A stretch of DNA of 28,473 nucleotides, taken from a virus. The translations under genes and the position numbers were made by a program. The notes under the pieces are model-generated. The model did not search any database. It saw nothing but the letters and a program-made list of their open reading frames with translations, and was not told the DNA's origin. The DNA is taken from IMG/VR virus record IMGVR_UViG_3300025155_000032, positions 1 to 28,473 of that record. One strand, 5' to 3'. Below, one piece after another: positions 1-28,473 of the stretch (position 1 is the first letter of the stretch; each line of letters begins with the position of its first letter).

Positions 1-57
1 CAGCAGCGTCAGAGCCGAAACACGGTCCGCGCCAACCAGAAAGCGCACGCGTACTGA
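1..57 (+). CDS. 3' end of an upstream phage tail gene (partial)
   Basis: The first 18 codons of the window read openly in frame 1, end in QKAHAY and stop at a TGA that overlaps the ATG of the next gene (55-57 against 57-59). The same overlap style runs through the whole baseplate operon, so this is very probably the last part of a coding gene in the same transcript. In phages with this gene order, the tape measure or another tail protein usually precedes the Dit-like gene. Too little is visible to assign a product. Confidence 0.6.
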   Translation, partial: QQRQSRNTVRANQKAHAY

Positions 58-755
58 TGCCCGACACGCAGCGCATCTGGATCTTTGGCGAAGGCAAGGC
101 GCCGTTCATGTTCGATGCCGTGCTGAGCGAGGACCACAGCTCGGAGACCGTCATCACCCGGAGCCCGGTCGAGACCGGCGTGCCGATGTCGGACCACGCC
201 TACCAGGAGGGCGACCGACTGGAGATCGAGGCTGGCATCGGCGACATCTGGCTGGGTATGCGCACGGACGTCGAGGTCGAGGTCGGCGAGGAGGGCGCGA
301 TCCTGGCGACGTCCAAGGATGCGGCTGACATGGCCTGGCTGCAGGGCGAGGGCGGCGGCGATGCTTCGACGCGCAGTCAACGCGCCTTCCAGATGCTGCG
401 CGGCCTGAAGCGCTCCCTGGAACCGTTCGGCGTTCAGACCGGGCTGTTGTTCTACCCGGAGATGATGATCGAGCGCCTGACCTGTCGTCAGGACAAGGAC
501 ACGTCGGCGGTTCTCTACTTCCGGGTGTCGCTGGTCGAGGTGCTCAGGTTCGGGACCGAGACCGTCACCTTCCCGCCGCGCAAGGCCGGCAAGACGAAGC
601 GCCAGGCGTCAAAGAAGGCCGACGGTGGCGAGAAGAAGTCTGCCGCCGTGACCGAGAGCGAAAAGGCGATGTCGGCGGCGTTCTCGGCGTTCGGCGACAA
701 GGTGAAGAGCCTGCGCGACGACATCCTCGGCGCCGTCGGGATCGGTGGTGGCTGA
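57..755 (+). CDS. Dit-like phage tail/baseplate protein
   Basis: A 232-residue protein, first of the intact baseplate genes. Residues about 17-55 have the pattern FDAVLSEDHSSETVITRSPV followed by ETGVPMSDHAYQEGDRLEIE. This is typical of the Dit-like N-terminal domain, a beta-sandwich that forms the ring joining tail tube to baseplate in phages with simple tails. The C-terminal third is rich in Lys and Ala (about 175-215) and looks like a flexible helical tail. The ATG overlaps the previous stop, and the stop shares a base with the next ATG at 755, so translation is probably coupled. The role comes from family knowledge plus position just before the hub and spike genes. Confidence 0.8.
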   Translation: MPDTQRIWIFGEGKAPFMFDAVLSEDHSSETVITRSPVETGVPMSDHAYQEGDRLEIEAGIGDIWLGMRTDVEVEVGEEGAILATSKDAADMAWLQGEGGGDASTRSQRAFQMLRGLKRSLEPFGVQTGLLFYPEMMIERLTCRQDKDTSAVLYFRVSLVEVLRFGTETVTFPPRKAGKTKRQASKKADGGEKKSAAVTESEKAMSAAFSAFGDKVKSLRDDILGAVGIGGG

Positions 756-1714
756 TGGCGCTGCAGTGGCGCCGCGTCGTTGACGTCGCGGTGGGCGCGC
801 TCGAGCCGGGCGACACGCTGGTGCGCGGGTTCAAGGTCACGGACTCGGCCAGCAAGCCGGGCCCGCGCATCCAGTTCGAGATCACCAAGACGCTGCGCAG
901 CTCGCTCAACACGGCGAAGGTCCGCATCTTCAACCTGAGCGCCGACAACCGCGGCCGCATCAAGGGGGAGTATCAGGACATCGTCGTCAACGCCGGCTAC
1001 GAGGGCAGCGCGCTGTTGCTGTTCAGGGGGCAGATCCGAACGGTCGGCACGCCCAGCGACGGCACCGACGACATCACTGAGATCGACGCCGCCGACGGCG
1101 ATCGCGACGCCCGCAAGTCGATCGTGAACTTCACGCTGTCGGCCGGCACGACCACCGCTCAGGAGCTCGACAAGATCGTGGGGTCGTTCGAGCGAACCAC
1201 GAAGGGCCACGTCGTCATCAAGAACAAGAAGCGGCTCCGCGGCAAGGTGGTCTGCGGCCGCGCCACCGACGCGCTCGACAAGATGGCGGCCGACGGCGAC
1301 GCGCACTGGTCGTTCCAGGACGGGCGCCTCGACATCGTCCGTGCCGACTCGACCCTGCCGACCGAGGCGATCGTCATCCGCGCCGACACCGGCATGCAGG
1401 AGGCACCCGAGGTCGACGACAAGGGCATCAAGGTGAAGTGCTTCCTGAACCCGCGCATCCGCTGCAACGGAAAGATCCAGCTCGACAACCGCGACATCAA
1501 GCTGAAGGTGGCCAGGGAGCGGGAACGCGCGCCCGGCGCGAAGAAACCAACGAAGGCGCCGAAGGCCAAGAACCTGGCGCGGCTTGACCCTCTAGGCGTG
1601 TACAAGGTTTACAAGGTCATTCACAAGGGCGACACCCGCAGCAATGAGTGGGTGTCCGAGGTCTTCGCCGAGGCGCTCGACAAGACGATCCCGGCCGGAA
1701 GGGTGGCCGCCTGA
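755..1714 (+). CDS. Baseplate hub protein (gp27/gpD-like)
   Basis: A 319-residue protein that probably forms the trimeric hub linking the tail tube to the central spike. Visible features fit hub proteins of Mu gpP / T4 gp27 type: an early beta-rich part with IQFEITKTLRSSLNTAKVRIFNLS (split here only by position, about residues 43-66), then a GYEG...LLFRGQIRTV segment about residues 90-107. A more variable Lys-rich C-terminal region follows. It lies between the Dit-like and spike genes, the usual hub position. Both ends overlap neighbours (ATG at 755; TGA 1712-1714 against ATG 1714). A general 'phage protein D' label is the alternative; both names describe the same job. Confidence 0.75.
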   Translation: MALQWRRVVDVAVGALEPGDTLVRGFKVTDSASKPGPRIQFEITKTLRSSLNTAKVRIFNLSADNRGRIKGEYQDIVVNAGYEGSALLLFRGQIRTVGTPSDGTDDITEIDAADGDRDARKSIVNFTLSAGTTTAQELDKIVGSFERTTKGHVVIKNKKRLRGKVVCGRATDALDKMAADGDAHWSFQDGRLDIVRADSTLPTEAIVIRADTGMQEAPEVDDKGIKVKCFLNPRIRCNGKIQLDNRDIKLKVARERERAPGAKKPTKAPKAKNLARLDPLGVYKVYKVIHKGDTRSNEWVSEVFAEALDKTIPAGRVAA

Positions 1715-2403
1715 TGGACGCCGAAGGCGCTCAGGACTTGCAGCGCGAGGAAGAACTGGCAGCGACGCCCGAGGACGCCGCCGCGGCCGCGGTGCGCGCG
1801 CACGTCAGCGATCTCCACACGGCGCTACCCGGAATCATCAAGGCGTTCGATCCGGTGACGCAGACGGCGAAGGTGCAGCCGGCGATCAAACGCCTGTGGA
1901 TCGAGGCCGGATTCTTGCCGCTGCCCGAGCTCGTCGACGTTCCAGTGCAGTTCCCGAGGGGCGGCGGCTTCGCGCTGACCTTCCCGGTCGCTGCCGGCGA
2001 CGAGTGCCTTGTCGTGTTCTCGGAGCGGGCGATCGACAACTGGCACCACGCTGGCGGCGTTCAGGAGCCGAGCGAATACAGGCTGCACGACCTCAGCGAC
2101 GGCTTCGCTTTCCTCGGCTTCACGTCCAGGCCGCGCGCGCTGACGCCTCCGCCGTCGGGTGACGCCGCCGAACTCCGCACACTGGACGGAGCGACGGTCG
2201 TGCGTGTCGAGGCCGGGGTGGTGGTGCTCGGCCAGGCTGCCGGCGCCGAGCCCGCCGTGAAGGGCGACGTGCTGACGGCGATCCTCGAGTTGCTCAAGAC
2301 CCACGTGCACAGCGGTGTCACGACCGGCGGCGGCGTCAGCGGCACCGCGCCAGCACTGGCCGCGCTCCCCGACCCGCGCGCAACGAAGGTCAGGGTGTTC
2401 TGA
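1714..2403 (+). CDS. Gp138-type membrane-puncturing spike protein
   Basis: A 229-residue protein. Near residues 35-55 it shows LPGIIKAFDPVTQTAKVQPA, the characteristic start of the Gp138 N-terminal OB-fold. This family forms the trimeric spike at the tip of contractile tails and pierces the outer membrane. The C-terminal part is a repetitive beta stretch (TLDGATVVRVEAGVVVLG) that ends with a His-containing LLKTHVHSG segment, as expected for a beta-helical spike tip carrying metal-binding His. The in-frame open frame extends back to 1648, but the ATG at 1714 overlaps the hub stop exactly as in the neighbouring genes, so I use it. The TGA overlaps the next ATG at 2403. Confidence 0.85.
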   Translation: MDAEGAQDLQREEELAATPEDAAAAAVRAHVSDLHTALPGIIKAFDPVTQTAKVQPAIKRLWIEAGFLPLPELVDVPVQFPRGGGFALTFPVAAGDECLVVFSERAIDNWHHAGGVQEPSEYRLHDLSDGFAFLGFTSRPRALTPPPSGDAAELRTLDGATVVRVEAGVVVLGQAAGAEPAVKGDVLTAILELLKTHVHSGVTTGGGVSGTAPALAALPDPRATKVRVF

Positions 2404-3257
2404 TGCTCGAGGTCCCGTTCACCAGCGACTACGACCAGCGCTTCGTCACGCAGCTCGGTGACGAGAAGTACGTCATCGACTCGCGGTGGAACGAGCGCGG
2501 CAAGACGCGGAGCTTCGACCTGACGCGCGACTCCGACCAGGTCAAGCTGCTGGCCGGCGCGCCGATGCAGATCGGGCAGGACATCCTGGCGCCGTATGCG
2601 TTGGGCATTGGCGCGCTGCTCGTCACCGACCTGACCAGGAAGAACACCGACGCCGGCCCCGAGGACCTCGGCACGCGCGTCATCGTCACCTGGCTGAGCC
2701 CGGACGAGATGGCCGCGATCAAGGCCGCGCTGGGACCGGCCGGCGCCAGCATCGTGGCCAGCGGCGCGGTGCCGCCGATCGTGAGCGGCGGTGGTTCAAG
2801 CGGATCTGGCGGCGGGAGCAGCGGCGGTGGCTCCGGCAGCGGTGGCACGACCGTCAACACCACTGTGAACACCTTCAACATGACCGGCGGCGCCGGCTTC
2901 GGCACCGGCACCGAGATCCTGGGCGACAGCTCGGGCGACCAGATTCTCGTCGCGCGCTTCCCGCAGAACCCCGGTCTCAACCCGAACCCGACCATCAGCC
3001 TGACGGGCGGGTTCTTCGGCACCGGAAGCGGCACGGTGCGCATCTACGTCGGCGGCATCCTGGAGGCCCGTAACTCTGTCGGCACGCCGAGCGGCACGCT
3101 GGTCGCCACCATCGCGGTGTCAGGCGCCGAGGCCGCCTATTGGTTCGACCAGGCGCTGGCCAACCCCGGCGGCATCGTGCCGGTCAAGATCACGATCCAG
3201 TCCGCGGCGCCGGCCACCGACCTCGAGATCAACACCCTACAGGGGGCGCTGGGCTGA
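2403..3257 (+). CDS. Baseplate plug protein (Pam3 gp18-like) with C-terminal extension
   Basis: A 284-residue protein in two parts. Residues 1 to about 110 (MLEVPFTSDYDQRFVTQLGD, then IDSRWNERGKTRSFDL and ALGIGALLVTDL) match the small plug protein known from cyanophage Pam3 gp18 and relatives, which are usually little more than 100 residues and sit inside the baseplate. A Gly/Ser linker follows at about 129-148, then a beta-rich domain of about 135 residues with VNTTVNTFNMTGGAGF and FFGTGSGTVRIYVGG. The extension is unusual for a plug; it resembles fibre or decoration modules and may project from the baseplate. The start overlaps the spike stop, and the stop overlaps the next ATG at 3257. Confidence 0.75.
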   Translation: MLEVPFTSDYDQRFVTQLGDEKYVIDSRWNERGKTRSFDLTRDSDQVKLLAGAPMQIGQDILAPYALGIGALLVTDLTRKNTDAGPEDLGTRVIVTWLSPDEMAAIKAALGPAGASIVASGAVPPIVSGGGSSGSGGGSSGGGSGSGGTTVNTTVNTFNMTGGAGFGTGTEILGDSSGDQILVARFPQNPGLNPNPTISLTGGFFGTGSGTVRIYVGGILEARNSVGTPSGTLVATIAVSGAEAAYWFDQALANPGGIVPVKITIQSAAPATDLEINTLQGALG

Positions 3258-3664
3258 TGGCGACGGCGAGGGTCAGGCGGCTGGATCGGGACAACGACGC
3301 CACGTTCGGCAAGGGCGCGCGGAACTACGCCAGCGACAGCGAGTCAACCGAGCAGCGGCTGCTGTGCTACCTGCGTGGCATCGGCGGCGAATACTTCCTC
3401 GACACGACGCGGTTCATCCCCTGGTTCCAGGCCGAGGACAGCGACGTCAAGCCGATCATGGGAGCCAACGGGCCGCGCGATCTCGCGTACGCCGAGGCGC
3501 TCATTAAGGCTGGCATTCTTGGGGTCGACGGAATCGCATCTCTAGACTCGTTCTCTGTGAGCTTTGACGCCAACACGCGCCACATGTCCATCTCGGCCGA
3601 GGTGACGGACGACGACGGCAATCCGATCGTGTTGCAGCAGTTCGATCCGCTCGGGGGTGGCTGA
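3257..3664 (+). CDS. Baseplate wedge protein, gp25-like
   Basis: A 135-residue protein between the plug and the baseplate J gene, where gp25/W-type wedge proteins normally lie. It has a gp25-like flow: an N-terminal stretch with conserved YLRGIGGEYFLDTTRFIPWF, then GPRDLAYAEALIKAGILGVDGIASL (about 76-100) and a final beta-hairpin SISAEVTDDDGNPIVL. These proteins help join the wedge to the tail tube and sheath. The open frame extends upstream to 3140, but ATG 3257 overlaps the previous stop (3255-3257) and gives the expected length. The stop overlaps the ATG of the J gene at 3664. Confidence 0.75.
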   Translation: MATARVRRLDRDNDATFGKGARNYASDSESTEQRLLCYLRGIGGEYFLDTTRFIPWFQAEDSDVKPIMGANGPRDLAYAEALIKAGILGVDGIASLDSFSVSFDANTRHMSISAEVTDDDGNPIVLQQFDPLGGG

Positions 3665-4863
3665 TGGCGGGCCCCACCATCGACGGGACCGGCTTCAACC
3701 TCCACAAGTACGGCGGCGAGACCGGGCTGCAGGGCTGGCTCGACGAGCTCATCGACGAGCACAAGGCCACCTACGGCGACGACATCGACGTCAGCCCGGA
3801 GTCTCCCGACGGCGAGTGGCTGTCGAAGGAGGCGCAGGCGCGCAACGACATCGAGCAGATCGCGCTGACGCTCTACAACATGAACGCGCCGGCGGGTGCG
3901 GTGGGCGCGGCGCTGTCGCGGCTGGTGCAGCTCAACGGAATCACGCGCAAGGCGGCGCAGTTCTCGACGGTGGCGATCACGCTGGGCGGCACGCCGACAA
4001 CCGTCATCCCGGCCGGGTCGCTGTTCGACGATCCCGACGATCCCGACCTGCCGCCGTTCGAGACCGCGGCCGAGTACATCATCGGTGGCGGCGGTACGGT
4101 GACCGGTCAGGGCATCTGCACCGAGGCGGGCCCGTTCAACGTCAGCTCGGGGAGGCTGGACCGCATCCTCGACGTGATCTCGGGCTGGGACACCGTCACC
4201 AACACCGCGGCGGCCACGCCGGGGCGACTGGTCGAGGAGGATCCGATCCTGCGCGTGCGGCGCGCGGAGTCGGTGGCGATGCCGTCGCAGAGCATGCTCG
4301 ACGGGCTCTACGCCGCGCTGGCGAACCTCGATGGCGTCGATGACGTCGTCGTGTACGAGAACCCGACCGGCTCTTACAACGCCAAGGGCGACCCGCCGCA
4401 CAGCATCCACGTCATCATCGACGGCGGTCTCGCGGCCGACATCGCCAACGCCATCTGGGTCAAGGCGTCGATGGGATGCACAAAGGTCGGCAATGTCAGC
4501 GATACGGTGACGGATTCGCAGGGTAACCCGCAGGAGATGCGGTGGGACGTGCCGGTTGACCTGGACGTCTACATCACGGTCGCGCTGAGCCGAACGCCGA
4601 ACCCATTCGAGGAGGCGTCGATCAAGGCTGCCCTGCTCGCCTTCGGGAACGAGACGTCGCGCATCGGCAAGGACGTGCCGTGGGGTGATCTGTTCTCTCC
4701 GGTCAACGACCTGGAGATCACGGGAGGGCCTGGTCAGCCGAGCATTCTGTCGATCAAAGTCGGGGACGCGCCGGGGCCGACGCTGCAGCAGGATCTAAGC
4801 GTCGAATTCAACGAGCGCCCGCGCTACGACGATGCCAACATCGATGTCGTGGTCGGACCATGA
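3664..4863 (+). CDS. Baseplate J/gp47-family protein
   Basis: A 399-residue wedge protein. It has the family's typical sequence course: an N-terminal LNGITRKAAQFSTVAITLGG followed by TPTTVIPAGSLFDD, the beta-strand region just before the 'eyiiggggt' segment, then GRLVEEDPILRVRRAESVAM (about residues 188-207), which is the conserved E-x-D-x-x-x-R-x-R motif of J proteins. After that come LANLDGVDDVVVYEN and a C-terminal region with SRIGKDVPWGDLFSPV. J forms the wedge arms that close the baseplate ring and carry the fibres. It overlaps its upstream neighbour at 3664 and its downstream neighbour at 4860-4863 (ATGA). Confidence 0.88.
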   Translation: MAGPTIDGTGFNLHKYGGETGLQGWLDELIDEHKATYGDDIDVSPESPDGEWLSKEAQARNDIEQIALTLYNMNAPAGAVGAALSRLVQLNGITRKAAQFSTVAITLGGTPTTVIPAGSLFDDPDDPDLPPFETAAEYIIGGGGTVTGQGICTEAGPFNVSSGRLDRILDVISGWDTVTNTAAATPGRLVEEDPILRVRRAESVAMPSQSMLDGLYAALANLDGVDDVVVYENPTGSYNAKGDPPHSIHVIIDGGLAADIANAIWVKASMGCTKVGNVSDTVTDSQGNPQEMRWDVPVDLDVYITVALSRTPNPFEEASIKAALLAFGNETSRIGKDVPWGDLFSPVNDLEITGGPGQPSILSIKVGDAPGPTLQQDLSVEFNERPRYDDANIDVVVGP

Positions 4864-5516
4864 GCGTCGATCCGGAATCCGGCGAGACGATCCCGGAAGG
4901 CGCGAGCGTGCCGTTCCCCGATCCCGGCGAGACCGCGCAGGACTACGACGCGCAGGCGCAAGCCGAGGTGCTGACGCAGTACCAGGAATCGCCGAAGCTC
5001 AAAGCGACGATCACGGCGCTGATGGCGGGCTGGCAGGCGATCGAGGACTGCCTGGTGCAGATTCCCGGCCTGCGCGATCCGGCGACGGCGACTGACGTCA
5101 ACCTGGATCGCGTCGGCGAGCTCGTCGGCCAGTCGCGCGTCCTCACGACCGGGACCGAGCTGTCCGACGCCGAGTACCGCACGTTCATCGCGCTGCGCAT
5201 CCTGCGCAACAAGGCGATTGGGTCGGGGCCGGAGTTCGTTGCCGCGCTGGAAGCCATCCTCGACCCGATTGCGTTCCGGTTCGTCGACCTCGGCGGCATG
5301 GCGGTGCTCATCGAGATCGCGACCGGCGCGCCGCCGTCCGATGACCAGATTGCGGCGCTCGATCACGGTCCGATCCCGCGCGCGATGGCCGTGGGCGTTG
5401 GACGGACTTGGTACGACCCCGAGGACGTGTTCGGGTTCGAAGAGGACGACGACGCGATCGGGTTCGGCGAGGTTGGAGACCCGGGCTTCGGAGGGGGCCT
5501 TGCCGAAATCTTCTAG
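4860..5516 (+). CDS. DUF2612-like tail/baseplate protein
   Basis: A 218-residue protein directly after baseplate J, in the position of the tail protein I/gp48-like component. The central part fits DUF2612-type tail proteins: a short helix-rich start (LTQYQESPKLKATITALMAG), DVNLDRVGELVGQSR about residues 78-92, then LSDAEYRTFIALRILRNKAI about 101-120 and EFVAALEAILD. The C-terminal end is acidic and Gly-rich (FGFEEDDDAIGFGEVGDPGF). It probably caps the wedge and helps attach fibres. The ATGA overlap with the J gene implies coupling. Its last 17 bases also hold the TTG start of the following endonuclease. Confidence 0.75.
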   Translation: MSVDPESGETIPEGASVPFPDPGETAQDYDAQAQAEVLTQYQESPKLKATITALMAGWQAIEDCLVQIPGLRDPATATDVNLDRVGELVGQSRVLTTGTELSDAEYRTFIALRILRNKAIGSGPEFVAALEAILDPIAFRFVDLGGMAVLIEIATGAPPSDDQIAALDHGPIPRAMAVGVGRTWYDPEDVFGFEEDDDAIGFGEVGDPGFGGGLAEIF

Positions 5517-6135
5517 GCAGGTGCAGCGGGGGCCGTGTGCGGTACGCGGCTGTCAGTTGCCGATCAGGGCGCGCGGTCTGTGCTGGCCGTGCTACCAGCG
5601 CCTTCGCTATCACGGTCGGTTGGACACGAAGTGGCGACCGGCCGTTGAGAATCCGGCCATTCCGGGAACGATGCTGATCCCGATCTCCAAGGGGATGAGC
5701 GCGATCGTGGACGCGGCGGATGCCGAGATCGTCAGCAAATGGAGGTGGTCGGCTCGCCCGGCAGGGCGGACTGTGTATGCGCAGCGTATCGATCACGGGA
5801 GAAAAATCGACCTGCACCGATTCCTCTGGCGTCACTGGGGCATGCCGGAAACGCCCGAGATCGACCATGAGAACAACGACGGGCTCGACTGCCGGCGCGA
5901 GAATCTGCGACCCGCTACCCACATGCAGAACATGTGGAACCAACGCATATCGATTGACAACACGAGTGGCGTCAAGGGCGTCTGCTTCGACAAGGCGCGA
6001 GGGAAGTGGTCTGCCGACATTCGAGCCGGGGAGACGCGCCTACGCCTGGGTCGATTCGATTCTATCGAAGACGCTGCCGCAGCGTATCGCGCGGCCGCTG
6101 AACGACTGCATGGCGAGTTCGCCAGGGCTGCATAG
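5500..6135 (+). CDS. HNH endonuclease with AP2 DNA-binding domain (homing type)
   Basis: A 211-residue protein. Residues 13-31 carry two Cys pairs (C13, C18, C28, C31) that could bind zinc. An HNH_3-type core follows, with H106 (DLHRFLWRHWG), the EIDHENNDGLDCRRENLRP segment (D122-H123, N135) and HMQN at 141-144. An AP2 domain spans about 155-205 (SGVKGVCFDKARGKWSADIR, then LGRFDSIEDAAAAYRAAA). This is the usual make-up of free-standing phage homing endonucleases. The open frame runs back to 5218, but only TTG 5500 has a good SD (GGAGGGGG at about 5490) and keeps just the recognisable protein; GTG 5521 is the alternative. It is probably a mobile gene inserted between tail genes. Confidence 0.8.
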   Translation: MPKSSRQVQRGPCAVRGCQLPIRARGLCWPCYQRLRYHGRLDTKWRPAVENPAIPGTMLIPISKGMSAIVDAADAEIVSKWRWSARPAGRTVYAQRIDHGRKIDLHRFLWRHWGMPETPEIDHENNDGLDCRRENLRPATHMQNMWNQRISIDNTSGVKGVCFDKARGKWSADIRAGETRLRLGRFDSIEDAAAAYRAAAERLHGEFARAA

Positions 6136-6147
6136 GAGGCACGACGA

Positions 6148-7347
6148 ATGGCACGCGCAACGAAACCGCCAGTACGAGACGCATGGGGCAGCTCGGCATC
6201 CGGCAGCCCAGACATCGTCGAGGCGCCTTACGTCGGCACCGGCTGGCCGGCGTCGAGCATGGATCCGGTCAAGCCGCCTCGCGGGTATTTCAACTTCGAG
6301 CAGAACCGACTCGATAACGGATTGATCTACGTGCTCCAGCACGGCATCCCAGACTGGGATCTGAACGAGGACAGCTACGACGTCGGCGATTTCCTCCGCA
6401 GCACGGACAATAGGTTTTATCAACTCGTCGGGACGGCAACGCCAGGGCAAGCCCCGCACACCGACCCAACGAACTGGCATTTGTGCCTGAGACTACCGCG
6501 ACCGATGACGGGCGAGACGGCGGCCGACGCGACCGCGGCTTGGCGAAACGCATGGGGCTTCCGTGTCACCGGCAAGGACCACTACGGCTTCGACGCGGGG
6601 CAGCTTCTCGACTTTCGCGAGACATGGATGGGCGGCGGTTCGGTAGTCCAGCAGACCGCGACTGGGACCGGTCTGTTGCTGGGCGACTGGAACTACCGCA
6701 TCAACAATGGCGGCGGGACCGTCGGCGGCATCTTCGGGAACGGCCCGTGGGGAACGGACCTGACGACGCACCCTTGGGGGCCGATCCTCGGTGTCAACGC
6801 GTTCGGGCAGAGCACCGATGCGATTTCCGTCGTCGAGACAGCGAAGCCGATCATCAAGGTGTCGCAGGCGTCGCTGGTGTTCGAGGTGAACTTCAGCATC
6901 AACGGCGCGAGCGGGCCGCAGAGCAACACCGGCTTGGCGGTTGGCCTTGGCGATGGAACGCTTGTCACCAACGGTACGACCGGGCCCACGCTGCCCACTG
7001 CCCACGGCGCATGGATAGAGCGGGCGCCAGGCAACGCAAATTGGCTGGCCGTTAGTAAGCCGAATGGTGGGGCGGCAGTCGGATCAAATAGCGGCGTCGC
7101 GGTCGCCAGGGATGCGCCGCACCGATACCGTTGCTACGTGATTGGAACGTCCGACTCCGCCGACAGCAACGCCCGTGTGATTCACATGATCGACGGCGTC
7201 GTCGTCGCGAACGATCTGGTCTCGCTTTCGAACCAGACGCTGTCCCCGTTTGTACGCGCGGCCGCGAATCAGGGCGAGGTGTGTCTGATCAATGTCGGAC
7301 CGATGCGCGTCCAGGCGAGGCTGGCGGCGTTCGACACGCTGCTTTAG
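6148..7347 (+). CDS. Phage tail fibre/receptor-binding protein
   Basis: A 399-residue protein. The N-terminal region has PPRGYFNFEQNRLDNGLIYV (about 43-62), then YDVGDFLRSTDNRFYQLVGT and a TDPTNWH ending. This 'GDFVR..DG.FYQ....P' unit, in which a Trp closes the motif, is common at the N-terminus of phage tail fibres and attaches them to the baseplate. The rest is beta-rich and Gly/Asn-rich without clear enzyme motifs, consistent with a receptor-binding tip. The SD is GGAGG at about 6136-6140. The last codon overlaps the stop of the convergent lipoprotein gene by 4 bases. There is no signal peptide, unlike the fibre-like gene at 9713. Confidence 0.7.
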   Translation: MARATKPPVRDAWGSSASGSPDIVEAPYVGTGWPASSMDPVKPPRGYFNFEQNRLDNGLIYVLQHGIPDWDLNEDSYDVGDFLRSTDNRFYQLVGTATPGQAPHTDPTNWHLCLRLPRPMTGETAADATAAWRNAWGFRVTGKDHYGFDAGQLLDFRETWMGGGSVVQQTATGTGLLLGDWNYRINNGGGTVGGIFGNGPWGTDLTTHPWGPILGVNAFGQSTDAISVVETAKPIIKVSQASLVFEVNFSINGASGPQSNTGLAVGLGDGTLVTNGTTGPTLPTAHGAWIERAPGNANWLAVSKPNGGAAVGSNSGVAVARDAPHRYRCYVIGTSDSADSNARVIHMIDGVVVANDLVSLSNQTLSPFVRAAANQGEVCLINVGPMRVQARLAAFDTLL

Positions 7348-8318
7348 TTGCACGTCGAGCAGGAAAGAACGCAGAGGCCCCTGTCTGCGGCGGCCTGGCT
7401 GCCAGTGCCCTTGTGGTCGGGGAACCAGCACTCGGAGGCGACATCGCAGTCGAAGCAGAGGTAGCCGTCGCGTGATGTGATGACCCCTGCAGGTTGATAG
7501 CAGGGCGATCGATTTGGCGAGAAGCCGCAGTTCGGAGCGCCGCTCCCGCTCCCGCCGGCGCCAGCCGATCCTGTCGCATTACCTGCGCCGGTAGTATTCC
7601 CCGTCCCTGTGGTGCCCCCGGTCCCTGCCCCGGTCGTATTCCCAGCGCCGCCAGCGCCGCTCGCGCTCATGCAAACCCCGTTCATGCACGTTCCGTTGCA
7701 CGGTCGACTACACCCTCCGCAGTGCGTGTTGCTGGCCTGGATGTCGACGCACTGGTTGTTGCAGATCATCTGACCTGTGGACGGGCAACCGGCCGGCGTG
7801 CAGACACCGTTCGAACAGGTGCCGTTGCAGGGCCTGCCGCAGCCACCGCAGTGGGCGATGTTCGTCTTCGTGTCGATGCAGGCGCTGTTGCAGTACATCT
7901 GCCCCGGCACGGCGCAGCCGCACGCGCCGTTGATGCATGTCGATCCGCCGGAGCACGGCCCGCAACCGCCGGCCCCACCGCCACCCTGGCCCGTGACGTT
8001 GCCGGTGCCGGTCGTTCCGCCGCGCCCGGCGACAGCCGATCCGCCGCCGCCCGCGTTGCCCCCGGCGCCGCCGCCCGCCAGGCGCACGCAGATGTTGGAC
8101 GCGCACGTCAGGCCAGCGTCGCAAGTCGAGTTGCCGTAGCAACTGCAGGTCTCGGCGCCCGCGGGGCAGGCGCTGGCGCCGCCGGATCCGCCGGCCCCCA
8201 TCGCTCCGGCCTCGCCGCTAGCGCCCGCGCCGCCGTCGCCTAGCATCGCGGTTTCGACATCGCCGCAGCCGATCGCCGCGAGCACAACCAGCGCCACCGT
8301 TCTCATCGCGTTCTTCAT
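7344..8318 (-). CDS. Gly/Cys-rich lipoprotein, myxobacterial style (moron candidate)
   Basis: A 324-residue predicted surface lipoprotein. It begins MKNAMRTVALVVLAAIGCGD, a signal peptide ending in a lipobox-like AIGC, so C18 is the likely lipid-bearing Cys. Long Gly/Ala/Thr tracts follow (about 27-49, 81-117, 219-258) that look like flexible surface linkers. Between them are Cys-rich modules, including a tandem 43-residue repeat with CGGCGRPCNGTC-type motifs, similar to Stig1-like modules in Myxococcota lipoproteins. It runs opposite to the tail genes and looks like host cargo rather than a virion part. The SD (AGGAGA) sits about 8 bases upstream of the ATG. Function is unknown; adhesion or surface masking would fit. 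Confidence 0.75.
   Translation of the reverse strand: MKNAMRTVALVVLAAIGCGDVETAMLGDGGAGASGEAGAMGAGGSGGASACPAGAETCSCYGNSTCDAGLTCASNICVRLAGGGAGGNAGGGGSAVAGRGGTTGTGNVTGQGGGGAGGCGPCSGGSTCINGACGCAVPGQMYCNSACIDTKTNIAHCGGCGRPCNGTCSNGVCTPAGCPSTGQMICNNQCVDIQASNTHCGGCSRPCNGTCMNGVCMSASGAGGAGNTTGAGTGGTTGTGNTTGAGNATGSAGAGGSGSGAPNCGFSPNRSPCYQPAGVITSRDGYLCFDCDVASECWFPDHKGTGSQAAADRGLCVLSCSTCN
7662..7919 (-). repeat. Tandem 43-codon Cys-module repeat inside the lipoprotein gene
   Basis: Residues 134-176 and 177-219 of the lipoprotein are two adjacent diverged copies. Both contain PGQMYCN/TGQMICN, then C-[IV]-D, then H-C-G-G-C-x-R-P-C-N-G-T-C and N-G-V-C at matching positions. The copies correspond to 7791-7919 and 7662-7790. 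A further partial module may precede them around residues 118-133. Confidence 0.7.
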
Positions 8319-8485
8319 GTGACCCGTCTCCTGGTCTTGTCTCCCGTTGTTTCCCCTTGCGGGGGCGGGGCGGGGCCGGGAGACCGACCCACTCGTTGGG
8401 AGCTACCCGACGAGCTGCCCTGCACCACCAGGGTGCGGCGACCTGGCGGTCTCAGTCAACGGCTGGGAGGGCGTTCAGGTGGGAG

Positions 8486-9064
8486 CTACTGCCAAGTGGC
8501 CGTAACCACACAGCCCTTTAGCACCGCCGAGGTGAGGACGCGTCCGGCGCCCCTGCACTCGACCTCGACGCGCTGGCGTTTCTTGAGCTGAGCGGCCCTG
8601 GGCGCTTCCGCCTTGGTCAACTCGGCGTGCACATCGGAAAGCATCTGGCCGCTGCTGAGCATCAGCACGGTGTCACCCATGAAGTCCTTGTCGATCGAGC
8701 TGATCACGCCCTCGACCAGCAGCAGCTTGCCCTTGTATTTCTCGTCGGCAGCCACCTCGTTGGCGTCGTAGTCGCGGTGGAGGCGCGTGGCCTTTACGGG
8801 AATGGGGTCTTCCTTTTGCGGGGCCGACTCAACCGCTACCGCGGCCCTCGGTTCGGATCCAGCCCGAGCGCGCTCGAACGCGGCGTCGTCACCTGCTATC
8901 CCCGAGATGCACTTCCACATCATGCCGAGCGAGACGACCAGACCTGCGACGTAGGCCCATCGTGGAGTCGGTGTCGCCGTAGGCTTCGGACGCCCGCAAC
9001 CCGGACAGGCCGCTGCGGTCGTGTCCACCTGCCGCGCGCACCCAAGACACGCCTTCAACGCCAT
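8486..9064 (-). CDS. Zinc-ribbon, single-TM protein with tRNA_anti-like OB domain
   Basis: A 192-residue predicted inner-membrane protein. Residues 6-23 form a short zinc ribbon (C6, C9, C20, C23). A transmembrane helix spans about 36-57 (WAYVAGLVVSLGMMW). Residues about 98-190 match the tRNA_anti-like OB-fold: DYDANEVAADEKYKGKLLLV, then EGVISSIDKD, then C-terminal RVEVECRGAGRVL. This family is found in bacterial membrane proteins and lipoproteins of unknown role; despite its name it need not bind tRNA. It precedes the lipoprotein gene on the same strand, with a 167-bp gap. A sigma70-like promoter lies immediately upstream, and no SD is seen. It looks host-derived rather than structural. Confidence 0.7.
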   Translation of the reverse strand: MALKACLGCARQVDTTAAACPGCGRPKPTATPTPRWAYVAGLVVSLGMMWKCISGIAGDDAAFERARAGSEPRAAVAVESAPQKEDPIPVKATRLHRDYDANEVAADEKYKGKLLLVEGVISSIDKDFMGDTVLMLSSGQMLSDVHAELTKAEAPRAAQLKKRQRVEVECRGAGRVLTSAVLKGCVVTATWQ

Positions 9065-9069
9065 GCCGC

Positions 9070-9101
9070 CTAGCGTGCCCCGGGAGCGCCGCCAGCGTCA
9101 A
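9070..9101 (-). promoter_or_regulatory. Sigma70-like promoter for the OB-domain gene, possibly leaderless
   Basis: On the minus strand TTGACG lies at 9101-9096, followed by an 18-bp spacer and CACGCT. The TTG is 37 nt upstream of the ATG at 9064, so transcription would start at or next to the start codon. No SD is visible in between. A late-type motif drives the opposite strand from the same short intergenic region. Confidence 0.5.
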
Positions 9102-9130
9102 CGGGGACCACCTGTTCAGCCCGCCCGTTC

Positions 9131-9167
9131 TTGGGGTCCGCCCCCGCCCGGCCCGAACATGGAAGCC
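9131..9167 (+). promoter_or_regulatory. Late-type promoter motif, copy A
   Basis: TTGGGGTCCGCC starts at 9131, 37 nt before the ATG at 9168. It matches the motif found upstream of 13684, 14939 and (minus strand) 18806. A weak GGAA lies 4-7 nt before the ATG, so leaderless initiation is plausible. Confidence 0.55.
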
Positions 9168-9716
9168 ATGCGACACATCATCATCCCCCTGCTGACCGCC
9201 GTTCTCGTTGCCTCCTGTATGACCGCCGAAGCGACGCCACCGCCCGACAAGCCGGTGGCAACGCTCGGCTACGTCGACCTTTCCCGCGTGATGAAGGACA
9301 GCGAGACCGTGAAGAAGGCCGGCGCCGCGCTGCAGGCCGACATCGCGAAATGGAACCAGGAGATTGCCACCGCCGATGCCGAGGCCAAGAAGGCCGAAGC
9401 CGACAAGAAGGCTACCGCTGCCGAAAAGAAGGCCAAGCGCGACGCCGCGACCGCTGTGTTTCAGCGCCATCAGGGCGAGAAGGAACGCCGCATCGCCGAC
9501 GAGGACGCCAAGCTCGCCAGGGCTGTCGATGAAGCTGCGGCCGCGGTGGGCGCCGAGCGCGGTGTCGACGTGCTGCCGGTGCGAGCGCTCTACGCGCGTG
9601 CGGGGCTCGACCTGACAGCCGAGGTCGTCAAGCGCCTCGACGTCCCGCCCGCTGACGGCAAGGTCGCCGCGCTCGAGAAGCGGATCAAAGAGCTGGAAGC
9701 CTCGCGCAAGCCGTGA
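9168..9716 (+). CDS. Skp/OmpH-like periplasmic chaperone lipoprotein
   Basis: A 182-residue protein starting MRHIIIPLLTAVLVASC, a strong lipoprotein signal with lipobox VASC, so C17 should be lipidated. The mature protein resembles OmpH/Skp: VATLGYVDLSRVMKDSETVK (about 29-48), a long charged Lys/Ala/Glu-rich coiled coil (about 55-130), and DLTAEVVKRLD near 155, the conserved closing segment of the family. Skp is a trimeric periplasmic holdase with tentacle-like helices that keeps exported proteins unfolded. Skp itself is soluble, so the lipid anchor is unusual. ATG 9159 is an alternative; 9168 fits the promoter spacing. Its TGA overlaps the GTG of the exported fibre-like gene (GTGA), so the two are probably made together. 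Confidence 0.8.
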   Translation: MRHIIIPLLTAVLVASCMTAEATPPPDKPVATLGYVDLSRVMKDSETVKKAGAALQADIAKWNQEIATADAEAKKAEADKKATAAEKKAKRDAATAVFQRHQGEKERRIADEDAKLARAVDEAAAAVGAERGVDVLPVRALYARAGLDLTAEVVKRLDVPPADGKVAALEKRIKELEASRKP

Positions 9717-12700
9717 CCCGCCTTCGCCTTGTAGCCGCCGCCGCGCTCGTCGTCGCGCTCGCCGCGCCCGCGCGCGCGCAGGAAACCCGGTGGCCCAACG
9801 ACCAATCGGGGCAGAACCTCTACACCGCGAAGAAGCTGCGGGCGCCGACCGTCGGCAATGAGGCGGCCCGCCTGCAGGACATCGCGCCCGGCGCCGGCTA
9901 CCTGAAAGCGCCCGGCGCCAGCACGCTGCCGCTCACCGCGAGCTCGACGGTCCCGCTGGCGGACATCGCGCCGTCGTCGGCCGCCGAGCGGTTCCTGTGC
10001 CGCGGCTCGGCTGCCGGCGGGGGCGTCTGGCAGGAGTGCACCATCGGGACGGGACTCGCGATATCGGGCACGGAGCTGAGCAACACGGGCGGCGCGGGCG
10101 GGGCCGGCGGCGGCGTCACCAACGTGAGCGCGACGCTGCCGCTCACCAGCTCGGGAGGTACGACACCCGATATCGTGTTGCAGTACGACAACGTTTCGCT
10201 GGTGCTCGACGGCGGCGACGCCCTGGTGCGCGAGGCGCTGACCGGTGCCATCACGGCCGGCCAGGGGAGCAACGCCACGGTGTTCGGTGTTCTCGCGGCG
10301 ACGTCGGTGCTGGCGAACGCGACCGGATCATCGGCGGTACCGGCGGCGCTGGCGGCGACGACCAACGGGCAGGCGCTGCGGATGGCGGGCGGCGTGCTCG
10401 GCTGGGGGGAGATTGCGACGGCCGGTCTCGCCAACAACGCCGTCACGAACGCGAAGTTTCGCCAGGGGGCCGGGCTGTCGCTGGTCGGCGTCGCCGGCAA
10501 CTCGACCGCCGACGTCGCCGACATCGCGGCTGGCAGCGATGGTTGCGTCTACCGGCGGTCGGGGACCGTGGTGGGGTGCGGGACGATCGGCCCGCTGTCG
10601 GCGCCAGCACTCGACGCCACGTTCATCACGCAGACGGCAAACGCCAACCTGGCCAATGAGCAGGCGCTGGGCGCGCTCGCGAGCGGGGTCCTCCAGTCGG
10701 TGACGTCCACGGGGGTCGCCTCGACATTCGCTGTCGGCGCGAACCGCATCCCACGCGGCAGCGGCAGCAACGGGCACCTCACCGATTCGGCCGGTCTGAC
10801 GTACGACGGGACCACGCTGCTGTCGAGTAGCTCGACAACGTCGACGGACGTCCTGCACGCGACCACGGCGATCACGAACCACCTCAACCCGACGGCGATC
10901 GTCGAGTCATCCGCGGCGACGGGTCAGGCGGTGCTGCACTTCAGGGCCAACGGTGGCCTGCGCGGTGGCATCCGAGCCGACTACCAGGGGAACCTGAATT
11001 GGTTCGCCCAGGGCGGCGACCACGTGTTTTTCACGGACGGTGACTTTAGCGTCGGGGCGGCGCGCTTTCAGATCCGGGACGCGATCGGCTCCACCGGCGA
11101 GCGCGTTGCCATCATGGCCGGCGGGCTAAAGGTTGGTGACGGCACCGTGGCAGCTCCGGTCGTCGCGATCCCGTTCGCGTCGTACGCGGCGACCTTCCAG
11201 GCGTGGATGGACGCGACTCCCACCAGGGCGGTGGCGTACGGCAACGGTCTGCCTGGCGGCGCACCCAGCGCCGACGCTGTGATCGCAACGTACACCGGGT
11301 CGGCGTGGGTGGACCGTCTGCACATCACCAACGCCGGCGTGGTATCGATCCCCAACCTCACCACGGGACTGGTCAAGGCCACCTCCGGGGCGCTGTCCAT
11401 CGCCGTGGCCGGCACCGACTACGCGGCGGCGGGGAGCTATATCACGTCGCTGACCACGGACGTCGTGGCGACCGGTCCCGGCGCTGCGGCGGCGACCATC
11501 CAGCCGGGCGTCGTGACGCTCGCGAAGATAGTCAACTTCGCCACCGATAGGTTCCCCTGTCGCGACACCGCAGGCACCGGCAGCCTTGAAGTGTGCTCTG
11601 CCGGCGGCGGCCTTGAATGGACGGGCGCCCCCGGGCTTCAAGTCGGCGCGTTTACGGGCGACGCGACGAAGACCGCGGGCGGTACCGCGCTGACGCTCGC
11701 GACCGTGAATAGCAACGTCGGCTCGTTCACGAACGCCAGCATCACCGTCAACGGCAAGGGGCTGATCACGGCGGCCAGCTCTGGCGCGACGCCGGCTCCC
11801 GTCGGCGCCACGTACATCACGCAGACCGCTGACGGGACGCTGACGAACGAGCAGGCGCTGGGCGCGCTGGCGAGCGGGGTTCTGCACAGCGTGACGACCA
11901 CGGGGGTGGCGAGCACGTTCGCGGTCGGCTCGGCGCGCATCCCGTTCGGCAGTGGCAGCAACGGCGCGCTGACCGACAAGGCCGAGTTGAAAACCAACGG
12001 CCAGACCTTCGGCCTGACCGGTATTCAGGAGGTCCAGATCTACACGACCAGCGCGAGCACGAGCGCGCTGACCGGGTTCCGTATGGGGACGGACGCGAGC
12101 TTCACCAACGGGTTCGCATTCTCGATGATGGGCACCGGGTGGAGCGGGGGCGGGCTTGTCGCTAACCAGGCGCTGATCGAGCACAACGGCGGCAACACGC
12201 CGATGGCGTTCTCGAACTTCAACGGCGGCGCAGCGGCCGACATCACTTTCGCGACCGGCGGCTCACGGACTGTGCGTCTGTCCATCGACGGGGCGACCGG
12301 CGTAGTGTCTGTCGCGAACCTGACGAGCTCCCGCCTCGTGTTCGCCGGGGCGGCGGGGGCACTGTCCGGATCGTCGGCGCTGCGCTGGCATGACGACGAC
12401 GCCGACCTGACATTCGAGCTAGCCGTAACCGGCCACCTTCAGGCGTCGACGCTTGCTGGCACTGGCGCCCGCGTCGTGACGGCGAATGCCGGGGGATACC
12501 TGACGGCAACGGCAGGTGATTTCGACGCCACGCTGGCCTACGACGTTGAGGCCGCGGACATCTACGCCGCTGACGCGACCGAGGTGCCCGTCGGTCACAC
12601 GACTGCCGATCCCGGCGTGCTGGGCCACCGATACACCATCGGGACAGCGAAGGGCAGGTGCGAGTTTGGTCTGAACATTCTCGCCAACTCGTTCACGGGC

Positions 12701-12916
12701 GGCGGGTCGTGGACGCTGAAGGTTCAGCGCAACGGGTCGGACACCGGCATCTCGCTGGGGCCGTATTCGAGCGGGACCACGACCGTCGCGTCGACATCGG
12801 GGACCTTCTCTGGTTCTGCCGGCGACGTGTATTCGCTGGTGTGGAACAAGTCCGGCACGGTCAACACGTCCGGCAGCGACTTCCGGTTCACGGGAACGGT
12901 GATCTGCACACGCTGA
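9713..12916 (+). CDS. Large fibre-like protein with Sec signal peptide
   Basis: A 1067-residue protein that reads like a phage tail fibre: long Gly/Ala/Thr/Ser beta-rich repeats, ITVNGKGLITAASSG, NEQALGALASGVL, IPNLTTGLVKATSGALSIA, and a C-terminal FSGSAGDVYSLVWNKSG domain. Unexpectedly it begins MTRLRLVAAAALVVALAA followed by PARA and QE, a textbook Sec signal peptide with cleavage after ARA. No alternative start near the front would remove it. The GTG start overlaps the stop of the Skp-like lipoprotein gene, and a 58-codon module occurs twice. Either it is secreted to the cell surface, or it is a virion fibre that has gained an export signal. No autocleavage chaperone domain is recognised. 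Confidence 0.78.
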   Translation: MTRLRLVAAAALVVALAAPARAQETRWPNDQSGQNLYTAKKLRAPTVGNEAARLQDIAPGAGYLKAPGASTLPLTASSTVPLADIAPSSAAERFLCRGSAAGGGVWQECTIGTGLAISGTELSNTGGAGGAGGGVTNVSATLPLTSSGGTTPDIVLQYDNVSLVLDGGDALVREALTGAITAGQGSNATVFGVLAATSVLANATGSSAVPAALAATTNGQALRMAGGVLGWGEIATAGLANNAVTNAKFRQGAGLSLVGVAGNSTADVADIAAGSDGCVYRRSGTVVGCGTIGPLSAPALDATFITQTANANLANEQALGALASGVLQSVTSTGVASTFAVGANRIPRGSGSNGHLTDSAGLTYDGTTLLSSSSTTSTDVLHATTAITNHLNPTAIVESSAATGQAVLHFRANGGLRGGIRADYQGNLNWFAQGGDHVFFTDGDFSVGAARFQIRDAIGSTGERVAIMAGGLKVGDGTVAAPVVAIPFASYAATFQAWMDATPTRAVAYGNGLPGGAPSADAVIATYTGSAWVDRLHITNAGVVSIPNLTTGLVKATSGALSIAVAGTDYAAAGSYITSLTTDVVATGPGAAAATIQPGVVTLAKIVNFATDRFPCRDTAGTGSLEVCSAGGGLEWTGAPGLQVGAFTGDATKTAGGTALTLATVNSNVGSFTNASITVNGKGLITAASSGATPAPVGATYITQTADGTLTNEQALGALASGVLHSVTTTGVASTFAVGSARIPFGSGSNGALTDKAELKTNGQTFGLTGIQEVQIYTTSASTSALTGFRMGTDASFTNGFAFSMMGTGWSGGGLVANQALIEHNGGNTPMAFSNFNGGAAADITFATGGSRTVRLSIDGATGVVSVANLTSSRLVFAGAAGALSGSSALRWHDDDADLTFELAVTGHLQASTLAGTGARVVTANAGGYLTATAGDFDATLAYDVEAADIYAADATEVPVGHTTADPGVLGHRYTIGTAKGRCEFGLNILANSFTGGGSWTLKVQRNGSDTGISLGPYSSGTTTVASTSGTFSGSAGDVYSLVWNKSGTVNTSGSDFRFTGTVICTR
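10619..11983 (+). repeat. Two 174-bp direct repeats in the fibre-like gene (10619-10792, 11810-11983)
   Basis: Both copies are 58 codons long and in the same frame (residues 303-360 and 700-757). Both encode T[FY]ITQTA...NEQALGALASGVL, then TGVASTFAVG, R-I-P and G-S-G-S-N-G at equal spacing. They differ by many point changes but no length change, so they are an old internal duplication. The sequence between them, 10793-11809, is not part of the repeat. Confidence 0.75.
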
Positions 12917-13326
12917 TGGACGAGCAGGGCAAACCGCCAGGTCCGCACACGAACCCTTACGGCGTGCCGTGGGGGTTCCCGCCCGCGCACCTCCCGCCAC
13001 CGCCACCGCAGCCCCAGGCAAAGGGGAACGGGCTCGACGCCGCGAAGATCCTCACCATGGTGCTGGCCGTCGCCGCGATCGTGTTCGGCGCCGGCAAGCT
13101 GGTGCAGAAGCAGGAGAACACCGATAACCAGGTCAAGGACATGCGCGTCGAGCAGAGCGCGTTCAATCGCCAGACGACAGACTCGATCGAGAAGATGAAG
13201 TCGACGGTCACCGACATGGCCTTGCAGCAGCGCCAACTGAACGAGCAGTTCCGTCGGATCAACATCACGGGGCCGAACCGACCGCGGCGTGCGCGGCATA
13301 CGGGCGGCGGGGCCATCGACGAATGA
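12916..13326 (+). CDS. Small membrane protein with C-terminal coiled coil
   Basis: A 136-residue protein with a Pro-rich N-terminus (about 8-36, including PPPPPQPQ), one transmembrane helix (about 44-66, ILTMVLAVAAIVFGAGKLV) and a Gln/Lys/Arg-rich helical region (about 67-118) likely to form a coiled coil, ending in a basic tail. This layout resembles the inner-membrane subunit of two-component spanins and other phage membrane proteins. No matching outer-membrane partner is identified nearby, so a spanin role is only possible. The ATG overlaps the stop of the fibre-like gene (TGATG). Confidence 0.6.
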   Translation: MDEQGKPPGPHTNPYGVPWGFPPAHLPPPPPQPQAKGNGLDAAKILTMVLAVAAIVFGAGKLVQKQENTDNQVKDMRVEQSAFNRQTTDSIEKMKSTVTDMALQQRQLNEQFRRINITGPNRPRRARHTGGGAIDE

Positions 13327-13353
13327 ACGACCGAACCAGCAAGGAAAAGGAAC

Positions 13354-13635
13354 GTGCCGGATGAGCCCAAAGAGCGCACTCCAAACTCAGGCGACATCGC
13401 CTTCGATCTCATCGACCTCGGAGTCATCTACGGACATCTGGCGCGAGTCATGCGACGACTTGCGAGCGGCCTCCCGGTTGTTGACGGGGCTGGAGCAGCG
13501 GAATGCGATTTCATTCTCGCCGAGGCGCTTGCTCTCGATGCGCGGGCGCGGACCATCCGGGAGACGAAGATAGAGCCCTGGCTGGTCGAGAACGCCAAAC
13601 GGTTCTCGAGCGGCAAACCACCGTGGCCGCCGTGA
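13354..13635 (+). CDS. Small helical protein, unknown function
   Basis: A 93-residue protein starting at GTG 13354 with a purine-rich SD (GGAAAAGGA) 3-11 bases upstream. It is mostly helical (about 14-80) with DIAFDLIDLGVIYGHLARVM and EALALDARARTIRETKIEPW, and it ends in a Pro/Trp tail. I do not recognise the family. It lies between a membrane protein and the holin-like gene, 27 bases after the first and 48 before the second, so an accessory lysis or virion role is possible but not shown. Confidence 0.55.
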   Translation: MPDEPKERTPNSGDIAFDLIDLGVIYGHLARVMRRLASGLPVVDGAGAAECDFILAEALALDARARTIRETKIEPWLVENAKRFSSGKPPWPP

Positions 13636-13647
13636 GCTGAGGCGAAG

Positions 13648-13683
13648 TTGGGGTCGGCACCGGCCGGGGATGATGCTCGAAGC
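13648..13683 (+). promoter_or_regulatory. Late-type promoter motif, copy B
   Basis: CGAAGTTGGGGTCGGC has its TTG at 13648, 36 nt upstream of ATG 13684. GATGCT occupies the -12 to -7 position relative to the ATG. No SD sits at a normal distance; GGGGA ends 14 nt before the start. The upstream TGAGGCGAAG context is nearly the same in copy C. Confidence 0.55.
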
Positions 13684-13914
13684 ATGAAAACGTTCTTCAA
13701 GAAGCTCGGAGCTGCCCTCCTGGAGATGGTGACGTCGAAGAAAGTGATCGCCGCCGTGGCCGGTGCGTTCGTCCAGGCACTGCCGCTCGATCCGGACACG
13801 AAGATCCACATCCAGGGCATCATCGCCGTCTACATCCTCGGCCAGGGCGTGGCTGACGCCGGCAAGGCGAAGGCACAGGTAGAGGCCAGCGCGAAGACCC
13901 CGCCCGCGGTGTAG
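13684..13914 (+). CDS. Small holin-like membrane protein
   Basis: A 76-residue protein starting MKTFFKKLGAALLEMVTSKK. It has two hydrophobic segments: about 21-36 (VIAAVAGAFVQALPL) and about 43-58 (IQGIIAVYILGQGVADAGK). It ends in a Lys/Ala/Pro tail. The 'TSKK..AA..G..V........I.G....Y.LGQG.AD.GK' layout recurs in small phage proteins often annotated as holins. A holin would open the inner membrane to let the M15 endolysin reach the cell wall. Both genes carry the same late motif, which supports the link. The open frame begins upstream at 13648, but ATG 13684 fits the promoter spacing and family length. Confidence 0.6.
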   Translation: MKTFFKKLGAALLEMVTSKKVIAAVAGAFVQALPLDPDTKIHIQGIIAVYILGQGVADAGKAKAQVEASAKTPPAV

Positions 13915-13948
13915 CCCGTGGTCGAGGAGCCGGAAGCCTCGACGCCAC

Positions 13949-14059
13949 TTGCGGCGCCCGACGCGGTTCGAGGTCGTCTACGCATGGGTGGTGGTCGGCG
14001 TCGTGCTCGGCGCCTGCTGGGTGATGGACCGCATGCACCGCTGGGGGCGGGCGCGCTGA
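13949..14059 (+). CDS. Possible 36-residue single-TM protein
   Basis: A frame opening at TTG 13949 encodes RRPTRFEVVYAWVVVGVV, then LGACWVMDRMHRWGRAR, a basic N-terminus followed by one TM helix (about 8-25). Its TGA (14057-14059) overlaps the next ATG in the TGATG style of this genome, the main reason to believe it. The start is weak: TTG codon, GGAAG 14 bases away, no better in-frame start after the stop at 13880. It could be a small lysis or membrane protein, or a chance frame. Confidence 0.4.
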   Translation: MRRPTRFEVVYAWVVVGVVLGACWVMDRMHRWGRAR

Positions 14060-14256
14060 TGGGGCTGAAGGCGGTGCCGCCCAAGCGGAAGCTGGCCGAC
14101 CGGCTGTTCCTGCGGTGGTTCCGCGAACACGTCGGGCGCAGCGAGAAGTGCGCGTGCAGCCTCGCCGGTCCCGCGCGCGACTGCGACGTGGGTTACGCCC
14201 TGATCCGCGCCGCGCATCCGGTCGACTGGGGCAACCCGGAGTGGGCGACGTTCTGA
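14059..14256 (+). CDS. Small basic Cys-containing protein, unknown
   Basis: A 65-residue protein with a very basic N-terminus (PPKRKLADRLFLRWFREHVG) and two or three Cys in CACSLAGPARDCDVG (about 33-47), ending in HPVDWGNPEWATF. The frame extends upstream to GTG 13918, but ATG 14059 overlaps the previous stop. Its own TGA overlaps the ruvC ATG at 14256, so it is translationally linked to the resolvase gene. I do not recognise the family. DNA or nucleoprotein binding is a guess from charge and neighbours only. Confidence 0.55.
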   Translation: MGLKAVPPKRKLADRLFLRWFREHVGRSEKCACSLAGPARDCDVGYALIRAAHPVDWGNPEWATF

Positions 14257-14768
14257 TGCGTGTCTGCGGCCTGGATCCCGGGAGCGTCCGTCTGGGGTAT
14301 GCCGTCATCAAGGCCGAGGGCCAGCTTCTCTCGTACGTCGAGTGCGGCGTGCTGACCGCGCGCGCCGGCGCCGGGAAGTACGAACGTCTCGCCGAGCTCG
14401 CGGCGGACCTCGAACGCCTGCTCTCCGAGATGAAGCCCGACGTCGTGGCGATGGAGGCCGGCTTCGTGGGCATGGTCAAGGGCAAGCACCAGCAGGGCGT
14501 GCTGGTCAGCGCGGCCGCGCGCGGGGTGGCGGGCATGCTGGCCGCTCGCGCCGGTATCCCGGTCGTCGAATACGCCCCGTCAACGGTGAAGCTCCGGGCG
14601 ACTGGGAAAGGCAACGCCGACAAGACGCTGGTCGCCAAGATGGTCATGCGCCGGTTGTTCCTGCAGCGCGAGCCCGCGCCGGATGCGGCCGACGCGCTGG
14701 CGATCGCCATCTGCCACGCCGACGAGATGGTGTTCGAGCGGCGGGCGGCGGCGCGCGCGGCGGGGTAG
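14256..14768 (+). CDS. ruvC: RuvC-type Holliday junction resolvase
   Basis: A 170-residue protein, normal RuvC length. It has the RNase H-like catalytic set in the right places: D7 in VCGLDPGSVRLGYAV, E67 in DVVAMEAGF, and D143 and D146 in APDAADALAIAICHA. These correspond to D7, E66, D138 and D141 of the E. coli enzyme. RuvC cuts four-way junctions symmetrically. In phages it resolves branched DNA before packaging, and it may work with the exonuclease and annealing genes at 26260-28412. The ATG overlaps the previous stop (TGATG). Its position among late tail and lysis genes fits a packaging-time role. Confidence 0.88.
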   Translation: MRVCGLDPGSVRLGYAVIKAEGQLLSYVECGVLTARAGAGKYERLAELAADLERLLSEMKPDVVAMEAGFVGMVKGKHQQGVLVSAAARGVAGMLAARAGIPVVEYAPSTVKLRATGKGNADKTLVAKMVMRRLFLQREPAPDAADALAIAICHADEMVFERRAAARAAG

Positions 14769-14770
14769 CC

Positions 14771-14896
14771 GTGGCCCGCAAGCAGCTCGGGCTGCGGCTG
14801 CGCTACCAGGCGTGCAGTCTGTGCAGGATCTCTGGCCACAATATTCGACGCCATCGGCGCGCGGCGGCGCGGCAAATCTGGTTCTCTTTCGCCTGA
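14771..14896 (+). CDS. Possible 41-residue zinc-knuckle-like microprotein
   Basis: Starting at GTG 14771, two bases after the ruvC stop, the frame encodes a very basic peptide with CSLCRISGHNIRRH. That gives C-x2-C-x4-H-x4-H spacing, like a zinc knuckle with His as fourth ligand. It ends six bases before the late-type motif of the next gene. No clear SD is seen, so it is a candidate only; chance is possible at this length. Confidence 0.35.
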   Translation: MARKQLGLRLRYQACSLCRISGHNIRRHRRAAARQIWFSFA

Positions 14897-14902
14897 GCGA
14901 AG

Positions 14903-14938
14903 TTGGGTCGGCCATCGCCCGGCCCGAGGATCGTGGGC
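14903..14938 (+). promoter_or_regulatory. Late-type promoter motif, copy C
   Basis: CGAAGTTGGGTCGGCC has its TTG at 14903, 36 nt upstream of ATG 14939. GAGGATC lies 7-13 nt before the ATG and could be either a -10-like element or an SD, so this copy cannot by itself settle leaderless initiation. Confidence 0.55.
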
Positions 14939-15718
14939 ATGAGAGACATTCCGGTCGGACTCGACCCAAGCGTTACGGGCCTCGCGGGTCGAGTAGGTGA
15001 GCGCGTCGGCACCGCTGACGGCAATGGCGCGTGGGTGAAGTTCGGCCCGGCCGTGACGGACTGGCGGGCTGACCCGGGCGAGCCGGGCGGCGGGGATCTA
15101 CAGGCGATGCTCGACGACGTCGGTGGCGGCCCCGCGCTGCTGAAGTACGGCGCCGACGGCACGCCAGTAGCAGCGGTTGCCGGTGTCGACTATGACGTTC
15201 CCCGAGCCGTCCACATCACGACGCTTGGCGCGGCCAGCGCCACGCTGACGGTGGCTGGCTTGGACGCCGATGCAGAAGGCGACTACGACGTCGAGGGTGA
15301 GCTGTTCATCGCCGTGAACAACAGTCAGCCGCAGTGGCAACCGAACGGCCTCGCCACGAACCTGATCGGCGCCAGCACAGACTTTGCCGTCGGGGCAGCC
15401 GCCGATACCAATGGCGGTACGCTGTGGATTCTGGCCCGCAACTCCGGGATCATGAATTTCCAGAGCGGCCAGAAGGTGTATTTCAGCGGCCGGTTTCATG
15501 CCCAGACGGGGCGCATCCGGAAGATCGTTCTCGACTGCATCGCAACGGGCGGCGCCAACGCATTCGCCTCCGGGTTCAGCCGCGATCAATTCACGCTCCG
15601 TGGCGTCTGGACAGACACGGCGACCAATCTCACGTCCCTGGCCATCGCCGCCGGCCAGACCGACGGCTTTGGGATCGGCTCGTACATGAAGCTGGTTGCC
15701 CGTGGCGCCCTATCGTAA
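14939..15718 (+). CDS. Phage tail/fibre-type protein
   Basis: A 259-residue protein. It begins MRDIPVGLDPSVTGLAGRVG and then carries a segment typical of fibre shafts (ALLKYGADGTPVAAVAGVDY, about 70-89). The rest, about 95-259, is a beta-rich globular domain with ITTLGAASATLTVAGLDADAEGDYDVEGEL (shown in parts of the family as tip domains), FSGRFHAQTGR and GSYMKLVARG. It is probably a receptor-binding or accessory virion protein. The frame extends to 14903, but the start at 14939 fits the late motif. The glycoside hydrolase gene follows after 9 bases and likely shares the transcript. Confidence 0.65.
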   Translation: MRDIPVGLDPSVTGLAGRVGERVGTADGNGAWVKFGPAVTDWRADPGEPGGGDLQAMLDDVGGGPALLKYGADGTPVAAVAGVDYDVPRAVHITTLGAASATLTVAGLDADAEGDYDVEGELFIAVNNSQPQWQPNGLATNLIGASTDFAVGAAADTNGGTLWILARNSGIMNFQSGQKVYFSGRFHAQTGRIRKIVLDCIATGGANAFASGFSRDQFTLRGVWTDTATNLTSLAIAAGQTDGFGIGSYMKLVARGALS

Positions 15719-15727
15719 GGCGGCGAC

Positions 15728-17683
15728 ATGCCGCGGCCACGCCTCGAACAAACTCTGATCTTCGACAACCGGGTCGCCATCCAGACGGACTGGCAGGGTG
15801 TCTGCGCGAACCATATGTTGTTCGTTGCGTTCCCAGAATTCGGGCTGACACAGGAGCAGAAGGAAGCCGAATGGGATCGCGCGTTGGCGTCCGGCGTGAA
15901 GATCATCCGCACGTTCTACGATGTCTCGTGGGCGTTTGGAGAGACCTATCCGACGGGTCCGGCGAACTGGACGTCTGCCAACATGCTGGCGTTCTACGAA
16001 GGCGTCGCCGCGATGCAGGCGCGCGGCATAAAGGTCGTGATCAATACGGGATGGTCGTTCACGGGGAGCATCTGTCAGCCGTTCGAGGGCGTCGCAAGCA
16101 CGACGATGCCGACTCCGACGCACGAGGCAGCATGGGCAGCATGGATGTCGGAGACGTTCCACCAACTGATCAACGTGCGCGGCTACGACAACGTGATCGG
16201 CGGCGTCCTGTTCACCGAGCCGAATTTCGGAGCCGCCGCAGAGCCGATCCCGGTCGGCTACACGGGACTCGAATACTACGTACACATGGCAGAGGTGCTC
16301 GAGGCCAAGATCGTGGCCGACGATGCCAGCCGCACCCCGATACGCCCGCGCATCGTGCTCGTCGGCGGGCAGGAGCAGAGCGGGAGCGACGCCGATACCT
16401 GGATCGAGTACCTCAAGGCGAATGACACCGTCTGCGACGTGCTCAGCTCTCACAGCTACAACCTCAGCCCGGCGTTTGGGCCGCTGTCGCTATCCGGCAG
16501 CAACGACCTCAGCTACTCGGCGCTGATCGCCCGATTCGCCGCATGGGCGGCAGACGCGAGCCCGCGGCCCCTCTGGGTGGACGAGGGCAACACCGTGGTC
16601 GGAGGCAACACGGACAGCACCGGATATCGCGCGACAGCCGAGGCCGGCGTGAAAATGTGCACGTGGTTCGCGGGCCACATGCAGGCCGGCGTGCGTGCCA
16701 CGCTGCCGTGGACGCTTCAGGATGAGACGCACTGGCCGGCTCCAGCAGATAGCATTACGCAGCAGTTCGGGGTTGCGCGGTCGCTGCACGACACGGACGC
16801 GGTACGACCGGCCTGGTACGCGTTCAGCCTGTTTGCCAGTCTCGTCGGTGGCGGCGGCGTCACGTCGGTGTTCCCGTCGCTGAACGGCACGGCACTGCTG
16901 CACGGCACCGGCGTGCACATCCCGCAGGGTCAGCGCCACGCCACGCACCCGGACGGCGAATACACCTTCGTCGCGATCAATGAGGCGCACACGCCCGTGC
17001 GCACGCAGGTGCGCTTCAAGGAGGTGATCGGGTCGCGGACGTTCTACCGGTATGTCTACAGCGGCGAGCGACCGCCCGATGCCGCCGCCAACCCGGCGTA
17101 TCTGATTCCCTACGACCAGATCTACACGGGCGTGCAGAAGAACCTGCCGCCGAACGTCATACCCGGTCACAGCGTGGTGTTCTACTCGACGATCAACCTG
17201 CAAGCGCCGACCGCGCTCAACCTAGCGCTGACCGCGAAAGCGACTACGGACAGCACTGGCGCGGGGGATTGCACCTTCGTCAACGACGGCAACTTCACGA
17301 ATTGCAGCAGCTCGCCGGGGAACGGCTGGCGCAAGGCGGACAACGACTCGCACTACGTCGAACTGACATGGGAGGACGACGACGGTGACCCCGTCCAGGT
17401 GACAATCGGACGGCTGGAGCTCGCCTTCGTTGCTGGGACACCGGGTGTCGTGTGGCCCGACTACACGACGTCCAGCATGGGCACGGCGTGCGCCGGTTAC
17501 ACCGTTCAGTATTGGAACGGGTCGGCGTTCGTGGACTTCAGCACGCCGGTCAACGTCACCGACAACACGGCCCCCAACCGCACGCACACGTTCACGCCGG
17601 TGAGCACCACGAAGATCCGCCTGACGGTGACCAGCGCGGCGGCGACCGGGCAGGTCAACCAGATCGGCGCCTACGCCTCGTGA
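15728..17683 (+). CDS. Glycoside hydrolase (clan A-like TIM barrel) with C-terminal discoidin-like module
   Basis: A 651-residue protein. Residues 1 to about 400 look like a clan A (beta/alpha)8 hydrolase. VIGGVLFTEPNF places a candidate acid/base Glu at E164, LSSHSYN gives H242, and PLWVDEGNTV gives a candidate nucleophile at E286, with the order and spacing usual in this clan. After a variable beta region, residues about 500-651 (CTFVNDGNFTNCSSS, then FTPVSTTKIRLTVTS) look like an F5/8-type C or carbohydrate-binding module. It has no signal peptide, so it probably rides on the virion as a capsule or exopolysaccharide depolymerase. The SD is AAGGCGG. The exact GH family is not settled. Confidence 0.72.
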   Translation: MPRPRLEQTLIFDNRVAIQTDWQGVCANHMLFVAFPEFGLTQEQKEAEWDRALASGVKIIRTFYDVSWAFGETYPTGPANWTSANMLAFYEGVAAMQARGIKVVINTGWSFTGSICQPFEGVASTTMPTPTHEAAWAAWMSETFHQLINVRGYDNVIGGVLFTEPNFGAAAEPIPVGYTGLEYYVHMAEVLEAKIVADDASRTPIRPRIVLVGGQEQSGSDADTWIEYLKANDTVCDVLSSHSYNLSPAFGPLSLSGSNDLSYSALIARFAAWAADASPRPLWVDEGNTVVGGNTDSTGYRATAEAGVKMCTWFAGHMQAGVRATLPWTLQDETHWPAPADSITQQFGVARSLHDTDAVRPAWYAFSLFASLVGGGGVTSVFPSLNGTALLHGTGVHIPQGQRHATHPDGEYTFVAINEAHTPVRTQVRFKEVIGSRTFYRYVYSGERPPDAAANPAYLIPYDQIYTGVQKNLPPNVIPGHSVVFYSTINLQAPTALNLALTAKATTDSTGAGDCTFVNDGNFTNCSSSPGNGWRKADNDSHYVELTWEDDDGDPVQVTIGRLELAFVAGTPGVVWPDYTTSSMGTACAGYTVQYWNGSAFVDFSTPVNVTDNTAPNRTHTFTPVSTTKIRLTVTSAAATGQVNQIGAYAS

Positions 17684-17687
17684 CGCC

Positions 17688-18026
17688 GTGGGCGACGGCG
17701 ACGACACCCCGCCGGTAGACTTCGATCCCGGCGAGTGGGGCGCTGACGACGCGCGGACGCAGGCCGACGGCGACGCTGTCCCGGTCCCCATCGACGAGCC
17801 GGTCACGGCGACCCACGGCATCGCTGACATGCTCGAGGACGCCAGGCGGCGGGGCTACGAGCAGGCGGCCGAGCACATCGTCGAGCAAGTACAGCAGACG
17901 CGCGAGGAGGTCATCGACGTCGTCCGCCAGCTGTTCATGTTCTTCGAGCTCCAACACCCGATGTGGCGGGGCGAGGACTGGAAGCGGGCCGAGCGGTGGA
18001 TCAGGGAGAGGTTGCCGCCGTTGTGA
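17688..18026 (+). CDS. Acidic helical protein, unknown function
   Basis: A 112-residue protein starting at GTG 17688, four bases after the hydrolase stop. The first 40 residues are acidic and probably disordered (GDGDDTPPVDFDPGEWGADD). Residues about 45-112 form helices with RGYEQAAEHIVEQVQQTREE and RQLFMFFELQHPMW. I do not recognise the family. Its end overlaps the convergent gene at 18001-18231 by 26 bases, so no separate terminator exists between the two strands here. Confidence 0.5.
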   Translation: MGDGDDTPPVDFDPGEWGADDARTQADGDAVPVPIDEPVTATHGIADMLEDARRRGYEQAAEHIVEQVQQTREEVIDVVRQLFMFFELQHPMWRGEDWKRAERWIRERLPPL

Positions 18027-18231
18027 CGTCGTCCCCGGCAGCCGTCGCGACGTAGGTCTCGACCGTCTTCTCGGCGCGAGATACGAGGACGTTGAGCCTG
18101 ACCACCGTCGCCGCTACCAGGCCGGCAAGGTCGGGCGCCGCCAGCGCGGCGTGGAGGCGTAGCGCGGCCAGCTCGCGGCGCATGGCTTGATGCGCGTCGT
18201 GGCTGTCGCGGGCGAGGTCGGGGAGCGGCAT
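18001..18231 (-). CDS. Small helical protein downstream of the endolysin
   Basis: A 76-residue protein, MPLPDLARDSHDAHQAMRRE, then a long Ala/Leu-rich helix (about 18-58) and a Thr/Ala C-terminal tail. Its ATG overlaps the endolysin TGA (TGATG at 18233-18229), so it is very probably translated from the same transcript. A lysis-accessory role fits the position, but no TM segment or lipobox is clear, so a spanin is not supported. Confidence 0.55.
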   Translation of the reverse strand: MPLPDLARDSHDAHQAMRRELAALRLHAALAAPDLAGLVAATVVRLNVLVSRAEKTVETYVATAAGDDVTTAATSP

Positions 18232-18806
18232 CAGACGAACGGGGAGGGCGGCATTCCGGGCGGAAAGACGAGCGGCGGGCGCTCTTCGATCGTCGGCAGC
18301 GGCGGCGCGCCTGGGTGCATGATGTTGCCGACCATGCGCGCGTCGTGGCCCCAGGCTTCGATCTGCGTCTCGACCCAATCCTCCCACGCGGCACCGCCGT
18401 CGCCGGGATAGCGGCCGGCCTGAAGGTCCGCCAGCGAAACCGGCAGTTCGACATGCGGGCGCTCGAACGAAAGTGAGCGCAGGCCGACGCCGGACGCCAG
18501 CTTCGTGAATTCGGCCCACATGCCGGGGCGCGGCTCCACCCACGTCCACCGCCCGTCGACGAAGAACACAAAGTCGGCCGCCAGCGCGTACTGATGCAGC
18601 GAACTCCATGCCTTGGCGCGCGTCACGGTCTTGCCGACGTCCCCCACGCCCCGCCCGCGCGCGTAGAGCTCGCACTGGCGGAACGGCGCCCGGCCGGTCT
18701 CGTAGATGGCCAGCGGGATGCCGGCGCGCTCGAGATCACGCGCGAGCTGCGTGCACGGGTGGCGGAACGCCAGGTGCAGGAGCGACGTGTCGCTGATCCG
18801 GGGCAT
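18231..18806 (-). CDS. M15-family endolysin (L-Ala-D-Glu / D-Ala carboxypeptidase type)
   Basis: A 191-residue zinc peptidase that should cut the peptide part of peptidoglycan at the end of infection. The two M15 signatures are clear. SSLHQYALAADF carries H71 and D78, the S-x-H-x-x-G-x-A-x-D motif with Ala in place of Gly. SFERPHVEL carries E115 and H118, the catalytic Glu and third zinc ligand. Residues 1-60 include TSLLHLAFRHPC and the ETGRAPFRQCELYARGRG substrate-side segment typical of phage Ply-type enzymes. No signal peptide is present, so a holin is needed. It starts at ATG 18806, 36 nt below a late-type motif; the frame continues upstream, but that part is not endolysin-like. Confidence 0.85.
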   Translation of the reverse strand: MPRISDTSLLHLAFRHPCTQLARDLERAGIPLAIYETGRAPFRQCELYARGRGVGDVGKTVTRAKAWSSLHQYALAADFVFFVDGRWTWVEPRPGMWAEFTKLASGVGLRSLSFERPHVELPVSLADLQAGRYPGDGGAAWEDWVETQIEAWGHDARMVGNIMHPGAPPLPTIEERPPLVFPPGMPPSPFV

Positions 18807-18842
18807 GAGCCGATCCTGGCGCCGCAGCGCGGGCGGACCCAA
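18807..18842 (-). promoter_or_regulatory. Late-type promoter motif, copy D
   Basis: On the minus strand CGAACTTGGGTCCGCC has its first T at 18842, exactly 36 nt before ATG 18806. AGGAT lies 7-11 nt before the ATG. This is the only copy on the minus strand and it precedes the endolysin, which ties that gene to the plus-strand late genes. Confidence 0.55.
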
Positions 18843-18919
18843 GTTCGGGGCTGCGTCATAACTTGACCGCAGCGCCCGTTCTTGTCGCTTAACTGGCGGA
18901 GGCATGCTCCGCGGCGGGC

Positions 18920-19711
18920 TCAGCCCTTGGCGGCGGCGTCGATACGGGCGAGCAGGGCAGCGACGCGACAACCCCAGCACCCGCACCCCACCTCGACGCA
19001 GCGACCGGCGTGGTCCGCGCACCAGCACATCTTCGCGTCTCGCGGTGGGTCTCGCAGCAGCGCCAGCATCTCGTCGCACAACTGGTCGTCGTACACGCTG
19101 GCGGCGGGCGGCGCACCAATATCCGCGCGCGACGGGATGAACGGCACCGCATCGCGCGGCACCGCCTCTACGGGAACCTCGACCGGCGGCCCCATCGGCT
19201 TCCCGGCTTTCACCCACGCCATGAACGAGCAGTCGTCGGCGTGTGGCCCGGTCAGCGGTCGCTGGCACGCCGGGCAGCCGTCGAAATGGAACGTCACGAC
19301 CGACGGCGGCACCGGATCTACGGGGGAGGCGGGCTCGGGCGGCGCGTGAAATCCGACCCCATCGGGTTGCAGCGTCCATTCACGGTCGAACGCGTCCGCA
19401 CCGTCATATCTCCAGGATCGCGCCTCGGCAAACGTCTGCCACGTGTATCGGACCTCGCGGACCTCGATGAGCGTCGCCACTCCGTTGGTCGCATGGATCA
19501 TCGTCACCGTGCCGGAAATACCGGCATCGTCCTTGCGCTGCCTTGGGCGCAGCGACCGGGCCGCCTTCGCGAGAACGTCGCGCACGAACGGGTCCGCCTC
19601 GACGGCCGCCGACTTGACGTGCTTCGCTTCCATCGCGCGGTTCATGCGCAGCTCGCAGGCTGGGCATGGCGTCGACGTGGGCACAGCGGGGCCATGAGGG
19701 GCGTCAGCCAC
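18920..19711 (-). CDS. Cys-pair-rich protein, unknown function
   Basis: A 263-residue protein with several separate Cys clusters: CPAC near residue 16, CPACQRPLTGPHADDC about 145-160, and a dense C-terminal group, MCWCADHAGRCVEVGCGCWGC (about 229-249). These look like zinc ribbons or knuckles joined by low-complexity Pro-rich linkers (PPEPASPVDPVPPSV). No catalytic motif is recognised. The start is GTG 19711 with GAGGA 9-13 bases upstream, overlapping the previous gene by 8 bases. It is the last gene of the leftward operon from 21020. A 113-bp gap with the late-type motif then separates it from the endolysin. Confidence 0.6.
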   Translation of the reverse strand: MADAPHGPAVPTSTPCPACELRMNRAMEAKHVKSAAVEADPFVRDVLAKAARSLRPRQRKDDAGISGTVTMIHATNGVATLIEVREVRYTWQTFAEARSWRYDGADAFDREWTLQPDGVGFHAPPEPASPVDPVPPSVVTFHFDGCPACQRPLTGPHADDCSFMAWVKAGKPMGPPVEVPVEAVPRDAVPFIPSRADIGAPPAASVYDDQLCDEMLALLRDPPRDAKMCWCADHAGRCVEVGCGCWGCRVAALLARIDAAAKG

Positions 19712-20024
19712 GGCTTGGAATCCTCTCCGCGCACTCGTCGCAGTTCGTTGCGTACATGTTTGTCACCACCTCGGCGCCGTCCAGATCACGGGCCGCGCGA
19801 CAGAGCCGCTCTCTGGTGCCGTCGGGGAACTTCAGGATGATGTGCATCTCCGGACCTCCGCTCAGTTGGAAGCACGGGTCGCACACCACGACCGTGTCAA
19901 CGCCCACGGTCATGCCCGGGAAGTTGGCGGCAGCTTCTGTGGCAGCTTCGTCATCCGACCAAGCCGCGTCGAACGTCTCGCCGCACATGGCACACTTCAT
20001 TGTGGCCGATGGAGCGTCGCTCAT
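19704..20024 (-). CDS. Small zinc-ribbon protein
   Basis: A 106-residue protein. Residues 9-52 (MKCAMCGETFDAAW, then DEAATEAAANFPG and VVVCDPCF) form a two-Cys-pair ribbon (C11, C14, C48, C51) found in many small phage and actinobacterial proteins. A third pair near the C-terminus, TNCDEC, may add a second site. The likely role is DNA, RNA or protein binding; nothing narrower can be said. ATG overlaps the upstream stop (ATGA at 20024-20021). Confidence 0.6.
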   Translation of the reverse strand: MSDAPSATMKCAMCGETFDAAWSDDEAATEAAANFPGMTVGVDTVVVCDPCFQLSGGPEMHIILKFPDGTRERLCRAARDLDGAEVVTNMYATNCDECAERIPSRG

Positions 20025-20299
20025 CGGGCACCGGCCTTGTACGCGCGCCCGAAGTCGTCAACCGCCACCAGGTCGCCGCGCTTGACGTTCTCGGCGGTGG
20101 TCACGCTGACGACTCCGAAGACCGCCGTCTCCAGCGGTTCGTCGAACAGCCCGCGGAACGGCACACCCATGTCCTCGGCTTCGTTCCACCGTCGGTCCAT
20201 GTCGTCGGCGTACGCGCGCAGCCACATCTTGGTGGCCTTGCGCCCCCTGCGGTTCAACCTCCCCGCGTAGCGCAGCGGGCGGGGCTGGGTGCCGGTCAT
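20021..20299 (-). CDS. Small basic protein, unknown function
   Basis: A 92-residue protein with a basic start (MTGTQPRPLRYAGRLNRRGR), a Trp-rich helical stretch about 22-48 (KMWLRAYADDMDRRWNEAED) and a beta-rich end (VKRGDLVAVDDFGRAYKAG). I do not recognise it. The frame is open to 20413, but ATG 20299 overlaps the upstream stop as ATGA and suits the operon pattern, so the shorter version is preferred. Confidence 0.5.
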   Translation of the reverse strand: MTGTQPRPLRYAGRLNRRGRKATKMWLRAYADDMDRRWNEAEDMGVPFRGLFDEPLETAVFGVVSVTTAENVKRGDLVAVDDFGRAYKAGAR

Positions 20300-20544
20300 G
20301 ACGCGCGTTCCTCCCATGGTCCAATCACTACCCGCGAGTCGCCCGCGACCAGCCGTGCATGGAGCGACTCCGCTTCGCCGTCGGTCAGCGGCAGTCCCTG
20401 CGCGACTTTGCACTCAGGGCACGGCTCGAACGGGAAGACGGTGACGGTCGCCCGCCAGTCGAGGCAGTGTCCGCACAGGTCCGTGCTACGCGCAGGCGGC
20501 GGGCGGTCGGGCAGGGAGAGGCGGAATGGAGCAGTGGCGCTCAC
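20296..20544 (-). CDS. Small zinc-binding-type protein
   Basis: An 82-residue protein. Two Cys pairs, CGHC (about 24-27) and CPEC (about 42-45), separated by WRATVTVFPFEP, suggest one zinc site. The rest is helical (LTDGEAESLHARLVAG) with a C-terminal VVIGPWEERAS. The frame extends to an ATG at 20586, but GTG 20544 overlaps the upstream TGA (GTGA) and is preferred. Function unknown. Confidence 0.5.
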   Translation of the reverse strand: MSATAPFRLSLPDRPPPARSTDLCGHCLDWRATVTVFPFEPCPECKVAQGLPLTDGEAESLHARLVAGDSRVVIGPWEERAS

Positions 20545-21020
20545 GTCCCTGCCTCCGTCGTCGGGTTCACGAAGCCGATGGAGCACGAGATGCTCTCGGC
20601 GTACCCGCGCGGCACCACCGCCATGGCCCCTGGCGGCTTCGTCTCGTCGACATGAATCGGGCCGTCGAAGCTCGCCTCTGCAAGGGGCCGCGTCACCTCT
20701 GAGCAGATGATCGATAAGACCTTCGGCCGCTCACCTGGACTGCGGAAGCAACGCACGGAATGCGCGAGCTGCTCGATGTAGAGGCGCGTCGCCTCGGCGT
20801 CATCGACCGGCGGGCGGCGCGTGATGTCGGCACTGATGAAGTCGCGGACGACCTCGACTGCGCGATCGAGCCCCTGACGCTCTGCGCGTTCCAGCCCCGC
20901 CTGAATGAGCCACTGGCTCAGGCTCTGGCGGGCCCTCTGCGAAGCCTCGATAAACACGGCCTTTTCGTGCCGTTCTGGGATCACCTTGATGTCTCCGTCT
21001 GGTGTAGGGGCTCGGGCCAC
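20541..21020 (-). CDS. Possible ribbon-helix-helix regulator heading the leftward operon
   Basis: A 159-residue protein. Residues about 10-50 (DIKVIPERHEKAVFIEASQR, then SLSQWLIQAGLERAERQG) read like a beta-strand-helix-helix DNA-binding domain of the DUF1778/Arc type, with the SLSQWL turn between helices. The C-terminal 100 residues (VRCFRSPGERPKVLSIICSE, then AMAVVPRGYAESI) are not recognised. As first gene of a divergent pair it could control both directions. The start is GTG 21020, placed by a promoter TTG 36 nt upstream. A later in-frame GTG with GGAG 8 bases before it (at the V of KVIPER) is a real alternative. Confidence 0.5.
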   Translation of the reverse strand: MARAPTPDGDIKVIPERHEKAVFIEASQRARQSLSQWLIQAGLERAERQGLDRAVEVVRDFISADITRRPPVDDAEATRLYIEQLAHSVRCFRSPGERPKVLSIICSEVTRPLAEASFDGPIHVDETKPPGAMAVVPRGYAESISCSIGFVNPTTEAGT

Positions 21021-21056
21021 AGGGAGACTATGGCGCCATCAAGGGGTCTATGGCAA
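21021..21056 (-). promoter_or_regulatory. Sigma70-like promoter for the leftward operon
   Basis: On the minus strand TTGCCA lies at 21056-21051, followed by an 18-bp spacer and CATAGT (-12 to -7 relative to GTG 21020). The TTG is 36 nt upstream of the start codon, so the transcript may begin at the GTG. No SD is present. CTATGG occurs twice on the plus strand in this region and may be part of an operator. Confidence 0.45.
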
Positions 21057-21074
21057 GGGGGAAGCGAAGGGGAG

Positions 21075-21103
21075 TTGAAAGGGAAATGAAAGGGCAGTAG
21101 TCT
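21075..21103 (+). promoter_or_regulatory. Sigma70-like promoter for the rightward operon
   Basis: TTGAAA (21075-21080), a 17-bp spacer and TAGTCT (21098-21103). The first T is 36 nt upstream of ATG 21111 and the sequence between -10 and ATG has no SD, so the mRNA may be leaderless. It is back to back with the leftward promoter, like a phage regulatory switch region. Confidence 0.55.
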
Positions 21104-21110
21104 AATCTTC

Positions 21111-21317
21111 ATGACGACGAAGAAGACAGCGGCCCCGACGGTCACCACCTGGCAGGCCCTCCCCGTCTGGGCGGCCGCCTACGGCATCGACGCGGATGGG
21201 CAGGCGTGGGAGCGAGCAACGGGGCCGCGGGGCGACGCCTCGTTCTTCCCCCTCGGGACCCCGGCCCCGACGTGGGCGCCGGCTGCGGGCAACATCGACG
21301 TCGTGGAGGTCGACTAA
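21111..21317 (+). CDS. Small protein heading the rightward operon, unknown
   Basis: A 68-residue protein: MTTKKTAAPTVTTWQALPVW, then AAAYGIDADGQAWERATGPR and ASFFPLGTPAPTWAPAAGN, ending in acidic DVVEVD. No known domain is recognised. It is the first gene after a good promoter, which usually means early, abundant expression and often host-takeover or anti-defence roles in phages; that is inference from position only. The stop is followed directly by the next ATG. Confidence 0.55.
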   Translation: MTTKKTAAPTVTTWQALPVWAAAYGIDADGQAWERATGPRGDASFFPLGTPAPTWAPAAGNIDVVEVD

Positions 21318-21449
21318 ATGGTCCCCGTCGAGGTCGAGGAAGAGACGACGGTGGCCGAGCCGTACGAGACGATCGAGGCCGTCAGCCGGGAGTGGCACGG
21401 GCGGCTGTTCGCCAACGAGAACGAAGACGAGGAAAGGCAGGTAGCGTGA
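21318..21449 (+). CDS. 43-residue acidic protein
   Basis: Starts at ATG 21318 immediately after the previous TAA. It encodes a strongly acidic peptide (MVPVEVEEETTVAEPYETIE, then SREWHGRLFANENEDEERQ). Its TGA (21447-21449) overlaps the next ATG in the usual TGATG style. Acidic small early proteins can act as DNA mimics, but nothing specific supports that here. Confidence 0.5.
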   Translation: MVPVEVEEETTVAEPYETIEAVSREWHGRLFANENEDEERQVA

Positions 21450-21790
21450 TGGAAATGACGAAGCGTTACGAGGTGCGAGCGGTCGGCGGCATGCCGGGGA
21501 AGCGCGCCCCCGCCGAGCTGCTGGCCGGATACGACAGCTTCGAGGCTGCCGCCGCGGTGGCGAAGCGAGAGGCGAACCGGTTCCCGCGCGGGACCTGTGT
21601 CCTCGACACCGAGACCGGCCTGGTGGACTACGGGGTCGGCGACAAGAGCGGCGACTCGACGGGCGGGGCGGTCGCCCTCATCATCGCCGCGTTCCTGGCC
21701 CTGCTCCCCGCCGCCTGCGCTACGGCGCCCCGGGCGGGGTCCTTGAGCTTGGCGACGGTGAGCTTGGTCGTCGAAGTGACGCGCCGCTAG
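21449..21790 (+). CDS. Small protein with one hydrophobic segment
   Basis: A 113-residue protein. Residues 1-65 are soluble (TKRYEVRAVGGMPGKRAPAE, then YDSFEAAAAVAKREANRFPR and TCVLDTETGLVDYG), a layout seen in small phage proteins. A hydrophobic segment at about 73-92 (GGAVALIIAAFLALLPAACA) may anchor it in the membrane. The start at 21449 overlaps the previous stop; Met3 is possible too. Family not recognised. Confidence 0.5.
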   Translation: MEMTKRYEVRAVGGMPGKRAPAELLAGYDSFEAAAAVAKREANRFPRGTCVLDTETGLVDYGVGDKSGDSTGGAVALIIAAFLALLPAACATAPRAGSLSLATVSLVVEVTRR

Positions 21791-21801
21791 TCGGACCGGT
21801 A

Positions 21802-22098
21802 GTGCTGGTCTCGATCTACGTACTGGTCGATCCGCGCGATCAGATCGTGCGGTACGTCGGCAAGACGAGGCGATCGCTGCGCGATCGGCTAAACGGTCAC
21901 CTCGCGGACAAGGACAGTAGGCGGAGTCCATGGATCGCGGAACTGCGCGCGATAGGGTTGCGTCCGATCATCGCCGAGATCGAGTCTGTTCCCGACGAGC
22001 GGAGCACGGAAGCGGAGCGCACGTGGATCAGCCACTACCGGCCGCTCGGTCACATCCTGAACGCGGTCGACACGTCATGGGAATCGGCCACCGGTTGA
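21802..22098 (+). CDS. GIY-YIG nuclease-domain protein
   Basis: A 98-residue single-domain protein. IYVLVD at residues 5-10 and RYVGKT at 17-22 are the two paired GIY-YIG motifs. SLRDRLNGHL (25-34) supplies the conserved Arg and His, and TEAERTWISHYRP supplies the metal-binding Glu (E70 or E72). NAVDTS near the end matches the usual Asn. Such small proteins occur as homing endonucleases or stand-alone nucleases in phages. With no extra DNA-binding domain, it may act in DNA processing or host DNA breakdown. GTG start 11 bases after the previous stop; no strong SD. Confidence 0.75.
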   Translation: MLVSIYVLVDPRDQIVRYVGKTRRSLRDRLNGHLADKDSRRSPWIAELRAIGLRPIIAEIESVPDERSTEAERTWISHYRPLGHILNAVDTSWESATG

Positions 22099-22124
22099 CC
22101 ATGGGCCCACCACGGACCTAGGCT
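22095..22124 (+). promoter_or_regulatory. Sigma70-like promoter before 22133
   Basis: TTGACC (22095-22100), an 18-bp spacer and TAGGCT (22119-22124). The expected start point is about 22131-22133, on the ATG at 22133. The -10 resembles the TAGTCT of the 21111 promoter. No SD is present. Confidence 0.45.
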
Positions 22125-22132
22125 AGCGATGC

Positions 22133-22408
22133 ATGGACGACGACACCAGGTCGCGACGAGACGCGGAGGCCGCCGAGAGGCGGTCAGCAGCAGCCCGCAA
22201 GGCGGCGCTGGCGCGGTGGGCAGCGGCCGGTCCGCGTGCGCGCGCAGCACAGGCTCGCCGCGCTCGGGCTATGGTCGAGGGTCGCGACGATGGCCACGCC
22301 CAGCGGGCGGGCGCCGCTGGGGGCAGAGCCCGCGCCGACGCCCTCACCGCAGAGCAGCGGTCAGAGTCAGCCCGCCATGCGGCGCTGGCACGCCACCGCG
22401 CCAAGTAG
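22133..22408 (+). CDS. Small Arg/Ala-rich helical protein
   Basis: A 91-residue, very basic protein (MDDDTRSRRDAEAAERRSAA). It contains two similar helical units, SAAARKAALARW (about 19-30) and SESARHAALARH (about 78-89). The A-R-K-A-A-x-A-R-W style recurs in small phage DNA-associated proteins and zinc-less nucleic-acid-binding helices. No established domain is recognised. Low-complexity composition makes chance coding a concern, but the promoter at the right spacing and the good open frame support it. Confidence 0.5.
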   Translation: MDDDTRSRRDAEAAERRSAAARKAALARWAAAGPRARAAQARRARAMVEGRDDGHAQRAGAAGGRARADALTAEQRSESARHAALARHRAK

Positions 22409-22414
22409 CTGCGC

Positions 22415-22580
22415 AGCATGCTTCGCACGTGCGCATTATGCTTCGCATGGTGTGCGCCTATGGAATCGCGTTGTTACGCGAACACGTGCGCAGCTTGCTA
22501 CGCACCGGTGCGGGGAAGGCGATTCGTGCACGTGTAATTACGCATGGTTAGCCGACGGCGCAATGTGGTACGCATGTTGC
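22415..22580 (+). repeat. Cluster of six TWCGCR sites between genes
   Basis: T[TA]CGC[AG] cores start at 22422, 22442, 22475, 22499, 22539 and 22569, most followed by a purine/pyrimidine YG and preceded by TG-C or G-T. CACGTG appears three times (about 22427, 22483, 22529), the first inside a perfect CGCACGTGCG palindrome. The region is AT-richer than its surroundings and holds no supported gene. It could be an operator array or a replication origin with iterons. Confidence 0.5.
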
Positions 22581-22582
22581 TC

Positions 22583-22588
22583 TAGATA
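22583..22588 (+). promoter_or_regulatory. Candidate -10 element (TAGATA)
   Basis: TAGATA lies at -12 to -7 relative to ATG 22595. No -35 is visible, but the last TACGCA site (22569-22574) occupies the spacer, so regulator-dependent transcription is plausible. The transcript would start near 22595, giving about a 33-nt leader for the SD-led start at 22628. Confidence 0.35.
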
Positions 22589-22627
22589 TGAGACATGACC
22601 AACACGACGACAAACGAGGAGACGACG

Positions 22628-22909
22628 ATGGCAAAGCGTAAATTCGAGCGGGTGTTCGAGGGTAAGGACAACGCTGGCGTGCGCAAGCTGCTCCGTGAGG
22701 CGGCGGACGGCGTGGTGCCTGCGTGTGGTCCAGTGGTCGAACGCGCTCTGCGCGCCGCGATCGCGACCGTCGCCCTGACCGCGTCGGGCCGCGCGAAGCT
22801 GGAGAACGTGGTCGCCGACTACCGGGCCGTGTGGGCGGACTACGAGCCGCGGTGTGCCTGCGACTCATGCGTGGCCGGGTCCCGCCAGTCCCTCGGCGCG
22901 AACGGCTAA
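22628..22909 (+). CDS. Small protein, unknown function
   Basis: A 93-residue protein: MAKRKFERVFEGKDNAGVRK, then a helical core (ERALRAAIATVALTASGRAK, about 38-57) and a C-terminal CACDSC Cys group (about 78-83). I do not recognise it. ATG 22628 has a strong SD (GAGGAG, 6 bases away). The in-frame ATG 22595 would add MTNTTTNEETT and could be used from a leaderless mRNA. It is the first gene after the repeat cluster, so it is probably controlled by whatever binds there. Confidence 0.55.
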   Translation: MAKRKFERVFEGKDNAGVRKLLREAADGVVPACGPVVERALRAAIATVALTASGRAKLENVVADYRAVWADYEPRCACDSCVAGSRQSLGANG

Positions 22910-22912
22910 CCC

Positions 22913-23125
22913 GTGGATCGCGGCTACTACTACGCCCTCGACGCGCGCGGTGCCCGCTGCCCACACCGTCACTACGAGCTGAGCCTCGCGCTGCGCCAGT
23001 GCCACGCGGCGTTTGCGGCGAGCGGTGCGGCGGCCACGATCTGGTACGAGGACGCCGCCGGCAAGAGGCGACCCATTCGCCGCGACGAGGCGGCGGAACT
23101 GGAGGCGCGAACGTCGAGCACCTGA
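22913..23125 (+). CDS. Small protein, unknown function
   Basis: A 70-residue protein from GTG 22913, three bases after the previous stop. It reads MDRGYYYALDARGARCPHRH, then SLALRQCHAAFAASGAAATI and WYEDAAGKRRPIRRDEAAEL. The YEL...LRQC..A......AATIWYEDA course looks like a compact alpha/beta fold. Cys and His occur (CPHRH) but no full metal site. Function unknown. Confidence 0.5.
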   Translation: MDRGYYYALDARGARCPHRHYELSLALRQCHAAFAASGAAATIWYEDAAGKRRPIRRDEAAELEARTSST

Positions 23126-23146
23126 CCGAGTAGCGCGCCCTCATCG

Positions 23147-23170
23147 GCCCGCCGAGTACACTCGACGGGC
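23147..23170 (+). promoter_or_regulatory. Near-perfect palindrome, candidate operator
   Basis: Arms GCCCGCCGAGT (23147-23157) and ACTCGACGGGC (23160-23170) pair at 10 of 11 positions around AC. TACACT, a -10-like hexamer, sits at the centre (23157-23162). With an SD-led start at 23187 this would be a repressor site over a promoter. As RNA it could also be a terminator hairpin for the gene ending at 23125, but no U-tract follows. Confidence 0.45.
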
Positions 23171-23186
23171 TCATTGGAGGCACGAC

Positions 23187-23231
23187 ATGGATTCCGACGT
23201 CAGCCGTCAGGACGAGGCGCAGAGGAACTGA
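23187..23231 (+). CDS. 14-codon ORF with strong SD (candidate leader peptide)
   Basis: ATG 23187 has TTGGAGG 7 bases upstream and encodes MDSDVSRQDEAQRN then stop. The same GGAGGCACGACG context precedes the tail-fibre gene at 6148. It is too short for a normal protein and is followed at once by the hairpin-rich stretch, so a translated leader that affects folding is possible. No run of one amino acid suggests classical attenuation. Confidence 0.35.
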   Translation: MDSDVSRQDEAQRN

Positions 23232-23240
23232 GACGCACCC

Positions 23241-23408
23241 GCCGGTGGGCTCGCAACGCCGGCCAAACGAGTAGCGGGACGCCGCCCGGGTCTAGCCACC
23301 CGGACGGCTCCCTAGCCGACCCGAAACACCCCTGATCAACCCAGGGAGCCCGGAACCGACGTGCGCGGATAGTCGCGCGGTCGACGGTCTCCCGCAACCA
23401 CGGAGACC
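23241..23408 (+). ncRNA. Hairpin-rich intergenic leader, possible structured RNA
   Basis: No gene is supported between 23232 and 23415. Visible pairings are GCCGG/CCGGC (23241-23245 with 23259-23263), GCCGCCCGGGT/ACCCGGACGGC around CTAGCC (23281-23291 with 23298-23308, one mismatch), GGCTCCCT/AGGGAGCC (23306-23313 with 23343-23350), GCGCG/CGCGC (23363-23367 with 23374-23378) and GGTCTCC/GGAGACC (23386-23392 with 23402-23408). The second and third share bases 23306-23308, so they may be alternatives. The last covers the SD of the next gene. Confidence 0.45.
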
Positions 23409-23415
23409 ACGACCG

Positions 23416-23688
23416 ATGCACGCACAATCCCGCCCGCGCGAGCGCATCTATTTCACGCGCTTCCCCGACGTCGTCCCGCCCGAGGTCGTTTCGATTCACG
23501 CTCACGTCCTGGAGGCGGGCCGCTACCTGGTCGTCTCCTGGGCGTGGAGCGAGGAGGAGGGCGACTACCGCCAGCAGGCGCTCGTGGTCGCCGCGACGCT
23601 GGCCGATGCGCGCGAGTACGTGCCGCCGGGCGCGCTGCTGGCGCCGACACCCGCTGAGTTCGCGCTCGAGTGCTGGGAGGTCGGGTGA
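23416..23688 (+). CDS. Small protein, translation possibly controlled by hairpin
   Basis: A 90-residue protein: MHAQSRPRERIYFTRFPDVV, then VVSIHAHVLEAGRYLVVSWA and ALVVAATLADAREYVPPGAL. It is beta-rich in the first half and helical later. I do not recognise it. Its SD (GGAG at 23402-23405) is in the 3' arm of a perfect 7-bp hairpin, so translation is likely regulated. The TGA overlaps the next ATG (23688). Confidence 0.55.
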   Translation: MHAQSRPRERIYFTRFPDVVPPEVVSIHAHVLEAGRYLVVSWAWSEEEGDYRQQALVVAATLADAREYVPPGALLAPTPAEFALECWEVG

Positions 23689-24131
23689 TGCCCGGCTTCG
23701 TCTGCTCCCCGGCCACCCCGCACGCGATGCACGAGCTGCGCGCCGCGGTCCAGTGGGCGCGTGAGCACCGGGTGCCGCTGCGCCTGACCGACTCGTTCGG
23801 CGTGGTCTGCACAGGAGGTCACCTCGGCCTGGCGACGTGGGAGCCCGACGAATACGCGTCCGGTGTCTCGCCGGTCGGCGCCGCGATCCTGAAGTCGCAG
23901 CCCCAGACGACGGACCCCGACGAGGCCGCGACGATTGCCCTCGGCGCCCCGCTGCCGTTTATCGAGGGCGTCGCGTTCGGTCTGGCGAAGCTTCAGCCAA
24001 CCAAGGCGTGGACGGAGTCAATCGCGCGCGTGCAATTCCTCGCTGGCCTAGAGCTTGGGACCTTCGCCCGCGCGTGGGTGATGCGCGCCGAAGTTGGGCC
24101 GATGCCGCTGCCGGGGCAGGCTCCGTCATGA
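23688..24131 (+). CDS. Protein of unknown function
   Basis: A 147-residue protein: MPGFVCSPATPHAMHELRAA, then VQWAREHRVPLRLTDSFGVV and TWEPDEYASG. The second half has DEAATIALGAPLPFIEGVAF and FLAGLELGTFARAWVMRAEV, predicted helical. No known domain is recognised. The frame extends back to 23670, but ATG 23688 overlaps the previous TGA. Its last bases overlap the next gene at 24128 (ATGA). Confidence 0.55.
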   Translation: MPGFVCSPATPHAMHELRAAVQWAREHRVPLRLTDSFGVVCTGGHLGLATWEPDEYASGVSPVGAAILKSQPQTTDPDEAATIALGAPLPFIEGVAFGLAKLQPTKAWTESIARVQFLAGLELGTFARAWVMRAEVGPMPLPGQAPS

Positions 24132-24340
24132 GCATCGACCTCCACTACGGCAACGCGCCCGCCTTCCCCGACCGGGAGCACGCCGGTTACACGACGCTCG
24201 CCGCGCCCGCGCCGCCCGCCACCTGTGACTGCGGCGCCGAACTCCAAACCGAGGACGAGCGCCTCGACGAGCGTTGCGCTGATTGCTCAACCGCGGCCCG
24301 CGCGCGGTGGGATGCCGCGGCGGCAAGTCGGGCGCGATGA
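24128..24340 (+). CDS. Small zinc-ribbon-like protein
   Basis: A 70-residue protein. TCDCGAELQTEDERLDERCADC (about residues 33-54) has CxC and CxxC pairs that could hold zinc, as in small phage ribbon proteins. The rest is Ala-rich. Overlaps both neighbours by 4 bases. Function unknown. Confidence 0.5.
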   Translation: MSIDLHYGNAPAFPDREHAGYTTLAAPAPPATCDCGAELQTEDERLDERCADCSTAARARWDAAAASRAR

Positions 24341-24456
24341 AGCGTGGGCGCTTCCAGGTTTCCAAGGCTTCCAACGAGAACGCCAACGATGTCGCGGACG
24401 TAGGTGCCCGCGGAAATCGCCCGTGCGGCGAAGGCAGGGAGCGCGAAGGTGGTTGA
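24337..24456 (+). CDS. 39-residue ORF in operon
   Basis: ATG 24337 overlaps the previous stop (ATGA). The peptide is polar: MKRGRFQVSKASNENANDVA, then DVGARGNRPCGEGREREGG. Its TGA ends one base before the ATG at 24458. The position is the main support; composition is not distinctive. Confidence 0.4.
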   Translation: MKRGRFQVSKASNENANDVADVGARGNRPCGEGREREGG

Positions 24457-24457
24457 C

Positions 24458-24649
24458 ATGACGAACGCATCACGCGAACAGAAGCTGCCCGCGCACACGC
24501 TCAGGGACATCAGCGTAAAGGCCGGTGTCGACCCCAGGACGGTGGCGCGCGTGGTCGCCGGGAAGCCGACGAAGGGGATGCAGCGCGAGCGCGTCGAGGC
24601 GGCGTTGCGGTCGGCGGGGTTCGGGCACTTGGTCGGAGCGTCGTCGTGA
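24458..24649 (+). CDS. Small helix-turn-helix DNA-binding protein
   Basis: A 63-residue protein. Residues about 13-50 (HTLRDISVKAGVDPRTVARV, then VAGKPTKGMQRERVEAALRS) match the helix-turn-helix of LacI-type repressors, including the D-I-S-V-K-A-G-V-x-x-x-T-V-x-R-V-x-x-G core and the closing AGF. No effector domain follows, as in many phage regulators. ATG 24458 has AAGGTGG 6-12 bases upstream; a longer frame from GTG 24404 exists but has no good SD. It may bind the TWCGCR sites or the palindrome upstream. Its stop overlaps the next GTG. Confidence 0.7.
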   Translation: MTNASREQKLPAHTLRDISVKAGVDPRTVARVVAGKPTKGMQRERVEAALRSAGFGHLVGASS

Positions 24650-25209
24650 CGCTGTCTTCGGTTGAGCGCCGATTAATCGACGAACTGCGGAAGCTGGGAG
24701 GAGCCATGAAGCCTGGTCGACAGTGTTCGGTTGAGGTTGTTGCCGGCGATGGCCTCGTTGCCAAGGTTGCGATCAAGATCTCTAAGCGGGCGTCTCCGGC
24801 GGAGATTAGGCAATACCGGTCCATGATCATTGAATACCTTTCTCGCCGTGGCATTACAGAACGGCCAGTCTGCTGGGCCGAAGTCCAGGAAGGGGTTCTA
24901 AAGGGGAAGCATGTACGTTGCCAACGAGCAGCAGTAGCAGTCGTTGTAACGAATCACTTCGCAAGCTCGTTGACGTGGCTTGGTGTCGCCGGACCTCGCT
25001 TTGTCTGCCGGCGTCACGTCGAAAACAACGGGATAAATCAAGAGGTCATCGCAGCGATCGTTCGGTTGAAGGCGAAGGACATATCGCATGCCCTGGCCGT
25101 CGGTGCGGAGAAGCGCAAGGCGACGGAAGCTGAGCGTGTCGCGCAGCACGTCGTTGATGACGCCCCGTGTACCGGGTGCCAGGCATCAACCCAAGGAGCA
25201 TCCTCGTGA
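24646..25209 (+). CDS. Protein of unknown function, AT-richer than neighbours
   Basis: A 187-residue protein. It starts at GTG 24646, overlapping the HTH stop (GTGA); ATG 24706, just below GGAGGAG, is a strong alternative. The first part is basic and helical (SSVERRLIDELRKLGGAMKP, then RASPAEIRQYRSMIIEYLSR). The middle has VCWAEVQEG and HVRCQRAAVAVVVTNHF, then FVCRRHVENN, so C and H residues are spread over a possible zinc fold. It ends in TGCQASTQGASS. Its codons use more A and T than the surrounding genes, which suggests recent arrival. Family not recognised. Confidence 0.55.
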   Translation: MTLSSVERRLIDELRKLGGAMKPGRQCSVEVVAGDGLVAKVAIKISKRASPAEIRQYRSMIIEYLSRRGITERPVCWAEVQEGVLKGKHVRCQRAAVAVVVTNHFASSLTWLGVAGPRFVCRRHVENNGINQEVIAAIVRLKAKDISHALAVGAEKRKATEAERVAQHVVDDAPCTGCQASTQGASS

Positions 25210-25310
25210 CGTTCGCGACACTGGGCGCGCTGTTCCGCCAACTCGGGCGCGAGGTCGTGGCCGTCAGGCGCGGCGGCGTGTGGACGGCGCGCGCGCGGAG
25301 GTCCACGTGA
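25206..25310 (+). CDS. 34-residue ORF in operon
   Basis: GTG 25206 overlaps the previous stop (GTGA), and its own stop overlaps the next GTG (GTGA at 25307). The peptide is MTFATLGALFRQLGREVVAV, then RRGGVWTARARRST: a short hydrophobic helix with a basic end. Double coupling supports it; function unknown. Confidence 0.4.
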   Translation: MTFATLGALFRQLGREVVAVRRGGVWTARARRST

Positions 25311-25573
25311 GCCGCCAGGTGTTCCACGCGGGCGGCGAGCCGTCGGTCACGTCGTGGGCCAACGAGGGGCCAGGGTCATCGATGGCGGTTGCGGTTCACC
25401 ATTCTGAGTTCGGCGCCGGACGCAGTGTTTCGGTCAACAGCTACCTGTCGAAGGAATCCGCTCGCGAGCTGGCCCGCAAGCTCAACGCCGCGTGCGACGC
25501 CATCGAGATGGACGAGGCGCGCGCCCGCAACCTGGCGCTGCCGCTGGCCGACACGGAGCCGACGCCGTGCTGA
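25307..25573 (+). CDS. Small protein, unknown function
   Basis: An 88-residue protein from GTG 25307: MSRQVFHAGGEPSVTSWANE, then VAVHHSEFGAGRSVSVNSYL, SKESARELARKLNAACDAIE. The N-terminal half is beta-like and the C-terminal half helical. I do not recognise it. The frame is open far upstream, but the GTGA overlap chooses this start. Its TGA overlaps the next ATG. Confidence 0.5.
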   Translation: MSRQVFHAGGEPSVTSWANEGPGSSMAVAVHHSEFGAGRSVSVNSYLSKESARELARKLNAACDAIEMDEARARNLALPLADTEPTPC

Positions 25574-25761
25574 TGTGGCTGCTCATCGGCTGGGCCGCGC
25601 TATCGGCGCTCTTCGGCGTGGCGTGGGCGGCGTTCCACATCGGGCAGCGTCGCGGGGCTGACCGGCTCGCCGACGAATGGCTGGAGGCCGAGGACCGCGG
25701 CCCGGCTGACCCCGTCGCGCACTGGCCAGCGGCGCGCGGGCGGGAAGGCCGCCCGTCGTGA
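25573..25761 (+). CDS. Small single-TM membrane protein
   Basis: A 62-residue protein. MWLLIGWAALSALFGVAWAA (residues 1-20) is one TM helix, followed by HIGQRRGADRLADEWLEAED and a polar tail. The ATG at 25573 overlaps the previous TGA. Small membrane proteins in phage early operons often block superinfection, but nothing here proves that. Confidence 0.5.
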   Translation: MWLLIGWAALSALFGVAWAAFHIGQRRGADRLADEWLEAEDRGPADPVAHWPAARGREGRPS

Positions 25762-25985
25762 AGCTCGTCGACGTCAAGCTGCCGTCGGGTGCCCGCCTGG
25801 TCGTCACCGGTCTCGGCGCTGAGTACCAGGTTGGCGTGACGCTGCCGAGTGGCAACCGCTTTTCGACCCGGTGCCCGACACCAGACGCCGCAATCGATGC
25901 CGCCGAGAAGTGGCTCCTCGATGTCGGTCAGCCGACTGTCGCCGTGCTGCTGGGCGCGGCAGCGCGAGCGGAGCTCCGTCGATGA
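25758..25985 (+). CDS. Small protein, unknown function
   Basis: A 75-residue protein from GTG 25758, which overlaps the previous stop. MKLVDVKLPSGARLVVTGLG, then EYQVGVTLPSGNRFSTRCPT look beta-rich, followed by a helix (AAIDAAEKWLLDV). Two LPSG[AN]R motifs repeat about 24 residues apart. Family not recognised. Confidence 0.5.
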   Translation: MKLVDVKLPSGARLVVTGLGAEYQVGVTLPSGNRFSTRCPTPDAAIDAAEKWLLDVGQPTVAVLLGAAARAELRR

Positions 25986-26242
25986 CCTGCGTCGTCAACG
26001 TCACCGCGCCCGAGAGCGGCTACCGCCTGCGCGTCGAGGACCACGGCGTCGCGCGCTTCTACGGCTTCCTGCGCTCCCCGCCGACGCCGGAGCACCCCGA
26101 CGGCAAGGTCGTGTGCATCACGCGTTGCCAGAAGACGGCGGCCGATGCGGCAGAGAGCGCAACGAATTTGCTCGTGGCGAACGGGTTAAGCCACGTCGCG
26201 ACGGCGCTGCGCGCGAGCGCGGCAGCAGAGCTTCGACAGTGA
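25982..26242 (+). CDS. Small protein, unknown function
   Basis: An 86-residue protein: MTCVVNVTAPESGYRLRVED, then HGVARFYGFLRSPPTPEHPD and KVVCITRCQKTAADAAESAT. Two Cys (in VVCITRC) and an Ala-rich helical C-terminus. ATG 25982 overlaps the previous stop region by 4 bases. Family not recognised. Confidence 0.5.
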   Translation: MTCVVNVTAPESGYRLRVEDHGVARFYGFLRSPPTPEHPDGKVVCITRCQKTAADAAESATNLLVANGLSHVATALRASAAAELRQ

Positions 26243-26259
26243 ACCAAGGGAGGGAACCC

Positions 26260-27219
26260 ATGACCGCTACCGCGAACCTCGAACCATCGTCCGACCTGAT
26301 CCTCACTGACTATGGCAGCAGGGAGAAGTGGTTGGCCGCGCGCGGCAACAGCATCGGCGCGAGCGAGTCTGCCGCGCTGTTCGGCGTGAGTCCCTGGGAG
26401 ACGCCGGTCTCGCTGTGGGCGAAGAAGACCGATCGCGTACAGGAACCCGAGATCGACGGCGAGTGGCTGACGTGGGGGCTGCTGCTCGAGGAGCCGATCG
26501 CGAAGCGCTACGAGCAGGTGACGGGGCGGACGACGTGGCGTGGCGGTAGCCCTTACTGCATCGCGCGGCATCCGCGTTTCGAGTTCATGACGTCGACGCC
26601 AGACTTCTACGTCACCTTCGCGCCTGACCGCACCGGCAACGGGATGTTGCAGTGCAAGAACACGATGGCGCCCAGGGCGCATGACTGGGACGAGGGCGTG
26701 CCCGACCACATCGTGATCCAGGTGCAGCACGAGATGGCCGTGACCGGGCGTGAGTGGGTGTCGGTCGCGGTGCTCATCGGCGGCAACGAGTTCAAATACT
26801 TCGACGTCGAGCGGAACCAGAACGTCATCGACGAGATCGAGGAGCAGTGCCGCATCTTCTGGGGCTACGTCGAGCGCGACGAGCAGCCGCCCGTCGACGG
26901 GAGTGAGCGCACGCAAGAGGTGATTAAGCGCCTGCACCCGGCGGACAACGGCAATACCATCGAGCTGGACGAGAACGCGATGGATTGGTGGGCAGCGCTC
27001 GAAGCGGCCAAGGCCGCCGAGAAGGTTGCGAAGGACGCAAAGACGGAGGCGGACACCCATCTGCGTGACGCCATCGGCGCGAACACGTTCGCGAAGCTCC
27101 CTGACGGTCGGCTGTTGTCGCTGAAGACCACCCCCAACCCCGGCTACACGAGCGTCGTGAAGCCGTACACGTATCGGACTCTCCGAGAGGTCAAGGCAGC
27201 GAAAGGACGGAAGCGATGA
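26260..27219 (+). CDS. YqaJ-type viral recombinase (phage exonuclease)
   Basis: A 319-residue protein of the lambda-exonuclease-like YqaJ family, which resects double-stranded DNA ends for recombination. The signs are GNSIGASESAALFGVSPWET (about 29-48), EWLTWGLLLEEPI with conserved Glu (E77/E78), FMTSTPDF with D115, GMLQCKN with Q131 and K133 in the (E/Q)-x-K position, and PDHIVIQVQHEMAVTG (about 148-163), the family's Q-x-Q-H-x-x-x-x-T-G motif. A helical stalk (about 245-275) and C-terminal domain follow. Gln in place of Glu in the catalytic pair occurs in other phage members. SD GGGAGGG. Its stop overlaps the next ATG (27216), typical of an exonuclease-annealing pair. Confidence 0.88.
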   Translation: MTATANLEPSSDLILTDYGSREKWLAARGNSIGASESAALFGVSPWETPVSLWAKKTDRVQEPEIDGEWLTWGLLLEEPIAKRYEQVTGRTTWRGGSPYCIARHPRFEFMTSTPDFYVTFAPDRTGNGMLQCKNTMAPRAHDWDEGVPDHIVIQVQHEMAVTGREWVSVAVLIGGNEFKYFDVERNQNVIDEIEEQCRIFWGYVERDEQPPVDGSERTQEVIKRLHPADNGNTIELDENAMDWWAALEAAKAAEKVAKDAKTEADTHLRDAIGANTFAKLPDGRLLSLKTTPNPGYTSVVKPYTYRTLREVKAAKGRKR

Positions 27220-28412
27220 GCACTGGCAACGGTAACGGCAACGGGAAGCAGGCGGAGCAACCACGGCAGGTGATGGTGCCGCCGACACGCGGGGAGACCG
27301 CGCGCCAGGAATTCGGCGCGCAGCAGGTGGCGCGCTCGGGGGAGACCGCATCCAGCGCCGTTGCCGCCCAGGCAGCCGCGCGCGAGCAGGCCCGATACGT
27401 CATGGCGTTGCAGCGACCGAGGGATATGGACATGGTGCGCGTGCGCCTGCTCGAATCCTGCAAGCGCCCGAAGTTCGCCGAGGCTGCCCGCTACCGCAAG
27501 CCGGTCGGGCGTGGCATCGAAGGCCCGTCGATCCGCCTGGCCGAGGAGGCGGCGCGGTGCATGGGCAACATCGCGGTCGACATCTTCACGGTGTTTGACG
27601 ACGACCGGCAACGCATCATCCGCGTGTGTGCGACAGACCTCGAAACGAACCTGCCTTATTCGGCGGACGTGTCGGTTGCAAAGACGGTCGAACGCAACAA
27701 CGTGCCGGACGGGACGACCGTGCTCTCGCAGCGGATCGGATCGCGAGGCCAGATGGTCTACACCGTCTCGGCAACCGACGACGACATCCTGAACAAACAG
27801 AACGCGATCACGTCGAAGGCGTTGCGCGGGAACCTGTTGCGCCTGGTGCCCGCCGACATCCTCGAGGAGGCGATGGATCAGGTTTACGCGACGCTGAGCG
27901 ATCGCAACGCGAAGGATCCCGCGGCCGAGCGCAAGGCTCTGATGAACGGGTTCGCGGCGCTGAACATCAAGCCGGACAGGCTGAAGGAGTACCTCGGCCA
28001 CGAACTCGACATCACGACCCCCGCCGAGTTGGTTGATCTCCGAGCGGTCTATACCGCGATCCGCGACGGCGAGTCCACGTGGGCGGGCGAGATGGAGATG
28101 AAGCGCAAGGAGCGCGAGGCGGCCGATAAGCCGCCGGCCGAACCGCAGCCGACCGATGGCGCAAAGACCGAGCCCACGAACGGCAAGCAGAGCGTCGAAT
28201 CGATCGCGGCGGCGGCAAAGGCGAAGCGCGAGAGCGAGCAGGCGAAGCCGCCCGCGGCAGCGAGTCAGACGAAGCCGTCGGGCCCGGCACAGCAGACCAT
28301 CACCACGCCAGCTGCGAAGCCTGCCGCGCCGCCCCCACCTGACGAGGACGATCGCGGGGACGAGCCCGACTGGATGAAGACGCCGGACGGCAGGCCACCG
28401 GAGGACGAGTAA
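27216..28412 (+). CDS. Probable single-strand annealing partner of the exonuclease
   Basis: A 398-residue protein in the conserved phage family with ISGPSIRLAEA-type motif, here GIEGPSIRLAEEAARCMGNI (100-119). Residues about 60-235 contain MDMVRVRLLESCKRPKFAEA, CATDLETNLPYSADVSVAKT and NAITSKALRGNLLRLVPADI. Related proteins sit beside YqaJ exonucleases in many prophages and are thought to bind or anneal single-stranded DNA; I infer that role from context. The N-terminus (1-20) and the last 120 residues are Pro/Ala/Lys/Glu-rich and disordered, ending in an acidic DEPDWMKTPDGRPPEDE tail like SSB-type tails. ATGA overlap with the exonuclease. Confidence 0.7.
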   Translation: MSTGNGNGNGKQAEQPRQVMVPPTRGETARQEFGAQQVARSGETASSAVAAQAAAREQARYVMALQRPRDMDMVRVRLLESCKRPKFAEAARYRKPVGRGIEGPSIRLAEEAARCMGNIAVDIFTVFDDDRQRIIRVCATDLETNLPYSADVSVAKTVERNNVPDGTTVLSQRIGSRGQMVYTVSATDDDILNKQNAITSKALRGNLLRLVPADILEEAMDQVYATLSDRNAKDPAAERKALMNGFAALNIKPDRLKEYLGHELDITTPAELVDLRAVYTAIRDGESTWAGEMEMKRKEREAADKPPAEPQPTDGAKTEPTNGKQSVESIAAAAKAKRESEQAKPPAAASQTKPSGPAQQTITTPAAKPAAPPPPDEDDRGDEPDWMKTPDGRPPEDE

Positions 28413-28415
28413 GCC

Positions 28416-28473
28416 ATGGCATCCAAGCGCATTGTCCGATTCTCGGCGCGCGAGCGCGACCGGTTGCAGCGGG
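28416..28473 (+). CDS. Start of a downstream gene (partial)
   Basis: ATG 28416 opens a frame that runs off the window: MASKRIVRFSARERDRLQR, a basic start. GGAGG lies 12 bases upstream. It follows the annealing-type gene by three bases and continues the operon. Too short to identify. Confidence 0.55.
   Translation, partial: MASKRIVRFSARERDRLQR

What the first reader, a model, noticed from the sequence alone, without database searches (positions are those of the whole stretch)
9168..12916. Skp-like lipoprotein coupled to a Sec-exported fibre-like protein
An OmpH/Skp-like chaperone with a perfect lipobox overlaps, by GTGA, a 1067-residue fibre-like protein with a clear signal peptide. Myovirus fibres assemble in the cytoplasm, so export is unexpected. 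The pair could display a phage fibre on the host surface to block receptors, act as an adhesin, or be secreted. The chaperone would hold the long beta protein during export. I know of no described system of this make-up.
Basis: partly seen in the sequence, partly recalled or inferred. Interest (0 to 1): 0.82.

Follow-up and report, generated by a model that had tools for sequence, protein, structure and literature searches.

The report
Phage-encoded exported fibre with membrane-anchored chaperone
A bacterial virus known only from metagenomes carries, between its tail genes and its cell-bursting genes, a protein that looks like a tail fibre but bears a secretion signal, together with a lipid-anchored chaperone to guide it through the cell envelope, so the virus probably puts this fibre on or into the envelope of the infected cell rather than onto its own particles.

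Summary
Window 9159-9716 encodes an OmpH/Skp-family lipoprotein (Pfam OmpH 1.2e-13; Skp fold in the AlphaFold model). It overlaps by GTGA a 1067-residue fibre-like protein with a Sec signal peptide (9713-12916).

The pair is not a one-off. Four IMG/VR phages of one contractile-tailed clade have both genes side by side: three in the same overlapping order, one swapped. PF03938 occurs in these four and in none of 18 other related virus records. Sister phages L011 and L013 have a fibre without signal peptide and no chaperone. Eight more distant contigs carry signal-peptide fibres without Skp.

Exported fibres carry paired cysteines: 10 of 12 have an even count against 15 of 45 cytosolic fibres (p=0.003), as expected for an oxidising compartment.

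Most likely this is a late-expressed, non-virion export module: a Skp-type lipoprotein holds an exported tail-fibre derivative in the periplasm. Export is well supported. Surface display and receptor masking are inferred; a Sie-like gene lies next door in two members, which is suggestive only. I found no phage Skp or comparable pair in INPHARED, BFVD or the papers searched. Host and final location are unknown.

The parts
9159..9716 (+). OmpH/Skp-family lipoprotein, 185 aa (alternative start 9168)
   Evidence: PF03938 1.2e-13; profile hits solved OmpH/Skp chains; AF2 model pLDDT 80 and Foldseek hits to 1u2m, 1sg2, 4kqt, 8gl8 at probability 1.00
9204..9218 (+). lipobox L-V-A-S-C of the Skp-like lipoprotein; +2 residue Met, no Asp (outer-membrane sorting expected by the E. 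coli Lol rule, inferred)
   Evidence: sequence; Cys aligned in all four homologues
9713..9716 (+). GTGA stop/start overlap, likely translational coupling; the same 4-base overlap is present in L006 and L008
9713..12916 (+). Sec-exported tail-fibre-like protein, 1067 aa; Cys pairs 96-109, 278-289, 616-628, 983-1065
   Evidence: translation; repeats homologous to SP-less tail fibre of L011 and to exported fibre of L008; Cys positions
9713..9778 (+). predicted signal peptide VTRLRLVAAAALVVALAAPARA/QETRW
   Evidence: sequence; rule-based prediction; no alternative start before codon 138
7344..8318 (-). cysteine-rich lipoprotein with STIG1-like repeats (lipobox AIG/C), present in all clade members seen, absent from all other loci
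8486..9064 (-). zinc-ribbon + transmembrane + tRNA_anti-like (OB-type) protein of the PHROG labelled 'superinfection exclusion Sie-like'; also in L022, not in L006 or L008
   Evidence: phrog_8545 9.6e-21; PF12869 6.9e-17; homologue search
6148..7347 (+). ordinary (signal-peptide-free) tail fibre of the virion, context
   Evidence: phrog_30316 3.3e-8
3664..5516 (+). baseplate wedge (phrog_6) and phrog_587 structural gene, context used to find relatives
13648..13914 (+). holin-like gene: start of the lysis region just after the pair
   Evidence: phrog_9987 4e-5

Best explanation
The pair is a phage-encoded export module. The fibre gene descends from an ordinary tail-fibre gene that gained a signal peptide. 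Its product is passed by Sec into the periplasm, where cysteine pairs can form disulphides. The neighbouring Skp-family lipoprotein, lipid-anchored and (like other Skp proteins) probably trimeric, holds the long, aggregation-prone beta-rich chains until they trimerise or cross the envelope. Its gene overlaps the fibre gene so both are made together. The module lies between the tail-fibre genes and the lysis genes, so it is probably made late. The fibre then acts at the host envelope, not in the virion; the most likely purpose is to bind the surface structures that the phage's own fibres recognise, masking them from superinfecting particles and from progeny that would otherwise stick to lysed cells. 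Steps shown by sequence or model: Skp family and fold, lipobox, signal peptide, overlap, conservation of the pair, cysteine pairing, position. Steps inferred: export in vivo, trimer, chaperone-client binding, late expression, surface exposure, receptor masking. I put the export-module reading near 0.8 and the masking purpose near 0.35.
For: PF03938 above cut-off in window, L006, L008 and a weaker hit in G003; the L022 homologue scores 47 bits with the clade profile against at most 2 bits for 500 shuffles. Skp fold. Pair adjacent in 4 of 4 clade members, with the order swapped in L022. PF03938 in 4 of 22 virus records, exactly those four. Sister phages L011 and L013 have SP-less fibres at the same place and no OmpH. 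Cysteine parity 10 even to 2 odd in SP fibres against 15 to 30 in SP-less ones, Fisher p=0.0028, and 70 of 96 Cys within 20 residues of another against 33 expected. Where window and SP-less L011 fibre align, FPCRDTAGTGSLEVC faces LLGRDTAGTGDVETI: the two Cys are specific to the exported form. The virion has its own SP-less fibre. A holin-like gene follows. Sie-like neighbour in two members. One exported fibre elsewhere (L085) ends in a lectin-type Laminin_G_3 domain. Feasibility: adding purified phage T5 receptor-binding protein to cells blocks T5 infection (PMC9586334); an operon-coupled trimeric lipoprotein aids display of a trimeric exported fibre in SadBA (PMC3953254).
Against: No outer-membrane anchor or translocator was found in the fibre (no Pfam hit), so how it would leave the periplasm is open. 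Eight other phage contigs have SP fibres without Skp, so Skp is not needed in general. Superinfection-exclusion genes are usually early, whereas this pair looks late. The tip domain could not be modelled (pLDDT 44). The PHROG label of the neighbour is an annotation, not a test. Two SP fibres, L006 and L008, have an odd number of cysteines.
Confidence: 0.5

Rival explanations
1. Exported adhesin: the fibre is displayed or secreted to change how the infected or lysogenic host sticks to surfaces, prey or kin, not to block phages.
For: Fibre architecture and exported cysteine-rich partner lipoproteins suit an adhesin; phage tail proteins PblA/PblB act as surface adhesins in streptococci (PMC4508584).
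Against: No tyrosine integrase in six records, so long-term benefit to a lysogen is not supported; position next to lysis genes suggests late expression.
Confidence: 0.2
2. Virion fibre after all: the protein is exported, disulphide-bonded in the periplasm and joins virions during or after lysis, or the signal peptide is skipped.
For: Gene lies in the tail module and shares repeats with SP-less tail fibres at the same position in sisters L011 and L013.
Against: Tailed phages assemble in the cytoplasm (general knowledge); a dedicated periplasmic chaperone and lipid anchor would be pointless for a skipped signal; the window fibre has no alternative start before codon 138; a separate SP-less tail fibre exists.
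Confidence: 0.13
3. The Skp-like lipoprotein is the effector: it traps host outer-membrane proteins in the periplasm and so lowers receptor density; the fibre is secondary.
For: Skp's known clients are unfolded outer-membrane proteins (established knowledge); Skp scaffolds can take on new roles (SkpA in T9SS, PMC10994853).
Against: Gene is always next to an SP fibre and overlaps it in three of four; the chaperone is absent where the fibre lacks a signal peptide.
Confidence: 0.1
4. Lysis aid: lipoprotein and periplasmic fibre act with holin and endolysin to disrupt the outer membrane, like a spanin.
For: Coiled-coil lipoprotein beside a holin-like gene; weak Rz-like PHROG hit, E 0.015.
Against: The fold is Skp, not spanin; a 1067-1714 residue fibre is not needed for lysis; a weak coiled-coil match is expected by chance.
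Confidence: 0.07

Closest known systems
SadBA of enterobacteria (trimeric inner-membrane lipoprotein SadB + trimeric autotransporter adhesin SadA; PMC3953254)
   Same: Small trimeric lipoprotein encoded directly upstream in one operon with a long exported trimeric fibre; lipoprotein improves folding and surface display.
   Different: Bacterial chromosome, not phage; SadB is a MATH-like beta fold with Asp at +2 (inner membrane), here Skp fold without Asp; SadA, as a trimeric autotransporter, carries an outer-membrane translocator domain, none found here.
Skp/OmpH periplasmic chaperone (PF03938)
   Same: Profile, fold and export.
   Different: Lipid-anchored, encoded by a phage, genetically tied to one client.
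T5 Llp and Cor superinfection-exclusion lipoproteins (PMC9586334)
   Same: Phage lipoprotein encoded near the receptor-binding protein gene, acting in the envelope.
   Different: Llp is a very small receptor-jamming lipoprotein; here a 185-residue chaperone plus an exported full-length fibre.
PblA/PblB of streptococcal prophage SM1 (PMC4508584 and works cited there)
   Same: Phage tail proteins that reach the bacterial surface.
   Different: S. mitis PblB is released by lysis-linked permeabilisation and shows no signal peptide in the SMART analysis there (one was predicted in the pneumococcal PblB); Gram-positive; no chaperone.
SkpA in the Bacteroidota type 9 translocon (PMC10994853)
   Same: A Skp homologue dedicated to a secretion route used by surface adhesins.
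   Different: Structural part of a large translocon; no translocon genes here.

Membership tests
OmpH/Skp chaperone (PF03938) | profile score above the Pfam cut-off | tested here: met
   51.9 bits vs 32.4; L006 44.3, L008 63.6; G003 member below cut-off at 16.9 bits, E 1.7e-4
OmpH/Skp chaperone (PF03938) | long helical hairpin on a small beta body | tested here: met
   AF2 model: strand 36-38, helices 49-81 and 87-134; Foldseek top 8 all Skp family
OmpH/Skp chaperone (PF03938) | trimer with a client cavity | not testable with these tools
   only monomer prediction available
OmpH/Skp chaperone (PF03938) | exported to the periplasm | tested here: met
   signal peptide with lipobox in all four; a lipoprotein, unlike soluble E. 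coli Skp
phage tail fibre | repeat homology to tail fibres encoded after the baseplate genes | tested here: met
   E 9e-11 with L011 fibre; no PHROG family hit
phage tail fibre | cytoplasmic assembly, no signal peptide | tested here: not met
   signal peptide in all four clade members
phage tail fibre | present in the virion | not testable with these tools
   no virion data
trimeric autotransporter adhesin (type Vc) | C-terminal YadA-type outer-membrane anchor | tested here: not met
   no Pfam anchor hit in any of the fibres (the L022 fibre was scanned as its L016 copy, which stops at residue 1090, and whole only against PHROGs)
Llp/Cor superinfection-exclusion lipoprotein | very small receptor-binding lipoprotein | tested here: not met
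   185 aa with Skp fold

The most novel reading that the evidence does not exclude
Tailed phages repeatedly convert a tail-fibre gene into a Sec-exported, disulphide-stapled, non-virion fibre that is loaded into the host envelope late in infection to control who can adsorb, and one lineage has captured its own lipid-anchored Skp chaperone for it: a class of phage 'envelope fibres' not described before.
Probability: 0.4. Interest if true: 0.88.

Novelty: new variant of a known kind. Interest (0 to 1): 0.72.

Why it matters
Phage fibres are thought of as virion parts made in the cytoplasm. A conserved phage module that exports one, with its own chaperone, would add an envelope stage to fibre biology. 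It would give a new way for phages to control adsorption or host adhesion, and a compact natural display system for long trimeric beta fibres. It is directly testable: two genes, one operon, clear predictions for localisation, for the lipobox and cysteine mutants, and for adsorption.

Tried and rejected
Single-protein searches of IMG/VR with Skp or fibre alone found nothing; relatives came through the baseplate genes. tblastn of two Skp homologues against INPHARED gave no match. Structural search of viral models found no Skp. A search for more clade members with the neighbouring baseplate gene found none beyond those known. C-terminal tip model from one sequence was too poor to use. PADLOC gave only chance coiled-coil matches. 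I rejected chimeric assembly: the pair recurs in four contigs from different metagenomes. I rejected the spanin reading of the lipoprotein because the fold is Skp. Host could not be settled: the glycine-rich linkers and STIG1-type cysteine repeats of the neighbouring lipoprotein recall myxobacteria (from memory, not tested), and no prophage of this clade was found among species genomes; a 299-genome draw from the phylum of an alphaproteobacterial MAG gave only distant baseplate relatives, on loci too short to show what lies downstream.

Full report
What is there. The window is a 28.5-kb IMG/VR virus record. Its left part is a contractile-tail baseplate: phrog_817, phrog_196 hub, phrog_120 and phrog_6 wedge, phrog_587, then an ordinary tail fibre at 6148-7347. 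The finding follows: 9159-9716 encodes a 185-residue OmpH/Skp-family protein (PF03938 1.2e-13) with lipobox LVAS/C, and 9713-12916 encodes a 1067-residue fibre-like protein beginning VTRLRLVAAAALVVALAAPARA/QETRW. Stop and start overlap as GTGA. A holin-like gene comes soon after.

The Skp assignment holds. A profile of the homologues finds solved OmpH/Skp chains. The AlphaFold model from the four-row alignment has pLDDT 80 with the Skp helical hairpin, and the first eight Foldseek matches in the PDB are all Skp family at probability 1.00. No viral model in BFVD matches at E 0.001 or better, and tblastn of two homologues found nothing in 50,697 phage records.

The pair is conserved. Baseplate genes led to relatives. 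In L006 and L008 an OmpH lipoprotein overlaps a signal-peptide fibre of 1512 or 1714 residues by the same four bases. In L022 the fibre (1656 residues, signal peptide) comes first and the lipoprotein follows about 12 bases later; this diverged homologue scores 47 bits with the clade profile, against at most 2 bits for 500 shuffles, and gives an independent sub-threshold Pfam hit. PF03938 was then sought in 22 whole virus records: it occurs in these four and in none of the others. Sister phages L011 and L013 carry, at the same place, fibres without signal peptide and no OmpH. So chaperone and signal peptide come and go together within this clade, and survive a change of gene order.

The fibre is really exported, as far as sequence can tell. 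In the window no other start codon exists before codon 138. The same rule-based script gave no strong signal peptide in baseplate and tail homologues (118 homologues tested; only the holin-like protein scored, twice). The exported fibres scored (12, from this clade and from six or more distant contigs) carry even numbers of cysteines in 10 of 12 cases; SP-less fibres in 15 of 45 with cysteines (Fisher p=0.0028). In exported fibres 70 of 96 cysteines lie within 20 residues of another, 33 expected by chance. Where the window fibre aligns to the SP-less L011 fibre, a repeat reading FPCRDTAGTGSLEVC faces LLGRDTAGTGDVETI: the exported version has a cysteine at each end. These are marks of an oxidising compartment. 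The limits: my predictor is not SignalP, related sequences are not fully independent, and two exported fibres (L006, L008) have odd counts.

Signal-peptide fibres are wider than the Skp pair. L021 (two in a row, in an alphaproteobacterial MAG), L047, L054, L077, L085, L087, L094 and L096 have them without an adjacent OmpH (the MAG of L021 has one OmpH, on another contig), and MW202444 in INPHARED has one of 1254 residues. In L077, L085, L087, L094 and L096 the exported fibre sits between SP-less fibres and genes that look like a lysis cassette, as in the window (lysis assignments by eye). One of them, in L085, ends in a Laminin_G_3 lectin-type domain. The Skp lipoprotein is therefore an addition made in one lineage to a more general trick.

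Neighbours. On the opposite strand, all clade members that reach that far carry a cysteine-rich STIG1-repeat lipoprotein, absent from all other loci. The window and L022 also carry a zinc-ribbon/tRNA_anti-like membrane protein of the PHROG labelled 'superinfection exclusion Sie-like' (9.6e-21 and 1.2e-23). The stretch between tail fibre and lysis genes thus looks like an envelope-modifying cassette.

How it most likely works. The lipoprotein, anchored by its lipid (no Asp at +2, so probably to the outer membrane) and probably trimeric, receives the long fibre chains as Sec delivers them, prevents aggregation and helps three chains come together; disulphides lock the repeats. The mature fibre acts at the envelope. 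Its parentage as a tail fibre makes binding to host surface structures the most economical function, and masking them from incoming and progeny phages the most likely benefit. Physical feasibility is known: purified T5 receptor-binding protein added to cells blocks T5 infection, and T5's exclusion lipoprotein gene lies beside the receptor-binding protein gene (PMC9586334). A lipoprotein that helps a co-transcribed exported trimeric fibre is known from SadBA (PMC3953254). What is missing is any sign of how the fibre crosses or attaches to the outer membrane: no YadA-type anchor, no usher, no Pfam domain in the window fibre at all, and the tip could not be modelled.

Verdict. It is not a member of the autotransporter, Llp/Cor or classical tail-fibre families by the tests above; the chaperone is a member of the Skp/OmpH family. 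I rate it a new variant of a known kind (exported fibre with dedicated periplasmic chaperone), on an unexpected carrier.

Noticed in passing
window 7344-8318 (-); L006 6601-7530 (-); L008 13621-14577 (-); L022 13134-14036 (-); L007 5442-5846 (-): Cysteine-rich lipoprotein with STIG1-like repeats and Gly-rich linkers, conserved in the whole clade on the strand opposite the tail genes; recalls myxobacterial lipoproteins and may point to the host.
   Followed up: partly
window 8486-9064 (-); L022 13979-14518 (-): Zinc-ribbon + TM + tRNA_anti-like protein of phrog_8545 'superinfection exclusion Sie-like', directly upstream of the pair and divergent from it.
   Followed up: partly
window 5218-6135 (+): HNH + AP2 endonuclease-like gene between phrog_587 gene and tail fibre; its product is 84% identical to that of L008 while neighbouring genes are about 70%, and no homologue turned up in L006, L007 or L016: a likely mobile homing gene.
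   Followed up: no
L021, L047, L054, L077, L085, L087, L094, L096, L111: Signal-peptide-bearing fibre-like genes in other phages, several with repeats such as CSSSTFLRGDGSC where cytosolic fibres read SSSTFWRGDGTW; possibly a widespread unreported class.
   Followed up: partly
L085 7539-10250: Three consecutive signal-peptide fibre-like genes, the last ending in a Laminin_G_3 lectin domain.
   Followed up: partly
window 15728-17683 (+): 651-residue protein that by eye looks like a TIM-barrel glycosidase, no Pfam or PHROG hit; after RuvC and another fibre-like gene (14903-15718); possible tailspike depolymerase.
   Followed up: no
window 25849-28412 (+): RecE-like exonuclease followed by a phrog_3657 protein that may be its annealing partner.
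   Followed up: no
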